From Marivita geojedonensis (GTDB taxonomy: Bacteria > Pseudomonadota > Alphaproteobacteria > Rhodobacterales > Rhodobacteraceae), in NCBI RefSeq assembly GCF_002115805.1, contig NZ_JFKC01000019.1, positions 1 to 64,000 on the forward strand: a stretch of 64,000 bases of DNA, in the 5' to 3' direction. Below, one piece after another: positions 1 to 64,000 of the stretch (position 1 is its first letter; each line of letters begins with the position of its first letter). The translations under genes and the position numbers were made by a program. Below the pieces are notes generated by a model, which saw nothing but the letters and a program-made list of their open reading frames with translations, was not told where the DNA came from and did no database searches.

Positions 1-45
1 TCCTGACCCTAAGCACGTCGAATGATCATTTGGCAGGGCGAAAAT

Positions 46-67
46 ATGCGTTTTTCGAAATACGCAT
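46..67. repeat. 22-bp near-perfect palindrome centred on TTCGAA
   Basis: The left arm begins ATGCGT and the right arm ends ACGCAT around a TTTCGAAA core; 20 of 22 positions are self-complementary. It lies just beyond the 3' end of the XRE gene, near the left edge of the window. There is no T-tract on either strand, so it is more likely an operator for a gene outside the window than a terminator. Its role is not known. Confidence 0.4.
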
Positions 68-82
68 CGATCGTTTGGGGTC

Positions 83-727
83 TCACCCCGCTCCTATCTG
101 ATCATACCTTTCACCTGTGTGGAGGGGGATGAGTGTATCGGGGTTATCCGCAGGCACGAATTCGACACGCTCAATCGTGAACTCATCGTTCTTCGCGAAG
201 CTGTGGAAGGCCGATACGAAGTTGTAAACGCCTGTGAGTCGGCCGTTCACGAAGATCGGCTCCCAAACCGTGGTATTCCCGACGCCACGCGAATTGACGG
301 TGAAGCGAAAAAACAGAGCATCTCCGTTTATCAATCCAGAAGATTTGATGTGATCCAGCAGCATCGGTTTCCCGATTCTGCCAAGATAGCGCTCTGCATT
401 CATGCCGATCAGCCGAGATGGATCTTGCCCGCGCGATCGGAAGACGGCTGCACCGGAGGGCGAAATCTCGACCATTCGCAGACGTTCATCCAGCATCGTC
501 GCCGGGAGAACATCATTTCTGACGAAGGCGAGGCAGCGATTCAGGTGGCGCCGTTCCTCGTCCTGATGCAGCAGGTTGCGCAGTATGGAAACCCGTTTGG
601 GCCTTGGCTGCTCGACCCTGCGCTCCCAGCGGCTGATCGTGCCCTGATCCACGCCAAGCTTGTCGGCCAGTTGGCGTTGCGTCAGGCCGAGCCGACGCCG
701 GATTTCCCGGATTGTTTGACCGTCCAT
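83..727 (-). CDS. XRE-family HTH regulator with PAS-like C-terminal domain
   Basis: A 214-residue protein. Residues 4-50 form a Cro/C1-type helix-turn-helix (LGLTQRQLADKLG, then recognition helix QGTISRWERR), so it should bind DNA. The remainder, about residues 65-195, resembles a single PAS-type sensory domain (an EISPSGAAVFRSRG segment and a later NTTVWEPIF strand), suggesting that a small ligand sets its activity. The start is ATG at 727, with GGAGCG upstream. It stands alone on the minus strand, and the 250 bp before 978 would carry a divergent promoter. The HTH is clear; the PAS assignment is inference. The target genes are unknown; the neighbouring sugar-acid isomerase is a candidate. 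Confidence 0.75.
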   Translation of the reverse strand: MDGQTIREIRRRLGLTQRQLADKLGVDQGTISRWERRVEQPRPKRVSILRNLLHQDEERRHLNRCLAFVRNDVLPATMLDERLRMVEISPSGAAVFRSRGQDPSRLIGMNAERYLGRIGKPMLLDHIKSSGLINGDALFFRFTVNSRGVGNTTVWEPIFVNGRLTGVYNFVSAFHSFAKNDEFTIERVEFVPADNPDTLIPLHTGERYDQIGAG

Positions 728-977
728 AAAGATCGACGCTCCTTACCCAGCCGGAGACCTGCGATTAACTACACGCACAATCCTTTCGTTTTTCTTCCGA
801 TTTTCGACCATTTGACGCGAAACTCATACAACTTTTTCGTGTGGTATTTTATTCAAGCGTGCCTTCACCGAAATTGATCTCTCTCAATTTTCCAGCTTTC
901 TTCTCGTCTGACCGGCCGCGCTGCGGCTTTAACGAAACAGTGCGCCCTCGGGTGTCCGGCAGAAAAGATGCAAACCC

Positions 978-1733
978 ATGAAATTCTCAGCCAACCTTGG
1001 TTTTCTTTGGAACGATCGCCCTTTGCCTGCCGCGATACGCGCCGCCAAAGCCGCCGGATTTGACGCTGTCGAATGTCACTGGCCTTATGACGTTCCGCCG
1101 TCAGAAACGCGTGCGGCGCTTGAAGAGACCGGCCTTCCAATGCTGGGGTTGAACACGATCACCGGTGGCCCGGGCGCGTTCGGTCTGAGCGCCCTGCCCG
1201 ACCGCGTGACGGACGCCCGCGACGCCATACGGCAGGCGGTGGATTATGCCGTGGATATCGGTGCGCAGTCCGTGCATGTCATGGCAGGCACCGCCGAGGG
1301 CGCGTCTGCACGGCAGACATTTCTGGACAACCTGCGCTTTGCGCGGTCGATCTGCCCCGAGACAATCACGCTGCTGATCGAGCCGTTGAACCCGCACGAC
1401 GCGCCCGGCTATTTTCTCAGGACCACCGATCAGGCGGCAGGCGTCATCGCCGAGTTGGGACTGCCCGGCATCAAGCTGATGTTCGACTGCTACCATGTCG
1501 GGCGAACCGAAGGCGACCTTGTGACCCGCCTGCGAAACCTGATGCCGATCCTCGGGCATATTCAATTTGCGTCGGTCCCGGACCGCGGCACGCCGGATCA
1601 TGGCGAGATCGATTATCGCTGCGTGTTCAGCGAAATCGCGTCTCTTGGGTGGTCCCGTCCGCTTGGGGCCGAATACCGACCTGCAGGCGACACCGATGCG
1701 AGCCTTGACTGGATGAAAACGCTTTCCCCGTGA
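978..1733 (+). CDS. Hydroxypyruvate isomerase-like TIM-barrel protein
   Basis: A 251-residue protein of the Hyi/OtnI branch of the xylose-isomerase-like TIM-barrel superfamily. The family interconverts hydroxypyruvate and tartronate semialdehyde, or isomerises related 2-oxo sugar acids. The N-terminus MKFSANLGFLWND is typical of Hyi. Likely metal-binding or catalytic acids are the Glu in LLIEPLN, the Asp and His of MFDCYH, and the Glu of GAEYRP near the C-terminus. Length matches the family (about 255-260). It is convergent with the M24 peptidase, with only 8 bp between the stop codons. No glyoxylate carboligase or tartronate semialdehyde reductase gene is adjacent, so the substrate is open. 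Confidence 0.8.
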   Translation: MKFSANLGFLWNDRPLPAAIRAAKAAGFDAVECHWPYDVPPSETRAALEETGLPMLGLNTITGGPGAFGLSALPDRVTDARDAIRQAVDYAVDIGAQSVHVMAGTAEGASARQTFLDNLRFARSICPETITLLIEPLNPHDAPGYFLRTTDQAAGVIAELGLPGIKLMFDCYHVGRTEGDLVTRLRNLMPILGHIQFASVPDRGTPDHGEIDYRCVFSEIASLGWSRPLGAEYRPAGDTDASLDWMKTLSP

Positions 1734-1741
1734 GGCATGCG

Positions 1742-2818
1742 TCAGGCCACATGCACATCGCGCGACAGTTCGGACAGGATACGGCAGCCGTCGGACGTGA
1801 CGACAGCCACCTCTTCCAGCCTGACGCCGAAACGGTCCGGCAGGTAGATACCCGGCTCGACCGTAAACACCATGCCCTCTTCGAGGCGTAACGGATTGGC
1901 CGCCGTCATGTAGGGTGGCTCATGCACTTCTGACCCCAGCCCATGTCCCGTGCGGTGGGTGAAATACGCCCCAAACCCCGCGTCGGTGATCACATCGCGG
2001 GCGGCCTTGTCCACAGCGCAGGCCTCTACCCCGGGACGTATGACGGCAAGAGCCGCGACTACAGCCGCTTCTACAACCGCGTGCACCTCCTGATAGCCGG
2101 CTGGACATGCCCCGAGACAGGCCATTCGGGTGATGTCGGAAAAATACCCGTCTTTCGTGGCGCCGATATCCACAACAATCGCGTCGCCCGGTGTGACCTG
2201 TGCACCGCCAGTGTGGTGATGCGGGTAGGATGAATGCGCCCCGGCCCCGACGATTCCAAAGGCCATGCGGGCACCTTCGGCCTCAAAGCTGGCCTTGGCC
2301 ACATCGGCCAGTTCGCGTTCGCTGATCCCCGGCCGGATCGCGGCACGCAGGGCCGTCTGTGCCCTGTCGGCGATGCGCGCATTGTCCTCGAGTGCCGCGA
2401 GTTCACGGGCATCCTTGACCATGCGAAGGGCACCGAGGGTATCGGCTGCGAAACTGCGTCTGGCCTGCGGCGCGGCATCCAGCAGCAACAGCGCATGATC
2501 GGCGCGCATGGTTTCATCTACAGAGATCGCACGCGGCGAGGGATTGACGACCTGAAGCGCCGCCGCCAGAGCCGCATCCGGCCCATCGTCATCGCGCCAG
2601 TCCCAAAAGGGAAGATCGGTGTGCTGGCGCGCGTCCCCGGCGTTCAGGGCCGGCATGACGAACCCGGCTTTGTCCGGACCGATCAGAAGCAGGCAGGCCC
2701 GTTCATCCGGATGCGGTGCAAAGCCCAGCAACCAGCGCAGATGCGCGCCGGGCGCAAGCGCAACAAGATCGGTGCCCGTCGCGGCCATCCGTGACTGCAG
2801 TCGCTCCATCCGTGTCAT
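1742..2818 (-). CDS. M24-family metallopeptidase (Xaa-Pro dipeptidase-like)
   Basis: A 358-residue cytoplasmic protein. It has a creatinase-type N-terminal domain (about 1-130) and a pita-bread catalytic domain (about 140-355). All five metal ligands of the family are visible: Asp in VVDIGA, Asp in FSDITR, His in HRTGHGLGSEVHE, Glu in VEPGIYL and Glu in VRLEEVAVV. It should therefore be an active dinuclear metal hydrolase removing residues next to proline, or acting on a related amide. The start at 2818 is supported by GGAGG seven bases upstream. It is transcribed alone, and the hypE relic lies beyond its 5' end on the other strand. Confidence 0.88.
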   Translation of the reverse strand: MTRMERLQSRMAATGTDLVALAPGAHLRWLLGFAPHPDERACLLLIGPDKAGFVMPALNAGDARQHTDLPFWDWRDDDGPDAALAAALQVVNPSPRAISVDETMRADHALLLLDAAPQARRSFAADTLGALRMVKDARELAALEDNARIADRAQTALRAAIRPGISERELADVAKASFEAEGARMAFGIVGAGAHSSYPHHHTGGAQVTPGDAIVVDIGATKDGYFSDITRMACLGACPAGYQEVHAVVEAAVVAALAVIRPGVEACAVDKAARDVITDAGFGAYFTHRTGHGLGSEVHEPPYMTAANPLRLEEGMVFTVEPGIYLPDRFGVRLEEVAVVTSDGCRILSELSRDVHVA

Positions 2819-2984
2819 CTGCCATCCTCCGTTCCAGCGTGATCACCCATCGCTTTCGGGCAAAGTGACCCTTTGCCGAAGCCGGTGCAAGAGGCGGTTT
2901 CGGCGCGCATCGAACGCCGCTGTGCGCCAAAACTGCACACGCCTTAAGGCTTTGACTTTTCTTGCATGTCGCGCGCCGGACGAG

Positions 2985-3536
2985 CGCAGTCTCGGGGCGG
3001 ACACCATCCAGCCCGGCGATGTTGCACTGGTCAACGGGGTTCTTGGAGATCACGGCGCGACCATTCTTGCCGCGCGCGGGGATATGGCGCTGAGTACCGA
3101 TATCCAATCCGACTGCCAGAGCCTCAACGGTCTGATGGAAGCTGTTCTGGCAGCAGCGCCGAACACCCGTGCTGCACGCGATGCCACACGGGGCGGGCTG
3201 GCCTCTGCCCTGAACGAGATGGCCGGAGCCTCTGCCCTCAGCATCGAAATCGATGAAACGGCCCTGCCCCTGCGCCCCGAGGTCAAAGGCGTGTGCGAAG
3301 TTCTGGGTTTCGACCCGCTTTACCTTGCAAATGAAGGCACGCTGGTCCTGTTTGTCCCGGAAGCCGAGGCGCAGGCCGCGCTGGCGGCAATGCGGGCAAC
3401 GGAGGCCGGAAAGAATGCGGCGCTCATCGGAAGGGCCAGAACCGGGCCTTCAGGACGCGTCACGATGAAAACCCTGTTTGGGGGTCAGCGCCTTGTCGAT
3501 ACGCTGGTCGGAGAACAGCTGCCGCGAATTTGCTGA
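2985..3536 (+). pseudogene. hypE: hypE remnant: 3' half of hydrogenase maturation gene
   Basis: From SLGADTIQPGDVALVNG onwards the reading frame matches the C-terminal half of HypE, the protein that dehydrates its own carbamoylated C-terminal Cys to give the cyanide ligands of [NiFe] hydrogenase. The hallmarks include GDHGATILAARGDMALS, RDATRGGLASALNEM, PLYLANEGTLVLF and the intact C-terminus EQLPRIC. About 180 residues remain where HypE has about 340. The missing N-terminal half carries the ATP-binding part. Upstream, the frame degrades into sequence with no HypE similarity and then runs antisense to the peptidase gene. No start codon with a ribosome site is evident, and no hydrogenase gene is nearby. 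I read it as a 5'-truncated relic. Confidence 0.8.
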
Positions 3537-3541
3537 GGCGC

Positions 3542-4039
3542 CTAGATCCGGTCCTTCGGCGCTGCCTGACGGTCGATGCTTGGTCGCGGAGGCGCTTCGG
3601 GATCCGCATCCAGTGCTTCGTGCAGACGTTCCAGCACCGCACTGAACCGCGCAAAGTCGTCCGAGGTGACGGATTGCTTCAACTGCAATTCGAAATCACG
3701 GGCTTTGGGCAGAATGCCGTGCAGCGCTTCCTGCCCCTCGCGGCTGAGGGAGATTGACACGAGACGTTTGTCGGTCTCGCCCGGAATTTTGCGGACCAGT
3801 CCAATGTCTTCCAACCGTGCCACCGCGCGGCTGACGCGGGGCTTTTCGAGGTTCACGCAAGTGTGGATGTCGCGGATCGACACCTGTCCGCATCGTTGCA
3901 GATGTACCAAGACCCGCCACTCAGCCACGGACAGGCCATGCGTCCGACCGTATTCGACCGAGAGTCGACGGCTCATCCGCTCGGACAAAACCGCAAGACG
4001 GTAGGGCAGAAAATCGGACAGGATGAAGTCCTCGGACAT
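3542..4039 (-). CDS. MarR-family repressor of the homogentisate operon
   Basis: A 165-residue winged-helix regulator starting at MSEDFILSDFLPYRLAVLSE. The central HTH (SVAEWRVLVHL, then IRDIHTCVNLEKPRVSRAVARLE) and the wing (RKIPGETDKRLVSISLS) are typical of MarR. ATG at 4039 is preferred over the in-frame TTG at 4051. It is divergent from the MBL/monooxygenase/hmgA/fahA operon, and the shared 120-bp gap holds three related inverted-repeat sites. It most likely represses that operon, with an aromatic intermediate such as homogentisate as inducer. The HTH assignment is firm; the inducer is inferred from context. Confidence 0.85.
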   Translation of the reverse strand: MSEDFILSDFLPYRLAVLSERMSRRLSVEYGRTHGLSVAEWRVLVHLQRCGQVSIRDIHTCVNLEKPRVSRAVARLEDIGLVRKIPGETDKRLVSISLSREGQEALHGILPKARDFELQLKQSVTSDDFARFSAVLERLHEALDADPEAPPRPSIDRQAAPKDRI

Positions 4040-4052
4040 GGCGCGATCCAAA

Positions 4053-4122
4053 CTCGTTGCAAATGAAATGATATTGACCTTCGTTGCATGCGCAATGTTT
4101 AATTCGTTTCAAATGCAACGAT
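4053..4122. promoter_or_regulatory. Triple MarR-type operator in divergent promoter
   Basis: Three 20-bp elements of 8-4-8 inverted-repeat form lie at 4053-4072, 4080-4099 and 4103-4122. The outer two share TCGTT-K-CAAATG-M-AA-Y-GAT and agree at 16 of 20 positions; the middle one has TTCGTTGC and GCAATGTT as arms. They sit between the MarR start (4039) and the MBL gene start (4162). The spacings of 27 and 23 bp are compatible with several dimers bound side by side. This is seen directly in the sequence; the binding protein is inferred. Confidence 0.6.
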
Positions 4123-4161
4123 GAGTCGGGCCGCGCGCCACGACCGCGGCGGGAGGGCTTC

Positions 4162-5112
4162 ATGGCAAAGGCGTTTGCGTCCCAAGGGGACATGTCAGAA
4201 AAAAAGACATCGTTCACAGAGATTGGCGAGGGACTGTACGCCTTCACCGCCGAGGGCGACCCGAATTCGGGCGTGATCATCGGCGATGACAGCGTGATGA
4301 TCATCGAGGCGCAGGCGACCCCGCGTCTGGCGCAGAAGGTGATCGATTGCGTGCGCAGTGTGACGGACAAGCCGATCAGCCATGTCGTTCTGACCCATTA
4401 CCATGCGGTGCGTGTGCTTGGGGCGAGTGCGTTTGGCGCCGATCAGATCATCATGTCCGACAAGGCCCGTGCCATGGTGGTGGAACGCGGACAGGAGGAC
4501 TGGGACAGCGAGTTCCAGCGGTTTCCGCGCCTTTTCGAGGGGCACGAAAGCATCCCGGGCCTGACATGGCCGACAACGACCTTCAGCGACAGCATGACGG
4601 TCTACCTGGGCAAGCGGAAGGTGGTCATCAAGCAGATCGGCCGCGCGCATACCGCCGGCGACAGCGTGATCTGGGTGCCGGACCAGCAGACCATGTTCAC
4701 CGGTGACATCGTCGAATATCACTCGGCCTGTTACTGCGGGGACGGCCACTACGAAGACTGGGGCGCGACGCTCGATGCGGTCAAAGCCTATGATCCGCAA
4801 TCCATCGCGCCCGGTCGCGGCGATGCCCTGGTCGGGCGGGACATGGTGGACGCCGCTCTGACCAACACGCGGGATTTCGTCGACAGCACGTATAACGCGG
4901 TCAAACCCGTGGCCGCCCGTGGCGGCAGTCTGAAGGACGCATGGGACGCGGTCCGCGATGCCTGCGATCCCAAGTTCAGGGACTACGCCATCTACGAACA
5001 CTGTCTGCCGTTCAACGTCGCCCGCGCCTATGACGAGGCGCGCGGCATCGACACGCCGCGCATCTGGACGGCGCAGCGTGACCTTGAGATGTGGGAGCAA
5101 TTGCAGGGCTGA
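4162..5112 (+). CDS. MBL-fold protein of the homogentisate operon, altered metal site
   Basis: A 316-residue metallo-beta-lactamase-fold protein. Start is ATG 4162 behind GGGAGGG, not the longer frame from 4084, which would run across the operators. The first metal site is present (His79, His81, His163, plus Asp182 in FTGDIVEY). The usual HxHxDH is HYHAVR, so Asp and His are replaced by Val83 and Arg84, and the final ligand His is Arg219 (APGRGD). The second zinc site is therefore essentially lost. It is first in an operon with an FAD monooxygenase and homogentisate dioxygenase, suggesting a role with an aromatic intermediate. Substrate unknown. Confidence 0.8.
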   Translation: MAKAFASQGDMSEKKTSFTEIGEGLYAFTAEGDPNSGVIIGDDSVMIIEAQATPRLAQKVIDCVRSVTDKPISHVVLTHYHAVRVLGASAFGADQIIMSDKARAMVVERGQEDWDSEFQRFPRLFEGHESIPGLTWPTTTFSDSMTVYLGKRKVVIKQIGRAHTAGDSVIWVPDQQTMFTGDIVEYHSACYCGDGHYEDWGATLDAVKAYDPQSIAPGRGDALVGRDMVDAALTNTRDFVDSTYNAVKPVAARGGSLKDAWDAVRDACDPKFRDYAIYEHCLPFNVARAYDEARGIDTPRIWTAQRDLEMWEQLQG

Positions 5113-5148
5113 CCCTTAGGGTCGGCACGTCAATTGGGAGGATCGACA

Positions 5149-6762
5149 ATGCCGCTCGACGACCGCTATCAACTGGCGTTCAGGCTTTATCCGTATGAAC
5201 GAAGTCCCGATCAGGATGCGTCAGCACCTGTGCGCCATCCCGTTGTGATCATGGGCGGCGGCCCGATCGGGGTGGCTGCGGCGCTCGATCTGGGATTGCA
5301 GGGCATTCCGGTTGTGCTTCTGGATGACCACGAAGGTGTCGGCCAGGGCAGCCGCGCTATCTGTTTTGCGAAACGCACGCTCGAGATTGCCCATCGGTAC
5401 GGGTGCGCTCAGCCAATGCTGGACAAAGGTGTGGTCTGGAACCTTGGCAAGGTGTTCCATGACGACCGGCAGGTTTACGAATTCAACCTGCTCCCCGAAG
5501 AGGGCCATCGGTTTCCCGCCTTCATCAACCTGCAACAGCCCTATTTCGAACGCTTCCTTGTCGAACGGGTGCGTGACGCACAGGCGCAGGGCGCACCGAT
5601 CGAGTTGCGCGGCAAGAACCGGGTGGACGCGGTAGAGGTCAGGGACGATCACGTCGTCCTCGACATCACCACGCCGGACGGTCCCTACCGGATCAGTGCC
5701 GACTGGCTGATCGGCTGTGACGGGGCAAGCAGCCCGCTCCGCAAGATGATGGGGCTGGAGTTTGAAGGCCGGGTGTTCGAGGACAATTTCCTGATCGCCG
5801 ACATCACGATGAAGGCCGATTTCCCGACCGAACGCTGGTTCTGGTTCGAGCCGCATTTCAAATCCGGCGACTCTGCGCTTCTGCACAAGCAGCCCGATGG
5901 GGTCTGGCGGATCGACTTCCAACTGGGATGGGACATCGACCGCACAGAGGAATTGAAGGAAGAAAACGTCCGCCGCCGCCTTGATGCGATGCTTGGGCCG
6001 GATGTGGAGTATGAGCTGGTCTGGACCTCGATCTACACCTTCCAGTGCCGCCGGATGAAAAAGTTCCGCCACGGACGGGTGATCTTTGCCGGCGATGCCG
6101 CGCATCAGGTCTCGCCCTTCGGTGCGCGCGGCGCCAATTCTGGCATTCAGGATGTAGACAACCTCGGCTGGAAGCTCGGGCTGGTGCTGAACGGGACCGC
6201 GCCCGAAAGCCTGCTGGACACGTACGATCTGGAGCGACGGCACGGGGCGGATGAGAACATCCTCAACTCCTCGCGTTCCACCGATTTCATCACCCCCAAG
6301 TCGAAGATCAGCCATGTCTTCCGCAACGCGGTTCTGGATCTGGCCGAACATCACGCCTTTGCGCGTCCGTTGGTCAATTCCGGTCGGCTTTCCGTGCCAT
6401 GCGTCTATGACGGCCTGCCACTGAACACCGTGGATGCCCTGCCCGAAGGTCCTGCCCGCACGCGCCCCGGTGCCTCCTGCCCGGACGCGCCATTGGGCCA
6501 CGGATTCCTGCTGGATCACCTTGGCGGAGGCTTCGTGCTGCTGGGCGTCGGCACTGACGTGCCAGACGAGTTGGAGGTCGATGGCGTGACGCTGCCCGGT
6601 CTGTCCGTGCCTGCGGAGGGCGACATCAAGGACCGCTACCTGGGGAACGCGGAAAGCGCTGTCTACCTGATCCGCCCCGATCAGCATGTCGCGGCGCGCT
6701 GGCCTGCCTATGACAACGCAATGGTCCGCGCCGCCCTGGCCCGCGCCATCGGAAAGGACTGA
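5149..6762 (+). CDS. FAD-dependent aromatic monooxygenase (MhpA/PheA-like)
   Basis: A 537-residue class A flavoprotein monooxygenase. The GxGxxG dinucleotide fold is VVIMGGGPIGVAAALDLG (about 30-55), the mid-protein DG motif is LIGCDGASSPLRKMMG, and the second FAD motif is GDAAHQVSPFGARGANSG. A thioredoxin-like C-terminal tail follows, as in the MhpA (3-hydroxyphenylpropionate hydroxylase) subfamily. Start ATG 5149 follows GGGAGG. In this operon it plausibly hydroxylates an aryl acid to homogentisate or a similar quinol, using NAD(P)H and O2. The family assignment is firm; the substrate is inferred from hmgA/fahA downstream. Confidence 0.85.
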   Translation: MPLDDRYQLAFRLYPYERSPDQDASAPVRHPVVIMGGGPIGVAAALDLGLQGIPVVLLDDHEGVGQGSRAICFAKRTLEIAHRYGCAQPMLDKGVVWNLGKVFHDDRQVYEFNLLPEEGHRFPAFINLQQPYFERFLVERVRDAQAQGAPIELRGKNRVDAVEVRDDHVVLDITTPDGPYRISADWLIGCDGASSPLRKMMGLEFEGRVFEDNFLIADITMKADFPTERWFWFEPHFKSGDSALLHKQPDGVWRIDFQLGWDIDRTEELKEENVRRRLDAMLGPDVEYELVWTSIYTFQCRRMKKFRHGRVIFAGDAAHQVSPFGARGANSGIQDVDNLGWKLGLVLNGTAPESLLDTYDLERRHGADENILNSSRSTDFITPKSKISHVFRNAVLDLAEHHAFARPLVNSGRLSVPCVYDGLPLNTVDALPEGPARTRPGASCPDAPLGHGFLLDHLGGGFVLLGVGTDVPDELEVDGVTLPGLSVPAEGDIKDRYLGNAESAVYLIRPDQHVAARWPAYDNAMVRAALARAIGKD

Positions 6763-6766
6763 TGCG

Positions 6767-6964
6767 ATGGCTTTGAACACCGCCCCCAACATCCCTGATC
6801 CAGACGGGTTCTATGCCGAACTGCTCAACGCCCATGAGGGTCTGAGCGACGATGACAGCATCGCGCTCAATGCCCGTCTGATTCTGATCCTTGCCAACCA
6901 TATCGGCGACCGCGCGGTTCTGAGCGAAGCGCTGGCCGCCGCCTCGAAAGGAGACACAAAATGA
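6767..6964 (+). CDS. DUF2783 small protein
   Basis: A 65-residue acidic helical protein beginning [20 protein letters not shown]. It lies between the FAD monooxygenase and hmgA, with a 4-bp gap upstream and an ATGA overlap with hmgA downstream. DUF2783 proteins recur in this position in alphaproteobacterial homogentisate operons. No signal peptide, metal motif or membrane segment is visible. It may be a small accessory subunit of the monooxygenase or dioxygenase, but that is a guess from conserved linkage. An upstream in-frame extension into the monooxygenase gene is rejected because the spacing suits 6767. Confidence 0.75.
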
Positions 6965-8310
6965 ATGCTCCGCACACATCCGGCCTTGTTCAGGCCAAAG
7001 GCACCCTGACCGAACCGGGATACATGCCCGGTTGGGCCAATGATTTTGAGACCGAAGCGCTGCCCGACGCCCTGCCGCGCGGGATGAACAGCCCGCAGAA
7101 ATGCAATTACGGGCTTTATGGCGAACAGCTCTCCGGCACGGCGTTCACCGCCAACCCGCCCGAACGCACATGGTGCTACCGGATTCGTCCTTCGGTCAAA
7201 CATTCGGCACGCTATGCGCGGATCGACCTGCCTTACTGGAAAAGTGCGCCGCACATCCCCGAAGACCTGACAAGCCTTGGCCAGTACCGTTGGGATCCTG
7301 TCCCGCACAGCGACGAACCGCTCACATGGCTGACGGGCATGCGCACGATGACGACGGCCGGGGATGTGAACACGCAGGTCGGCATGGCGAGCCACATCTA
7401 CCTTGTCACCGAAAGCATGAAGGACGCCTATTTCTTCAGCGCCGACAGCGAGTTGCTCGTCGTTCCTCAGGAAGGGCGCCTGCGTTTTGCCACCGAGCTT
7501 GGCATCATCGACATCGAACCCAAAGAGATCGCGATTATCCCGCGGGGTCTGGTTTACCGGGTTGAGGTGCTGGACGGCCCCTGCCGGGGCTTTGTCTGCG
7601 AAAACTACGGACAAAAGTTCGAACTGCCCGGACGTGGGCCCATCGGAGCCAACTGCATGGCCAACCCGCGCGATTTTAAAGCCCCCGTCGCCGCCTTCGA
7701 GGACCGCGAGGTGCCTTCGACCCTGACGGTCAAATGGTGCGGCCAGTTCCATGAAACGAAGATCGGGCAAAGCCCGCTCGACGTGGTCGCGTGGCACGGC
7801 AACTACGCCCCCTACAAATACGACTTGCGCAACTATTGCCCGGTCGGCGCGATCCTGTTCGACCATCCCGACCCGTCGATCTTTACCGTGCTCACCGCGC
7901 CTTCGGGTGTGCCGGGCACGGCAAATATCGATTTCGTTCTGTTCCGCGAACGCTGGATGGTGGCGGAAAACACCTTCCGCCCGCCGTGGTATCACAAGAA
8001 CATCATGTCCGAGTTGATGGGCAACATCTACGGTCAGTACGATGCGAAACCGCAGGGCTTCGTGCCCGGCGGCATGAGCCTGCACAACATGATGCTGCCC
8101 CATGGCCCGGATCGCGAGGCGTTTGAAAAGGCGTCGAATGCCAATCTTGGTCCCGACAAGCTGGACCGCACGATGTCCTTCATGTTCGAGACGCGGTTCC
8201 CGCAGCATCTTACTGAATTTGCAGGGAAAGAGGCGCCCTTGCAGGACGATTACATCGACTGCTGGGAGAGCCTTGAAAAGAAATTCGACGGCACGCCGGG
8301 GAAGAAATAA
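6961..8310 (+). CDS. hmgA: Homogentisate 1,2-dioxygenase
   Basis: A 449-residue cupin-fold Fe(II) dioxygenase that opens homogentisate to maleylacetoacetate in tyrosine/phenylalanine catabolism. The iron ligands are recognisable as His345 and Glu351 (in [12 protein letters not shown]) and His381 (MLPHGPD), with the same spacing of 6 and 36 residues as the characterised human enzyme. The N-terminal landmarks [19 protein letters not shown] and [14 protein letters not shown] are family-typical. It overlaps the DUF2783 gene by 4 bp and is followed by fahA after 3 bp, so it is translationally coupled. Full length; assignment secure. Confidence 0.97.
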
Positions 8311-8313
8311 GCG

Positions 8314-9564
8314 ATGGGTCTGCGTAGGTCCTGGCTGGAAAGCGCCAACGCGCCGGAGTGCGATTTCCCGCTCAACAACTTGCCCTATGGCGTGTTCTCG
8401 GTGGGCGACAGCGACCTGCGCTGCGGCGTGGCTATTGGGGACCGGATCGTCGATGCGACCGGTTTGGAAGCGGCAGGACTTCTTCCCGCCGATCCCGACG
8501 CCGATGTGTTGGACGCGCCCTACTGGAACGACTTCATGGAACTGGGCCGCGAGGCGTGGTCCCGCTACCGCGCGGCGCTGACCGCCATGCTGGCAGAAGG
8601 TGCGGACGAGGCGGTGCAGGACCAGATCGTCACCCACTCGGTTCCGATAAAAGACGCGACGCTGCACATGCCGTTCCGCGTGAGCGAATATACGGATTTC
8701 TATGCAGGACGGCACCACGCCACCAATGTCGGCACGATGTTTCGCGGACCCGAGAACGCTCTGCCGCCGAACTGGCTGCATATGCCAATCGGATACAACG
8801 GGCGGGCGTCCTCGGTCGTGGTATCGGGAACACCGGTCACGCGCCCGCACGGGCAGTTGAAAGGCCGGGATGACGACGTCCCGCACTGGGGTGCGTCGGC
8901 CCGCTTTGACCTTGAGTTGGAAATCGGTGCGATTGTCGGTCAGGCATCGGACGGCCCGCTGAGCGTTCAGCAGGCGTTCGACAACATCTTCGGGTATGTC
9001 CTGCTGAACGACTGGTCGGCGCGCGATATCCAGGCCTGGGAATACCAACCCCTTGGCCCGTTTCAGGCAAAGGCGACGGCGACCACGATCAGCGCGTGGA
9101 TCGTGACGGCGGAGGCGCTTGAGCCGTTTCGAATTTCGACGCCGGACCGACTGGAGCCGCTTCTGCCGTACCTCCAGGAACCGGGTCCGATGCTTTATGA
9201 TATCGCACTTGAGGTTGGGCTTGCTCCTACCGGGAAAGCCGAAACCGTCATCGCACGAACCAACTATGGCGAGATGTATTACTCGTCGGCGCAGCAACTC
9301 GCACATCACAGCAGCAGTGGATGTCCGATGCGGGTGGGAGACCTTTTGGGGTCTGGCACGATTTCGGGCCCCGACCGCGAAACCCGCGGATCGCTTCTTG
9401 AACTGTCATGGGGTGGCAAGGAGCCGCTGACCTTGGACACAGGTGAAGGCCGATGCTTTCTCGAAGACGGCGATACCGTGACCCTGCGGGGCGCCGCGAT
9501 GGGCGACGGATACCGCATCGGGTTCGGCCCATGCGCGGGACAGGTGATGCCCGCACGGCCCTGA
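8314..9564 (+). CDS. fahA: Fumarylacetoacetase
   Basis: A 416-residue FAA-hydrolase-fold enzyme cleaving fumarylacetoacetate to fumarate and acetoacetate, the last step of the homogentisate pathway. It shows the N-terminal FAH domain (SWLESANAPECDFPLNNLPYG), FYAGRHHATNVGTMFRG, the metal-binding acidic segment LELEIGAIVG, and LLNDWSARDIQAWEYQPLGP. It is the last gene of the operon, ending 18 bp from the convergent HAD gene. The intermediate enzyme maleylacetoacetate isomerase is not encoded here and must come from elsewhere or be bypassed. Confidence 0.97.
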   Translation: MGLRRSWLESANAPECDFPLNNLPYGVFSVGDSDLRCGVAIGDRIVDATGLEAAGLLPADPDADVLDAPYWNDFMELGREAWSRYRAALTAMLAEGADEAVQDQIVTHSVPIKDATLHMPFRVSEYTDFYAGRHHATNVGTMFRGPENALPPNWLHMPIGYNGRASSVVVSGTPVTRPHGQLKGRDDDVPHWGASARFDLELEIGAIVGQASDGPLSVQQAFDNIFGYVLLNDWSARDIQAWEYQPLGPFQAKATATTISAWIVTAEALEPFRISTPDRLEPLLPYLQEPGPMLYDIALEVGLAPTGKAETVIARTNYGEMYYSSAQQLAHHSSSGCPMRVGDLLGSGTISGPDRETRGSLLELSWGGKEPLTLDTGEGRCFLEDGDTVTLRGAAMGDGYRIGFGPCAGQVMPARP

Positions 9565-9582
9565 ACCTTTCAACCCAAGGCG

Positions 9583-10488
9583 TCAGGGACGATCCACGAT
9601 GATGTCGGGATAGATGCCCGCCTTTTTCATTGCGTTGCGGGCATCCATGTCTGCGAAAAAGCCGAAATCCGCAATCAATGCGGCCGTCAGCCCGGCAGCC
9701 TGCGCGCCCAGAATATCCGTGTGCAGGCTGTCACCGACCATGACGACCCGTGAGCGGTCCGTGACCCCGAGCCGCGCAAGTGCGATCTCGAAGATACTGG
9801 CGAAGGGTTTGCCAAAGAAAACGGGCTCCACGCCGGTGCGGTCGGCAAGCCGATGTGCAAAGTACCCCGGCTCCCGGGTAAACCCGTTTTCCCTTGGGGC
9901 AACGATATCGGGATTGGCCACCAGAACCGGGCGGGCCTTTCGGTTCAGCGCCGCTTCCAGAAGGTTCTGCCGCTCCTCTGACCATGAACCGCTGCCCACC
10001 AGCATGATCCCGTCCACAGCGTCATAGGGCGCGGGGTCATCTTCGAGGGGGGACCACTCGAGGTTTCCTAGGTCTCGGAGATCCGCACCTTCCGGCACCA
10101 TGACCCCCCAGCTCTGTGCCGAATACCGGTTCATGGACGCGCCCATCGTCGCGCGGCTGGTCACGACATCATCCGCTTCGAACGGGTAACCGAGCCGTTG
10201 GTATTTCTGCACAAGATCTGCAACGGGAAGGCTGGCCGCATTGGATACGACCATGACCTGCTTGCCTGCCGCCCTCAGATCGCGCACCCTCTCGCAGGCA
10301 CCCGGTATCGCGGTCTCCCCGATGTTCAGTACGCCGAAGGCATCAAGCAGAAACACGTCAAAGTCATCTGCAATATCGGCCAGTGTTTTTGCGTGGCGCG
10401 AGACCCGCACGCCAGACGGCGCGTCGGGCAGACGATGACGCACCGCCTCGTACGCACCGAAGGCAACTTCGGCCGTCATCGGCTTCAT
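9583..10488 (-). CDS. HAD-IIA family protein of phosphonate-type transporter operon
   Basis: A 301-residue HAD protein with a class IIA cap (TIGR01459-like). Start is ATG 10488, overlapping the permease stop (ATGA); the longer frame upstream is a shadow. HAD motif I reads FLLDAFGVLN, so nucleophile Asp49 is present but the general-acid Asp two residues later is Phe51. The other HAD motifs are visible: MVVSNAASL, the Lys in FFGKPFASIF, and MVGDSLHTDILGA. Translational coupling to phnE suggests it acts on the imported phospho-compound or its product. The Phe replacement makes ordinary phosphatase activity uncertain. Confidence 0.85.
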   Translation of the reverse strand: MKPMTAEVAFGAYEAVRHRLPDAPSGVRVSRHAKTLADIADDFDVFLLDAFGVLNIGETAIPGACERVRDLRAAGKQVMVVSNAASLPVADLVQKYQRLGYPFEADDVVTSRATMGASMNRYSAQSWGVMVPEGADLRDLGNLEWSPLEDDPAPYDAVDGIMLVGSGSWSEERQNLLEAALNRKARPVLVANPDIVAPRENGFTREPGYFAHRLADRTGVEPVFFGKPFASIFEIALARLGVTDRSRVVMVGDSLHTDILGAQAAGLTAALIADFGFFADMDARNAMKKAGIYPDIIVDRP

Positions 10489-11300
10489 ATGATCGCGCCC
10501 CGCACCTTGGCCGAGACCCATTCGCTGATGACGACAGCGGCCAGGATGACGATCAGGATCAGCGCCACCTGCGGCCAGGCCAGAACGTTCAGAGAGGCCG
10601 ACAGTTGCAGCCCGATACCACCTGCACCGACAAGGCCAAGCACGGTGGATTCGCGGATGTTGATGTCCCAGCGGAACACCGCAATCCCCGCGAATGCCGG
10701 AAGGATCTGGGGCACGATACCATATGCCATGACCTGCCACCGCGAGGCACCGGTCGCGGTGATCGCCTCGACCTGGGTTTCGTCGATTTCTTCGATGGCC
10801 TCATAGAGCAGCTTCGCGCAGAACCCGATGGACCGGATCGCGATGGCGACGACCCCGGCAAACACACCCGGCCCGATGATCGCGATAAGCAGCAGCGCCC
10901 AGATCAGCGAATTAATCGACCGCGTGGAAACGATGATCAGCAGGGCAATCGGCCGGACAAAAAGCACCGATGGCGTGGTGTTGCGCGCGGCGAGGAAAGC
11001 GACGGGAATGGCAAGGATCAGGGCAATGATCGTGCCAAGCGTCGCGATGTTGATCGTGTCCCAGATCGGCTTGCCCAACTGGGTGATGTATTCCCACTTG
11101 GGCGGCGTCGCGCGGGTCCAGATATCGCCGGCAATCCGCGGCGCGTCCCATACGAAGAACCATGTCGTCGCCTCGGAAATCTGCTGCCAGCAATAGGCAA
11201 AGACAGCGACCCCTGTCAGCCACATCACCCAATGCGCAAGGCTTTCCCGCCCGGTACGCCGTTGCCAGAGTTTCTGGCCCTCTGCTTCGCGGACCGGCAT
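10485..11300 (-). CDS. phnE: Phosphonate-type ABC transporter permease, second subunit
   Basis: A 271-residue inner-membrane permease of the PhnE type, about six transmembrane helices. The cytoplasmic EAA-like loop (EAITATGASRWQVMAYGIVPQILP) and the following [21 protein letters not shown] are diagnostic of PhnE. The start overlaps the stop of the upstream permease by one base. The two PhnE paralogues should form the heterodimeric channel for PhnC. Substrate could be a phosphonate, phosphite or phosphate ester. No C-P lyase genes are present in the window, so a true phosphonate substrate is not established. Confidence 0.9.
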   Translation of the reverse strand: MPVREAEGQKLWQRRTGRESLAHWVMWLTGVAVFAYCWQQISEATTWFFVWDAPRIAGDIWTRATPPKWEYITQLGKPIWDTINIATLGTIIALILAIPVAFLAARNTTPSVLFVRPIALLIIVSTRSINSLIWALLLIAIIGPGVFAGVVAIAIRSIGFCAKLLYEAIEEIDETQVEAITATGASRWQVMAYGIVPQILPAFAGIAVFRWDINIRESTVLGLVGAGGIGLQLSASLNVLAWPQVALILIVILAAVVISEWVSAKVRGAII

Positions 11301-12118
11301 TACTGCACCCTCGCCCGGATGATGCCTGACAGGTATTCAAGCGCCATGACGATGCCGATGATCAAGAGAAGGATTGCGGCGGCTGTGTCGTATTCATACC
11401 GGTCGAACGCTGTGTTGAGCGTTGCACCGATGCCCCCTGCCCCGACAAGTCCGAGGATGGCGCTTTCGCGGAAGTTGATGTCGATCCGGTACATCGACAA
11501 ACCGATCAGGCGCGGCATCACCTGCGGTTGAACACCGTAGTTGATCCATTGCAGCCACCGGGCACCCGAGGCCTTGATCGCCTCGGCCTGCACCCGGTCC
11601 ATGCTTTCGATATCTTCGGCCAGAAGCTTTGAAAGGAACCCGATGGTGGCAAAACTCAGGGTCAGGAAGCCTGCCAGCGGGCCGAAGCCGAAAATGGCGA
11701 CCAGAAGGATCGCGACGATAATCTCCTGCAACGCCCGGCTCACGGCGATAATCGAGCGGCACGCGAGGTAGATCGGAAGCGGCGCAACATTGCGTGCCGC
11801 CCCCAGAGCAATCGGAATAGAGATGGCGATGCCCACAACCGACGCGGCGACCGTCATAATGATGCTTTCCACCATGCCGTCCCAGATGTCGCCGGACCGG
11901 GACGTGAAATCCGGGCTGGTAAACGCGAGGATGAACTGCTTGCCCCGTTCGAGACCTTCATAGACGCGTGCCCAGTTCACTTCGATCGTGAGAAACGCGG
12001 CGACGAGATACGCTGCAAAGCCGATCAGGATTGTGTAACGCAGCCATGCGCGGCGGATAAAGGGCGGCTTGCGCCAGCCTTTGCCCAGCATGTCATCAAG
12101 TTCACGGTGGGTGGTCAT
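11300..12118 (-). CDS. phnE: Phosphonate-type ABC transporter permease, first subunit
   Basis: A 272-residue PhnE-family permease. Hydrophobic segments include [20 protein letters not shown] near the N-terminus, then about five more. The coupling loop ([24 protein letters not shown]) and [21 protein letters not shown] mirror those of its neighbour, so the pair arose by duplication. It overlaps the ATPase gene by 4 bp upstream and the next permease by 1 bp. It should act in the inner membrane with the PhnD-like binding protein and PhnC-like ATPase. Confidence 0.9.
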
Positions 12119-12912
12119 TCTGCAGCCTCGATTTCGCTGTCGTCGTCTTCGACCTTGCGGATGGTCGCTTCCCAGTCTTCCTCGCCGTAGATCGTGGTCA
12201 GAACGTCCGGCGTCAGCGCTTCGGGTGGGCCGTCGAATTCGACCGCGCCAAATCGCAGGCCGATGACGCGCTGCACGAACATCTGCGCCAGTGCCACGTC
12301 ATGGATGTTGATGATGGCCGCCAACCCGCGCTCCTCGCACAGCTCGCAGATCAGCCGCATGATCTGGCGCGAGGTCTTGGGATCGAGAGAGGCCGTCGGC
12401 TCATCGACAAGCAGAAGGGCGGGGTTCTGGATCAACGCACGACAAATACCGACCCGCTGGCGCTGGCCGCCGGAGAGTTCATCAGCGCGCTTATCCGCCA
12501 TGTGGACAAGACCGACACGGTCCAGAAGGCGAAACGCCTCATCGACGTCGGCCTGCGGATACCGACGCAGAAAGCTGCGCCAAAAACCGACATAGCCCAG
12601 CCGCCCGGACAGGACGTTTTCCATGACCGTCAGGCGTTCGACCAGAGCGTATTCCTGAAAGATCATCCCCATGCGACGGCGTTCCCGGCGCAGCGCGCCC
12701 GAAGACAACCCGGTGAGTTCCGTATCCCCAAGGTAGACCTTGCCGGAGGTCGGCTCGACCAGTCTGTTGATGCACCGGATCAGGGTGGACTTGCCGGCCC
12801 CTGACGGACCGATCAGCGCGAGCACCTGACCGTCAGGCACCACGAGATCCACCGCCTTGAGCGCCTGATCCCCGGTCTTGTACGTCTTTACCAATTTCTC
12901 AAGCCGCAGCAT
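12115..12912 (-). CDS. phnC: Phosphonate-type ABC transporter ATPase
   Basis: A 265-residue ABC ATPase. Walker A is [11 protein letters not shown] (about 34-44), the signature is [15 protein letters not shown], Walker B is [13 protein letters not shown] and the switch His is in INIHDVALA. The sequence [22 protein letters not shown] is typical of PhnC. It energises import through the two PhnE permeases. It is separated from the binding-protein gene by 65 bp carrying a strong hairpin, and overlaps the downstream permease by 4 bp. The acidic tail [11 protein letters not shown] is unremarkable. Confidence 0.93.
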
Positions 12913-12943
12913 GAGAGCCTCCCCCGGATTATTGTTCTTGGAT

Positions 12944-12967
12944 GGGCGGCGGCCGATACCGCCGCCC
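12944..12967 (-). terminator. Intra-operon hairpin between binding-protein and ATPase genes
   Basis: A perfect 9-bp GC stem, GGGCGGCGG / CCGCCGCCC, with a 6-base loop. It starts 11 bases after the PhnD-like stop codon and before the phnC start. No T-tract follows, so it is more likely to protect the 3' end of the binding-protein message, or attenuate partially, than to terminate fully. It would raise binding protein over membrane subunits. Confidence 0.6.
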
Positions 12968-12977
12968 GATCAGTGAT

Positions 12978-13952
12978 TTACTCGCAGGCGTAGCTGACGC
13001 CGTTTGCCGCGTCGATCTTGCGGATCACTTCCCAGAATTCCTTGTAGGTCATCGGAAGGAACTGGCCTTCGTTCGACTTCGAGAATTCCGCCTCAAGCGT
13101 GGTGCCTTCCCACTCAAAGCTGAAGAACGCATCGCGGATCGCGTCTTTCAGTTCGGGCTTGAGGTTGTAGACAACGCCGAAGCCTGTCGTGGGGAACGTC
13201 TGTGACTTGTAGATCGTCACCACGTCCTCGGGCTTGATGACATCCCGGCTGATCATACGGGATTTCACCGAGTTCGCGATGGACGCTGCCGGGTAGTCCT
13301 TGTTCGCGACACCCAGGATCGAGTTGTCGTGCTTGCCCGAGAAGACCGCTTCGAAATCGCGTTCGGGGATCAGGTCAAAATCGGACTTGAGGATCGCGGA
13401 CGGTGCCTTGAAGCCGGAGTTCGAGGTGGGCGAGGTAAAGGCCAACTGTTTGCCCTTGATGTCATCTACCGACTCGATGCCCGACCCCGGATAGGTGATG
13501 ATCTCCATCTCATAGCCGAAATTGCCATCCTTGGACGCCATGATCGTGAACGGGTTGAAGCCCGCACAGTTCACGGCAAGGGGGTTGGACCCCGTATTGA
13601 AGCCCGCAATGTGCAGACGGCCCGAGCGCATCGCTTCGATCTGCGCCGCGTTGTTCTGAACGGGGAAGAACACGACGTCCTTGCCTGTTGCTTCTTCAAG
13701 ATGTTCGAGGAAATCCGACCACGCTTCCTTGTAAACAGCAGGGTCTTCCACCGGGGTGTAGGCAAAGATCAGGGTATCGGGGTCGATCTGATCCGCCGGA
13801 TCGGTGGGCGTGTCCGCCAGAAGATCGCCGTCTACGTCGCAGAAGCGCTCGTCGAGATCGCCGCGCGGGCAGTCCTGTGCCGAGGCGATGCCGGTCATCG
13901 AATAAAGCGCAATCGCCGAAGCGCCGAGCAGCAGTTTCCAATTCAGTTTCAT
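12978..13952 (-). CDS. phnD: PhnD-like periplasmic binding protein
   Basis: A 324-residue secreted solute-binding protein of the phosphate/phosphite/phosphonate class. The signal peptide is about residues 1-25 (LLLGASAIALYSMTGIASAQ). Family landmarks are FAYTPVEDPAVYKEAW, NNAAQIEAMRSGRLHIAGFN, TSPTSNSGFKAPSAIL and FSGKHDNSILGVANKDYPAA. Just after the signal is a cysteine-flanked extension with CDVDGDLLADTPTD, a DxDGD-type calcium-loop pattern. The start is at 13952 behind GGGAGG. It leads the operon phnD-phnC-phnE-phnE-HAD. Substrate unknown; the two phosphatase-fold proteins encoded near it favour an organophosphate. Confidence 0.88.
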   Translation of the reverse strand: MKLNWKLLLGASAIALYSMTGIASAQDCPRGDLDERFCDVDGDLLADTPTDPADQIDPDTLIFAYTPVEDPAVYKEAWSDFLEHLEEATGKDVVFFPVQNNAAQIEAMRSGRLHIAGFNTGSNPLAVNCAGFNPFTIMASKDGNFGYEMEIITYPGSGIESVDDIKGKQLAFTSPTSNSGFKAPSAILKSDFDLIPERDFEAVFSGKHDNSILGVANKDYPAASIANSVKSRMISRDVIKPEDVVTIYKSQTFPTTGFGVVYNLKPELKDAIRDAFFSFEWEGTTLEAEFSKSNEGQFLPMTYKEFWEVIRKIDAANGVSYACE

Positions 13953-13970
13953 GTTTTCCTCCCAGAAAGA

Positions 13971-13987
13971 CAGCTGTTTTTCAGCTG
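13971..13987. promoter_or_regulatory. CAGCTG-T5-CAGCTG repeat upstream of phnD
   Basis: Two copies of the self-complementary hexamer CAGCTG are separated by five T residues, between the DeoR-gene stop (14007) and the phnD start (13952). It can fold as a 6-bp hairpin in the leader or act as a protein-binding site. A binding site for the DeoR regulator is possible but unproven. Confidence 0.3.
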
Positions 13988-14006
13988 AGATTGTTAAATT
14001 CGTTGT

Positions 14007-14846
14007 TCATTCCGCAACCAGCACCTCGACGCCTCTGTCATTCAAAGCGGTCAGCAGATGACCGGTTGGCGCTTGGTCTACGACAATCGTGTCGATGTCT
14101 CCGAGTGACCCGGCCTGACCCAAACCCTTTCGGCCGAACTTCTGCGAGTCAATCAGCAAATGCCGGTTCGCGGCCCGTTGGAGCATCATTTTCTTCACGG
14201 CCGCAAAGCCCCGGACGGACTCGGAAAGTCCTTCCTCAGAGAAACCGGAGGCCCCGATCAGGCATCGGTCGACGTTGAATTGGCCCAGGAAATCCAGCGT
14301 ATCCGTCCCCACCACCGCAGATTCTGCGGGCTGGTACTCTCCCGGACACAGGATCACCTCGGGCGCTCCGGATCCAAGCGTCATTGCCACCGGAATCGAG
14401 TTCGTGATGACGGTGCAGGACGTGCCCAGATAGGCCAGCGCGCGGGCCATCTGGATCGTTGTCGAACCGGAATCGATCATCACGGTGTCGCCGTCCTGAA
14501 CAAGACGCGCCGCCCGTTCGCCTATGCGCTCGCGCTCTCTGATTCGGTCATTTGCGCGCTCGTCGAGACCCGGATAGTGCCCCTGCGCAGGGGCGGACGC
14601 GCCGCCATGTGCGCGCGAAATCAGGCCGTCATCGGCAAGCGTGTCGAAATCCCGACGGACCGTTTCGGTCGAGACCTGAAACCGCTCTGCAAACTCGCTG
14701 ATACGGACATGCGGGCGCAGTTTGAGCTCCAACAGAATCTGCTTTCGACGCTCGGATTTCTTGATCCGATCGCGTTTGTTTTTTGCAGGATTCTGCGTAA
14801 CTGCCGCGTCCGTCATTCCGCCTGCCACGTTGAGATATCCGACCAT
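14007..14846 (-). CDS. DeoR-family transcriptional regulator
   Basis: About 279 residues if started at ATG 14846; TTG 14873 and ATG 14816 are alternatives. The DeoR HTH is RRKQILLELKLRPHVRISEF followed by FQVSTETVRRDFDTLADDG. The C-terminal ISOCOT-fold sugar-phosphate sensor includes DGDTVMIDSGSTTIQMARAL, TVITNSIPVAMTL and the Lys in LIDSQKFGRKGL. DeoR proteins usually respond to phosphorylated sugars, which fits its position between two transporters and several phosphatase-fold genes. It reads toward phnD 54 bp away and is divergent from the second ABC operon, so it probably controls both. Confidence 0.88.
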   Translation of the reverse strand: MVGYLNVAGGMTDAAVTQNPAKNKRDRIKKSERRKQILLELKLRPHVRISEFAERFQVSTETVRRDFDTLADDGLISRAHGGASAPAQGHYPGLDERANDRIRERERIGERAARLVQDGDTVMIDSGSTTIQMARALAYLGTSCTVITNSIPVAMTLGSGAPEVILCPGEYQPAESAVVGTDTLDFLGQFNVDRCLIGASGFSEEGLSESVRGFAAVKKMMLQRAANRHLLIDSQKFGRKGLGQAGSLGDIDTIVVDQAPTGHLLTALNDRGVEVLVAE

Positions 14847-14866
14847 CTTTGTGGTCTCTTTGGCAT

Positions 14867-14892
14867 TTTGCAATAAAGTTTTGTTGCATAAA
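14867..14892. promoter_or_regulatory. TTTGCA(A)TAAA direct repeats, possible DeoR operator
   Basis: Two copies of TTGCA followed by an A/T run, starting at 14868 and 14884 (16 bp apart), lie at the 5' edge of the DeoR gene in an AT-rich stretch. The DeoR family often binds tandem repeats near its own start. The assignment is inference from position. Confidence 0.35.
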
Positions 14893-15274
14893 CCTCGATA
14901 TGGTGCTGATAATTTGGCTATCGCGATGTTTTACCCGGGACCATTGTTCGTATGACGCCTTTCCCCATGTCCATTGACCGAACCACATTTTCGGCAATTC
15001 CGGGGAAGCGAATTCAGAGATGTCAAAATATCGGACGCGCCCAATTCTGCAGGCGGGACCCGGTATGATCGACCAGTTCAAGGACGAAACTGCCGACGAC
15101 ACGCGCACGGCATCGCGCATTCAGAACAGCCCTGTTCCAAGCCAGCTCAGGGCGATCATCCAGAAAAGAGAGCAGTCCATATTCGGCGGCAGAAGGCGCC
15201 AATAGGGCCATCGGGGCGAACGACGACACTGTCAAAAACAAACAGGCGTCACCGAATTACCAGGGAGGAGAACC
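14893..15274. other. 382-bp divergent intergenic region
   Basis: This is the longest gene-free stretch in the window, between the DeoR regulator and the second ABC operon. It must carry the promoter of the rightward operon. I see no convincing ORF, tRNA or strong terminator hairpin. A good ribosome site (GGGAGGAG) at its right end serves the binding-protein gene. A long leader or small RNA cannot be excluded. Confidence 0.5.
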
Positions 15275-16300
15275 ATGAAGAAATTTACAGTCACACTGGC
15301 CAGTTCCGTCATTGCACTGACCGCATCTGTCACGGCATCGCAGGCCGAGAAACTGACGCTTTACTGCAGCGCACAGGAAGACTGGTGCCAGCTTATGGCA
15401 CGCAGTTTTGAGGATGCGACGGGCATCGACGTCAACATGACGCGCAAGTCCTCAGGCGAGACCTTTGCCCAGATCCGGGCGGAGGCCTCAAATCCGAAGG
15501 GGGACGTCTGGTGGGGTGGTACCGGAGACCCGCATCTTCAGGCCGCAGAAGAGGGCCTGACAATGGAGTACGTTTCGCCGATGCGCGACCAGTTGCACGA
15601 CTGGGCCATCAATCAGGCCGAAAGCGCCGGAAACCGGACCATCGGCATCTACTCCGGCGCGCTTGGATACGGTTACAACACAGATCTCCTCGCCGCGAAC
15701 AACCTGCCCGAGCCGAGCTGCTGGAAAGACCTGCTGAAGCCCGAATACAAAGGCCATGTGCAGATGGCGAACCCGAACTCTTCGGGTACGGCCTATACGA
15801 CGCTTGCCTCGATGGTTCAGATTTTCGGCGAGGACGAAGGCTTTGAATTCATGAAGGGCCTGCACAAGAACATCAACCAGTATACCAAGTCGGGCTCGGC
15901 CCCGATCAAGGCAGCGGGCCGTGGTGAAAACACCATCGGCATCGTCTTCATGCACGACGCCGTGGCACAGGCCGTTTCCGGTTTCCCGGTGAAGGTCGTC
16001 GCACCCTGTGAAGGCACGGGCTACGAGATCGGCTCCATGTCGATCATCGACGGCGCGCGCAATCTTGACGAGGCGAAAGCCTTCTACGACTGGGCATTGT
16101 CGGCAGAGGCGCAGAACCTCGCTCTGCAGGTGAATGCGTTCCAGGTCCCGTCGAACAAAGGCGCAGAGACTTCGGCCTCGGCACCGGACATGAGCACGAT
16201 CAAGCTGATCAACTACGACTTCAAGAAGTACGGCTCGTCCGACGAACGCAAGCGGCTGCTGCAGAAGTGGGACGAAGACGTCTCGGTACTGCCGCAGTAA
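15275..16300 (+). CDS. AfuA/FbpA-type periplasmic substrate-binding protein
   Basis: A 341-residue secreted binding protein. The signal peptide ends near SVTASQAEKL (residue about 24). The fold is that of ferric/organophosphate binding proteins: LTLYCSAQEDWCQLMARSFE, DVWWGGTGDPHLQAAEEGL and the late YDWALSAEAQNLA. Proteins of this family were first called ferric transporters. AfuA binds sugar phosphates and AepX binds 2-aminoethylphosphonate. The context here (DeoR regulator, phosphatase-fold neighbours, no siderophore or Fur-type genes) favours a phosphorylated organic compound over iron. It is first in an operon with permease, ATPase and histidine-phosphatase genes. Confidence 0.85.
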   Translation: MKKFTVTLASSVIALTASVTASQAEKLTLYCSAQEDWCQLMARSFEDATGIDVNMTRKSSGETFAQIRAEASNPKGDVWWGGTGDPHLQAAEEGLTMEYVSPMRDQLHDWAINQAESAGNRTIGIYSGALGYGYNTDLLAANNLPEPSCWKDLLKPEYKGHVQMANPNSSGTAYTTLASMVQIFGEDEGFEFMKGLHKNINQYTKSGSAPIKAAGRGENTIGIVFMHDAVAQAVSGFPVKVVAPCEGTGYEIGSMSIIDGARNLDEAKAFYDWALSAEAQNLALQVNAFQVPSNKGAETSASAPDMSTIKLINYDFKKYGSSDERKRLLQKWDEDVSVLPQ

Positions 16301-16303
16301 TCC

Positions 16304-18523
16304 GTGCGCGGGACCAACTCTGAAAAGACCACCCATCCGGTTCTGATCTTCTGGATCATAGCCGGGTGGGTCGGGTTCTGCCTTCTGCCGTGGTACATGG
16401 TCGAAGATGGCCTATGGTCGTTTGAATGGCTGTTCGATGGCTACCCGTTCGACACCGACTACGCCCCCGCCCTGTTCCTTCTGGCACAGGGAGAGAAGAT
16501 GTGGCTCGCCCCGCTGGCGATCCCACTTTTGATGCCTCTGCTGGTTCTGCGGAGGCCGAAATCCGATCCGCTCTACGCCCGTATTCTGGTGTTGGCAGGC
16601 GCTCTCGGATTTGGATGGCTGATAGCTCAGGGGTTCAGCATCGGCATCCGGGGGTACAACTTCGACTGGCTGGAAGCGCTTTTCGGAGAGTTGGGAGACC
16701 GACAATACGGCATGGGCTATGGCGCAATGATTTGCGCCACGGCCTTCCTGTTTCTGCTGACACAGGGCGTCGCGGCACGCGGTGCGATCAATGGAGATGT
16801 CTTCGTCGTCAGCGCCATCGGAGGCGTGATCGCGATTGTCACCGCTTTTGTGTTCTTCCCGATCGCCAAGATGCTCGCCGCGGCGTTCATCACCGACGAC
16901 GGCGCTTATTCGGCAACGGTCTTTGCGTCGAAATTCTTTGACGACCGGTTGTGGGGACTGGGTTGCCTTGCGGGCGCCCGATGTGGTGCCGCGTGGAATT
17001 CACTGTTTCTGGCGATTGCGGTCGGTTTCATAACGACAGTGCTTGGGCTGGCGTTCGCGCTGGTCGTGACACGGTCGGGCTTTCGCTACAAACGCGCCCT
17101 GCGGGCGCTGACGGTTCTGCCGATCATCACCCCGCCCTTTGTCATCGGTCTGGCACTGATCCTGCTTTTCGGACTTTCAGGGACGATCACGGTGTTCTTC
17201 GCCGAACTCTTCGGCACTCAACCCACGCGCTGGCTTTATGGCTTGCCCGGTATTCTGATCGCGCAGACGCTGGCCTTCACGCCGATTGCCTTCCTTGTGC
17301 TGATCGGCGTGGTCGAAGGTGTCTCCCCATCGATGGAGGAAGCGGCCCAGACGCTGCGTGCCAGCAAATGGCAAACCTTTCGAACGGTTTCGCTGCCGTT
17401 GATGCGGCCCGGTCTGGCCAATGCGTTTCTTCTTGGGTTCATCGAAAGCATGGCAGATTTCGGCAACCCGCTGGTTCTCGGTGGGAACTTCGATGTCCTG
17501 TCTACCGAGATATTCTTTGCCATCGTGGGTGCGCAGTATGACCAGAGCCGCGCGGCAGTTCTTGCCATGGTGCTTCTGTTCTTCACGCTCTCGGCCTTCT
17601 ATGCGCAGCGGGCGTGGCTCGGAAAGAAAAGCTACACCACCGTATCCGGCAAGGGCGACGCCGGTGTTCATCCCCTTATGCCGAATGCACTGGCCTATCC
17701 GGTGTTGTTCGTGGCGCTCGGCTGGACGCTGTTCACCGCCGTGGTCTATGCCATGATCATCTATGGCAGCGTGGTCGAGCTTTGGGGCGTCAACAATTCC
17801 CTGACCCTCAAACACTATGTCACCGCCTTCAGCGTCCGGTTCGAAGAAGAAGGCATCCGTTGGACCGGCGCCGCATGGGACAGCTTCTGGACGACCATCT
17901 CCATTGCCGCCATCGCGGCCCCGCTGACAGCAGCGGTCGGGCTGGTGACGGCATATCTGCTCACCCGGCAGAATTTCGCAGGCAAGAACGCCTTCGAATT
18001 CGGAACGATGCTGTCCTTTGCCATTCCCGGCACGGTGATTGGTGTCAGCTACATCCTTGCCTTCAACGTCCCGCCGATCGAGATCACGGGCACGGGTATC
18101 ATCCTTGTCATCAGCTTCATCTTCCGAAACATGCCCGTTGGCGTCAGGGCCGGCATTGCCAGTATGAGCCAACTGGACAAGTCGCTTGACGAAAGCTCGC
18201 TGACCCTTGGTGCAAATTCGTGGCAGACGTTCCGGCGGGTGATCCTGCCGCTTCTGCGCCCTGCGATCCTGGCCGCGCTCGTTTACAGCTTCGTACGCGC
18301 GATGACTGCGATCTCGGCGGTGATCTTCCTCGTGTCGGCCGAATATGACATGGCCACGAGCTATATCATCGGCCGGGTCGAGAATAACGATTACGGCCTC
18401 GCCATCGCCTATTCCACAACTCTGATCTTCGTCATGCTGTCGGCGGTCGGGTTGCTGCAATTCCTTGTGGGCCGGGTCCAGATCGGACGTCGCTCGCATC
18501 ACGGAACGGAGAAGACCAAATGA
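16304..18523 (+). CDS. Large fused ABC permease (AfuB/FbpB type)
   Basis: A 739-residue membrane protein with two permease modules. Each carries an EAA loop: EEAAQTLRASKWQTFRTVSLPLMRP about residues 345-370, and DESSLTLGANSWQTFRRVILPLLRP near 635-660. Before the first module are about 220 residues with extra hydrophobic helices, as in AfuB; plain FbpB lacks this extension. The start is GTG at 16304, three bases after the binding-protein stop. It overlaps the ATPase gene by 4 bp. The N-terminal extension supports assignment to the AfuB-like branch. Confidence 0.87.
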   Translation: MRGTNSEKTTHPVLIFWIIAGWVGFCLLPWYMVEDGLWSFEWLFDGYPFDTDYAPALFLLAQGEKMWLAPLAIPLLMPLLVLRRPKSDPLYARILVLAGALGFGWLIAQGFSIGIRGYNFDWLEALFGELGDRQYGMGYGAMICATAFLFLLTQGVAARGAINGDVFVVSAIGGVIAIVTAFVFFPIAKMLAAAFITDDGAYSATVFASKFFDDRLWGLGCLAGARCGAAWNSLFLAIAVGFITTVLGLAFALVVTRSGFRYKRALRALTVLPIITPPFVIGLALILLFGLSGTITVFFAELFGTQPTRWLYGLPGILIAQTLAFTPIAFLVLIGVVEGVSPSMEEAAQTLRASKWQTFRTVSLPLMRPGLANAFLLGFIESMADFGNPLVLGGNFDVLSTEIFFAIVGAQYDQSRAAVLAMVLLFFTLSAFYAQRAWLGKKSYTTVSGKGDAGVHPLMPNALAYPVLFVALGWTLFTAVVYAMIIYGSVVELWGVNNSLTLKHYVTAFSVRFEEEGIRWTGAAWDSFWTTISIAAIAAPLTAAVGLVTAYLLTRQNFAGKNAFEFGTMLSFAIPGTVIGVSYILAFNVPPIEITGTGIILVISFIFRNMPVGVRAGIASMSQLDKSLDESSLTLGANSWQTFRRVILPLLRPAILAALVYSFVRAMTAISAVIFLVSAEYDMATSYIIGRVENNDYGLAIAYSTTLIFVMLSAVGLLQFLVGRVQIGRRSHHGTEKTK

Positions 18524-19593
18524 CCGAAACCAATCTCGGGTCAAAGGCTGCGCCCGTCCGCTTTGAAGGTGTCTCCAAGCGCTTTGGCAAGGACGTCGTT
18601 GCGGTAGACAGCATCGATCTGCATGTCGAGGCTGGCAAACTGGTGACCCTTCTCGGCCCTTCGGGATGCGGCAAGACCACAACTCTGCGCATGATCGCAG
18701 GGCTGGAAATGGCAACGTCGGGGCGCATCCTGATCGGAGATCGGGACGTGACCAAACTGCCTGCGACCGATCGCGATGTCTCGATGGTGTTTCAGTCCTA
18801 CGCCCTGTTCCCGCATATGACCGTGCTGGAAAACGTCATGTACGGACTGACCTTTTCCGGCTTTGCCAAACCAGAGGCGCGGTCACGCGCGCTTCAGGGT
18901 CTGGAACTGGTCGGACTGAAGGGATTTGACAACAGACTGCCATCCGAGCTTTCCGGCGGTCAGCAGCAGCGCGTGGCCGTGGCGCGGGCACTGGTTCTGG
19001 AACCTCAGGTCCTTCTCTTCGACGAGCCTCTGTCCAATCTCGATGCCAAACTGCGCCGTCAGGTGCGCGAGGACATTCGCGCCATCCAGCAGGATCTCGG
19101 GCTGACCGTGGTCTACGTGACGCACGATCAGGAAGAGGCATTGGCCGTGTCCGACGAAATCGTCGTAATGCGGAACGCCGCCATTGCGCAGAAAGGCAGC
19201 CCGAGAGACCTGTATGATGCACCGATGGATCGGTTCGTCGCCGACTTCATCGGCGAGGCCAACCTGATCGACTGTCAGATCCTGTCTGTCGAGAACGGCA
19301 TGGCGACCATCGATATCGAAGGATACCGGCACACCCTGCCCGCGCGTGGCCTCGGCCCCGGACCGGCGACACTTGCCGTGCGACCCTCACGGCTTCTGAT
19401 CGGCGCGGACACAGGGATAGCCGCGACCGTCACCAAAGCAACCTATGTGGGGGTACGGATGGAATACACGCTGACGGGTGCATTCGGGCAGGTCTTTGCC
19501 GTGCATGACGATGTGGACGATCCGCTTGCCCCCGGCACGGAAATCCGCATGGCATTTGCAGAAAAGGGTCCGGTTCTGCTGCCCGACGCATGA
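18520..19593 (+). CDS. ABC ATPase (AfuC/FbpC type)
   Basis: A 357-residue ATPase. Walker A is LGPSGCGKTTTLR, the Q-loop is MVFQSYALFPHMTV, the signature is LSGGQQQRVAVARAL, Walker B is VLLFDEPLSNLDAKLR and the H-loop is YVTHDQEEAL. The last 100 residues form a TOBE-type regulatory domain, as in FbpC/AfuC/PotA. It overlaps both the permease stop and the following histidine-phosphatase gene by 4 bp, so all are translated together. It powers the AfuB-like permease. Confidence 0.93.
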   Translation: MTETNLGSKAAPVRFEGVSKRFGKDVVAVDSIDLHVEAGKLVTLLGPSGCGKTTTLRMIAGLEMATSGRILIGDRDVTKLPATDRDVSMVFQSYALFPHMTVLENVMYGLTFSGFAKPEARSRALQGLELVGLKGFDNRLPSELSGGQQQRVAVARALVLEPQVLLFDEPLSNLDAKLRRQVREDIRAIQQDLGLTVVYVTHDQEEALAVSDEIVVMRNAAIAQKGSPRDLYDAPMDRFVADFIGEANLIDCQILSVENGMATIDIEGYRHTLPARGLGPGPATLAVRPSRLLIGADTGIAATVTKATYVGVRMEYTLTGAFGQVFAVHDDVDDPLAPGTEIRMAFAEKGPVLLPDA

Positions 19594-20162
19594 GACACGA
19601 CCGGCTGATCTTCATCACCCATCCCGAGGTGGTCGTCGATCCGAAGCGCGAAGTCACCGATTGGTCCCTGTCCGAGACAGGCCGCGCACGGGTAGCGCGG
19701 TTTGCCGCGTCTGCGCTGCTCGTCAATGTGACACGGGTCTGGTCCAGCGCCGAACGCAAGGCCCAAGAGACTGCGGACATCCTTTCGGCATACCACGGCC
19801 TGACTGTCCGGATTGAGCCGGATCTGGGAGAAAATGACAGAAGCGCAACTGGGTTTCTTCCACCGCAGGATTTCGAGGCGGCGGCGGATGCGTTTTTTGC
19901 AGCTCCGGATCAAAGCCATCTTGGCTGGGAAACCGCAAGGGATGCGCAGACACGCATCACATCAGCGGTCCGGAGGATTTGCGCCGACCATGTGGACGGC
20001 GACCTTGCCCTTGTTTCGCACGGCGCGGTTGGCACGCTGCTCTTGTGTGCCCTGTCCGGGTTGCCGATAGACCGAGCCCATGATCAGCCGCATCAGGGCC
20101 ATTACTGGGCGGCTCCACTGTCGACCCTGACGCCGGAACACGGTTGGCGCGCCCTCAGCTAG
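19590..20162 (+). CDS. Histidine-phosphatase-fold protein with altered RHG motif
   Basis: A 190-residue phosphoglycerate-mutase-like protein. The catalytic His11 is present, but the hallmark RHG is THP (LIFITHPEVVVDP), so the phosphate-binding Arg is Thr and Gly is Pro. Later landmarks survive: VWSSAERKAQETADIL with an Arg, and the second His in LVSHGAVGTLLL. It is co-translated with the transporter ATPase, implying a task on the imported phospho-compound. Whether it is still a phosphatase is unclear. Its last 8 bp overlap the convergent inositol-monophosphatase-like gene. Confidence 0.8.
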   Translation: MRHDRLIFITHPEVVVDPKREVTDWSLSETGRARVARFAASALLVNVTRVWSSAERKAQETADILSAYHGLTVRIEPDLGENDRSATGFLPPQDFEAAADAFFAAPDQSHLGWETARDAQTRITSAVRRICADHVDGDLALVSHGAVGTLLLCALSGLPIDRAHDQPHQGHYWAAPLSTLTPEHGWRALS

Positions 20163-20946
20163 GTCTTGTGTTCTGCCAGGCGCGGTCGGCCATCCCAAGC
20201 AGCGCCTCGAAAACCTGCGGCGCGCCCACAACCACCCGTCCCCCGTTTGCGATCATGTCATCCGCGTTCTGATCTTCAACGATGCCGCCCGCTTCGGCGA
20301 TCAATAGCTGTCCAGCAAGGCAGTCCCACGCGTTCATATGTTCTTCCAGATATCCCAGAAGCCGGCCCGCCGCGACATAAGCCAAAGACAGGGCGCCCGA
20401 GGCATTGCGATGGAACATCGCGCCCGCACCCACGATGTCTGCAACCACCGGGAGGATATTCTCAGGTGCGACGCGGTTTGAATATCCAACGGACACGGTG
20501 CCGCTGGCCATCGGAACATGTGCGGCAACCGACATGGCCTTGCCATTCAACGTCGCGCCCTGACCCCGTTGCGCGACAAAGGTCTCACCATGAATGGGAT
20601 CGTGGATCACCCCCACCTGCGTCATGCTATCGGCAACACCGGCAAGGACGATGGTCCAGGCAGGAAGGCCATTCACGAAATTCGTCGTTCCGTCGATGGG
20701 GTCTATCACCCAAACAAAGCCGCTTGTTCCTTGTTTCGGCGCGTGTTCCTCGCCCACGATGCCATCATCTGGAAACGCGGCTTCCAGACGTTCACGGATC
20801 AGGACCTCGACATTGCGATCAGCTTCACTGACCCAATCCTGAGCGCCTTTCTTGTCGACGGCGAGCGAGTCCCTCTGCGCGAAATAGCTTTGCGCCATCT
20901 CCCCCGCCTCTTGGCAGATCGCAATCGCCGTTTCGGTTCTCGACAT
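20155..20946 (-). CDS. Inositol monophosphatase-family phosphatase
   Basis: A 263-residue Mg-dependent phosphatase of the IMPase/CysQ/FBPase superfamily. All metal motifs are intact: VGEEH, DPIDGTTNF and NAWDCLAGQLLIAEAGG. Start ATG 20946 has GGAGAGG upstream; the longer frame from 21054 would begin in the gap next to fadA. Substrates of the family include inositol phosphates, fructose bisphosphate, histidinol phosphate and PAP. Its location tail-to-tail with the Afu-type operon makes a role in dephosphorylating imported sugar phosphate attractive. It is on the other strand, 59 bp downstream of fadA, so this is inference. Confidence 0.88.
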   Translation of the reverse strand: MSRTETAIAICQEAGEMAQSYFAQRDSLAVDKKGAQDWVSEADRNVEVLIRERLEAAFPDDGIVGEEHAPKQGTSGFVWVIDPIDGTTNFVNGLPAWTIVLAGVADSMTQVGVIHDPIHGETFVAQRGQGATLNGKAMSVAAHVPMASGTVSVGYSNRVAPENILPVVADIVGAGAMFHRNASGALSLAYVAAGRLLGYLEEHMNAWDCLAGQLLIAEAGGIVEDQNADDMIANGGRVVVGAPQVFEALLGMADRAWQNTRPS

Positions 20947-21005
20947 GTCCAACTGCCTCTCCTTTTCTCGCAATAAAGGGCGCCCTTGAGCGCACAAACG
21001 GTCTT

Positions 21006-22178
21006 TCAAAAGACCTCGAACAACCCGGCCGCGCCCATACCGCCCGCGACACACATCGTCACGACCCCAAGCTTTGCGCCCCTTCGGCGGCCTTCGTACA
21101 GAAGGTGCCCGGTCAGGCGTGCGCCCGTCATTCCGAACGGGTGCCCGATCGAGATCGACCCACCGTTCACGTTGAGCTTCTCAGGATCAATACCCAGACG
21201 GTCGCGGCAATACAGGGCCTGGCTGGCAAAGGCTTCGTTCAATTCCCAGAGGTCGATGTCGTCGACCGTCAGACCATGCCGCTCCAGCAGGCGTGGCACC
21301 GCGAACACCGGACCAATGCCCATCTCCTCGGGGCCGCAGCCGGCGACGGCGAACCCCCGAAAAGCTCCGAGCGGTTCCAGATTGCGCCGTTCCGCCTCGG
21401 AGGCCTCCATCAGGATGAGGGCCGCCGCCCCGTCCGACAACTGGCTGGCGTTCCCAGCAGTAACGTAGCCACCTTCCCGCACAGTGGACAGGGAGCGCAA
21501 CCCGTCCAGAGTGGTGTCGGGCCGGTTGCATTCATCGCGGTCCAGTGTGACGGCCTTTTCCGACACCTCGCCCGTTTCCCTGTCCTCGATCGCCATCATT
21601 GTGTCGAAGGGAATGATTTCATCTGCAAATAGACCGGCCTCCTGGGCTTTGGCAGTTCGCTGCTGTGACAGAAGACCAAAGGCATCCTGACGGTCACGGT
21701 CGATGCCATAGCGTTCGGCCACCAGATCCGCAGTTTCGATCATGGTCATGTAAAGCTCGGGCATACCCGCCGCGAGCGTCGGTTCGGGCACGCGTCGGAT
21801 TTTCGGTTGGATGAGGCTGATGCTCTCGACGCCACCGGCAATCTGTGGGCCTGCGTCATCGGCAACGATGGCATGGGCTGCCGTCGCCACGGCCTGCAGG
21901 CCACTTGCACAGAAGCGGCTGACAGTCTGCGCAGCGGATACTTTTGACACCCCCGCACGAAGTGCCGATTGCCGGGCGATGTTTCCCCCGGTTTCGGCCT
22001 CCGGGTAGCCACAGCCGATCACCACGTCTTCGATCTCGTCCGCGCCCAAACCGGTCCGCCGCATCAGCTCGGCGATGACGTGACCTGTCATCGTCGCTCC
22101 GTGGGTCTGGTTGAGCGCCCCTCGAAACGACTTTGCCAAACCGGTCCGTCCTGCCGCGACGATGACTGCCTGTTTCAT
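21006..22178 (-). CDS. fadA: Acetyl-CoA acyltransferase (thiolase)
   Basis: A 390-residue thiolase. The nucleophilic Cys is in [18 protein letters not shown] (about residue 89), the His is in [20 protein letters not shown] and the second Cys is in [14 protein letters not shown]. It cleaves 3-ketoacyl-CoA to acetyl-CoA plus shortened acyl-CoA. It overlaps the multifunctional fadB-like gene by 4 bp, forming a beta-oxidation pair. Divergent from them, beyond an XRE-cupin regulator, is an LLM-monooxygenase operon, so the pair may finish breakdown of that pathway's product. Confidence 0.93.
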
Positions 22179-24262
22179 TTCCCAGCCCCCTTGTTGAGAT
22201 CGTCAAATGTCCGACCCTCTGCCACCAGTTGCTCGAGCAGCGGCGCCGGGGACCAGAAATACCGGTCGTCCTGCGCATAGGCGGTTATGTCGGACAGGAT
22301 TTTCGGAAGGCCATCCATGTCGGCCCATTTCAGCGGTCCACCCCGGTAGCGCGGAAACCCGTAGCCCATGAGCAGCACTACATCCACATCCAGTGGACGT
22401 CGGGCGATGCCGTCACCCACGACTTTTGCGGCTTCGTTGACCATCGCGCAAAGATAGCGGCGCTGGATTTCGGGGCGCGAGAACGCGCGCGGTTTGATGC
22501 CGAGCGTTTCCCTCGCGGACTCGATGATCCCCGCGACCTCGGGATTGGGTTTGGGAGGCGTCTCATTGTAGAGGTAGTAGCCCTGCCCGGTTTTCTGCCC
22601 GAAGAGACCAGCCTCACACAGGCGATCTGCGACCAGTGGCACCCTTTCCCGGGGATCGCGGGTGGCTGCGCGCCGCTTTCGTGCGGCCCACGCGATATCG
22701 AGCCCTGCAAGATCGGAAACCTGAAACGGCCCCATGGCAAATCCGAACTCCCGGATGGCAGCATCAATGTCGTAGGGTGTGGCACCATCCAAAACCATGT
22801 GGTCCGCCGCAGCGCGGTACGCGGCCAGAATACGGTTGCCAATGAACCCGTCGCAGACGCCCGCCCGCACGGCGGTTTTTTTCAACCGCTTGGCGAGAGC
22901 AAACCCAGTTGCGACGGTATCCGGCGCGGTTCTGTCGGCGACGACCACTTCGAGAAGTTTCATCACATGCGCCGGGGAAAAGAAGTGCAGCCCTATTACG
23001 TCTTCAGGCCGCTGTGTTGCGTCGGCGATCTTGTTGATGTCGAGATAGGACGTATTGGTGGCCAGTACCGCGCCGGGTTTGCAGATCGCATCCAAACGTG
23101 AAAACACGTCCCGCTTGACGTTCATATCTTCGAACACGGCTTCGATCACCAGATCGGCCTCGCGCAGATCATCGTATGACGTCGTCAGAGCCAACGCGGG
23201 CCCCGTCAACCTGTCATATGTCTTCTGGTCGATCTTGCCGCGTTTCAGAGCGCCGGACAGGTTCCCCGTGATCCGGCCTCGGGCCGCGTGCGCAGCGTCT
23301 TCGCTCATCTCAAGCAGGGTGACGGGAAACCCGGCCAGCAGGAATGACGTGGCGATCCCTGCTCCCATCGTACCACCGCCGATCACGGCAACCGAATTTA
23401 CATCCCGCGCGTTTGTATCCTTGAGTTCGGCAAGGACTCCGACGGCGCGTTCCGCGAAAAACGCGTGGATCAAACCTTGGCGCTGATCGGTTTCCAAAAG
23501 CGCGCGGAACAGCTCCCGCTCTCGCGTCAAACCCTCTTCGAAAGGCAACTCGCAGGCAGCCTGTATTCCCCTGACCGCATAGGCCGGCGAGATCTGGCCC
23601 CGCGCTTTGCGCAGCGCTGAATCATAGGCCGCGTCGAAATCAATGGGCTGAGGCGCGGGCATCTCCCGGATCGGCCGACGTGGCGCGTTCTCGGCCAACA
23701 AAGCACGCGTATAGCTGAGACCGATATCGCGTGGCGCGCCGTCTTCCACACGGTCGATGATCCCCAGATCAAAAGCCTCTCCTGCGCTGATCTGGCGACC
23801 GCTGGTGATCACGTCAATCGACGTCTCAACGCCAACAAGTCGGGGAAGTCTCTGCGTCCCGCCTGCACCGGGCATGACACCGATCAGAACTTCCGGCAGT
23901 CCAACTTTCGCAGCCGGTGTCGCGATCCGGTAGTCCGATGCCAGCGCGATTTCCAACCCTCCTCCCAGCGCGGTGCCATGCAGCGCCGACACGACAAGGA
24001 CAGGCGACGTCTCCAGACGGTTGCACACGTCCGGCAACCAGGGTTCCAACGGTGGTTTCCCGAACTCCCGGATGTCCGCGCCTGCCGGAAAACTGCGACC
24101 TTCGCCATAGATCAGCGCCGCTCTGGCGCCGTCGGCCTCTGCTTTTTCGACCGCCTCGACCAGACCTTGCCGAACCGCCTGCCCCAATGCATTGACCGGC
24201 GGATTGTCGATGGCGATCATGGCGATATCGCCGTCACGATTGTATCGAATGACTCCGGTCAT
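22175..24262 (-). CDS. fadB: Enoyl-CoA hydratase/3-hydroxyacyl-CoA dehydrogenase (multifunctional)
   Basis: A 695-residue fusion. Residues 1-190 form a crotonase domain ([48 protein letters not shown]). About 285-470 is the NAD-binding 3-hydroxyacyl-CoA dehydrogenase ([37 protein letters not shown]). About 470-690 holds two C-terminal dimerisation domains. It converts trans-enoyl-CoA to 3-ketoacyl-CoA, feeding the adjacent thiolase. Start ATG 24262. A separate acyl-CoA dehydrogenase and CoA ligase are not present here. Confidence 0.93.
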
Positions 24263-24348
24263 GGGATGTCCTGTAATGGTCGGTCAATGGTTTCGGTGTC
24301 CTCAGTAGCCCAATTCGCTGACGAAGTGGCACAGCATTTTTTCAAGGC

Positions 24349-24966
24349 TTACCAGCTGATCCGGACTGGAGACATGGCCCAGATCATCGTGGCTTCGGTC
24401 TTACCACGGTTGCGGAACCGGTGCGCGATCATCGAGGGATAGGAAAAACTGTCCCCCTTGCTCAGAATGATCACCTCGTGCCCGAGACGCAGTTCGACCT
24501 CGCCTGACAGAACCATGGCATGCTGTTCCCCTTCGAATTCGTAGCCCGGCAGAGGCTCGGGCGGCTCGCCCGCGCCGGGCGGAAACCGTGACAGGATGAG
24601 GTAGCACTGACCGGACAACGTGCTCGACAGCAATTCGTCTTCGAAACCAAGCTCTTCCTTGCTGCGGGTATACATGTCCGAAAGCGGGCGACGGTTCTGC
24701 GCCCGCACGACATGACGGCGCTCCAGCGGACCTTCGCCCGACTGGACGGGAAAGAACCACTCTGCCGCAACACCAAGCGCGGCACTGATTTCCTTCAGGA
24801 TGGAATCAGAAACATTGGCCGTGCCCCGTTCGATCCGGCTCAGATACGCGGTCGAGCATGACAGCTGCGCGCTCAGATCGTCCAGGGTCAGTCCACGCGC
24901 CTTGCGCACTTCGCGGATTTCACTGCCAAGGCGCTCTGCGTCGATATCAGGCTGTTTTGCTGACAT
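24349..24966 (-). CDS. XRE-cupin transcriptional regulator
   Basis: A 205-residue regulator. The N-terminal HTH (about 12-66: VRKARGLTLDDLSAQLSCS, TAYLSRIERG) is followed by a C-terminal cupin (about 115-195; FEGEQHAMVLSGEVELRLG, LSKGDSFSYPSMIAHRFRN). Start ATG 24966 is well supported by GAGGAGG upstream. The group (PuuR/SutR-like) usually controls adjacent catabolic genes in response to the substrate. It sits between fadB and the divergent LLM operon, with repeated GAAAATTCAACTT elements in the gap. Likely a local repressor. Confidence 0.85.
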   Translation of the reverse strand: MSAKQPDIDAERLGSEIREVRKARGLTLDDLSAQLSCSTAYLSRIERGTANVSDSILKEISAALGVAAEWFFPVQSGEGPLERRHVVRAQNRRPLSDMYTRSKEELGFEDELLSSTLSGQCYLILSRFPPGAGEPPEPLPGYEFEGEQHAMVLSGEVELRLGHEVIILSKGDSFSYPSMIAHRFRNRGKTEATMIWAMSPVRISW

Positions 24967-24990
24967 TTTGCGCCTCCTCAAACATTTCAG

Positions 24991-25044
24991 TTGATTTTCT
25001 TCCGAAAATTCAACTTAGTTAAAAATGACTCGAAAATTCAACTT
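24991..25044. promoter_or_regulatory. Repeated CGAAAATTCAACTT elements, likely XRE operator
   Basis: The 14-mer CGAAAATTCAACTT occurs at 25003-25016 and again at 25031-25044, 28 bp apart. The first copy also pairs with an imperfect inverted copy (TTGATTTTC) at 24991-24999. The elements fill the gap between the XRE-cupin start (24966) and the LLM monooxygenase start (25073), so they probably bind that regulator. Confidence 0.55.
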
Positions 25045-25072
25045 CACGAGCATCGGGAACCCGGGAGGTGTC

Positions 25073-26263
25073 ATGCGTTTTGATCTCATAGCGAACTTCA
25101 GCCCCGGTGAAACCATACCCTGGACCCGTACCCTTGAAATGATCCTTGAGCAATGTGCCCTCGCCGAACAGGCCGGGTTTACCACCGCCTGGTTCACCGA
25201 ACATCACTTCGCGCATAACGGCTACATGAATGCGCCGCCCAACCCGATCCAGATGTGTACCCATGTCGCCGCGCATTGCAAAACCCTTCGTGTGGGGACG
25301 GCCCCGATCATCCTTCCCGACTGGCACCCTTTGCGTGTCGCAGAAGATGCGGCAATGCTCGACAACATGACGCTGGGCCGGTTCGATTTCGGTGTCGCCA
25401 AGGGCATCAACGAACGTTCGACAATCCAGTTCAACCGCGATGCGGACAGGCGCGACAATGCCAAGGTGATGCGGCTCTATCAGGAAAGCCTCGAGATCAT
25501 TCTCAAAGCGTGGACCAACGAGGCATTCACCCATCACGGTGAGTTTTACCAGTTTCCGGTTCCGGGCTGGAAAGAAACCAACCGGTTCTTCGATCCGCCC
25601 GACCCGCGCTATCACGACGCCGATGGCGAATACAAAGCGATGTATGTGCATCCCCGCCCCTACACCCATCCGCACCCGCCGGTCTGGCTCATGTCCAACG
25701 CGCCGCCGACGTTCAAGCTGGCAGGCGAACAGGGTTGGGGCGTGATCTCTATGTCCGCTGGCCCCAAGGCGACCCGGGCCTGCTGGGAGCCCTATCGCGA
25801 CGCGCTGTCCAAACGCGAAGGGCGCGATGTGAAACTCGGTGAAGGCGTGGGTGTCTGTACGGCATTTTATGTTGGTGAAAGCATGGAAGAGGCAGTCAAC
25901 ACGATCCGGGGGCCGATCAACGCCTATTACGAATTCCTCGGAGGCTCGCGCCCCAAGGGCGAATGGACGAAACACGGCTACCTCGACATCGACGAAGAAA
26001 TGACGCCCGAGGACGACGCGATGGACTGGTTCGATTTCCTCAACAAGCGCGGGATCATCGTTGTGGGCGACGCCGCCTACGTGGCCGAGCGGTTCGCCGA
26101 GAAACAGGAGACCATCGGCCTCGACCATCTCATGCTGATGCAGCAATACACTGGCGTACCCTATTCCAGGATCCTCGCAAGTTGGGACCGCCTGTTCGAA
26201 CACGTGGTGCCCAAGTTCGGCACGCAGTCGATTGCAGAAAAACGGGTGCTGGAACATGCTTGA
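25073..26263 (+). CDS. LLM-class flavin-dependent monooxygenase
   Basis: A 396-residue bacterial-luciferase-like TIM barrel. Family features are EQAGFTTAWFTEHHFAHNGY, RVGTAPIILPDWHPLRVAED, LDNMTLGRFDFGVAKG and a flavin-binding segment around WLMSNAPPTFKLAGEQGWG. Start ATG 25073 (MRFDLIANFSPGE) follows GGGAGGTG; an upstream in-frame ATG would run through the operator repeats. It should use FMNH2 and O2 to hydroxylate or cleave an organic substrate; the flavin reductase two genes downstream can supply reduced flavin. It overlaps the GST gene by 8 bp. Substrate unknown. Confidence 0.88.
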   Translation: MRFDLIANFSPGETIPWTRTLEMILEQCALAEQAGFTTAWFTEHHFAHNGYMNAPPNPIQMCTHVAAHCKTLRVGTAPIILPDWHPLRVAEDAAMLDNMTLGRFDFGVAKGINERSTIQFNRDADRRDNAKVMRLYQESLEIILKAWTNEAFTHHGEFYQFPVPGWKETNRFFDPPDPRYHDADGEYKAMYVHPRPYTHPHPPVWLMSNAPPTFKLAGEQGWGVISMSAGPKATRACWEPYRDALSKREGRDVKLGEGVGVCTAFYVGESMEEAVNTIRGPINAYYEFLGGSRPKGEWTKHGYLDIDEEMTPEDDAMDWFDFLNKRGIIVVGDAAYVAERFAEKQETIGLDHLMLMQQYTGVPYSRILASWDRLFEHVVPKFGTQSIAEKRVLEHA

Positions 26264-26933
26264 GATCTGGGGCCGACCGTATTCATCGAACGTCATCCCG
26301 GTAATCTGGACAGCCAATGAATTGGGCTTGGACTACACGCTTCAACTGGCCGGTGGCAGCTTTGGCAAGCTGGAAACGGACGCCTATGCGAAGATCAACC
26401 CCAACCGCATGATCCCCGCGATCAAGGATGGCGATTTTGCGCTTTGGGAAAGTCTATCAATCGTGCGCTACCTGTGCGATCGCTACGGTGCGGGCATGTT
26501 GAGCCCGTCCGATATCCAGACCCGCGCGATTGCGGATCAGTGGATGGAATGGTCCGCCAGCCGTGCCTTCGGACCGGTGATTTACCTGTTCTTCGCCACC
26601 GTGCGCACCCAACCCGACCGGCGCGATCCCACCAAAATCGAAAAGCTGCGGGATGAGGCGCACGAGGCGCTGACGATCCTTGATGCGCACCTGGCTGACC
26701 ACCCCTATGTCTGCGGTGACGACTTCACCATGGGGGACATTCCGCTGGGCTGCGTGGCCTACCGTTATTTCAACGTAGAGGTCGAGCGCCCGCCTTTGCC
26801 GAATGTCGAAGCGTGGTATCGACGCCTTGCACAGCGTCCGGCCTACCAGAACCACGTCATGCGCCATTTCGGCACAAACCCCGATGAATGGGCAGCGCTG
26901 GAAAAAGCCTGCGCCAGCGAAGGGGTGTTGTGA
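26256..26933 (+). CDS. Glutathione S-transferase family protein
   Basis: A 225-residue GST with an N-terminal thioredoxin fold (LEIWGRPYSSNVIPVIWTANEL; the PYSSNV segment is the likely catalytic Ser site; INPNRMIPAIKDGDFALWES binds the gamma-glutamyl part) and a helical C-terminal domain (VCGDDFTMGDIPLG). It overlaps the LLM gene by 8 bp and the flavin reductase gene by 1 bp. It may conjugate, dehalogenate or isomerise the monooxygenase product. It lacks the SSCSWRVRIAL-type start of maleylacetoacetate isomerase, so it probably does not fill the gap in the homogentisate pathway. Confidence 0.85.
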   Translation: MLEIWGRPYSSNVIPVIWTANELGLDYTLQLAGGSFGKLETDAYAKINPNRMIPAIKDGDFALWESLSIVRYLCDRYGAGMLSPSDIQTRAIADQWMEWSASRAFGPVIYLFFATVRTQPDRRDPTKIEKLRDEAHEALTILDAHLADHPYVCGDDFTMGDIPLGCVAYRYFNVEVERPPLPNVEAWYRRLAQRPAYQNHVMRHFGTNPDEWAALEKACASEGVL

Positions 26934-27415
26934 TGGACACCCGCGACTACCGCCGCGCCATTGGCTCGTTCCCGACTGGCGTCACTGTTGTCACCGCTTA
27001 CGACACCGATCATCAACCATGGGGTCTGACGGCCAATTCCTTCACCTCGGTGTCGCTGGAGCCGCCGGTGGTGTCGGTCTGCATCGCCAAATCCGGCCGC
27101 GTGTTCCCCACTCTGTCAATGTCGGGCCATTTCGCCGTGAACATCCTGTCTGCCGCGCAGCGGGATCTCGCCCTTCATTTCGCCAGCAATGTCGAAAACC
27201 GCTTTACTGACACGGAGTGGACAGCAGGCCACACCGCGCCGCACTTGCCGGGTGCAGCGGCGCATCTGGATTGTATCGTCCACGACCGCGTCGATGCAGG
27301 CGATCATGAAATACTGTTGGGACGGGTCCAGCACTACGCGCATCGGTCCGTTCCTCCGCTGGTCTATTGCCGGGGTACCTTCTTCGCCGCGCCACAAACG
27401 GAGGCTCTGACATGA
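26933..27415 (+). CDS. Flavin reductase (HpaC-like)
   Basis: A 160-residue flavin reductase domain protein. The signature stretch runs from YRRAIGSFPTGVTVVTAYD through LTANSFTSVSLEPPVVSVCI, and GHFAVNILSAAQRDLALHFA follows. It is full-length for the HpaC/NtaB family. It reduces FMN or FAD with NAD(P)H for a partner monooxygenase, here almost certainly the LLM protein encoded two genes upstream. Start ATG 26933 overlaps the GST stop by one base and its own stop overlaps the hydrolase start (ATGA). Confidence 0.9.
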   Translation: MDTRDYRRAIGSFPTGVTVVTAYDTDHQPWGLTANSFTSVSLEPPVVSVCIAKSGRVFPTLSMSGHFAVNILSAAQRDLALHFASNVENRFTDTEWTAGHTAPHLPGAAAHLDCIVHDRVDAGDHEILLGRVQHYAHRSVPPLVYCRGTFFAAPQTEALT

Positions 27416-28296
27416 GCGATCCCCTCACCTATCACACCCGTTTCTCGCCCGAGGACTTCGACGCGCAATACAACCTCCGCGCCGGGAGACCGGACTATGA
27501 GGTAACGGTCATTCCCAGATGGACGAAAGACAGCGAAGCGGCCCGCAGCAGCCTGAGCTGCAGACTCGATATCCGCTACGGAACCGGCGAGAAACAGAAG
27601 ATCGACGTGTTTTCCTGTGGCGATGCAGGCGCGCCAACGCTGGTCTATTTCCATGGCGGCTACTGGCAGCGCGGCGACAAGTCGATCTACTCTTTTCTGG
27701 CCGTGCCCTTTGTCGCAGCCGGAGTGAACGTCATTATTGCAGGCTATGATCTCTGCCCGACCGTCACCATAACCCGGATTTCGGAAGAGGCACGCGAGGC
27801 GATGGCATTTATCTGGCGGAACGCGACAGATCTTGGTCTGAACCGGGATCGGATCACCGTCATGGGACACTCCGCAGGAGGCCACATTACCCAGATGATG
27901 ATGGCCACCGACTGGAGCGCTTTCGGCGACGACCTGCCCCACGATCTGATCAAGGCGGGTATCCCCGTGTCCCCCCTCAGCTATCTCGAACCCGTGCGCC
28001 TGACCGAGGCACTCAATGCGGGCATTCGTATGGATGCAGCCGAGGCCGAGGCAGAAAGTCCGATGACCCATCATCCCCCGGCGACACAGGCTCCGCAGAT
28101 GGTCGTGGTGGGAGGCGCAGAAACCGACGAGTTTCACCGCCAGGCCAGGATGTACGTGGACGCGTTCAACACGGATACGCGCGCGGTGAGCCTCTACATC
28201 GTTCCCGATGTTGACCATTTCGACGAACTCAACGTGCTGGCGGATCCGTCCAGCACCTTCTTCTCAAAAACCTGCGCCATGCTTGGCCTGACGTGA
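27412..28296 (+). CDS. Alpha/beta hydrolase, arylformamidase-like
   Basis: A 294-residue alpha/beta hydrolase. The oxyanion motif HGGYWQRGDKS is characteristic of kynurenine formamidase-type hydrolases. The nucleophile is Ser in VMGHSAGGH, and the catalytic His is probably in VDHFDELN near the C-terminus. It likely hydrolyses an amide or ester formed by the LLM monooxygenase. Start ATG 27412 overlaps the flavin reductase stop. True KynB is usually shorter and travels with kynurenine genes, which are absent here. Confidence 0.82.
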   Translation: MSDPLTYHTRFSPEDFDAQYNLRAGRPDYEVTVIPRWTKDSEAARSSLSCRLDIRYGTGEKQKIDVFSCGDAGAPTLVYFHGGYWQRGDKSIYSFLAVPFVAAGVNVIIAGYDLCPTVTITRISEEAREAMAFIWRNATDLGLNRDRITVMGHSAGGHITQMMMATDWSAFGDDLPHDLIKAGIPVSPLSYLEPVRLTEALNAGIRMDAAEAEAESPMTHHPPATQAPQMVVVGGAETDEFHRQARMYVDAFNTDTRAVSLYIVPDVDHFDELNVLADPSSTFFSKTCAMLGLT

Positions 28297-28306
28297 AAGA
28301 CGACCC

Positions 28307-28678
28307 ATGACAGATTTGACCCGTGACCTTGTCGATGCCATCGGCGATGCGTTCAACGCCAACGATATCGACGCCGTGATGCCTTTCTTTGCGGACGATG
28401 CCGTGTTTGATCATGCCGCCGGACCGGAGCCGTATGGCCTGCGCTTCGAAGGTGCCGAGACCATTCGTGGCGTCTTTGCCGGGCTGTTCGAAAAAGTGCA
28501 GAACGTGCACTGGGAAACGCTCGACTGCCGTATCGCTGGCGACAAGGCCTTTTGCGAATACAGACGCACCGCGACCCACAAGGACGGCACGGTCGAAGAG
28601 TTTCTGAGTGTCGATATCCTCACCTTCAAGGACGGTAAGATCGTCCACAAGGACACCTACTACAAACAGCGCAGTTGA
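28307..28678 (+). CDS. NTF2-like (SnoaL-type) protein
   Basis: A 123-residue cone-shaped NTF2-like fold: DAIGDAFNANDIDAVMPFFADDAVFDHAAG, then RFEGAETIRGVFAGLFEK and a C-terminal VDILTFKDGKIVHKDTYYKQ strand pair. Such proteins isomerise, cyclise or dehydrate small polyketide-like or aromatic intermediates, or simply bind ligands. It is last in the LLM operon, 10 bp after the hydrolase, and ends 10 bp from the convergent AbrB-type gene. Function within the pathway is unknown. Confidence 0.78.
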   Translation: MTDLTRDLVDAIGDAFNANDIDAVMPFFADDAVFDHAAGPEPYGLRFEGAETIRGVFAGLFEKVQNVHWETLDCRIAGDKAFCEYRRTATHKDGTVEEFLSVDILTFKDGKIVHKDTYYKQRS

Positions 28679-28688
28679 TGAGGTTGGG

Positions 28689-29744
28689 TCAGCGCCGGGG
28701 CTGGCCCTTCTGTCCCCGGCGGTCCTGCGCAATAAAGATCGGTATCAAAAGGCTCAGCGCGAACAGCCGGAACACATGATGTGCCGCAACGAAAGCAGGT
28801 TCCAGCCCGGTTTCGATGGCAATCGCCGCCATGACCTCGACCCCTCCGGGTGCGAAGGCCAGAAGCAGAGCCGCCGCCGGCAATCCGACTATTCCGGCCG
28901 AGACCCACGCCCCAAGCGCCGCCACGAGACACGCAATCAACGTCGACACGATGCCGGCAAGAAACGCGCCGAACAGCCCGACACGATCGAGGCCACGAAA
29001 GCGGGTGCCGATCAAAGTGCCCATGCAGACAAACGCAGCAACAGTCAGCCAGGGTGGAAGCGTCCCCGGACTCAGATCAGCCCCTTGCCCGACGCCCGAG
29101 ACGGCCATCGCTCCCATGAGCAAGGCAGCGGGAACTCCCATGCGCTTGAACAGCAGCCCCAAGGCCAGCGAAAGCGGCAGGACAATCATCAATGCAACGG
29201 GCGAGATCATGCCCCGGTCCATAAGCGACGCGTTCCCCTCGACGCCCCAGAAAGCGATCAGAACCGGTACCAGAACCGTGAGCATGAGCACCCGCATGGT
29301 TTGAACCAGCGCCAGTTTCGGAACGTCCGCCGATAGCTCGGCCGACAGGCCCAGCACGTAGCTCAGATGGCCCGGGGTCGCCGCAAGCAACGCCGTCATG
29401 CGGTCATAGCCAAATCCGTGGATCAGGGCGGCCTTGCCCACGAGAAGAACCGCCACAAGCGTCACGGTCAGGACTGCCAGGGACAAAGGCCAAGCCAGCG
29501 CCGTCGCCACGACTTCGGGCGTGACGGTGCTGCCGATCTGCACCCCCAGGACAAGAAACACCCCATCGCGCAGCATCGGCGGGATCACCACCCGCAGCCC
29601 GTAAAGCGCCGCCAATGACACGGCAACCGCCGGCCCTGTCAGAGCCGCAGCGGGGAACCCGATAAGCCAGAATGAAAGCGCGCCCAGAGCACCGATCAGA
29701 AGTGTCTGCGCAGTATCCCGAAAAAGACCGTCAATCGCCGTCAT
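28689..29744 (-). CDS. AbrB-family integral membrane protein
   Basis: A 351-residue protein with about ten hydrophobic helices in two repeated halves, each with GVQIG/GAW-type glycine-rich turns. It matches the PF05145 AbrB family, sometimes annotated as putative ammonia monooxygenase or AbrB-family transcriptional regulator. It has no DNA-binding domain, so the latter name is misleading. Start ATG 29744 overlaps the citryl-CoA-lyase-like gene by 14 bp. Last in the tct-CoA-transferase-lyase operon, it could be a second transporter or a product exporter. Function unproven. Confidence 0.75.
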   Translation of the reverse strand: MTAIDGLFRDTAQTLLIGALGALSFWLIGFPAAALTGPAVAVSLAALYGLRVVIPPMLRDGVFLVLGVQIGSTVTPEVVATALAWPLSLAVLTVTLVAVLLVGKAALIHGFGYDRMTALLAATPGHLSYVLGLSAELSADVPKLALVQTMRVLMLTVLVPVLIAFWGVEGNASLMDRGMISPVALMIVLPLSLALGLLFKRMGVPAALLMGAMAVSGVGQGADLSPGTLPPWLTVAAFVCMGTLIGTRFRGLDRVGLFGAFLAGIVSTLIACLVAALGAWVSAGIVGLPAAALLLAFAPGGVEVMAAIAIETGLEPAFVAAHHVFRLFALSLLIPIFIAQDRRGQKGQPRR

Positions 29745-30510
29745 ATGTCCATCTGTAGCGGGGTGGAATCGGCCCTTTGTTGCGCCCCCCCTGCTCCGTC
29801 TGTTCCCACGCATGAGCCAGAATACCGACTGACCGTGACAGGCCAAAGAACCCGCGTGCCAGAGGTGGGGGGCACCCCAGCTCTGCATAGATCACCGCCG
29901 TTGCCCCGTCGATGTTCATCGGCACGGGTTTCCCGCGTTCTTCCGCGAGTTGCCGCTCGATCGCACGGCCGATTTCGGCATAGGCGCCGGGAACCGCTCC
30001 AGCTTTTGCTGCTTCATCGACAAGGCCAAGCAGTCGCGGTGCACGGGGATCGACGGGTTTGTGGAACCGATGCCCAAAACCCGGAATGAAGCGCCCATGG
30101 GCCTCGCGCCAGGTATCCAGCGTGTCTTTCAAAGCCTCTGGCCCGGCGCGTTCGCACAGACGGTACACCCCGATGGCCTGTTCACCCGCCCCGCCATGTA
30201 CGTCCCCGAGAATATTCAGCCCGGTGGCCATCGCTGACTGAAGCCCGATGCCACAGGTTGCCGCCATGCGCGCGGCAGCGATGGAGGGGGCCTGCGGCCC
30301 GTGATCGACCGCCGACACCAGAGCCGCTTCGAAAAGCGCCGCACGGTGGCCGGTGATCTCGGTGCCCATGACCATCAACCAGATCATCTGCGCAAAGCCG
30401 GTATTGCCGATCAGTTCCTGAACCGGACGCCCGCGCAGGTGAATGCGGCCCGGCTCCATGTCGACAATTCGTGTCCGCCACCAATCCGCAACATCTGATG
30501 TATCGGTCAA
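29731..30510 (-). CDS. Citryl-CoA lyase / small citrate synthase-like protein
   Basis: A 259-residue protein homologous to the catalytic half of citrate synthase (about 430 residues). The catalytic residues are kept: His in LGDVHGGAGEQAIG, His in IPGFGHRFH, and a likely Asp in PMNIDGATAVIYAE. The size matches stand-alone citryl-CoA lyases, which split citryl-CoA to acetyl-CoA and oxaloacetate. It overlaps the CoA-transferase gene by 4 bp and sits in a tricarboxylate-transport operon. An uptake, CoA-transfer and cleavage route for citrate or a citrate-like acid is therefore plausible. The exact acid is not shown. Confidence 0.82.
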   Translation of the reverse strand: MTDTSDVADWWRTRIVDMEPGRIHLRGRPVQELIGNTGFAQMIWLMVMGTEITGHRAALFEAALVSAVDHGPQAPSIAAARMAATCGIGLQSAMATGLNILGDVHGGAGEQAIGVYRLCERAGPEALKDTLDTWREAHGRFIPGFGHRFHKPVDPRAPRLLGLVDEAAKAGAVPGAYAEIGRAIERQLAEERGKPVPMNIDGATAVIYAELGCPPPLARGFFGLSRSVGILAHAWEQTEQGGRNKGPIPPRYRWTYDGD

Positions 30511-31715
30511 ATCACGCCCTCCCTGCGCAGGGTTTCAAGGTCAGTTCGGTCATATCCAAGGGCGGTCAGGATCTCGTCGGTGTCCTGACCGAGCGCCGGT
30601 GGCGGGGTGTCGACCGTGGGACGCTGACCGTCGACCATCGCTCCGAGTGTGACAAGATCGATGGAACTGTCCAGACCGGGAACCGCATCGAACCGGGACA
30701 CGAATGCCCGACCCGCCACCTGCGGGTGGTCAAGGATGTCTGGAACGGACATGACCGCGCCAGCGGGCACGCCCAACCGGTTCAGTTCGCGTGCCCAGTC
30801 CCGCGCGGGCCGGGTCGTCAGCACAGTCTCCAATTCCGCTCTGAGCCTGAGGCGATTGGCCTTGCGATCCTCGCGGGTGGCATAGTCCGGTTTATCCAGC
30901 AGGTCCGAGCGGCCAAGATGTTTGGCAAGGATTTCCCATTGTTCATCTTTGTTGGCAGCAATGTTGATCAGGCCGTCTGCACATTGGAAAGCGCCGGACG
31001 GCGCCGAGGTCGGGTTTTCGTTGCCATTGGCCCGTGGCGCCACCCCGCCGACAAGGTGGTTCGACACCACCCACCCCATCGTGGCCAAAACGGATTCGAG
31101 CATCGACACGTCGATGAATGCGCCACGAAGTTTGGCATTAAGAGCCGCCGTAATCATCATGGCGGCAGTCAGACCTCCGATCGTATCCGCAAGAGGATAG
31201 CCGACGCGCAGCGGTGCGCTATCCGCGTCCCCAGTGATCGACATCACCCCGGACACCCCCTGCACGATCTGATCATAGGCCGGGCGATCCGCCCATGGTC
31301 CTGTCTGTCCAAATCCAGAAATGGCGCAGTAAATCAGGTCGGGTTTCTCTGCCGTCAAGGCGTCAAAGCCAAGGCCCAACCGATCCATCACGCCGGGGCG
31401 AAAATTCTCGACCAGCACATCCGCCGTCGCGACAAGGTTTTTCAGAACGTCTTTGCCCCGGGGGTCTTTGAGATTCAGCGTCAGTGAGCGTTTCCCGGCA
31501 TTCTGCGCCAGGAAACTGATACCCATGCCGCGCGACGAGAGTTCGGGATCGGCTCCGAGGTTGCGCGCAAGATCGCCGCGCCCAACCGCTTCGACCTTGA
31601 TGACCTCCGCCCCGAGATGGACCAGTTGATGACAGGCAAACGGACCTGCCAGAACATTCGTCAGATCAAGAACCCGGACCCCGGAAAGGGGTCCGGGAGA
31701 TCGCTCAGTCGCCAT
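30507..31715 (-). CDS. CaiB/BaiF family (class III) CoA transferase
   Basis: A 402-residue class III CoA transferase. The typical N-terminal segment is LSGVRVLDLTNVLAGPFACHQ, and the catalytic Asp is in RPAYDQIVQGVSG after ISGFGQTGPWADR. It moves CoA from a donor thioester to an organic acid. Start ATG 31715 (MATERSPGP) overlaps the tctA stop by 11 bp; a longer frame inside tctA is rejected. Position between the transporter and the lyase points to activation of the imported tri- or dicarboxylate. Confidence 0.9.
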   Translation of the reverse strand: MATERSPGPLSGVRVLDLTNVLAGPFACHQLVHLGAEVIKVEAVGRGDLARNLGADPELSSRGMGISFLAQNAGKRSLTLNLKDPRGKDVLKNLVATADVLVENFRPGVMDRLGLGFDALTAEKPDLIYCAISGFGQTGPWADRPAYDQIVQGVSGVMSITGDADSAPLRVGYPLADTIGGLTAAMMITAALNAKLRGAFIDVSMLESVLATMGWVVSNHLVGGVAPRANGNENPTSAPSGAFQCADGLINIAANKDEQWEILAKHLGRSDLLDKPDYATREDRKANRLRLRAELETVLTTRPARDWARELNRLGVPAGAVMSVPDILDHPQVAGRAFVSRFDAVPGLDSSIDLVTLGAMVDGQRPTVDTPPPALGQDTDEILTALGYDRTDLETLRREGVI

Positions 31716-33228
31716 CGGCAACGCCCTCGGCCCGCTTGCGCGCCCGGCGTGCCCGATAGCTTGGCAGGAGGACCAGCAACAGGGCCAGCACCAAAAGTCC
31801 AAGGGTCATCGGTCGCTCGATGACGAAATCGAGTCCCCGATACAGCTGCATCGACCGCGCGAAATTGTCTTCCAGCATGGTCCCCAGAATGAACCCGATC
31901 AGCAGCGGCGCCAGCGGGTAATCGGCAAAGCGCAGGATGGTGGCCATCACACCAAGCCCGACAAGGATCAGAAGCTCGGTCGCGTTGTTCTGACCGATAT
32001 AGGCGCCCATCAGGGTGAAGAAGAGGATGAAGGGGATCAGGTAATTGCGCGGGATCGCAAGGATCTTTGCGATGTAGGGGATCAGAGGCAGGTTCAGGAT
32101 CAACAGAACGAGGTTGCCGATGAACATCGAAATGATCACCGCCCAGAACACCTCGGGCGTGTCGGTCATAAGCCGCGGCCCCGGTGTCACGTTGAGCGCG
32201 ATCAGCGCCCCGAGCAGGATGGCCGTGGTTCCCGAACCGGGAATACCCAGTGTGAGCAGAGGCACAAAGGACCCGGTGCAAGCGGCGTTGTTCGCCGTCT
32301 CCGGAGCGGCCAGCCCCTTGACCGAACCCTTGCCGAACTCGGCCTGCTCTTCACCCTTCGCGATATTGCGTTCCACCGCATAGCCGAGGAAAGAGGCGAT
32401 TGTCGCACCGGCTCCCGGCAGAACCCCGATGAAGAACCCTTGAACGGACTGGCGCCCGATAACCGGAGCCATCGCCTTGGCCTCCTCACGGGAAAACCGC
32501 AGGTTTGTGATTTTGCCCGACCCGGCTTCGGCCCCGCTTGCCCCACGCGCGGGGTTCAGGACAAGGAACATGGCCTCGGGCAGCGCAAACATCGCCATTG
32601 CAAGCGTGATGAAGGAAATCCCCGACTGCAGGTCCATCAGGCCAAGCGTGAAGCGCGGCATGTTGAACAAAGCGCCCTCGCCCACGGTTGCCAGGATCAA
32701 ACCAAGGATGGTCATCATCAGTGCCTTGGCAACCTGCCCGGTACCGGCGAACGCGGCGATGGCAGACAGACCAACGACCATCAGCGCGAAATACTCTGCC
32801 GAATGGAACAGAAGCGCGACGGACGACAGGGCCGGAGCAAAGATCATCAACAGGATCGCCCCGATGGTGCCGCCAGCAAAACTCGCCACCGCGGCGATGG
32901 TCAGGGCTTTACCCGCCTGCCCTTTTCGCGCCATCGGGTAGCCGTCAAAACTGGTCGCAACCGTCCCGGCCACACCCGGCGCATTCAGCAGAATGGAAGA
33001 GGTCGATCCACCAAAGATCGCGCCGTAATACACTCCGGCCAACAGGATCAGTGCCGCTGTCGGATCACCCAGCGTGATCGCGACAGGGATCATGATGGCG
33101 ATAATCGACATCGGGCCAAGGCCCGGCAGCATGCCGATGAATGTCCCGATCAGACATCCTGCGATGACCATGAGCAAATTCTGGATCGAAAACGCGGCCG
33201 ACAGGCCGATCATGATGCCTTCGAGCAT
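31705..33228 (-). CDS. tctA: Tripartite tricarboxylate transporter large subunit TctA
   Basis: A 507-residue inner-membrane protein with about 12 helices. Signature segments are GTFIGMLPGLGPMSIIAIMIP, the repeated GVYYGAIFGGSTSSILLN, and PGAGATIASFLGYAVER in the second half. It forms the channel with TctB, driven by an ion gradient and fed by periplasmic TctC. It begins 3 bp after tctB and overlaps the CoA-transferase gene. Full length for the family. Confidence 0.95.
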   Translation of the reverse strand: MLEGIMIGLSAAFSIQNLLMVIAGCLIGTFIGMLPGLGPMSIIAIMIPVAITLGDPTAALILLAGVYYGAIFGGSTSSILLNAPGVAGTVATSFDGYPMARKGQAGKALTIAAVASFAGGTIGAILLMIFAPALSSVALLFHSAEYFALMVVGLSAIAAFAGTGQVAKALMMTILGLILATVGEGALFNMPRFTLGLMDLQSGISFITLAMAMFALPEAMFLVLNPARGASGAEAGSGKITNLRFSREEAKAMAPVIGRQSVQGFFIGVLPGAGATIASFLGYAVERNIAKGEEQAEFGKGSVKGLAAPETANNAACTGSFVPLLTLGIPGSGTTAILLGALIALNVTPGPRLMTDTPEVFWAVIISMFIGNLVLLILNLPLIPYIAKILAIPRNYLIPFILFFTLMGAYIGQNNATELLILVGLGVMATILRFADYPLAPLLIGFILGTMLEDNFARSMQLYRGLDFVIERPMTLGLLVLALLLVLLPSYRARRARKRAEGVADGD

Positions 33229-33231
33229 GGT

Positions 33232-33726
33232 TCAGATCCCCATGAAAAATGGAAAGGGCCGCAGGAAGATGCCAAGCACCTGCTGCACGAGATACCAGAC
33301 ACAGCCTGTTGCAATCATCGCGACAGGGATCATGATATGCCACTTGCGTTCGCCAAGTACGGCGCTTCCGGCGATCAGAAACAGTGTCGTGCCCAACAGA
33401 AAGCCGACAGGCCGAAGCGCCAGCGCATAGGCCACCATCAGTCCCAGCAGCATCAACGCCTGTCCCAGCTTGTATTCGTGCAACCGCCGGTAATTGATTT
33501 CGGTGGCCGACGGCTCGGATGCGTCGGTCTGCTTTTCCAGGCCAAGCAGGACGATCAACCCAACGATCACCCCGAGAATGGAAAGCACCTTCGGAAAGGT
33601 GGACGGCCACACCGGATTGCGCTGCATGAACGGCGGCAGCAGCTGGTCCATAGTGAAAAAGGCCAGATACCCATATGCGCAGCAGAACGTGATGAAAATG
33701 AGCGCGATCCAGCGATCCAGCGCCAT
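33232..33726 (-). CDS. tctB: Tripartite tricarboxylate transporter small subunit TctB
   Basis: A 164-residue membrane protein with four predicted helices (LIFITFCCAYGYLAFF; FPKVLSILGVIVGLIVLLGL; LMLLGLMVAYALALRPVGFL; the C-terminal IPVAMIATGCVWYLVQQVLG). The arrangement and length are typical of TctB, the poorly conserved small subunit. It lies between tctC and tctA and starts 122 bp downstream of the tctC stop, after a strong hairpin. Confidence 0.9.
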   Translation of the reverse strand: MALDRWIALIFITFCCAYGYLAFFTMDQLLPPFMQRNPVWPSTFPKVLSILGVIVGLIVLLGLEKQTDASEPSATEINYRRLHEYKLGQALMLLGLMVAYALALRPVGFLLGTTLFLIAGSAVLGERKWHIMIPVAMIATGCVWYLVQQVLGIFLRPFPFFMGI

Positions 33727-33759
33727 GGCCAGTCCCTCCCTAGAAAAAGCCGGTTCCGA

Positions 33760-33785
33760 GGCGTCGCCCTTGTGAGGGCGACGCC
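33760..33785 (-). terminator. Hairpin between tctC and tctB
   Basis: A perfect 11-bp stem GGCGTCGCCCT / AGGGCGACGCC with a 4-base loop. In the transcript a short T-tract (GCTTTTTC) follows about 12 bases later. It lies in the 122-bp gap after tctC and may act as a partial terminator or 3'-end stabiliser, giving more periplasmic TctC than membrane subunits. Confidence 0.6.
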
Positions 33786-33848
33786 ATCAATGGTGTCCCG
33801 GCGCACGCGGCACGTTCTGCCGGGCGCCAGGACTGGAGGATCAGAAGC

Positions 33849-34832
33849 TTACAGGAAGCCCAGCGTCTTCATCAGATCGCCGATCTCTTTTTCCTGACCT
33901 TCGAGGAAGGTGCGGAAATCGGCACCGGGGTTCCAGATGTTCACCCAGCCGTTGCGCGAGCGCACTTCTTCCCACGCGTCCGACTCGTACATCGCTTCCA
34001 GCGCCGCGATATACTGGGCCACTTTCTCGTCCGAGGTGCCGGGAGCAGCAAAGAAGCCGCGCCAGTTCACGAAGGACGTATCGATGCCCTGTTCCATGAA
34101 TGTCGGTGCCGCATCGTATGCGGGAACGCGCTCTTGCGCGGTCACACCAAGGATACGCACTTCGCCCTGTTCCGCGAGCGCGATGGCTTCCGAGAAGCCG
34201 GTGGACAGCGCGTCGATCTCTCCGGAAAGCAGACCGGCCATCGCTTCGCCGCCTGCGTCATACGGAATGTAGTTAACAGCCGTCGGGTCTTCGCCCGCCG
34301 CCTGCATCACCATCGCCGCGACGAGGTGGTCCATGCCGCCCGGGACCGATCCGCCGCCCACTGCGAAGTCGGGCCCCTGTTCTTTGTACGCAGCCAGCAG
34401 GCCGTCCATGTTCTCGATGGCGCTGTCTGTCGGAACGACAAGTGCCGCATAGTCACCAATGGTACCTGCGACCAACGTCAGATCCCGGAAGCTCTGCGGG
34501 AACACGCCAGTGAGCGAACGGATCACGATCGGCGTGGAGTTCACCATCAGCGTGTTGTCGAGACTCTCGGCGTTTTCGATCATGTAGCCGATTGCCACAC
34601 CGCCGCCGCCGCCCGACATGTTCTCATAGCTGGCCGAGCCGACAAGGCCCGCGCCTGTCAGCGCCTCGCCGGTGCCGCGCGCCGTGCCGTCCCAGCCACC
34701 GCCAGCGCCACCCGGAATGATGAAGTGCAGCTGCTCAAGAACCTGATGGCCGCCGGCCTGTGCGGTTCCCGAGAATGCCAGTGTGGCAGCAGCAGCCGCC
34801 ATCACGACCCGACGGGTCATGGTGATTTTCAT
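33849..34832 (-). CDS. tctC: Tripartite tricarboxylate transporter binding protein TctC
   Basis: A 327-residue periplasmic binding protein with a twin-Arg-like but ordinary signal peptide (MTRRVVMAAAAATLAFSGTAQA). Family features are LHFIIPGGAGGGWDGTARG, VGSASYENMSGGGGGVAIGYM and IPYDAGGEAMAGLLSGEIDA. It captures a tricarboxylate or similar organic acid for TctAB. Start ATG 34832 follows GGGAGG. It is divergent from the tctD/tctE genes, with 103 bp shared, so it is probably induced by that two-component system when substrate is present. Confidence 0.94.
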   Translation of the reverse strand: MKITMTRRVVMAAAAATLAFSGTAQAGGHQVLEQLHFIIPGGAGGGWDGTARGTGEALTGAGLVGSASYENMSGGGGGVAIGYMIENAESLDNTLMVNSTPIVIRSLTGVFPQSFRDLTLVAGTIGDYAALVVPTDSAIENMDGLLAAYKEQGPDFAVGGGSVPGGMDHLVAAMVMQAAGEDPTAVNYIPYDAGGEAMAGLLSGEIDALSTGFSEAIALAEQGEVRILGVTAQERVPAYDAAPTFMEQGIDTSFVNWRGFFAAPGTSDEKVAQYIAALEAMYESDAWEEVRSRNGWVNIWNPGADFRTFLEGQEKEIGDLMKTLGFL

Positions 34833-34935
34833 GTCATATCCTCCCATTTGACAGGCGGTCCTCCGCCGCCCATGCTCCAACATCACCACACAAAGCTGAC
34901 ACAAGCCTGACACGGCCGAAAAAGAGGAAAATTGG

Positions 34936-35604
34936 GTGAGGTATCTTCTGGTCGAGGACAATCGGGAACTGGCCGATGCCATCGTGAACCGCCTCGCGTT
35001 GGACGGTCACGCGGTCGATCACGCGGCCAGCCTTGCCGACGCCGAGGACTGCCTCGCTGCGGCCCAGTACGATCTGATTCTTCTGGATGTGATGCTGCCG
35101 GACGGGGACGGACGGGATTTTCTCACCCGCAGCCGGGCGCATCTTGAAACGCCGGTGATCGTGCTCACTGCCCGGTCTCAGGTCTCTGACCGTGTGGGCG
35201 CACTGGACCAGGGGGCGGATGACTACATCACCAAGCCATTCGACTTCTCCGAACTCGAGGCCCGCTGCCGCGCCGTCCTGCGCCGCAGGGGCGGTGAAGC
35301 GCGGAATGAGATTGCCCTTGGAAACGCGATCTTCGACCCGCTCGCCGGGACCCTGCGCCACGGCGAGCAGACGATAGACCTGCGCAACCGCGAAATTCGC
35401 CTGCTCGAGGTTTTTGCCCGTCATCGCGGACAGATCCTGTCGAAAAGCCAGTTGATGGACCGCCTGTTTTCCTACGATGCCGAAGTTACGGAAAACGCCA
35501 TCGAGGTCTATGTCGGCCGGCTCAGGCGTCGGATCGACGGGATGGATCTCCGCATCGAAACGGTGCGCGGTCTCGGCTACCGCATGGAGACGGGCGAAGC
35601 GTGA
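34936..35604 (+). CDS. tctD: Response regulator TctD (OmpR family)
   Basis: A 222-residue response regulator. The receiver (1-115) has phospho-acceptor Asp in LILLDVMLPDGDG, Thr in IVLTARSQ and Lys in DDYITKPFD. The winged-helix DNA-binding domain (about 125-220) is typical of OmpR/PhoB (LRNREIRLLEVFARHRGQI, YVGRLRRRID). The GTG start at 34936 follows AAGAGGA. It overlaps the kinase gene by 4 bp and should activate the divergent tctCBA operon. Confidence 0.92.
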   Translation: MRYLLVEDNRELADAIVNRLALDGHAVDHAASLADAEDCLAAAQYDLILLDVMLPDGDGRDFLTRSRAHLETPVIVLTARSQVSDRVGALDQGADDYITKPFDFSELEARCRAVLRRRGGEARNEIALGNAIFDPLAGTLRHGEQTIDLRNREIRLLEVFARHRGQILSKSQLMDRLFSYDAEVTENAIEVYVGRLRRRIDGMDLRIETVRGLGYRMETGEA

Positions 35605-36971
35605 TCGGCACTGGCTCCATCGGACGGCGCCTGACTCTGTTGTTGGCCGGGGTCGCTGCGCTCTTGTCGGTCTTGAGTTGGTGGATGGTCACCGGTCTCG
35701 CGCGCGAAGCAGCCGAACGGACACAGGACAATGTTCTTGCAGCCTCAGCGACGACAATTGCCGAAACTCTGCGCTCGGAGCAGGGCGAAGTTCGGCTCGA
35801 ACTTCCCTATTCCGCCTTCTCCATGCTGGGAGCCATAGGCGAAGACCGGGTGTTCTATCAGGTCATGGCAGGAGACAAACTCTTGACCGGATACGACGAT
35901 CTGCCCGCGCTGAGTGACACCCCGGCTCCGGGTCAGATCGCCTTTGACACCGGGGAGTTCAGCGGCGAGGCGGTGCGCATGGCCTCTGTCTCGCGGCTTG
36001 TTCTGGCAGGCACCCAACCGATCCCTGTGAAGGTGACCGTTGCGCAAACCCGCAATGGCGTCGGAACGATTTCCGAAGACCTGTCCCGCCTGGCCGCGCT
36101 CCTGTCCGTCGCATTTTTCGTGATCGCGGTTGTCCTGTCCGCCATCGCAGCGCGCACATCCCTGCGTCCACTGAACGAGATTGCAGCGGCGGTCTCTCGT
36201 CGTGGTCCGTCGGACCTGCGCCCCCTGCACCGGAATGCACCAACCGAGCTTGCACCTCTCATGTCGTCTCTTAACCGATTGATGGAACGCCTCGGTCAGT
36301 CCATTCGCCGCTCGGAAGATTTCATCGCGGAAGCCGCACATCGCGTGCGCACACCACTGGCAACCGTACGCGCGCAGGCCGAAATTGCGCTTCGCTCGGT
36401 GGAAGACGAATCCGAAAAACAGCGGTTGCGTCAGATCATCCGGGCTGTTGATGAAAGCTCGCGCTCTGCCGGGCAGTTGCTCGATCACGCAACCGTCACA
36501 TACCGGGCCGACGACCTTGCCCGCGTGCCTGTGGACCTGTCGGAACTGGCCAAACAAACCGCAGGAGGGTTAGAGCCGACAGCGTCGATGAAAGACATCC
36601 GACTGCGCCTGTTCACCGTTTACGCGCAGGTGGCGGGCGATCCTGTCCTGTTGGAGAATGCGCTGCGCAATGTTCTCGACAATGCGATCAAGTATTCGCC
36701 TGAAGAGACCGATGTCACGCTTCGGATAACGACCAGCGGCACCGAGGCCCGCATTGCTGTTTCGGACGAAGGACCTGGTCTGGGCGAAGGTCCGGCCCAG
36801 GCCCTGACCGAACGGTTCCGCAGAGGCAGCAACACGCAAGGCATCGTGGGATCAGGTCTTGGCCTGACGATTGCCGAAGATGTCCTGTCCGCCCATGGTG
36901 GGAGACTGGAACTGAAATCCGCAGAAGGAGGAACCGGCGCATGCGTCGCGCTTGTCTTGCCGTTGTCCTGA
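35601..36971 (+). CDS. tctE: Sensor histidine kinase TctE
   Basis: A 456-residue membrane kinase. TM1 is about residues 10-30, followed by a periplasmic 2CSK_N-type sensor to about 160, TM2 (LAALLSVAFFVIAVVLSAIAA), HAMP-like linker, HisKA with the phosphorylated His in AEAAHRVRTPLATVRAQ, and HATPase (NVLDNAIKYSPEETD; DEGPGLG; GSGLGLTIAEDVL). It starts at GTG 35601. It partners TctD. Its 3' end overlaps the next binding-protein gene by 31 bp, suggesting that protein contributes to sensing. Confidence 0.92.
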   Translation: MIGTGSIGRRLTLLLAGVAALLSVLSWWMVTGLAREAAERTQDNVLAASATTIAETLRSEQGEVRLELPYSAFSMLGAIGEDRVFYQVMAGDKLLTGYDDLPALSDTPAPGQIAFDTGEFSGEAVRMASVSRLVLAGTQPIPVKVTVAQTRNGVGTISEDLSRLAALLSVAFFVIAVVLSAIAARTSLRPLNEIAAAVSRRGPSDLRPLHRNAPTELAPLMSSLNRLMERLGQSIRRSEDFIAEAAHRVRTPLATVRAQAEIALRSVEDESEKQRLRQIIRAVDESSRSAGQLLDHATVTYRADDLARVPVDLSELAKQTAGGLEPTASMKDIRLRLFTVYAQVAGDPVLLENALRNVLDNAIKYSPEETDVTLRITTSGTEARIAVSDEGPGLGEGPAQALTERFRRGSNTQGIVGSGLGLTIAEDVLSAHGGRLELKSAEGGTGACVALVLPLS

Positions 36972-37966
36972 CTCTTTGGGCCACCTTGGCGGCCGCACTG
37001 GATGTGGAGGATCACCGCCACTACCCCGGAACGTCAGACGCCACCCTCCGCATTCTGTCCACCGCCGATCTGGACGTTTTCGAGCCCTATCTGCTGGAAT
37101 TCCAAAGTACCCGTCCGGCCCTGTCCATCGACTATACCGTGGTATCCTCGGCCGAACTCTATACCGCCATCGAGGGCGGTGCCGACTTCGATCTCGCCCT
37201 GTCTTCGGCGATGGATCTTCAGTTCCGTCTGGCCAATGACGGCCGTGCGCTCAGCTACCGATCGGACAGGACCGAAGCTCTCCCCGACTGGGCGCGGTGG
37301 CGTAATCTGATCTTTGCCTTCACCTCCGAACCGGCGGTGGTTGTGCTGTCCACAGACCGTTTCAAGGGTCTGGAGATACCCACCACGCGGCAGGATCTCA
37401 TCACCCTGCTCAGGGAAAACCCGGAAAGCTTCGGTGGCGCCGTCGGCACATATGACGTGCGCGACAGTGGTCTTGGCTACCTTTTCGCAACGCAGGAGGC
37501 ACGCTCCACGGACGCCTACTGGCGCCTGTCCGAGGTCATGGGGCGTCTGGATCCGCAGCTGTATTGCTGCTCCGGACAGATGATCGACGACGTGGCGGAA
37601 GGCAGACTTGCCCTCGCGTACAATGTCCTCGGCAGTTACGCCGCCGAACGGATCGCCCGCGACAGCGGCGGTCGGGTCCAGATTCTCAGGATGCAGGATT
37701 TCGCGAATGTCATGCTGCGCACAGCAATCATTCCGAAAACCTCGGATCGCCCCGAAGATGCCGGCGCCATGATCGACATGCTGGCCACGCTTGGCCTCAG
37801 GGAAGAACGCGGGGACTGGCCATTGCCCCCGCTCAGGCCGTCAGGAACGGCCGATACCACGGGATTCGGACCGATACGGCTTGGTCCTGCGCTGATGGTC
37901 TACCTCGATCCACTCAACCGCCGCGCCTTCCTGACAGAATGGGAAGCGGCGATGGAGCAGCGGTAA
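36941..37966 (+). CDS. Orphan periplasmic binding protein of tctDE operon
   Basis: A 341-residue secreted protein of the FbpA/AfuA-like binding-protein class. The signal peptide is MRRACLAVVLTLWATLAAAL; LRILSTADLDVFEPYLLEFQ, FDLALSSAMDLQFRLAND and AYNVLGSYAAERIA follow. There is no permease or ATPase gene with it; it is co-translated with the histidine kinase through a 31-bp overlap. That points to a ligand-presenting accessory of the sensor rather than a transporter subunit. Ligand not known. Confidence 0.78.
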   Translation: MRRACLAVVLTLWATLAAALDVEDHRHYPGTSDATLRILSTADLDVFEPYLLEFQSTRPALSIDYTVVSSAELYTAIEGGADFDLALSSAMDLQFRLANDGRALSYRSDRTEALPDWARWRNLIFAFTSEPAVVVLSTDRFKGLEIPTTRQDLITLLRENPESFGGAVGTYDVRDSGLGYLFATQEARSTDAYWRLSEVMGRLDPQLYCCSGQMIDDVAEGRLALAYNVLGSYAAERIARDSGGRVQILRMQDFANVMLRTAIIPKTSDRPEDAGAMIDMLATLGLREERGDWPLPPLRPSGTADTTGFGPIRLGPALMVYLDPLNRRAFLTEWEAAMEQR

Positions 37967-37993
37967 AACCGCTGCTTCGCCCGTTTCCCGGTT

Positions 37994-38989
37994 TCATAGG
38001 CACTCGGCCAATGTCGTGGCAAGGTTCTTCATCATCTGGGGATAGAGCGCTGCACCGGGGTCGAGGTTGGATCCAAGCGGATCAAGAACAGCTGTCCGGG
38101 CGTCCGAGCCTTCCATCACTGAAGCAACCAAACCGGGGTCGAATTGCGGCTCTGACAGCACGCAGGTCACCCCAAGATCTGCAACCCGGTCCTGAATTTC
38201 CGAAATCCGGGCCGGGCTGGGATCGGACGCATCCGACAGCGAAATCGCCCCGGAGGCCGGCATCTCGAAGGAACGCTCGAAATATTGATAAGCGTCGTGG
38301 AACACGATGAAATTCCGGTCTCTGACGGGGTCAAGTGCAGCAGATATCTCGGATGAAAGGACCGCCAGTTCCTCGCGGCCTGCCTCGGCATTGGAACGAT
38401 ATGTGTCCGCGTTCTCCGGATCGGCAGAAGCCAGCTTGTCCGCGATTTCGGTCAACCAGAATGCGGCGTTTTCGGGGGACAGCCACGCATGCGGGTCGTA
38501 AGATCCATGTTCATGCCCGTGGTCATCATCGTGAGAATGGTCATCATCGTGAGCGTGCTCTTCCTCATGCTCATGCTCGGCTTCATGTCCATGATCGTCA
38601 TGGTCTGTCTCTTCATGATCATGCGCTTCGAACAGTGCGCCTTCACGGAAGGCATAAGTCGTGGTGCCCTCGAGTTCGAGCAATTCAGTGGTATCCGCAT
38701 CGCCTGCAAGATTTTCGATAGCGTCATGCAGCCATGGTGTCAGATCCGCGCCGACCCAGAAAACCAGATCGGCGTCCTGCAACGCGCCAGCCTCTGAAGG
38801 ACGCAGACTGTATTCGTGCGGCGACCCGCCCGGCGCAATGATCAGGTCGGGAATGCCGACGCCGTCCATGACGCGGGCCACCAGAGAATGGACCGGCGCA
38901 ATATCGACGGCAACGCGCGGGGCGTCGGCAGCAACAGCGCCGGCCAGCAATGTACCGGTAACCGAGAGACCAAGCAGCTTTCTGGACAT
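37994..38989 (-). CDS. znuA: Zinc ABC transporter binding protein ZnuA
   Basis: A 331-residue periplasmic cluster A-I metal-binding protein. Signal peptide is about 1-22. The zinc-site histidines are at VDIAPVHSLVARVM, YDPHAWLSPENAAFWL and FIVFHDAYQYFERSF, with an Asp near the end (AVLDPLGSNLDPGAALYP). A long acidic His-rich loop (HDHEETDHDDHGHEAEHEHE and on, about residues 122-166) is typical of zinc, not manganese, proteins. Start ATG 38989 has GGAG upstream. Divergent from zur-znuC-znuB across a 56-bp gap holding a Zur-like box. Confidence 0.96.
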   Translation of the reverse strand: MSRKLLGLSVTGTLLAGAVAADAPRVAVDIAPVHSLVARVMDGVGIPDLIIAPGGSPHEYSLRPSEAGALQDADLVFWVGADLTPWLHDAIENLAGDADTTELLELEGTTTYAFREGALFEAHDHEETDHDDHGHEAEHEHEEEHAHDDDHSHDDDHGHEHGSYDPHAWLSPENAAFWLTEIADKLASADPENADTYRSNAEAGREELAVLSSEISAALDPVRDRNFIVFHDAYQYFERSFEMPASGAISLSDASDPSPARISEIQDRVADLGVTCVLSEPQFDPGLVASVMEGSDARTAVLDPLGSNLDPGAALYPQMMKNLATTLAECL

Positions 38990-39030
38990 TCGTTACTCCA
39001 TGTGATCTTATAACGTTACGCACCCGATAT

Positions 39031-39047
39031 ATGATATGAAATAACAT
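39031..39047. promoter_or_regulatory. Zur-box-like palindrome between znuA and zur-znuCB
   Basis: ATGATAT-GAA-ATAACAT, with 6 of 7 arm positions self-complementary. Read on the other strand, the ATGTTAT arm matches the core of known Zur boxes. A second weaker element (CTTATAACGTTAC) lies just left. It overlaps the first ATG of the zur frame, implying that the promoter is here and that translation may begin further right. Confidence 0.6.
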
Positions 39048-39564
39048 GACAAGTATCAGCCGAGCAAATTTACCCCCCACAGGCGAAGCCGTGGGTTTCA
39101 AAGCCCATGATCACAGCAGTTGTGTGCATACGGCGATAGAAACCGCTGAAAAAAGATGCGCTGAGGAGGGCTTGCGCTTTACGCCGGTACGGCGCAAGGC
39201 CTTGGAGATCCTGCTTCAGGAACATCGCGCCATCGGCGCCTACGAAATGCTCGATCGCCTGCGCGATGCGGGTTTCGGCTCGCAACCGCCGGTCGCGTAC
39301 CGTGCGCTCGACTTTCTTGTCGATCACGGGTTTGCCCACAAGATTGAAAAGCTGAACGCATTCATCGCCTGCGCCCATCCGGGTGCGACCCACTCACCGG
39401 CCTTTATGATCTGCCGCGTATGCGATTCCGTCGCCGAAGCTCAATCCGCACCCACGCGCGGTGCTCTGGGCGATGCGGCGCGGGCAGCAGGGTTTCAAAT
39501 CGAACGCACTGTGGTCGAAGCCGAAGGGATCTGTCCCGCTTGTGCCGAAAAGGCGGACGCATGA
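39046..39564 (+). CDS. zur: Zinc uptake regulator Zur (Fur family)
   Basis: Up to 172 residues. The winged HTH is GLRFTPVRRKALEILLQEHR through GSQPPVAYRALDFLVDHGF. Structural and regulatory zinc ligands are in HKIEKLNAFIACAHPG, CRVCDSVAE and the C-terminal CPAC pair. It represses znuA and its own operon when zinc is plentiful. The ATG at 39046 overlaps the Zur box and has no ribosome site. GTG 39091 (VGFKAHDHSSC; AGGCGA upstream) is a good alternative start and gives 157 residues, nearer the family pattern. Overlaps znuC by 4 bp. Confidence 0.92.
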   Translation: MTSISRANLPPTGEAVGFKAHDHSSCVHTAIETAEKRCAEEGLRFTPVRRKALEILLQEHRAIGAYEMLDRLRDAGFGSQPPVAYRALDFLVDHGFAHKIEKLNAFIACAHPGATHSPAFMICRVCDSVAEAQSAPTRGALGDAARAAGFQIERTVVEAEGICPACAEKADA

Positions 39565-40325
39565 GCCTCGTTACCATTGAGAACATGCGCGTCAGTTACG
39601 GCGCGCACACAGCCCTTCAAGGCGTGTCGCTGAGCATCGAATCCGGGGAGATTGTCACAATCGTTGGGCCGAACGGGTCAGGCAAGACAAGTTTGCTGCG
39701 CGCCCTGATCGGTGCGGTCCGGCCGGAGTCCGGACGCATCACCCAGAAACCCGGCCTGCGGATCGGGTATGTCCCACAAAAGCTCCACGTCGATCCGACG
39801 CTGCCGATTACGGTGGACCGTTTCTTGCGCCTTCCGGGTGGCGTCCCCCGGTCGGCCTGTGCCTCCGCGCTGGAAAAGGCGGGCGTTCCGGGCCTTTCGA
39901 ACCGCCAGATGTCGGCCCTGTCAGGTGGCCAGTTTCAACGCGTCCTGCTGGCCCGTGCCCTGATCAATTCACCTGACCTTCTGCTGCTGGACGAAGCCAC
40001 CCAGGGCCTCGATCAACCCGGCTCTGCCGCCTTCTACCGCCGCATTGAAGAGGTGCGCCGCGAAACCGGGTGTGCCGTGCTGATGATCAGCCATGAACTT
40101 CACGTGGTGATGAGCGCATCTGACCGCGTGATCTGCCTCAACGGTCACGTATGCTGCGAAGGCACCCCGGAGATCGTGTCCTCCGCGCCGGAATACCGCG
40201 CCCTCTTCGGCAGCGGGACCGGCGGTGCGTTGGCCCTCTACCGTCACGAACACGACCATGCTCATGACGAAAACTGCGGCCATGCGCACAACCACGACAC
40301 CAAACATACCGAGGCCGCCGAATAA
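39561..40325 (+). CDS. znuC: Zinc ABC transporter ATPase ZnuC
   Basis: A 254-residue ABC ATPase. Walker A is VGPNGSGKTSLLR, then GYVPQKLHVDPTLPITVDRF (ZnuC-typical), signature ALSGGQFQRVLLARAL, Walker B LLLLDEATQGLD, H-loop MISHELHVV. The C-terminus is His-rich (HEHDHAHDENCGHAHNHD), a common ZnuC feature. Start ATG 39561 overlaps the zur stop; the stop overlaps znuB by one base. Confidence 0.95.
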   Translation: MSLVTIENMRVSYGAHTALQGVSLSIESGEIVTIVGPNGSGKTSLLRALIGAVRPESGRITQKPGLRIGYVPQKLHVDPTLPITVDRFLRLPGGVPRSACASALEKAGVPGLSNRQMSALSGGQFQRVLLARALINSPDLLLLDEATQGLDQPGSAAFYRRIEEVRRETGCAVLMISHELHVVMSASDRVICLNGHVCCEGTPEIVSSAPEYRALFGSGTGGALALYRHEHDHAHDENCGHAHNHDTKHTEAAE

Positions 40326-41125
40326 TGCTGGACGATTTCATGACCCGCGCGACACTGGCGGGTGTCGGCGTTGCCTTTGCCGCCGCCCCGCTTGGCAGCT
40401 TTGTCGTCTGGCGGCGCATGGCCTATTTCGGCGATGCAACCGCACATGCCGCCATGCTCGGCGTAGCCCTGTCGCTGGCGCTTCAGATTTCGGTATTTGC
40501 GGGCGCAATGGCTGTTGCTCTCGTGATGGCGCTGACCGTCACGATCCTGTCCGGACGGGGCTACGCGATGGACACCTTGCTGGGCGTTCTGGCTCATTCC
40601 GCACTGGCCTTCGGATTGGTGGCCGTGTCTTTTCTCTCAGGCATTCGGATCGACCTGATGGGTTATCTGTTCGGTGACATCCTTGCCGTATCCCGAGGTG
40701 ATCTGGCCGTCATCTGGGCGGGGGCGCTCATCGTGATCGGATTGATCGGATGGCGATGGTCCGCGCTGCTGACCGCAACTCTGAACGAGGAGTTGGCCTA
40801 TGCGAGCGGCATAGACCCCAAACGTGAGCAATTGATCCTGACGCTTGCACTCGCGATCACCGTAGCGGTTGCGATCAAGGTTGTCGGTGTGTTGCTGATC
40901 GCTGCAATGCTGATCGTGCCGGCAGCTGCCGCACGACCGCTGTCACGCACCCCCGAAGGAATGGCACTGACAGCCGCAGCCATTGGAGCGGCCTCCACCA
41001 TCATCGGCCTGCGGGCAGCTTATGTGCTGGACACGCCTGCGGGTCCGTCGATTGTCTGTGTCGCCGCTTTGATCTTTGCGCTGAGCAGCGTGATCGGATC
41101 CGTCGCGCCCAGCTCGGACAGATAG
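40325..41125 (+). CDS. znuB: Zinc ABC transporter permease ZnuB
   Basis: A 266-residue permease with about eight helices. ABC-3 family landmarks are GSFVVWRRMAYFGDATAHAAMLG, YAMDTLLGVLAHSALAFGLV, ELAYASGIDPKREQLILTLALA and IKVVGVLLIAAMLIVPAAAA. It completes the ZnuABC high-affinity zinc importer. Last gene of the zur-znuCB operon; it ends 21 bp from the convergent FAD monooxygenase. Confidence 0.95.
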   Translation: MLDDFMTRATLAGVGVAFAAAPLGSFVVWRRMAYFGDATAHAAMLGVALSLALQISVFAGAMAVALVMALTVTILSGRGYAMDTLLGVLAHSALAFGLVAVSFLSGIRIDLMGYLFGDILAVSRGDLAVIWAGALIVIGLIGWRWSALLTATLNEELAYASGIDPKREQLILTLALAITVAVAIKVVGVLLIAAMLIVPAAAARPLSRTPEGMALTAAAIGAASTIIGLRAAYVLDTPAGPSIVCVAALIFALSSVIGSVAPSSDR

Positions 41126-41146
41126 GCTCACACCACCGGGCACCGA

Positions 41147-42427
41147 TCAGGTTGTCGAAACACGCGCCCCGTCGGGAATCGTGGCAGGTGCCGCGTTCAG
41201 CGTCTCGATGGCAAACCCGGCGGCAGCCTTGTATTTGGCCATGAAATCCGCGCGTTCCGAAGCCGGGATCACATCCTCAATGTCATCGAAAACACCGCCA
41301 CAGCGTTCGTCCAGTAGATTGAGCAGGCCAAACGGCCCCGCACCGCGGTTGCGCAGCACCAGTTCCGAGACTGGACCGCAGAGCTGCGCATCGTACGCGG
41401 CAAGCGCCGCTTCCGTCACGCCATGCTCCAGCATCTTCGCCCCGATCACCCGGGCATCGACAATCGCCTGGCTCGCCCCGTTCGATCCGGTGGGATACAT
41501 CGCATGCGCCGCATCCCCCATCAGTGCCACCGCGCCATCGACCCAGCTTGGCACCGGATCGCGGTCGATCATCGGGTTCACATAGGCGCAATCCGCGCCG
41601 CGCAGCATTTCGGGAACATCCAGCCAGTCGTAGCGGAAGTCTTCGAAATGGTGGATGAATTCGTCGATCTCGACCGGTTTGAACCAGCCGTCCTGCTGCC
41701 AGCCTCCCGCATCGTCCATGGTGACTTCGGCAATCCAGTTGATCAGCGACATCCCGTCCGCATCGGGCGCAGAGATCGGGTAGATCACCATCCGGTGCCG
41801 ATGCGTACCCAGCCCGACAAAGGACGACTCCGTCCGCAATGGCTTGGCCCGCACCGTACCACGCCACATGACCGCCCCACCCCAGTGGATCGGCGGCTGA
41901 TCGGGATACATCTGCGCACGGATCGCGGAATGGATGCCATCGGCGGCGATCAACAGGCGCCCCCGTTCGTCCCGTTCCCCGTCAGACGATACAACCCGCG
42001 CCGTGACGCCGGACCCGTCCTGCGCATAGGACAAGACCTTTGCGCCAAGCTCGACGGCATCTGCCCCGGCCCGTGCGATCAATGTCTCGTAAAGCAGCAT
42101 GTGCATCTGCCCGCGATGCACGGCGTATTGCGGCCAGTTGTACCCGGCGCCCAGTCCGCGAGGTTCGGCATAGACCTCGCGCCCATTCAGACCGACCAGC
42201 GCCCATTCCTTGGCGGGGACACCGACACGGTCCAAATCCTCGGCAGAGATGCCCAGATCGTAAAGCTCTCGAACGGCGTTGGGCTGCAGGTTGATGCCGA
42301 CGCCCAAGGGCCGCATTTCTTTCGCCGCTTCGTACACCGTGAACGGCACGCCGATCTGGTGAAGGGTCAGCCCCAGTGCAAGCCCGGCGATCCCGCCGCC
42401 AGCGATCAGAACGCGATCTTCGGACAT
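41147..42427 (-). CDS. FAD-dependent monooxygenase (PhzS/salicylate hydroxylase-like)
   Basis: A 426-residue class A flavin monooxygenase. The dinucleotide fold is VLIAGGGIAGLALGLTLHQIG, the DG motif is LLIAADGIHSAIRAQMYPD and the second FAD motif is ALMGDAAHAMYPTGSNGASQA. LGVGINLQPNAVRELYDLG is typical of the flavin-dependent oxidoreductase group that includes PhzS. It lies 42 bp downstream of pcaB in the same direction, so it is probably part of the PcaQ-controlled operon and may hydroxylate another aromatic acid into the protocatechuate branch. Substrate unknown. Confidence 0.85.
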   Translation of the reverse strand: MSEDRVLIAGGGIAGLALGLTLHQIGVPFTVYEAAKEMRPLGVGINLQPNAVRELYDLGISAEDLDRVGVPAKEWALVGLNGREVYAEPRGLGAGYNWPQYAVHRGQMHMLLYETLIARAGADAVELGAKVLSYAQDGSGVTARVVSSDGERDERGRLLIAADGIHSAIRAQMYPDQPPIHWGGAVMWRGTVRAKPLRTESSFVGLGTHRHRMVIYPISAPDADGMSLINWIAEVTMDDAGGWQQDGWFKPVEIDEFIHHFEDFRYDWLDVPEMLRGADCAYVNPMIDRDPVPSWVDGAVALMGDAAHAMYPTGSNGASQAIVDARVIGAKMLEHGVTEAALAAYDAQLCGPVSELVLRNRGAGPFGLLNLLDERCGGVFDDIEDVIPASERADFMAKYKAAAGFAIETLNAAPATIPDGARVSTT

Positions 42428-42469
42428 GTCGGTTTTCCTTTTTCGAAAGGGTTTACGGTGCGCCCCGGA

Positions 42470-43534
42470 TCAGGACAACCGATCGGCTGCACCCATGCGC
42501 TCAATTTGTGCCACAAGCAACGTGGCCACGTTCAGAGCGCGTCCAGTGGCCTGCGCCATCTGCGGCAAGAGCATCCACTCCAGTGTCCATGCGGCACCGG
42601 ACCGTTCCTGTTCGTGAACCATCGCATGATGCATGCCGGAAACCTGCATTGCATTAAACCGCGCCAGAGTGACCAGCAACTCCGCCAACACCGGGTTCTG
42701 CTTGTGCGGCATGGCCGATGACCCGCCCCCGCCAGCCAATGCGATTTCGTCGATTCCCTGCTGCGCCATCAGGCAGATGTCCTGCCCCATCTTGCCCAGC
42801 GTCCCCGTAATCAGCGACAGGACCGAGGCCGCTTCGGCCATTCCGTCGCGCATGGCGTGCCAACTGCGTGGTGTTGGCTCCAATCCGAGATCATCCGCCA
42901 CTGCCGCGCAGAGCGCGTCGGCCCCCTCGCCCAGCGCCGCGCGATCTCCGGCGGCACCACCGATCTGAACCAAGGCAACGCGCGGCTGCACTTGTGAAAG
43001 ACGGTCATGGTGCGCGAGGAGCGGCAAACGCCAGGTCTCGATCCGATCTGCCGCAGCGATGGGCATCGCCGCCTGCATCCGGGTGCGCCCCATCATGGTT
43101 GCGCCGCCGAAACGGCTTTTCAGATCGGACAAGCCGGTTTCAAGCACATGCACCCGCTGACCCAGCACATCGAGGCTTTGGACAAGCGACACAACAGTCG
43201 CGGTGTCGATCACATCCTGCGAGGTCGCCCCTTTATGGATCGCGTTCAGCCCGGTGCTCTGCTTCAGAAGCCGCACCAAGGCTGGAACACACACCCCGTC
43301 CTGCGCTGTCCCTTCGCGCAGGGCGTCAGGCTTCAGTGTCAAGTCTCGGATGGCAGATGCAGCGGCAGCGCCCTCGGCTTCAGACCAAAGGCCCGCCAAA
43401 TGCCCATGCCGTGACCAAGCGGCCTCGAACGCCAGCATGGACGAAAGCTGCGCTTCGGCGGACCAAAGCGCAGCGATTTCGTCATCGGCGAATAGGCCGG
43501 ACAACCAAGGATGGTCGAAGACGCCTGTCATCAC
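42470..43534 (-). CDS. pcaB: 3-carboxy-cis,cis-muconate cycloisomerase
   Basis: A 354-residue member of the fumarase/aspartase superfamily. The signature loop is GGGGSSAMPHKQNPVLAELL, and conserved segments are KGATSQDVIDTATVV and LAHHDRLSQVQPR. It converts 3-carboxymuconate to 4-carboxymuconolactone in the beta-ketoadipate pathway. It is about 100 residues shorter than the gamma-proteobacterial enzyme, ending soon after the core, with no sign of a frameshift. It overlaps pcaG by 4 bp. Confidence 0.92.
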   Translation of the reverse strand: MMTGVFDHPWLSGLFADDEIAALWSAEAQLSSMLAFEAAWSRHGHLAGLWSEAEGAAAASAIRDLTLKPDALREGTAQDGVCVPALVRLLKQSTGLNAIHKGATSQDVIDTATVVSLVQSLDVLGQRVHVLETGLSDLKSRFGGATMMGRTRMQAAMPIAAADRIETWRLPLLAHHDRLSQVQPRVALVQIGGAAGDRAALGEGADALCAAVADDLGLEPTPRSWHAMRDGMAEAASVLSLITGTLGKMGQDICLMAQQGIDEIALAGGGGSSAMPHKQNPVLAELLVTLARFNAMQVSGMHHAMVHEQERSGAAWTLEWMLLPQMAQATGRALNVATLLVAQIERMGAADRLS

Positions 43535-44130
43535 AGGTCAAGAAACACCGTTTCGCCCTCGCCTTGAAGCCGAATGTCGAAACGATAGGTGCCGTCTCCG
43601 GTGTTCTTGGCGATCAGCGTGTCCACGCGCGGGCGCTGCTCGATGCGGGCCAGCAGCGGGTCAGCGCTGTTGTCCTCATCCTCGAAATAGATGCGCGTGT
43701 TCAGACCGATATTGATCCCGCGCGCCACGATCCAGAGCGAGATATGCGGCGCGAACACCTGTCCGTTTCGCCCTTTTACCGCGCCGGGTTTAACGGTGCG
43801 CAGTGTAAACTCGCCACTGTCCTTGTCGGCAGCAAACCGGCAGAAGCCCGAAACCTTGGCGTCGGCCCCGTCCTGCCCGGGATAGACACCCGCCGCATCG
43901 GCCTGCCAGCTTTCCAGCATCGCGTCGCGCATGGCCCAGCCGGTGCCATCGTAGATCGAGCCAACGATGGTGATGACCTCTCCCTTCGCACCATCCTCGA
44001 TGGGGCTCAGGCCAAGGTCTTCGGGATAGACACCCTCGACCCCTGCAAAAGTCGGGATACAGCCGATATGGACATAAGGTCCAGCGGTTTGGCTGGGGGT
44101 TTCCACCAGAATATCAAGCGGTTGTGTCAT
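43531..44130 (-). CDS. pcaG: Protocatechuate 3,4-dioxygenase alpha subunit
   Basis: A 199-residue intradiol dioxygenase subunit: QTAGPYVHIGC at the N-terminus, GSIYDGTGWAMRDAMLESWQADAAG, FCRFAADKDSGEFTLRTVKPG and FAPHISLWIVARGINIGLNTRIYF. As usual for the alpha chain it lacks the iron ligands, which are in the beta chain. It is 3 bp downstream of pcaH and overlaps pcaB by 4 bp. Confidence 0.95.
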   Translation of the reverse strand: MTQPLDILVETPSQTAGPYVHIGCIPTFAGVEGVYPEDLGLSPIEDGAKGEVITIVGSIYDGTGWAMRDAMLESWQADAAGVYPGQDGADAKVSGFCRFAADKDSGEFTLRTVKPGAVKGRNGQVFAPHISLWIVARGINIGLNTRIYFEDEDNSADPLLARIEQRPRVDTLIAKNTGDGTYRFDIRLQGEGETVFLDL

Positions 44131-44133
44131 GGT

Positions 44134-44862
44134 TTACATCCCTTCCGGCTTGTTTTCGAACATGGTCTGACGACGCCCGCGCAGCACGATGTCGAACTTG
44201 TAGGCAAGATAATCCATGCCCCTGGAATTCTGCATGTCGAGCGGCGCAACGAGGCGGTCCAACTGGCTGCGATTCCGGATCGTCGCCGCAATCGGGCAGA
44301 GGTCGATCAGCGGGTCGCCCTGGAAATACATCTGGCTGATGAGGCGCTGACCAAAGGCATGGCCGAAGATCGAAAAGTGAATGTGCATCGGCCGCCAGTC
44401 ATTTGCCCGGTTCGGCCAGGGATACGCCCCCGGACGGATCGTCATGAATTCGTAGTAGCCATTCTCATCTGTGATCGTCCGCCCGCAGCCGCCGAAATTC
44501 GGATCGAGCGGCGCGAAATAGGTGTCCTTGATGTGGCGATACCGCCCACCGGCATTGGCTTGCCAAATCTCGACCAGTGTATGCGGCACCGGACGGCCCA
44601 GCTCGTCCAAAACGCGACCATGCACGCGGATGCGTTCGCCCACGGCCAGCGCTTTGCCTTGCGTGTAGTTGCAGATCAGGTTGTTATCCAAAGCACCCAG
44701 CTTGTTGTGGCCAAAGCGCGGACCGGTTTCTTCGCTCGGCGTCGATTCCATCGACAAGAGCGGCAGCGACGGGGATCGCGTGATCGACGTCTTGTAATCC
44801 GGGTAATAGGGGTCGGGATGCATCTCGCGGCGGCGGGGCATCAGGGCGGCGGTGTCAGTCAT
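44134..44862 (-). CDS. pcaH: Protocatechuate 3,4-dioxygenase beta subunit
   Basis: A 242-residue Fe(III) intradiol dioxygenase catalytic subunit. The iron ligands are recognisable as Tyr in NAGGRYRHIKDTYFAPLDP, a Tyr in PGAYPWPN, and the two His of MHIHFSIFG. It opens protocatechuate to 3-carboxymuconate. Start ATG 44862 (MTDTAALMPRRRE) overlaps pcaC by 8 bp. Full length for the family. Confidence 0.95.
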   Translation of the reverse strand: MTDTAALMPRRREMHPDPYYPDYKTSITRSPSLPLLSMESTPSEETGPRFGHNKLGALDNNLICNYTQGKALAVGERIRVHGRVLDELGRPVPHTLVEIWQANAGGRYRHIKDTYFAPLDPNFGGCGRTITDENGYYEFMTIRPGAYPWPNRANDWRPMHIHFSIFGHAFGQRLISQMYFQGDPLIDLCPIAATIRNRSQLDRLVAPLDMQNSRGMDYLAYKFDIVLRGRRQTMFENKPEGM

Positions 44863-45238
44863 CGGATTGCTCCATTTCTGCGTAGGTCTGTTTGGCCAGC
44901 TTGATGGCGTGGTTTGCCTTGGGCACCCCGGCATAGATCGCGACGTGCTGGAAGGCCTCCATCACGTCCTGTTTGCTGGCCCCGGTGCGCGCGGTGGCGC
45001 GGATATGCATCGGGATTTCCTCGAAATTTCCAGTCGCCGCCAAAAGCGCCAGCGTCAGCATCGACCTTTCGCGTCGGCTGATCCCGTCCGACGACCAGAC
45101 CGTGCCCCACGCGCCTTCGGTGATGAGCGTCTGGAACGGCAGATCAAACTCGGTCTTGTTGGCCTCGGCCCGGTCGACATGGGCATCGCCCAAGACCTCG
45201 CGCCGGGTTTTCATGCCTTGGTCAAAGCGGTCAGACAT
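44855..45238 (-). CDS. pcaC: 4-carboxymuconolactone decarboxylase
   Basis: A 127-residue AhpD-like decarboxylase: FDLPFQTLITEGAWGTVWSSDG, RERSMLTLALLAATGNFEEI, and AIYAGVPKANHAIKLAKQTY with the catalytic His. It forms 3-oxoadipate enol-lactone. It overlaps pcaD by 8 bp upstream and pcaH by 8 bp downstream, consistent with tight translational coupling. Confidence 0.94.
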   Translation of the reverse strand: MSDRFDQGMKTRREVLGDAHVDRAEANKTEFDLPFQTLITEGAWGTVWSSDGISRRERSMLTLALLAATGNFEEIPMHIRATARTGASKQDVMEAFQHVAIYAGVPKANHAIKLAKQTYAEMEQSDD

Positions 45239-46019
45239 GCCCCACCTCTTTCAGGAAATCGCTGATAAGGGCCCCCGCTTGTTCCGGTGCCTCGACACAG
45301 GGCAGATGACCGGTGTTCGGGATCACATGGAACGCACCATTGCAGAGATCTGCCGTCGCTTTCACCATGTCCGGCGTGGTTGAACCGTCCTCGGACCCGG
45401 CCATCGCCATGACGGGCATCGTCAGGCCAGAGGTGGACTCCGTGAAATCCGCCCCCGCAATGGCGGAACAACAGCCGATATAGCCTTCCAGCGGTGTCCG
45501 TGTGAGCATGTTGCGCCAAGGTGCCAGGCGCGCCGCATCGTTGCGCATCTCGGGCGCAAACCAGCGATCAAGAATAGCTTCGGCCATGGACTCGATTCCC
45601 CCGGCCCGCAGCCCGTCAATCCGCTCCTGCCACATCTCGGGCGATCCGATCTTGGCTGCTGTGTCCATGAGAACCAACCCGCGCAGCAACTCCGGCCGAC
45701 GTGCGGCCAGCCCCTGCCCGATCAACCCGCCGATGGACAGACCAACAAACACGATATCCTTGAGGTCGTGAGCGTCGATCACCGCTTCGGCATCATCGAC
45801 AAGCTCGGCGATATCATAGGGGGCTTCGGGGCAATCCGACAGACCATGCCCGCGTTTGTCGAAGCGGACGGTGCGCAGGCCGTCGGGCAGATACGGCAGC
45901 ATCAAATCCCAGACACGCAGATCGGTGCCCAGCGAATTCGCAAACATAACCACTGGGCCAGACTCCGGCCCATCGGTTTGGACATGCAGGGCAATGCCCC
46001 GCGATGTGATGGTTTTCAT
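45231..46019 (-). CDS. pcaD: 3-oxoadipate enol-lactonase
   Basis: A 262-residue alpha/beta hydrolase. The nucleophile Ser is in IVFVGLSIGGLIGQGLA, the acid is near GSEDGSTTPDM and the His is in IPNTGHLPCVEAPE. It hydrolyses the enol-lactone to 3-oxoadipate. Start ATG 46019 has GAGGAG upstream. It is first in the operon pcaDCHGB and is divergent from pcaQ across a 90-bp gap with a PcaQ box. The 3-oxoadipate CoA transferase and thiolase genes (pcaIJF) are not in the window. Confidence 0.94.
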   Translation of the reverse strand: MKTITSRGIALHVQTDGPESGPVVMFANSLGTDLRVWDLMLPYLPDGLRTVRFDKRGHGLSDCPEAPYDIAELVDDAEAVIDAHDLKDIVFVGLSIGGLIGQGLAARRPELLRGLVLMDTAAKIGSPEMWQERIDGLRAGGIESMAEAILDRWFAPEMRNDAARLAPWRNMLTRTPLEGYIGCCSAIAGADFTESTSGLTMPVMAMAGSEDGSTTPDMVKATADLCNGAFHVIPNTGHLPCVEAPEQAGALISDFLKEVGHV

Positions 46020-46091
46020 GAAATGGTATCTCCTCACCCGTTATTTTGCATTTCTTTCTGCGCCTGAAAATTATAATTATTGCGGAAATAA

Positions 46092-46107
46092 TTAACCCAT
46101 AGGTTAT
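46092..46107. promoter_or_regulatory. PcaQ box
   Basis: TTAACC-CATA-GGTTAT, which on the opposite strand is ATAACC-N4-GGTTAA. It agrees at every defined position with the PcaQ binding consensus described in rhizobia. It lies 72 bp upstream of pcaD and 2 bp before the pcaQ start codon, as expected for activation of pcaD and autoregulation. Confidence 0.85.
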
Positions 46108-46109
46108 GC

Positions 46110-47051
46110 ATGATAGATGCGAGACTGCGCCTCCGCCACCTGCGATGTTTCCTCGAAACGGCCCGGCTCGGGTCACTCTCCGCCGCAGCGGACGCGCTGC
46201 ATGTATCTCAACCTGCGGCGTCAAAGACCATTCGCGAATTGGAAGACATTCTTGGCAAAGCGCTGTTCGACCGAAGTCGCCGGCGCTTGTCTCTCACACC
46301 TGCGGGACGGATGTTTCAGCAACATGCTGGCTCTGCCCTGTCGGAACTGTCCCGCGCGCAGGCGCTTGTTAAGGACACACCGTCGCCGATCACACGACTG
46401 GCCGTCGGCGTTCTGCCCACAGCCGCCACGTCGCTGATGCCGCGCGCGGCGCTGAGTTTTCGCAAAGCCTTCCCGAATTGTCTCCTGCGCGTCAGCACCG
46501 GTCCGAACTGGCTTCTCATGTCCCAGCTTCGTGACAGCAGTCTGGATCTTGTGGTGGGGCGTATGGGCACAGCAGAGGTGATGCAGCACTTGTCCTTTCA
46601 TCACCTTTATTCAGAAGACATCGCTGCCGTGGTGCGCCCCGGCCATCCGCTTGCAGACCACCCGACGCCGCTTGACCACCTATCAGAACACCCTCTGCTT
46701 TTGCCGCCACCAGGTGCCGTCATCGCACCGCTTGTACGGGCCCTGCTCGCCCGGCATGGAGTTTCGCCACACACAGCCGCATTCGAAAGCGTCTCGCTCG
46801 CCTTCGGTCGGCGTGTGGTTCAGACATCGGATGCGATCTGGTTCATTTCGCGCGGTGTCGTCGAAGACGAGCTGACGGCCAAAACACTTCTTTCTCTTCC
46901 TTTGCGAGACGAAATCCGCAGCGGCCCGATCGGGGTTTCAATGCGCATGGACGGCGTCCTGAGTGCCGAGCAATCGGGCCTCATCCGCGCCTTGGAAGAG
47001 GCCCGCGCAGAGGTGCGCCCCGGATCACATCAGAAGGGCAGCCCAATATAA
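46110..47051 (+). CDS. pcaQ: LysR-type activator PcaQ
   Basis: A 313-residue LysR regulator starting MIDARLRLRHLRCFLETARL. HTH is about 10-68 (SLSAAADALHVSQPAASKTI, RELEDILG) and the effector-binding domain follows (VGVLPTAATSLMPRAALSF). Position opposite pcaD and the PcaQ box at its start identify it. The known effector is 3-carboxymuconate or a related intermediate. Its 3' end overlaps the convergent pobA gene by 22 bp. Confidence 0.93.
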   Translation: MIDARLRLRHLRCFLETARLGSLSAAADALHVSQPAASKTIRELEDILGKALFDRSRRRLSLTPAGRMFQQHAGSALSELSRAQALVKDTPSPITRLAVGVLPTAATSLMPRAALSFRKAFPNCLLRVSTGPNWLLMSQLRDSSLDLVVGRMGTAEVMQHLSFHHLYSEDIAAVVRPGHPLADHPTPLDHLSEHPLLLPPPGAVIAPLVRALLARHGVSPHTAAFESVSLAFGRRVVQTSDAIWFISRGVVEDELTAKTLLSLPLRDEIRSGPIGVSMRMDGVLSAEQSGLIRALEEARAEVRPGSHQKGSPI

Positions 47052-48199
47052 TTCTCGGCCAGATCCCGCCGGGCAGTTTCCGATTGCGACAGATGACGCA
47101 GCGTGGCCTTGCGCATCTGCGCGGCAAAGCTGTCTTCCCCGTCAAACCGGTGCAGCATCGTCGTCATCTGCCAACTGAACCGCATCGCCTTCCAGATGCG
47201 CAGCAAGGCGCGCTCGGAATAGCTATCGATCCCCGCCGTATCACCCTTCTTCAGCGCATCGATCAACGCCTGATAGAGGTAATGCACATCCGACACCGCA
47301 AGGTTCAGCCCCTTGGCCCCCGTCGGTGGCACGATATGCGCGGCATCCCCCACAAGGAACAACCGGCCCCAGCGCAGCGGCTCGCTCACGAAAGACCGCA
47401 GCGGCGCGACGGATTTTTCGATCGAAGGTCCAGTTTCCATCTTGTCGGCAACGTCCGACGGGAGGCAGGATTTGAGCGTGGTCCAGAAACGTTCATCGCT
47501 CCAGTCTTCGACCCTGTCTGTCAGCGGTACCTGAACGTAATACCGGCTGAGGGTTTCGCTCCGCATCGAAGCAAGAGCAAAGCCATTCGACGAATTTGCA
47601 TAAATCAGCTCTTCATGAGCCGGTCGCGTTCGAGACAGCACGCCAAGCCAGCCAAACGGATATACCCGTTCAAACGCCTGCCGTTTGTGTTCAGGGATCG
47701 TCTTTCGACTGACACCGTGAAACCCGTCACAGCCGGCGACATAGGCGCAGTCCAGCCGTTGACGCCCGCCGTTATGCGTGAATTCCACAAAGGGTGCAGA
47801 GCTGTCCGCATCCTGAATAAAGACATCCTCTACCCCATGCAGAATCTTGGCGCCGATTTGATCCTGCGCAGCGTAAAGGTCAGAGGTCACTTCGGTCTGA
47901 CCATAGACCATGACAGGCGTGCCGGTGAGCTCTCGGAAATTGATCCGCACCATCAGGTCGTCGTCGCTCAGATAGCACCCTTCATGAGGGATGCCTTCCC
48001 GGTCGAGCCGATCCGACACACCCGCCTCGCGCAACATGTCCACGGTTCCCGCCTCAAGCACCCCTGCCCGGATCCGCGACAGGACATGATCGCGCGTTGC
48101 CCTCTCCAGCACCACGGTCGCCACCCCTGCCCGGTTCAGCAGCTGTGACAGAAGAAGGCCAGATGGCCCCGCGCCGATAATCGCCACTTCGGTTTTCAT
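47030..48199 (-). CDS. pobA: 4-hydroxybenzoate 3-monooxygenase
   Basis: A 389-residue FAD monooxygenase, the exact size of characterised PobA. Motifs are IIGAGPSGLLLSQLLNRAG, RIRAGVLEAGTVDMLREAG (PobA-specific), CDGFHGVSRKTIPEHKR and GDAAHIVPPTGAKGLNLAVSD. It makes protocatechuate from 4-hydroxybenzoate with NADPH and O2, feeding the pca operon. GGGAGGAGG precedes the start at 48199. Divergent from the AraC regulator. Confidence 0.96.
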   Translation of the reverse strand: MKTEVAIIGAGPSGLLLSQLLNRAGVATVVLERATRDHVLSRIRAGVLEAGTVDMLREAGVSDRLDREGIPHEGCYLSDDDLMVRINFRELTGTPVMVYGQTEVTSDLYAAQDQIGAKILHGVEDVFIQDADSSAPFVEFTHNGGRQRLDCAYVAGCDGFHGVSRKTIPEHKRQAFERVYPFGWLGVLSRTRPAHEELIYANSSNGFALASMRSETLSRYYVQVPLTDRVEDWSDERFWTTLKSCLPSDVADKMETGPSIEKSVAPLRSFVSEPLRWGRLFLVGDAAHIVPPTGAKGLNLAVSDVHYLYQALIDALKKGDTAGIDSYSERALLRIWKAMRFSWQMTTMLHRFDGEDSFAAQMRKATLRHLSQSETARRDLAENYIGLPF

Positions 48200-48257
48200 G
48201 TCAGCCCTCCTCCCAAAGTCTGATGTATCAGGAATAGGGCGGCGCGGCGTATCAGGT

Positions 48258-48285
48258 AATGGAACCAGTGGGCCATAAATGGTAC
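48258..48285. promoter_or_regulatory. AATGG(A/T)AC direct repeats, likely AraC-type operator for pobA
   Basis: AATGGAAC at 48258-48265 and AATGGTAC at 48278-48285 are 20 bp apart, two helical turns, as often seen at AraC-family sites. They lie between pobA (start 48199) and the AraC gene (start 48295). Inference from position and repeat geometry. Confidence 0.45.
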
Positions 48286-48294
48286 TTTTCGAAC

Positions 48295-49146
48295 ATGAGT
48301 GCAGAAAACACCATTCCCGCTTTCGGGCTGTACGGAGAACGCGATCCGTTTCCGGACGTGATTCATTTCGAAGACTTCTCCGCCCGCGCCCCGGTTCATG
48401 GCTGGCGCATCCTCCCGCATCGGCACAGCCAGATGTCGCAGCTCTTTCTTGTTGATTCCGGATGGATCGATGCCACCACCGACGGGGAAGAGAGACACAT
48501 CACGCCGGATCATTTCCTTTATATTCCAGAGCATTGCGTGCATGACTTTGTTTTCCGACCGGGGACTAGCGGCGGTATCTTTTCCTTCCCGATAAGTGTT
48601 GTGGGGTCGGTCGCGCCAGACACCCATTCTATCCTGTCGGCCCTGTCAAAACCGCTCACCGGGCCACTTTGCCCCCGCCTCAGGCAGATGACTGATTTGC
48701 TGCGCGACATGACACTTGATGCCACGCCCTTCCGCGCCCAACAGGTTGTCGGTTTGGCACATTCCGTGCTTGCCAAACTGGCAGAGACCCGTCAACCGCT
48801 CCCAGAAGGCGCTTCCGGTCGAAAATCCGCGCGTCTCTTCGAACTCGATGATCTGATCACCCGGCATGTTGCAGACGGGTGGACGGCGTCGGCCTATGCC
48901 GATGCGCTTTCGATCAGCACCGGACATCTGAGCCGCCTGTGCCGACATGCCACCGGACTTGGCGCAACCGCGTATATCGAAGAGAAAGTGATGCAGGAGG
49001 CCTGCCGCCTGCTCGCTTTCACACAGCTGCCGATATCCGAAGTCGGCTATCGGCTAGGGTTTCTGGACCCATCCTATTTCTCTAAACGCTTCCGCAACGC
49101 CCGGGGTCAGACACCCTCGGATTACCGTGCAATGTTCACGAATTAG
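48295..49146 (+). CDS. pobR: AraC-family regulator of pobA (PobR-like)
   Basis: A 283-residue AraC/XylS regulator. The N-terminal cupin-like sensor (about 40-100: WRILPHRHSQMSQLFLVDSG, ITPDHFLYIPEHCVHDF) precedes two C-terminal HTHs (TASAYADALSISTGHLSRLC; SEVGYRLGFLDPSYFSKRFR). Divergence from pobA and the sensor type match AraC-type PobR proteins that respond to 4-hydroxybenzoate. ATG 48295 is chosen over 48259, which lies inside the direct repeats. No strong ribosome site is visible. Confidence 0.85.
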   Translation: MSAENTIPAFGLYGERDPFPDVIHFEDFSARAPVHGWRILPHRHSQMSQLFLVDSGWIDATTDGEERHITPDHFLYIPEHCVHDFVFRPGTSGGIFSFPISVVGSVAPDTHSILSALSKPLTGPLCPRLRQMTDLLRDMTLDATPFRAQQVVGLAHSVLAKLAETRQPLPEGASGRKSARLFELDDLITRHVADGWTASAYADALSISTGHLSRLCRHATGLGATAYIEEKVMQEACRLLAFTQLPISEVGYRLGFLDPSYFSKRFRNARGQTPSDYRAMFTN

Positions 49147-49220
49147 CGGTGTCTGCTTGTCCGATTGCCATCGACCTGTAGTCTGAAACCTGCTCAGCGC
49201 CCAAACCAGAAGGCCACACC

Positions 49221-49685
49221 ATGCTTCTCCCGCCGCCGAACCTTGAGCTGGTCTGCACCCTTGACGTCGAACTCGACCAAATCCGCGAAATGGGTTCGGG
49301 GCGCGCCGGGACACGACGGATCATTCCAATCATCGGTGGCACGGTCAGCGGGCCACGCCTGTCCGGACGGATCCTGAACCTTGGCGCAGACTGGCAGACC
49401 CTGTTTTCGGATGGGCTTGCCGAACTGGACACGCGGTACGCGATGGAAACTCACGACGGCGCCACAATCGAAATCGTGAATTACGGTTTCCGCCATGGCC
49501 CTCCTAAGGTGCTTGACGCGGTAGCCCGAGGAGAAGACGTCGATCCGTCCAGCTACTACATGCGGACGCAGGCCCGGCTCGAGACCGGAGACGCCCGGTA
49601 TGCTTGGGTAAACCGAACACTTTTCATTGGCGTCGGCGCACGCCAGCAAAGCAGCGTCCGGGTTGACCTTTACGCGGTCACCTGA
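49221..49685 (+). CDS. DUF3237 family protein
   Basis: A 154-residue protein with the DUF3237 pattern: N-terminal LELVCTLDVELDQ, RRIIPIIGGTVSGPRLSGRIL, GADWQTLFSDGLAELDTRYAMET and C-terminal YAWVNRTLFIGVGAR. The family is predicted to be a small beta-barrel of unknown function, often beside catabolic genes. It follows the AraC gene by 74 bp and may be co-transcribed. It ends 7 bp from the convergent glycosyltransferase gene that begins the exopolysaccharide region. Confidence 0.8.
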   Translation: MLLPPPNLELVCTLDVELDQIREMGSGRAGTRRIIPIIGGTVSGPRLSGRILNLGADWQTLFSDGLAELDTRYAMETHDGATIEIVNYGFRHGPPKVLDAVARGEDVDPSSYYMRTQARLETGDARYAWVNRTLFIGVGARQQSSVRVDLYAVT

Positions 49686-49692
49686 CCGGCGG

Positions 49693-50718
49693 TTACGCCC
49701 GGACGGGTAACTGATGATCCGCGGTCATGGCCGGCAGAACCTCGTTCACGATCTGCCTCCATCGGGCGGAAAACGCATCCTCGAAGTCGCAGGACTGGAT
49801 CCTGTCCGGCGCGTGTTCGCCGGCCTGGGACTCTTCAATCAGCGATTGAAGCGCGTTCCGCCAGTCTTCGACCGCATCGCCACAAACCGATCTCGCGCCG
49901 AATGGAACATGATCTTTCAGACCGTCGATATCCTGCACCAGCAGATGGCGCCCTGCTGCCAGGGCTTCGATGGCAACCAGGCCATACGCCTCCCAGACGG
50001 ACGGCATCGCAACCGCATCCACCTCCGCCATCGCGGACACCGGATCGGCGCTGAAACCCCTGAACTGAATTCGGGAATCGTCACCGGCAATGTGGCGAAG
50101 ACTAGCCTCTTCCGCACCCTCTCCGTAAACATGTAAAGCGAGACCGGGGTCAGGCAGAGCGCGAAATGCGCGGATCAACGTGTCAAAGCCTTTCTGGCGA
50201 TCCAGCCGCCCGATGGCACCGATCACGCGCACCGGGCGACGCACCGGATCCAAGCTGCGAAACGCCGACAGATCCACACAGGACCGAATGACCCGCAAAG
50301 ACTTCGCAGGCACCGCGCCACTGGACCGAAGCCATCGGCCCTGTTCTCTGCTGACGGCAACGACACGCGTGAACATGCGGTATGCCACCCAAAGCAAGGT
50401 TGCAAAACGGCTTTTGTGGGTGACGTTCGCGGCTACGAACCCCTCGGTGTAGCTGTGTTCGACATGAATCACCGGAATGCTCGGATGCCTCAGCCGAAGA
50501 GCGACCAGCATGGGCAGAGCGCGCCAACTGATCGCAAGGTGAGATACCAGCAGATCCGCCGCATGGGCTTTGAACGACACGCGACCCCGGTCCACAGGCA
50601 GGACGACATGCTCTGCCGCCGCTGCGAGAAGGTCAGATGAAATCAAATGGTCGATGACCCGCATGACCCCACCGGCTGTGGTGTCATCGACCAGATGGAC
50701 GATCCGCGGCCGTGTCAT
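49693..50718 (-). CDS. Glycosyltransferase family 4 (group 1)
   Basis: A 341-residue GT-B glycosyltransferase starting MTRPRIVHLVDDTTAGGVMR at 50718; the much longer frame upstream is a shadow of the next gene. C-terminal family features are VIGAIGRLDRQKGFDTLIRA, LHVYGEGAEEASLR and a donor-site segment AMPSVWEAYGLVAIEALAAG. It adds one sugar of the exopolysaccharide repeat on the cytoplasmic face. Its start overlaps the stop of the GT2 gene by 4 bp. It is last in the minus-strand operon that begins with the flippase. Confidence 0.88.
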   Translation of the reverse strand: MTRPRIVHLVDDTTAGGVMRVIDHLISSDLLAAAAEHVVLPVDRGRVSFKAHAADLLVSHLAISWRALPMLVALRLRHPSIPVIHVEHSYTEGFVAANVTHKSRFATLLWVAYRMFTRVVAVSREQGRWLRSSGAVPAKSLRVIRSCVDLSAFRSLDPVRRPVRVIGAIGRLDRQKGFDTLIRAFRALPDPGLALHVYGEGAEEASLRHIAGDDSRIQFRGFSADPVSAMAEVDAVAMPSVWEAYGLVAIEALAAGRHLLVQDIDGLKDHVPFGARSVCGDAVEDWRNALQSLIEESQAGEHAPDRIQSCDFEDAFSARWRQIVNEVLPAMTADHQLPVRA

Positions 50719-51713
50719 GTAGCCTGACCCGAGGAAGCACGCCGCGCGATCAGGCCCATGGCCCGGCGGATGGCAGCGCCCCCCATGACGACAAGTACCA
50801 TCGTCGCTGCCAAGGTCACGCCGGACTTGATCGGCTCTTCGATCAGGGGCGCACGGGATTCCCGCAGCCAGGCGCGGCTCAGCAGAACAGCACGTTTCGG
50901 ATCGAGGTCGCTGATCGCACGACGGCTCAGGTAGCGCAGCTGATAGGCGCGTGCAGCGTGCGTATTGACCGAAAAAAACGCAGGATTGAGCGGCGTCAGC
51001 TTGACCACCATCCGCTCCCATGCGGCGAGTTGCCGGTCCGTCGCCGCAGACAGCCCACCCGCATTGATCCGGTAATGCGTCAGCAGACCCGGAACACCTT
51101 CGAAAACCCAGTCGGTCGACAGGGCAATCCGAAGCCAGCACTCGATGTCCTCGGATTGGCGGAACGTTTCGTCGAAATACCAATCGCGTTCGGTCTCGTG
51201 GCGCGGGCGATAGGCGATAGACTCGAAAACCTCGCGCCGCAGAACCACAGCCGACCCGTTGCCGATGGGGTTGCGTTTGAAGATCACGGCGGCGTCGACA
51301 TCCTTAAGACGCGGGCGCTGAGACTGCCCCATGCGCTCTCCGTTGTCATCGATCAGCGCGGAGCCGGAATAGCTGATGCCGACTTCGGGATGTGCATTCA
51401 GATGCGCCATATGCGTGGCCAGCTTCGCGGGAACCCACAGATCATCCGCATCGCAGAAACCGATCACCTCTCCGCGCGCTGCGGCAATGCCGGTGTTGCG
51501 CGCACCTGCAAGTCCCCGATTGGCCTGCCGGATGACCCGCAGACGCGGGTCCGATTCAAAAGATCTTGCGATCTGCGGAGTATCGTCGCTTGACCCGTCA
51601 TCGACAACGATGATCTCGAAATCCGGATAGGTCTGCGCCAGAAGCGCCCGCAGTGTTTCGGCAAGTGTCTCCTGCACATTGAACGCAGGGACGACGATTG
51701 AAGCAAATGTCAT
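50715..51713 (-). CDS. Glycosyltransferase family 2
   Basis: A 332-residue GT-A transferase: FASIVVPAFNVQETLAETLR, IIVVDDGSSDDTPQIARSF, NRGLAGARNTGIAAARGEVIGFCDADD (DxD), and a more C-terminal WYFDETFRQSEDIECWLRIA acceptor-site segment. A hydrophobic stretch near the end (GVTLAATMVLVVMGGAAIRR) may anchor it in the membrane. It lies 21 bp downstream of another GT2 gene and overlaps the GT4 gene by 4 bp. Confidence 0.88.
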   Translation of the reverse strand: MTFASIVVPAFNVQETLAETLRALLAQTYPDFEIIVVDDGSSDDTPQIARSFESDPRLRVIRQANRGLAGARNTGIAAARGEVIGFCDADDLWVPAKLATHMAHLNAHPEVGISYSGSALIDDNGERMGQSQRPRLKDVDAAVIFKRNPIGNGSAVVLRREVFESIAYRPRHETERDWYFDETFRQSEDIECWLRIALSTDWVFEGVPGLLTHYRINAGGLSAATDRQLAAWERMVVKLTPLNPAFFSVNTHAARAYQLRYLSRRAISDLDPKRAVLLSRAWLRESRAPLIEEPIKSGVTLAATMVLVVMGGAAIRRAMGLIARRASSGQAT

Positions 51714-51734
51714 GGCATCATTCCAATGATAGGG

Positions 51735-52652
51735 TCAGGAGAACAGAGATCTGCTGGTGTTCTGCGGAAGCACCAAAGAAGCGCAGGCACCGATCAGCGT
51801 AAGGGCCCCGCGCCGGAGCGGTGAAAAGAACCCGGCTGGGCTGTGAGCGAGACCAATAATGGCATGGCGGAGAGCCAGTGTGCGCGCGCCTCCAAGGCGC
51901 AACGCCCGTCGGGCCAGATAGCGATGATGAATGGCGTGACTGCGTCCGCTGGGACGGACCCCGAAGCGTGCAGCGGTCTCGATCGCTCGTGACCGCCCCC
52001 CCAACATCGCTTCGAGGTCCGTCGACAGCCCCCCCACCGAAGTCCGGTACATCGTGTGCAGGGTTGGAACACCAACCACCTGCGCACCGATCCCCACCAA
52101 CCGGATCAACCATTCAAGATCTTCATTGTGTACCATGGTCAAGTCGAACCCACGGCTCTGACGGAAAACATCCCGTCGCACGGTGATGTTCGACATGGTA
52201 CAGACCGGGTTTTCCCCCAGCAGCTGATCGACTGTCAGCACGCCCTCAGGAACGGTCGAGAACACCGTTGCATCACGGGGGTCGCGGTTGAAAAAACCAA
52301 TCCGACCATAGGCACCATCGATTTTGCGGTCCGCAAATATCGCGGCCAGTTCCGCCAGCTTGCCCGGCATCCAGATGTCATCTGCATCGCAGAACGCGAT
52401 CATCTCGCCTACCGCCAGCGCCGCTCCGAAGTTGCGGGCATGGCTCGGGCCTTTGCCCGGATTGCCAACAAGCCGGACGCGCGGATCAACCAGAGCAGCC
52501 GCGCTGATCAGATCGCGGGTACCATCACCCGATCCATCATCGACACAAATGGCCTCCCAATCCGAAAAACTTTGCGCCTTAAGGCTCTCCAAGGTCTGAA
52601 GAATGGTCGACTCTGCGTTGAAACAGGGAATGACAATGGAAAAGCTGGGCAT
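51735..52652 (-). CDS. Glycosyltransferase family 2
   Basis: A 305-residue GT-A transferase: FSIVIPCFNAESTILQTLES, AICVDDGSGDGTRDLIS, NPGKGPSHARNFGAALAVGEMIAFCDADD and FDLTMVHNEDLEWLIRLVG. It is clearly paralogous to the next gene downstream. It sits 3 bp after the flippase gene. It probably adds a sugar to the same lipid-linked repeat unit. Confidence 0.88.
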   Translation of the reverse strand: MPSFSIVIPCFNAESTILQTLESLKAQSFSDWEAICVDDGSGDGTRDLISAAALVDPRVRLVGNPGKGPSHARNFGAALAVGEMIAFCDADDIWMPGKLAELAAIFADRKIDGAYGRIGFFNRDPRDATVFSTVPEGVLTVDQLLGENPVCTMSNITVRRDVFRQSRGFDLTMVHNEDLEWLIRLVGIGAQVVGVPTLHTMYRTSVGGLSTDLEAMLGGRSRAIETAARFGVRPSGRSHAIHHRYLARRALRLGGARTLALRHAIIGLAHSPAGFFSPLRRGALTLIGACASLVLPQNTSRSLFS

Positions 52653-52655
52653 GTC

Positions 52656-53891
52656 TCAAACCCTCACAAGGTTGCGGCCAAAGGCGAAGGAAAGTGCGGG
52701 CAGCGACGCCCCGACCATCACCACTGTGGCGACAAGCGCATAGCCGGTGGCGATCGCGGTCAGACCCTGGCCGCTCAGCAGCACGGTGTTTGCCATCAGC
52801 GCGGCGGTCATGGCAGCCGTCACCCAGAACTCGCGATAGGCGCGGTCCGTGGCCCTCAACCAGCCCGCTGTGGCGGACCAGAGTGTTGTCGGAATGGCGA
52901 CAAGGCAGAGGATCGATACGATCTGGTCCAGACCGGTCCAGCCATCGCCAAGCAGCACCGGAACGTAGTAGGGCGCAAGAATTGCCTGCAGAACGACCGC
53001 TGGGGTGATCAATGACATCGCAAGGATCAGGCTTTGCCGAAGCGCCACAGCCTTGTCGTCATGGGCACAGAGATGCGGGAACAGGACGGTCGAGAAAGCC
53101 ACCGAGAAAGAGTTGGCAAGGCTCAGTCCGGCATTGAAGGCCATGAAGTAAAGGCCCAGCGCCTCGGCCCCCATCAGTGTCCCGACGATCAGCTTGTCGG
53201 CCTGCAAGCGCATCGCCTTGATGAGCTCCACCCCAAGAACCGCCCAGCCGAAGCTGACAAACGGGCGCAGCGGCGCGCGACCCTGGCTCAGATCGATCTG
53301 CCAGGGATGCAGCCTGCGCATCGCAACCAGCCAGAACGGCGCGGTCAGCAGCCGTGGCAGGATCAGCGCGAGCGCTGACGGCCAGACCAGTGCCAAAACC
53401 GCCGACAAGAGATTGGCACCGACGTTCTGCGCGCCGGCAATTGCCGCCGTCTGGCGCAGCTTTCCCGCCCGCATCGCCAAGGCCGCCTGAACCAGCCCTG
53501 CCGGCATGAAAAGATACTCGCCGGCCAGAAGCAGGATCAGCGCCAGCAGTTCAAGACTGCCGCCGTACAGATACAGTCCAATTCCAACCCCGGCCTGCAA
53601 GAGAAACAGCCCGACGCACCACGCCCAGAAGATACGGTGCGCAGTAGCACAGGTCTGCGGCAGGTCTTCGTCGCGGGCCGCGATGATCTTTTGGCCGACT
53701 CCATTTTCCGTCAGTGCCTTCAGGATGTCCGCTGCGGCCAATGCCGCCGCGGCGACACCGATCTGCGTCAGATCCAGCGAGCGCGCAACAACAATGACGA
53801 CCAGCAGGCGCGACGCCTTTGCCGCGACCTCGGACGCACCATAGGCGAACAGGTTCTGCGCCACGCGGGATGTTTTCAGTATGGCCGTCAT
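52656..53891 (-). CDS. Polysaccharide flippase (Wzx/oligosaccharide flippase family)
   Basis: A 411-residue membrane protein with about 12 helices. Conserved N-terminal segment is FAYGASEVAAKASRLLVVIVVARSL; later FVSFGWAVLGVELIKAMRLQ and KLIVGTLMGAEALGLYFMAFNAGL are typical of RfbX/Wzx exporters. It would flip the undecaprenyl-linked repeat to the periplasm. Start ATG 53891. It is first in the minus-strand operon, divergent from the export lipoprotein gene, sharing a 200-bp gap with a TATCC-N4-GGATA palindrome. Confidence 0.88.
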   Translation of the reverse strand: MTAILKTSRVAQNLFAYGASEVAAKASRLLVVIVVARSLDLTQIGVAAAALAAADILKALTENGVGQKIIAARDEDLPQTCATAHRIFWAWCVGLFLLQAGVGIGLYLYGGSLELLALILLLAGEYLFMPAGLVQAALAMRAGKLRQTAAIAGAQNVGANLLSAVLALVWPSALALILPRLLTAPFWLVAMRRLHPWQIDLSQGRAPLRPFVSFGWAVLGVELIKAMRLQADKLIVGTLMGAEALGLYFMAFNAGLSLANSFSVAFSTVLFPHLCAHDDKAVALRQSLILAMSLITPAVVLQAILAPYYVPVLLGDGWTGLDQIVSILCLVAIPTTLWSATAGWLRATDRAYREFWVTAAMTAALMANTVLLSGQGLTAIATGYALVATVVMVGASLPALSFAFGRNLVRV

Positions 53892-53990
53892 TTCGGGTCC
53901 GATCAGTTTTGCTGAACCCGGTTTACCCGTTGCAGCGGCCTCGGTCCCGGACGCCCCCGGAGAGGGCAAAGGCGCAACGGAACTGCATCA

Positions 53991-54004
53991 TATCCGAACG
54001 GATA
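53991..54004. promoter_or_regulatory. TATCC-GAAC-GGATA palindrome, site A of putative EPS regulon
   Basis: A perfect 5-4-5 inverted repeat in the gap between the flippase (start 53891) and the export lipoprotein (start 54092), 88 bp before the latter. The same arms and 4-base spacing recur before two other units of this locus. Here it follows no gene, so a terminator role is excluded for this copy. Confidence 0.55.
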
Positions 54005-54091
54005 GCGCGTTCATGCCAACATCCTCTCGACAGACAAAAGCGGGATTGCCTATCAAGGCACAAACCGGTGGTTTCGGGATCCGACAGGCAA

Positions 54092-55306
54092 ATGTGGCAA
54101 TCATTGAAATACGGAACGGCATGCGCCGCCGTTCTGGCGCTTGGAAACTGCGCCGGGTTCGACACGCCGGACAACCTCGAGCCCATTGCCACTGGCGACG
54201 GCTATCAGGCGCAGTACCGCTCCCCGGATGTGAGCCGCGCCGATGCGTCATTCCTCCGATCCGAGCAGATCAACGCCAGCAAGTGCCTGCCTGCGCGTGG
54301 CGGTGCGGATGGCAAGGGCGGTGCCATTGCGGCGCACGCCCTTCGCGGAGAACGTCTGTCCCGCAACGATCTCGTCAACATCCGCGTCGGCGACGACGAA
54401 ACCTTCAACGGCGATTATGTGGTCTCCCGTGACGGCACTTTGAAGCTTCCCTTCCTGTCACCCATCCGGGCACAGGGACGCAGCACAGCAGATGTCGAAA
54501 CCGACATTGCGAACCAGTTGCTGGCACAGGATTTCTTTTCCGAGCGGCCCCGGATCTCTGTCCGGATCGCCGATTTTGCTTCGGTCACCGTCGGTGTGTC
54601 GGGTGCGGTATTCGAACCCCGCGCAGTCGAAATCGGCGGCATCCCCGGCGATCAGGTCGACAGTCGCCGGCAGGCCGCCCTGGGTGCAGCCGGTGAAGGC
54701 CGAAACCTGTCCGCCGCGCTGCGGGCCGCCGGAGGTATTCGCCCGGATGCCGATATCTCCGCAGTCGAACTGCGTCGAAACGGGACGCTCTACAAGCTCG
54801 ACATGCGCGGCGTGTTTGAGGGCCGCAATGCGGTCGATGTCATGCTGCTCACGGACGACGAGGTCTCTGTGCCCAGCCGGGGATGCTTCCAGGACGATCT
54901 GATGCGCCCCAGCCCGATCAGCCCACCGGGCGTGTCGCTGTTCCTGTCGAACCTCACACAACCCGCTGCCGGCAATGCAATCTCGGCGGTCGGGCGCGAC
55001 GTCCGGGAAATCCCCTATGGCACGCGGTATCTGCAGGCCGTGATCAATACAAACTGCGTCGGCGGCGCCCGCGCCAGCAGCGCGGACCGGTCGGCAGTTC
55101 TGTTTTCGCGAAACCCGGTCACCGGGGTTTCGGTTGTCATCGAACGCGATATCGAAGACCTGCTCCGCCGGGCGGATCGGGATGACTACGACCCGTATCT
55201 GCTGCCCGGCGACTCGATCGCCTGCTACGACAGCACGATCACGAATGTCGGTGAGGTCGGCCGCGTTCTTGGCATTCTGGGGCTGACGGCAGCAACAGCA
55301 CTTTGA
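54092..55306 (+). CDS. Polysaccharide export outer-membrane protein (Wza-like)
   Basis: A 404-residue secreted protein of the OPX family. The N-terminus MWQSLKYGTACAAVLALGNC is a signal with a lipobox-like Cys at about residue 20 (Asn at -1 is atypical). The poly-export domain follows (DLVNIRVGDDETFNGDYVVS, GTLKLPFLSPIRAQGRSTAD), then two SLBB-like repeats (FASVTVGVSGAVFEPRAVEI; AALRAAGGIRPDADISAVEL). It forms the outer-membrane exit channel. Start ATG 54092; the longer frame extends into the flippase gene and is rejected. Confidence 0.88.
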   Translation: MWQSLKYGTACAAVLALGNCAGFDTPDNLEPIATGDGYQAQYRSPDVSRADASFLRSEQINASKCLPARGGADGKGGAIAAHALRGERLSRNDLVNIRVGDDETFNGDYVVSRDGTLKLPFLSPIRAQGRSTADVETDIANQLLAQDFFSERPRISVRIADFASVTVGVSGAVFEPRAVEIGGIPGDQVDSRRQAALGAAGEGRNLSAALRAAGGIRPDADISAVELRRNGTLYKLDMRGVFEGRNAVDVMLLTDDEVSVPSRGCFQDDLMRPSPISPPGVSLFLSNLTQPAAGNAISAVGRDVREIPYGTRYLQAVINTNCVGGARASSADRSAVLFSRNPVTGVSVVIERDIEDLLRRADRDDYDPYLLPGDSIACYDSTITNVGEVGRVLGILGLTAATAL

Positions 55307-55336
55307 CAGCCACAACGCGGAAAGCGGTCGGCACGG

Positions 55337-57901
55337 TCAGGCGTTCATTTGATCCCGAGGAACGGCCCGCCGGTCTGCATGCATCAGGGGGCGGGTCGTA
55401 TTCCAAACCGCCGGGAGCGCATAAATCGCAGCCTGCGTTGCCGCTCGATCATTGAGTTTCGCCGCTGTTTCAATATCGACAAGAGCGTTTCGCAGCGCGA
55501 CCGCTCCCATCGTAGCCGCACTTCCCGCGATGCGGTGTGCCATGGCGGCAGTTTCCGCGAAGTCGCTACCATCGAACTGGGCAAGATCTGACGAAACCTG
55601 ATCCACCTCCGCCACAAACCGGTCAAGCAGAACCTGAAGCGTATCGACGCCCAGGCTGTCCCGCAGGTCATCGATATAGCCCGTGGCCACAATGTGATCT
55701 GGGGATGTATCGCCTGTTGCGCCGCCCTCATCCACCTGCCCTGACACGATCCGCAGCAGGGCCTCACGGTTCAGCGGCTTGGTGAGGATGTCGTACATCC
55801 CGTCCGACAGATAGGCTTCCTGTTCCGATGCCATGGCGTTTGCAGTCACGGCGATGATCGGCGTCTTGGCGGACAACCCCTGCCCCGCGCGGATTTCGCG
55901 CGTCGCCTCGCGTCCGTCGAGAACCGGCATGCTGATATCCATGAGGATCAGATCGAACGCGTGATCCCGTGCAACCGTAACCGCCTCGCGGCCATTCGTG
56001 GCCTCGGTCACCCTATGCCCCGCGGATTCGAGCATTTCACGGGCCACCTCGCGGTTGATCACATTGTCTTCCACCAGAAGAACGTGGCAACCCTTCCCGT
56101 TCGGTGCGGCTTTCCTGCGGTTGCGCGCTGCCTCCGGCGCGGCAACCGGCTCCACTGGTATTCGGATCGTAAAGGTACTGCCAACGCCCTTCTCGCTCTG
56201 GACATCGATGCTGCCGCCCAGCGCCTGCGCGAACCGTTTTGCAATGCCAAGACCAAGACCCGTCCCACCGACGTCCCGGCCATACGAGCTGTCACCCGTG
56301 ACGAAATCATCGAAGATCTGGCCCATGATCGACGGATCTATACCGATCCCGGTGTCTGTGACGGTGACACTCAACTCGGGGCGCATTTCGTGATCGCGCT
56401 GAACCGCTGCCGTCACACGGATACTTCCATCATGCGTGAACTTCACCGCGTTGCCGATCACGTTCATCAGAATGTGCTGCATCCGGTCGCGGTCGCCCCG
56501 GATCCAGTCAACAGGCTCACCACTCCACCCCCATTGAAGGGTCAAATTGTTGGCCGAGGCCGCGCCGCTCTGGTTGTCGATGATATCCTGAATCAGCATG
56601 CTGACATTCATCTCAACAGGGCGCAGCCGCAACTTGCCCGCATCGTATTTCGTAATGTCCAGAACGTCCGAGATATGGCTCATCAGAAGCTTGCCCGACG
56701 TATCCATGTTGCGGATATATCGCGCCTGCTTGGCGGTCAGTTTCGTTTCATGCAGCAGAGAAAGATTGCCCAGCAACCCATTGAGAGGCGTCCGGATTTC
56801 GTGACTCATCGTTGCAAGAAAATCGGTCTTGGCCTTTTCTCCGGCAAGTGCGCGGTCGCGCGCGGCTACCAGCTCTTCCTCGGCTTTGACGCGTTGTGAA
56901 ATGTCCCGCAGAAAGGCGATGAACACCTCACCGCTGTCTGTCTTGGCCGACTGAATGGCAAGTTCCACGGGGAAGATCGCGCCAGAGGCGCGCTTCGCCT
57001 CCAGCTTGATCCGGCCTTTCCCGACGACCCGCTTTTCACCGGACTCGCGCATTCTCTGCATTCCAGCCGCGTGTGCTTCGCGGTGGTGGTCCGGAACGAT
57101 CAACGCGCCGAGGTCATGCCCGATCGCCTGCTTTGCCGAGTAGCCGAAGATCTGCTCCGCCGCCGCGTTGAACTCCAGAACACGGCCCTGCTGATCGCTC
57201 ACGATCACCGCATCAAGCGCAGTTCCGATCACCGTGCGCATGCGGTTGCTGGCCTCGATGGCTTCGGCCCGGCGTCGGACGTTCTGGGTGTTGAGATAAT
57301 TCAGGTAAACCGCAAGCAGCATCAGAGCCACAAGCAACAGCGTAACAACCGCAGCCATCTGCGTAAGTGTCACCGCCACGTTGGACCTGCGACGGTCGGA
57401 TTCCAGGGCGAAGTAGTTCAGACCCGAATTCGACAGGGCCCTGACGCTGGGGCGCAGGGTCTGCGCCCGAACCAGAAGCTCTGGAAGAGATGCCGTCAAG
57501 TCCGCGTCGCTGGCGTCAATGAACGGGACCGCATCCTGCAAAAACGCATCAACGCGGTTCAGGTTGACCGAAAACTCATCGATCCCGCGCAATGGCGCAT
57601 AGAGTGACGACTCGCGCAACGTCTTGATACGGCTGTAGAAAATATCGAACTCGCGCCTCAGATCGCGCAGCCTTGGCGTGTCTGCGTTGGCCGCGTCGAT
57701 CAGCTTGAATTCAAACTCGAGGAATTCAACTTCCGCCTGCGACAGCGTCCATTGAACATTGTCCGACCGCGCCGAATTCAGAAGCCGCAGATCCTGCGCA
57801 ACGTTCACCGCCATGAAGATGGTCGCGGAAAAACCGACAACCGCCAGAAGAATCCAGACGATGGCGCGTGACCGCAGCAGTTTTGTCATCAGCCCAAACA
57901 T
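55337..57901 (-). CDS. Hybrid sensor histidine kinase (HisKA-HATPase-REC-HPt)
   Basis: An 854-residue ArcB-like kinase. TM1 about 12-34; a periplasmic helical sensor 35-181; TM2 182-202; a PAS domain about 220-340 (DAVIVSDQQGRVLEFNAAAE); HisKA with His367 (TMSHEIRTPLNG); HATPase (NVIGNAVKFT, GTGLGLGIAKRF); a receiver with Asp655 (LILMDISMPVLDG); and an HPt with His789 (AMAHRIAGSAATMG). The phosphate would go on to a separate regulator, most simply the LuxR-type one at 61150. It is directly downstream of the PruR-like periplasmic protein, whose signal it probably reads. A long hairpin covers part of its ribosome site. Confidence 0.92.
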   Translation of the reverse strand: MFGLMTKLLRSRAIVWILLAVVGFSATIFMAVNVAQDLRLLNSARSDNVQWTLSQAEVEFLEFEFKLIDAANADTPRLRDLRREFDIFYSRIKTLRESSLYAPLRGIDEFSVNLNRVDAFLQDAVPFIDASDADLTASLPELLVRAQTLRPSVRALSNSGLNYFALESDRRRSNVAVTLTQMAAVVTLLLVALMLLAVYLNYLNTQNVRRRAEAIEASNRMRTVIGTALDAVIVSDQQGRVLEFNAAAEQIFGYSAKQAIGHDLGALIVPDHHREAHAAGMQRMRESGEKRVVGKGRIKLEAKRASGAIFPVELAIQSAKTDSGEVFIAFLRDISQRVKAEEELVAARDRALAGEKAKTDFLATMSHEIRTPLNGLLGNLSLLHETKLTAKQARYIRNMDTSGKLLMSHISDVLDITKYDAGKLRLRPVEMNVSMLIQDIIDNQSGAASANNLTLQWGWSGEPVDWIRGDRDRMQHILMNVIGNAVKFTHDGSIRVTAAVQRDHEMRPELSVTVTDTGIGIDPSIMGQIFDDFVTGDSSYGRDVGGTGLGLGIAKRFAQALGGSIDVQSEKGVGSTFTIRIPVEPVAAPEAARNRRKAAPNGKGCHVLLVEDNVINREVAREMLESAGHRVTEATNGREAVTVARDHAFDLILMDISMPVLDGREATREIRAGQGLSAKTPIIAVTANAMASEQEAYLSDGMYDILTKPLNREALLRIVSGQVDEGGATGDTSPDHIVATGYIDDLRDSLGVDTLQVLLDRFVAEVDQVSSDLAQFDGSDFAETAAMAHRIAGSAATMGAVALRNALVDIETAAKLNDRAATQAAIYALPAVWNTTRPLMHADRRAVPRDQMNA

Positions 57902-57910
57902 GCTGATCCT

Positions 57911-57955
57911 CCTTGGCGAAGTCGGGTTCCTGGGGAGAACCCGACCCCGCCAAGG
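57911..57955 (-). promoter_or_regulatory. Long hairpin touching the ribosome site of the hybrid kinase
   Basis: Two stacked stems: CCTTGGCG/CGCCAAGG (8 bp) outside and GTCGGGTTC/GAACCCGAC (9 bp) inside, with a small asymmetric bulge and a 7-base loop. It fills the 55-bp gap between the PruR-like stop and the kinase start. The 3' arm ends in AAGG, the first part of the kinase AAGGAGG site, so folding should lower kinase translation. Confidence 0.6.
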
Positions 57956-57956
57956 A

Positions 57957-58463
57957 TTACTCGACTGCTTCCAGCCGGTCGAGTTGCCAAATACTGCGGG
58001 AATAGATCACTTCGGTCCGATAGTCCGAATTGCTGTCATAGGGGTAAATCACCCAAAGCGGCCCCTTGTCGCGCACCGACATGGTTTCGCCGTCCATGCG
58101 ATAGGCCACGATCGGCCCTCCATCGACAGCATCCGAAAGCGGAATGTCCACAGCATAATCATTGATCGCTGTTGCACGCAGGTGGCTTCCTTCGAGTCCA
58201 AGGTGTTCGATCAGGGTGGCCAAGGCCACCCCCTCGAAGGTCTTGGGCCCTTCGGTCCAGATGGTCGTGGTCTCGATTGTTGTGGAACCAAGAGCCTCGA
58301 GCATCTCGAGATCGAATTGGGCGCTGTCATCAACGTTGGTGGTGGCAATCTGACCGGTAATTGTCAGGATGACATCGCCCTTTGGCGTCGCCAGATCCTC
58401 CGCAAATAGCGGCATGGCTGACATGGCGACAAACGCGGAAACTGTGGCTACGGCACGAAACAT
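57957..58463 (-). CDS. PruR-like periplasmic SUOX-fold (pterin-binding type) protein
   Basis: A 168-residue secreted protein with a signal peptide (AFVAMSAMPLFA, cut about residue 21). The rest has the oxidoreductase molybdopterin-binding fold (ILTITGQI; TFEGVALATLIEHLGLEGSH; AINDYAVDIPLSDA; GPLWVIYPYDS). It contains no cysteine, so the Cys that binds molybdenum cofactor in sulfite oxidases is absent and redox enzymology is unlikely. PruR of Agrobacterium, a periplasmic pterin-binding protein of this fold, controls a membrane regulator of biofilm formation; homologues are linked to sensor genes. Here it precedes a hybrid kinase by 55 bp. Confidence 0.8.
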   Translation of the reverse strand: MFRAVATVSAFVAMSAMPLFAEDLATPKGDVILTITGQIATTNVDDSAQFDLEMLEALGSTTIETTTIWTEGPKTFEGVALATLIEHLGLEGSHLRATAINDYAVDIPLSDAVDGGPIVAYRMDGETMSVRDKGPLWVIYPYDSNSDYRTEVIYSRSIWQLDRLEAVE

Positions 58464-58539
58464 GATAAGAAGTCCTCTCGAAATCTCGCGGGATATGACA
58501 TGAAACGGGACGCTGACCTAAGGGGCAGACGGATACCAC

Positions 58540-58557
58540 CCTATCCTTTCGGATAGG
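58540..58557. promoter_or_regulatory. CCTATCC-TTTC-GGATAGG palindrome, site B of putative EPS regulon
   Basis: A perfect 7-4-7 inverted repeat, extended to 9-bp arms at 58538-58559. It lies 77 bp before the PruR-like start codon and 32 bp after the galU stop. A further half-site (GAAGGATAGG) is at 58571-58580. It might alternatively be a galU 3' hairpin, but no T-tract follows and the arms match sites A and C. Confidence 0.55.
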
Positions 58558-58589
58558 GTCACCGCATCACGAAGGATAGGAGCGCCGCA

Positions 58590-59477
58590 TCAGGCAGCCC
58601 GAAGCACCTGCGCCGTCCGGGCCTGCATGAAGGTGCAGAACGCATCGGCCAGATCCGGGCGGTCCATGACATATGCGGCTGTCGCCTGCACAAAGCCCTG
58701 GACCGACCCGCAGTCGAACCGCTCTCCTTCGAACCGGAAGCCGCTGACACCCACATTGGCCAGATCGGCATTGATTGCGTCGGTCAGCTGCAATTCGCCA
58801 CCGGCACCCGGTCCGAGGTTGGCCAGACGACCGAAGATGGATGGCTCAAGGATATAGCGACCGACAATGGCCTGCGTGGAAGGTGCCCGCTCGGGCTGCG
58901 GCTTCTCAACCAGCCCGCGTGCGTGCGACAGACGACCGGTCGTGCTGGCGACGTCAAGGATACCGTAGGATGAGGTTTGCGACCGGGGCACATCCATAGT
59001 CGCCACCATGTGCCCCCGCGTTTCGCGATGCGCGGCAACCATCTGGCTCAGAGCGCCGCGCGGTGCCCGAATGACATCGTCAGGCAAAAGCACCGCAAAA
59101 GGCTCGTCGTCGATCAGTCGGGCTGCCAGCCCCACCGCGTGACCCAGCCCGCGCGGTTTTGCCTGACGCACGAAGGTCAGCGCGCCATCTGCCATCCGCG
59201 TCCGGGCCAGGGCCGCCAGGGCGTCGGTCTTGCCCGCTGCCTCAAGGCGCTGTTCCAGCGTGGCGGCGGTGTCGAAGTAATCTTCCAGTGCGCCCTTCCC
59301 TGCGGCGGTCACAAAGATGAACTCCTCGATCCCCGCGTCGCGGGCTTCGTCCACCGCGTACTGGATCAGCGGTCGGTCGATCAGCGGAAGCATTTCCTTG
59401 GGGATCGACTTGGTGGCGGGCAGAAAACGCGTTCCCATGCCAGCTACTGGGAAAACGGCTTTACGGATATGTGTCAT
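58590..59477 (-). CDS. galU: UTP-glucose-1-phosphate uridylyltransferase
   Basis: A 295-residue nucleotidyltransferase: KAVFPVAGMGTRFLPATKSI (UTP loop), PKEMLPLIDRPLIQYAVDEA, LPDDVI, and GLVEKPQPERAPS. It makes UDP-glucose for the polysaccharide. Start ATG 59477 has AGGA about nine bases upstream; ATG 59483 is an alternative. It follows the fused transferase gene by 34 bp in the same direction. Confidence 0.93.
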   Translation of the reverse strand: MTHIRKAVFPVAGMGTRFLPATKSIPKEMLPLIDRPLIQYAVDEARDAGIEEFIFVTAAGKGALEDYFDTAATLEQRLEAAGKTDALAALARTRMADGALTFVRQAKPRGLGHAVGLAARLIDDEPFAVLLPDDVIRAPRGALSQMVAAHRETRGHMVATMDVPRSQTSSYGILDVASTTGRLSHARGLVEKPQPERAPSTQAIVGRYILEPSIFGRLANLGPGAGGELQLTDAINADLANVGVSGFRFEGERFDCGSVQGFVQATAAYVMDRPDLADAFCTFMQARTAQVLRAA

Positions 59478-59511
59478 GGTCATGGTCCTGTTTACGGGTT
59501 GAAAACCGGGG

Positions 59512-60903
59512 TCAGTACGCGCCGCGTCCAGAGACGACCGCGCCAAACGTTTTGAAGATCAGCACGATATCGAGCAGCAGCGTGCGCGAAACGGCATAGG
59601 AAATGTCCATCTCGACCATGTGGTCGAAATCGATGTTGGCGCGGCCCGAAACCTGCCAGACACCGGTGATACCCGGCTTGACGGCAAGCCGTCCCATGGC
59701 GCGCTTCGGATAGGCAGCGACCTCGGAAGGCAGCGCAGGACGCGGGCCGACGATCGACATCTCACCGCGCAGAACGTTCAGGATCTGCGGCAGCTCATCG
59801 ATCGACAGGCGACGGATGATGCGACCGACACGCGTGACCCTCGGATCGTTGCGTGACTTGAAGCACATCCCGTTCCGGTCAGAGGTCTCAAGCAAAGCGG
59901 CACGCCGTGTCTCGGCATCGGTCGACATCGACCGGAATTTGAACATGGTGAAGTGCGTACCAGCGCGGCCCACACGTGTCTGCCTGAACAGAACCGGTCC
60001 CCGGCTGTCCAGCCGAATGGCGACGGCAGTGGTCAGCAGAAGCGGTGACAGCAGGACAAGCGCCGTCGCAGACACGGTCACGTCAAGGAACCGGCGCTGA
60101 AACGCGGCGAAACCGCCCTGCATCACAACCGTTTTTGCGGCATGGGCCAGAAAAGTCAGATTACCGGCCAGATAGCGTTTGGCCAGGCGGCGCGGCTCCT
60201 GCGCGAGACGCCAGCCCCACTCCATGCGCGCTTTCCGAACGAATTCCGGAGCACGCGAGACAGATCCAGCCAGGAAATCGAACAGCGCACCCACAGCAAG
60301 CGTGAGCGGGGCATCAAGACGATGCGCGTTCCGGTGCAGCCAGATCTCCTGCATCGGAACACCCAGCGCGACCAGAACGATATCCGCGCCGCTCTCGTTG
60401 ATGTCGTCGATCACCGCATCCGTGTCAGCCGCACCCGCATATCCGTCGCGGGTTCCCGCAATTCGCAAACCCGGAATCGCATGAACAAGTTTGATCGCTG
60501 CCGCATCTGCAGTTCCCGGCTTGCCGCCGAACAGGAAAACCGATTTGCCCATCCGGGCGGCCTGCTCGAGCAGCGCTGGAACAAAGTCGGTTCCGTTGAG
60601 ATTCTCGGCCAGCTGCACACCGCTCATCTTTGCGGCGATCTCCACCCCGATTCCATCGGGCAGCAGCATGTCTGCGGCAGCAACAGCTTCGGCATAGGCG
60701 CGGTCCCGGCGGCGCACGTTGCAGCAATGCGCATTCATGAAGAACACGCGACGGCGGCCCGGCGCCAGCAGCGCCGTAATCGCCTGAGCCGACGTGGCGC
60801 TGACAAGATCAAGGTCAAGCGCGCGTACAAACGTGGTCTTCAGACGCGGCAGGTTGACCAGTTCGGCAAGATCGAACTCGGTAGAAAAAGAGGTATGTTT
60901 CAC
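59512..60903 (-). CDS. Fusion of WecG/TagA glycosyltransferase and phosphoglycosyl transferase
   Basis: A 463-residue two-domain protein. Residues about 30-250 are a WecG/TagA/CpsF (GT26) domain (FFMNAHCCNVRRRD; LPDGIGVEIAAK; LNGTDFVPALLEQ; VALGVPMQEIWLHRN). Residues about 270-463 are a bacterial sugar transferase with one membrane segment (RRFLDVTVSATALVLLSPLL), then FTMFKFRSM, LSIDELPQILNVLRGEMSIV, GPRPALP and VKPGITGVWQVSGR. It could transfer the first sugar phosphate to undecaprenyl phosphate and add the second sugar. The start is GTG 60903 with AAGGA seven bases upstream; an ATG further up lacks a site. Confidence 0.87.
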   Translation of the reverse strand: MKHTSFSTEFDLAELVNLPRLKTTFVRALDLDLVSATSAQAITALLAPGRRRVFFMNAHCCNVRRRDRAYAEAVAAADMLLPDGIGVEIAAKMSGVQLAENLNGTDFVPALLEQAARMGKSVFLFGGKPGTADAAAIKLVHAIPGLRIAGTRDGYAGAADTDAVIDDINESGADIVLVALGVPMQEIWLHRNAHRLDAPLTLAVGALFDFLAGSVSRAPEFVRKARMEWGWRLAQEPRRLAKRYLAGNLTFLAHAAKTVVMQGGFAAFQRRFLDVTVSATALVLLSPLLLTTAVAIRLDSRGPVLFRQTRVGRAGTHFTMFKFRSMSTDAETRRAALLETSDRNGMCFKSRNDPRVTRVGRIIRRLSIDELPQILNVLRGEMSIVGPRPALPSEVAAYPKRAMGRLAVKPGITGVWQVSGRANIDFDHMVEMDISYAVSRTLLLDIVLIFKTFGAVVSGRGAY

Positions 60904-61048
60904 GTTACAGGTCCTTGCGGTATCGAGATTTGCGCAGAACCTGACGCCTTCGACGCGTTGCCTCAACGTGGCGGACGGACAGCGGTTTGGGACTTTGGTT
61001 AACGCTCACAGCCAGTGGGAGCGGAACACCTACCCGGACGTTCCGGAA

Positions 61049-61064
61049 CCTATCCGTTTGCGCT
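61049..61064. promoter_or_regulatory. Half-palindrome CCTATCC before the LuxR regulator, site D
   Basis: CCTATCC-GTTT with a degenerate right arm, starting 101 bp before the regulator start at 61150. It is preceded by the related CCTACCCGG at 61029-61037. It may be a weaker autoregulatory site of the proposed EPS regulon. Half-sites this short can arise by chance. Confidence 0.3.
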
Positions 61065-61149
61065 AACCTTGGGTCTCAAAATTGCTCGATTTTTGCCGTG
61101 CAACTGCGCCGTGTACCGTATATTTCTGGCACCACCCGAGGAGAGAGTG

Positions 61150-61764
61150 ATGCGTGTTCTTATTGCCGATGACCATGATTTGCTGCGTGACACGCTGGTG
61201 ATGTTTCTCCAGTCGCAAAGCGACATTGAAACAAGCTCCGCTGCGGACTTCTCGGAAGCCTGCAAGAGAATCGAATCCGACGACCCGTACGATCTCATCC
61301 TGCTTGATCTGAACATGCCCGGCATGAACGGGCTGGACGGTCTCAAGACGGCGATGACCCTGAAGGGCGGTCAGCGCGTGGCGCTGCTGTCGGGCTCGGC
61401 ATCCCGCGACATCGTCGAGAAAGCGCTCGAAGCCGGGGCTGCCGGCTTCGTTCCCAAGACGCTTCCCGCGAAATCCATGATCAACGCCGTGAAGTTCATG
61501 GCCATGGGGGAACAGTACGCACCCATCGATTTCATGACGGCGACCGAGGAAACCCCCTCCCACCCGCTCGCGGACAAACTGACCCCCCGCGAATTGCAGG
61601 TGCTCAAAGGACTGACCGAGGGCAAGTCGAACAAGGAAATCGCACGGGACCTCGACATCACCGAACCAACGGTAAAGCTGCACATGAAGACGCTGTACCG
61701 CAAACTCGATGCATCGAACCGGACGCAGGCAGCATTGATCGCGCGCGAGGCAGGGCTGTTCTGA
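61150..61764 (+). CDS. LuxR/NarL-type response regulator
   Basis: A 204-residue response regulator. The receiver (1-120) has the phospho-acceptor Asp in LILLDLNMPGMNG, Ser in ALLSGSASRD and Lys in AGFVPKTLPAK. The C-terminal HTH is LTPRELQVLKGLTEGKSNKE followed by LDITEPTVKLHMKTLYRKLD. ATG 61150 follows GAGGAGAG. It lies between the fused transferase and the GumC-like gene and is the natural output partner for the hybrid kinase nearby. It probably recognises the TATCC-N4-GGATA sites; that is inference. Confidence 0.92.
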   Translation: MRVLIADDHDLLRDTLVMFLQSQSDIETSSAADFSEACKRIESDDPYDLILLDLNMPGMNGLDGLKTAMTLKGGQRVALLSGSASRDIVEKALEAGAAGFVPKTLPAKSMINAVKFMAMGEQYAPIDFMTATEETPSHPLADKLTPRELQVLKGLTEGKSNKEIARDLDITEPTVKLHMKTLYRKLDASNRTQAALIAREAGLF

Positions 61765-61766
61765 CC

Positions 61767-61780
61767 CATCCCTTCGGATA
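61767..61780. promoter_or_regulatory. CATCC-CTTC-GGATA palindrome, site C of putative EPS regulon
   Basis: A 5-4-5 inverted repeat with one mismatch (extended form CCCATCC-CTTC-GGATAGG), 3 bp after the response-regulator stop and 91 bp before the GumC-like start. No T-tract follows. Spacing to the start codon is close to that of sites A and B. Confidence 0.5.
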
Positions 61781-61870
61781 GGTCTTGCTCCGAATATCCC
61801 GCCTGACCATCCGAGCGCGTGGAAGATCACGGAACAAAGCTGGTGTAGCACTGAGGACAGGAGATGCCTC

Positions 61871-63316
61871 ATGTCGCTACAAACCGCCCAGTCAGGACTT
61901 CTGACACCACCTCTACTGCGCCGCCGCTTGCCCCTGCGGCGCATCCTGATGGGCGGTCGCCTCAGCGACATGGGGCGTTTCCCTCGGTACCTTGCGTTTG
62001 CTCTCTTGGGTGGCGCGATGATTTGGGCTCCAATCACCGGCTACCTGCGCACGGCACCGCTCGCGTTCAAATCGCAGTCCTCACTTATCCTGCCCGGTTC
62101 CGGTGCGTCGGCATCGATGAACCTCAATGGAATCGGGCAGGCTTCTTCCTACGCAAACTCGGCCTTCGCCAGCAATTCGGTCAGCCCAACCGAAACCTAC
62201 AAGCGCCTGATCGGCGCAGACCGCATCCTCGCAGCCGCAGCCAAGTCCATGGAACTGAGCCGCGCCGAGTTCGGTCAGCCCCGGATCAAACTGGTTGACC
62301 AGACCAGCCTCATTCATCTCGAAATCACCGGTCGCAGCGCCGAAGACGCACAGGCGCGCGGCAACGCGCTTTTGACAGCGTTTTTTGCAGAACTCGACGC
62401 GCTTCGCGCCGACGAACAGATGACCCGCGAAGACAGCGGGCTTGCCGCAATCGCGGACTACCAGGCATCCGTCGCCGCCACGCGCGCAGATATCGCACGG
62501 CTCCAGCAGGACACCGGGCTGATCTCGGCGGAACAGTATGATGCGATGGTCGAAGCGACCCGCGAGCTTGATGCCCGCGTTCAGGATCTCGCCGCAACCC
62601 TTCAGGAAAAGACCCAACGCGTTTCGGCCCTTGAGACAACGCTGGGCCTACCCGCTCAGGCCGCCGCAGCAACGCTGAAGCTCTACGCCGACGCACAGTT
62701 CACCGCCCTCACAGACGAGGTCGGGCTGCACGCTGCAACTCTGGCCGAAGCCCGCGCCCGCTTTGGCGAGAACCACCCCAAGGTGCAGGAGGCCCGCGCC
62801 GCACACAAGGCCGCGCAGGCGGCAGCGCTCGAACAGGCCAGCATCGTCACGGACCTGCCCCGCGCCGATCTCGAAAACCTTGACCTCGCTCCGGCAGGCG
62901 CGCGGGCCGAGCTTCTGGCCGAACTCGTCCGCATGGATGCCGAACGCGCCGGGCTTGCAGAACAGCACGTCGCCCTGTCGCACCGTCTTGAAACCGAACT
63001 CGACCGGCAGGCCGAACTCGCGGCACCCGCGGCGCGCCTGCAGGATCTTCAGCGCGATTTCTCGGTGGCCGAAGCCGTCTTCGCCTCCGCCATCGCACGC
63101 TCTCAATCCACGAAGTCGGATGTTTACGCGTCCTACCCGCTGGTTCAGGTCCTTGAAAACCCGTCCCTGCCGGACAGCCCATCGTCCCCCAATCGGAAAC
63201 TGGCCATCGCTGCCGGTGCTGCCGCGACCCTGATGCTGTTGATGGGCCTCGTACTGGGCTGGATCCGCTCTGCCGTCATCAGCCGGCTGCTGAACAAACC
63301 GAACGACGCAGTATGA
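61871..63316 (+). CDS. GumC/Wzz-type polysaccharide chain-length protein
   Basis: A 481-residue polysaccharide co-polymerase. TM1 about 38-60 (FALLGGAMIWAPITGYLRTA), a long periplasmic domain with coiled coil (about 180-395, rich in Ala/Glu/Arg heptads such as LDARVQDLAATLQEKTQRVSAL), a PxxP-like segment NPSLPDSPSSPNRK and TM2 (LAIAAGAAATLMLLMGLVLG). There is no C-terminal kinase domain, so it is the kinase-less PCP type, and regulation here is transcriptional rather than by Wzc phosphorylation. Start ATG 61871 follows GGAG. Overlaps the next gene by 4 bp. Confidence 0.88.
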   Translation: MSLQTAQSGLLTPPLLRRRLPLRRILMGGRLSDMGRFPRYLAFALLGGAMIWAPITGYLRTAPLAFKSQSSLILPGSGASASMNLNGIGQASSYANSAFASNSVSPTETYKRLIGADRILAAAAKSMELSRAEFGQPRIKLVDQTSLIHLEITGRSAEDAQARGNALLTAFFAELDALRADEQMTREDSGLAAIADYQASVAATRADIARLQQDTGLISAEQYDAMVEATRELDARVQDLAATLQEKTQRVSALETTLGLPAQAAAATLKLYADAQFTALTDEVGLHAATLAEARARFGENHPKVQEARAAHKAAQAAALEQASIVTDLPRADLENLDLAPAGARAELLAELVRMDAERAGLAEQHVALSHRLETELDRQAELAAPAARLQDLQRDFSVAEAVFASAIARSQSTKSDVYASYPLVQVLENPSLPDSPSSPNRKLAIAAGAAATLMLLMGLVLGWIRSAVISRLLNKPNDAV

Positions 63317-64000
63317 TCCCGCGAAACCCGGCAGAAACCATCGTCTACAGGACGATGGTTTTCACCTGGCCGTTCTACGCGGTCGGGGCGCTTTATGTGG
63401 TCGGGCCGGTCCTCGCCTGGGTCCTCGGCATGCTGGCGCTTCTTGCGCTCTATCTCGGCCCGGCGATCCGCGAAGACCTGCGCGCAACCGGTCCGGTGCC
63501 GCCGCTTGTTCTGGTCTGGATGCTTGGCATGTTCGTCATGCTTGTTGCGCTCTGGGTTGGGCACCTCGATTGGGGCCTTGGCCTGAAACAGACCATCAAG
63601 TCCTCGATCGGCTGGGCCAAGGGTTGGGCGCTTCTGGCACTCTTTCCCCTCGTAGGTGCCGTGCTGCCGATCCGACGTGATATCCTGATCCGGGGGCAAT
63701 GCGTGATCGGCATGTGGACGCTCGCCCTCGCGCCCATCCTGCTCGCCGCGCCCTATATCGGCCTGCCAGAGCGGATCTTCACCTCACCCCTCAAGGCCAT
63801 AGGCGGCCCGGGGCCAGAGTATTTCAGCGTCTATTTCTTCACCTACGATCCCGCCAGTTGGACCCCGCGCTGGCAGTTCTACGCGCCATGGTCGCCCTTC
63901 GCCGCTTTGCTCGGAGTGATCATGGTTCTCTTCGCGCTCGAAGAGAAAAACCGCAAATGGATGATCGCCGGAGTTCTGGGCGGCGTTCTGATGATCCTGG
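63313..64000 (+). CDS. Membrane protein, probable polysaccharide polymerase/O-antigen ligase-like (partial)
   Basis: At least 229 residues, cut by the window edge. It begins MIPRNPAETIVYRTMVFTWP at 63313, overlapping the GumC-like stop (ATGA). It has several hydrophobic helices (LYVVGPVLAWVLGMLALLAL; LVLVWMLGMFVMLVALWVG; WTLALAPILLAAPYIGLPE; FAALLGVIMVLFALEEKNRK) with a loop containing YFFTYDPASWTPRWQFYAPW. The layout and locus suggest a Wzy-type polymerase or O-antigen-ligase-like protein. The diagnostic C-terminal loop is outside the window, so the call is tentative. Confidence 0.6.
   Translation, partial: MIPRNPAETIVYRTMVFTWPFYAVGALYVVGPVLAWVLGMLALLALYLGPAIREDLRATGPVPPLVLVWMLGMFVMLVALWVGHLDWGLGLKQTIKSSIGWAKGWALLALFPLVGAVLPIRRDILIRGQCVIGMWTLALAPILLAAPYIGLPERIFTSPLKAIGGPGPEYFSVYFFTYDPASWTPRWQFYAPWSPFAALLGVIMVLFALEEKNRKWMIAGVLGGVLMIL

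Follow-up and report, generated by a model that had tools for sequence, protein, structure and literature searches.

The inverted repeat CCTATCC-N4-GGATAGG precedes the export, chain-length and sensor genes of an exopolysaccharide locus of Marivita geojedonensis, with a half-degenerate copy ahead of the regulator gene. We propose, from sequence comparisons and with a probability of about 0.8, that this 18-bp box serves as operator for the REC-GerE (NarL-type) response regulator encoded at 61150-61764 of the same locus. The window, i.e. the whole stretch of DNA analyzed, comprises 64,000 nucleotides (contig NZ_JFKC01000019.1, positions 1 to 64,000); its relevant features are collected in Table 1. 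The original prediction had read the repeat as an operator joining these genes in one regulon, and the comparison with relatives supports it: the box is kept in the export, chain-length, sensor and regulator promoter gaps, and its presence follows that of the regulator.

Table 1. Genes and sites of the exopolysaccharide locus, in window coordinates.
Feature	Position	Strand	Evidence or remark
Flippase, polysaccharide synthase family	52656..53891	-	Polysacc_synt_3 1.7e-28; probable ATG start 53891
Box A, CATATCCGAACGGATAGC	53989..54006	.	Between divergent flippase and wza; 2 mismatches to CCTATCC-N4-GGATAGG
Wza-like polysaccharide export protein	54092..55306	+	Pfam Poly_export 2.3e-12
Hybrid sensor kinase, DTB type	55337..57901	-	N-terminal WX7E, then PAS-HisKA-HATPase-REC-Hpt (Pfam)
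PruR-like pterin-binding-family protein, 168 aa	57957..58463	-	PF00174; 7kos E 3.3e-41, residues 23-164
Putative pruR -10, TGT-CATATC	58492..58497	-	TGNCATA pattern of pruR promoters
Third half-site	58531..58535	-	TATCC on minus strand; 5-9 bases past box B towards pruR; direct reading
Box B, CCTATCCTTTCGGATAGG	58540..58557	.	Upstream of pruR; perfect arms reach 58538-58559
Extra half-site GGATAGG	58574..58580	.	galU side of box B; 23-nt direct repeat 58551/58574
GalU-like nucleotidyltransferase	58590..59483	-	Upstream neighbour of box B; Pfam NTP_transferase 3.2e-27
Fused WecG/TagA glycosyltransferase and bacterial sugar transferase	59512..60903	-	PF03808, PF02397; divergent from luxR
Box D, half-degenerate copy	61049..61066	.	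Upstream of luxR; left half CCTATCC kept
LuxR/NarL-type response regulator, REC + GerE, 204 aa	61150..61764	+	PF00072 1.1e-21, PF00196 4.2e-21
Box C, CCCATCCCTTCGGATAGG	61765..61782	.	Directly 3' of luxR, upstream of gumC; 1 mismatch
GumC/Wzc-like chain-length protein	61871..63316	+	Pfam GNVR 0.00023, under the curated cut-off; synteny

Direct reading of the window confirmed the sites that had been noted: TATCC-GAAC-GGATA at 53991-54004 (A), TATCC-TTTC-GGATA at 58542-58555, extended to 9-bp arms at 58538-58559 (B), CATCC-CTTC-GGATA at 61767-61780 (C) and the half-site CCTATCC ahead of the LuxR-type regulator at 61049-61055 (D). The spacing to the start codons, put at about 80-90 bp, comes to 76-88 bases when measured from the 18-bp boxes: 85 from A to wza (ATG 54092), 76 from B to pruR (ATG 58463), 88 from C to gumC (ATG 61871) and 83 from D to luxR (ATG 61150). 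Two half-sites beside B, GGATA at 58531-58535 and GGATAGG at 58574-58580, had been omitted. As for site D, boxes in the wecG/luxR or galU/luxR gap of relatives lie 85-106 bases from luxR in 10 of 15 cases and 130-242 bases in the other five, and by the same measure D lies at 84 bases; because these fuller boxes stand at a similar distance, D looks like a decayed copy of the relatives' luxR-promoter box.

The proposed binding protein is the only one of ten locus proteins scanned that carries a DNA-binding domain. Its nearest solved relative is NarL (1a04, E 4.9e-28), with further matches to the solved NarL/FixJ-type proteins VraR (5hev) and DesR (4ldz), and its residues D53 and K103 are invariant in 19 aligned sequences. 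A LuxR quorum-sensing receptor was considered and rejected, the protein having a REC domain instead and no autoinducer domain at E 0.01. Most loci with a box retain the regulator's recognition helix, E(P/V)T(V/I)KLH, with KLY in L124 and L165 and EAT in L162 and L164; covariation between this helix and the box was dropped as evidence, being too confounded by clade.

Conservation of the box was analyzed in two samples of relatives. The regulator was first sought in 61 genomes, of which 20 stretches of at most 20 kb were read, and a copy with at most two mismatches was present in all 8 stretches whose regulator shares at least 60% identity and in 3 of the 12 below 60%. The second sample, chosen by the regulator, comprises 80 loci (the best 80 of 428 regulator relatives in the GTDB contig collection, 1.454 Mb) and overlaps the 246-genome set used below (L147 is G020). 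That same L147 is labelled Oceanobacillus sp. HTM 045 and matches G020:C509, from the window's own family, in length and locus position; it is probably a mislabelled record. In the 80 loci the box occurs at 25, 40 and 39 places with 0, 1 and 2 mismatches, respectively. The 65 copies with at most one mismatch compare with 4 over ten other spacings together (0-3 and 5-10), 1 for reversed arms and a mean of 0.026 for 39 shuffled arms; a fortieth shuffle equalled the real arm and was excluded, and the arm written backwards is identical to the real pattern, so it was dropped as a control. The excess shrinks at two mismatches, with 39 copies versus 26 over the ten spacings and 6 for reversed arms.

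Of the 104 places, 82 lie in gaps between recognised module genes and the other 22 are never inside one. Once symmetrised, the 82 gap copies read CCTATCC G(A/T)(A/T)C GGATAGG, with weaker outermost C/G. A copy with at most two mismatches (at most one in parentheses) is found in the flippase/wza gap of 16 of 21 loci (10), the luxR/gumC gap of 16 of 20 (11), the wecG/luxR gap of 13 of 20 (5), the galU/pruR gap of 11 of 13 (10), the pruR/wecG gap of 6 of 6 (5) and the galU/luxR gap of 2 of 2 (1), and in only 15 of 29 pruR/luxR gaps (9). Conservation in orthologous promoters, which the original prediction had named as a check, is thereby found for the wza, gumC, pruR and luxR gaps. For three gaps involving the kinase gene the numbers are small (GTa/kinase 1/3, GT1/kinase 1/1, kinase/wecG 1/1). 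Within operons no copy with at most two mismatches was found in the kinase/pruR (0/47), GTa/GTb (0/23), GTa/flippase (0/21), GT1/GTb (0/12) and galU/wecG (0/11) gaps of the 80 loci, nor in four further single gaps. The kinase/luxR gaps are also empty at this threshold (0/11), and two of these are divergent, which counts against the operator reading. Variant boxes with TATAC in one half, such as CCTATAC-N4-GGGTAGG and CCTATCC-N4-GTATAGG, were seen in L140, L141, L144 and L159, which have more distant regulators, and a few occur in full exopolysaccharide loci (L117, L131).

The pruR promoters carry additional structure. When 32 deduplicated pruR promoters were scanned offset by offset, 18 of them had TATCC, with one mismatch allowed, at offset +5 past the box, where the mean count per offset was 0.58. 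TGNCATA, again with one mismatch allowed, was found at offset 40 in 7 promoters and at offset 41 in 5, the mean per offset being 0.20. The pruR promoter of the window has both elements, the third half-site (58531-58535) and a TGNCATA-type element (58492-58497, minus strand). No clear third half-site was found in the wza, gumC, luxR and flippase promoters. If TGNCATA is the -10 element, the pruR box would be centred at about -64 and the third half-site at about -48.

These distances bear on the direction of control. One could assume that the regulator binds the box but represses the exopolysaccharide genes until a signal removes it. Palindromic operators serve both activation and repression, and no strong -35 was found, both of which would suit a repressor; however, the predicted -10 is not covered by the pruR box, which stands some 50 bases further upstream, a usual place for NarL-type activation. 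We thus regard repression as unlikely, while leaving it a real share of the probability. A scan with the sigma-70 consensus found no promoter at the boxes and did not flag the putative pruR -10; it is therefore the spacing alone that argues for activation over repression.

A second question is which protein reads the box. It could be a different one, for example a global regulator encoded elsewhere, for which the NarL-type regulator would be just one target. The presence of the box in the regulator's own promoter in many loci agrees with this idea, and co-occurrence alone cannot separate a binder from a target. On the other hand, the box tracks the NarL-type regulator over 246 genomes and falls near control level where the regulator is missing, the nine other locus proteins scanned have no DNA-binding domain, and luxR-pruR-kinase loci without nearby export genes often retain the box (L118, L120, L125, L173). 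A different binder is therefore rather improbable in our view.

The 246 genomes were taken one per genus, with the window's own genome (G000) included among the 45 that have a close regulator, and were classed by their regulator match as close (E up to 1e-74), distant (E up to 1e-50) or none. Of the 45 genomes with a close regulator, 39 contain a copy with no more than one mismatch (100 sites versus 6 for the reversed control), as do 46 of the 76 with a distant one (74 versus 16) and 32 of the 125 without a match (38 versus 24). Fisher tests of this co-occurrence give 6.9e-13 and 1.3e-6, values that ignore the relatedness of the genomes. Among the 38 sites in regulator-less genomes, one sequence of the type CCTATCCCGAYGGATCGG accounts for nine, and we take it for a putative conserved coding stretch. 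In six close-regulator genomes (G075, G123, G152, G210, G221 and G237) copies with at most one mismatch are missing. Of these, G123, G210 and G221 were reread, and some of their expected gaps hold weaker matches to the box, at two to four mismatches; the flippase/wza gap of G123 and G210 holds no copy even at two to four mismatches.

The same dependence on the regulator appears within the 80 loci. Where the regulator shares at least 50% identity, a copy with at most two mismatches is found in 35 of 48 stretches that include pruR (29 with at most one mismatch) and in 12 of 18 that do not (7 of 18 with at most one). Below 50% identity it is found in 1 of 14, again with at most one mismatch, and this one, L168, is barely under the border; many distant regulators have no recognisable copy nearby. 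In four genomes (G022, G234, G248 and G145) the contig that carries wza, gumC and the flippase gene is a different one from that of luxR-pruR-kinase. Both places have the box: in the order given, the copy in the flippase/wza gap shows 1, 2, 2 and 1 mismatches and the copy in the pruR-side gap 1, 0, 1 and 2. Finally, exopolysaccharide loci that lack the regulator, in which box and regulator might have been dissociated, are almost absent: where Wza is matched at E 1e-60, in 25 genomes, 24 also have a regulator match at E 1e-50. The exception, G090, has neither a regulator match at E 1e-50 nor, in the stretch fetched, a copy with at most two mismatches, and its Wza and GumC relatives are distant (42 and 38% identity).

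Some copies lie away from the module. In G017, five copies with at most one mismatch (L096-L100) have no module genes around them, and the luxR-pruR-kinase stretch of this genome (L066) has no copy with at most three mismatches. Neighbours of outlying copies were sampled non-randomly, from 16 stretches picked by eye, and 20 of the 22 chosen proteins were scanned. They include a family-2 glycosyltransferase (L123), a polysaccharide pyruvyl transferase (L162), REC-SpoIIE phosphatases (L112, L164) and a FecR/glucodextranase-domain protein (L152), next to others without a common theme (racemase, nitroreductase, rhodanese, DctP, TfoX, PP-loop and two DUFs), and 6 of the 20 have no Pfam match at 1e-4. 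The phosphatase genes (L112 10968-12170, L164 10951-12168) lie downstream of luxR with the box between, and the phosphatase may give this module a further signalling output.

The orientation of the genes around the box addresses a further explanation, raised as a caveat in the original prediction, namely that the repeats are transcript-end hairpins, with B at the end of the galU transcript and C at that of luxR. Both sites do sit 3' of genes, their arms could fold in RNA, and 12 of the 16 copies between luxR and gumC begin within 12 bases of the end of the luxR match. However, copies with at most two mismatches occupy 44 of 72 divergent and 38 of 171 tandem gaps of the 80 loci and 0 of 20 convergent ones, 18 of these 20 being wza/kinase gaps. 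Convergent gaps are where terminators should be found; a distribution rich in divergent gaps and empty in convergent ones is the pattern of an operator. Moreover, the sites have no T-tract, a terminator scan flags none of A, B and C, and the bases between the arms are biased too, G(A/T)(A/T)C. The empty convergent gaps contradict the caveat, and we consider hairpins very improbable. Assignment to the class of intrinsic terminators was likewise rejected, a stem followed by a T-run at gene ends not being found, and an Rfam search of 53000-63500 returned no element at the gathering threshold.

In the genome of M. geojedonensis itself (4.31 Mb), B is the sole 18-mer without mismatch and C the sole one with a single mismatch, so that the count at up to one mismatch is 2 places versus 1 for the reversed control; A is one of seven places with two mismatches. 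The 14-mer TATCC-N4-GGATA has 5 perfect copies in the genome, A and B among them. In the window, 5 places match it with at most one mismatch, whereas 100 shuffles gave 0.59 such places on average and never as many as 5; two of the five are unrelated, 55936 falling in the kinase gene and 41484 within long open frames. That the sites are chance repeats in a GC-rich genome has a negligible probability: the 14-mer with at most one mismatch is found at 77 places genome-wide (37 for the reversed control) and the 18-mer, at up to two mismatches, does not exceed its reversed control (9 versus 13), but the copies are conserved in orthologous gaps and stand out from the motif controls in relatives. The 18-bp form discriminates through its best copies, not by copy number. 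A random distribution over the genome, which the original prediction had said would refute it, was not seen, since the best copies cluster in the locus and, across the 246 genomes, copies track the regulator. Nine outlying places were checked (three perfect 14-mers and six 18-mers), and all lie within mechanical open frames of at least 213 codons; therefore no further target outside the locus was recognised among them.

The operator reading would gain a signal input from the two genes behind box B. By sequence, the PruR-like protein belongs to the solved pterin-binding family. The kinase encoded directly downstream of pruR carries WTLSQAEVE in its N-terminal region, predicted to be periplasmic, which corresponds to the WX7E motif given for DcpA-type periplasmic regions in the available part of PMC13259868. 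In 46 aligned kinase N-termini, that of the window included, W is kept in 46 and E in 41, with D for E in 5, and the 80 loci hold 47 adjacent tandem pruR/kinase pairs. Because adjacency, the WX7E motif and the PAS, HisKA, HATPase, REC and Hpt domains are all present, the two proteins would, by these tests, form a PruR-DTB pair.

We infer DNA binding, pterin sensing and the direction of control, and propose the following scheme. PruR and the WX7E region of the kinase would sense an extracellular or redox signal. Phosphate could then pass from HisKA to REC, to Hpt and finally to Asp53 of the regulator. The phosphorylated regulator dimer would bind the palindrome, at pruR centred about -64 from the predicted start with the third half-site helping, and the bound regulator may activate the genes for export, chain-length control and repeat-unit flipping as well as those of its own sensor. 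A broader and more tentative proposal, to which we give somewhat less than even odds, is that this is a regulon across Rhodobacteraceae, in which extracellular pterin, or its redox state, acts through PruR, a DTB hybrid kinase and a phosphorelay on one NarL-type regulator and one box governing a complete exopolysaccharide export machine. The sensor promoter has an extra directional half-site and would therefore offer the strongest operator, to the sensor's own positive loop.

Two other observations concern the surroundings. The WecG/TagA and sugar transferase fusion (59512-60903) corresponds to two separate pieces in L113 and L264 by tblastn. Further upstream, 43531-49146 holds two dioxygenase subunits (one with a protocatechuate 3,4-dioxygenase beta N-terminal domain), an alpha/beta hydrolase, a LysR regulator, a FAD-binding enzyme and an AraC regulator, which we take to be a probable protocatechuate/4-hydroxybenzoate degradation cluster.

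A parallel can be drawn with several known systems. The regulator shares its REC and GerE architecture with the NarL/FixJ-type regulators NarL (1a04), VraR (5hev) and DesR (4ldz), for which a two-fold symmetric site is usual. To our knowledge, the sequence and N4 spacing of CCTATCC-N4-GGATAGG match no known NarL/FixJ class site. A search with the exact box letters gave nothing useful among the matches listed, and in the open-access literature searched we found no description of the box, its regulator or the targets of PruR-DTB kinases.

The closest likeness is to the PruR-DTB systems described in the available part of PMC13259868, where likewise a PruR-like protein is encoded directly upstream of a WX7E kinase with PAS, HisKA, HATPase and REC domains; the example in its figure is Ruegeria pomeroyi DSS-3, and PruR-linked kinases are reported there as widespread. 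Section 8 of that review assigns the DTB kinases neither a response regulator nor an operator or target genes, and the review's main text as available never uses the term "response regulator". The present system differs in that an Hpt domain, a NarL-type regulator and an exopolysaccharide regulon defined by the box are joined on. The types of part are thus known, and their union into one regulon with a readable operator is undescribed as far as the open-access literature goes. For one branch of the PruR-linked kinases there is now a candidate for the regulator, together with a legible DNA site and a list of targets, so that what PruR-DTB controls becomes testable, and the exopolysaccharide regulon of many Rhodobacteraceae could be read from sequence through the box. 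Finally, the PruR-DcpA system of Agrobacterium, according to the same part of PMC13259868, likewise places an adhesive polysaccharide and biofilm under PruR-linked control. Its output is cyclic di-GMP via DcpA, whereas we propose that here the output would be transcription, reached via a phosphorelay.
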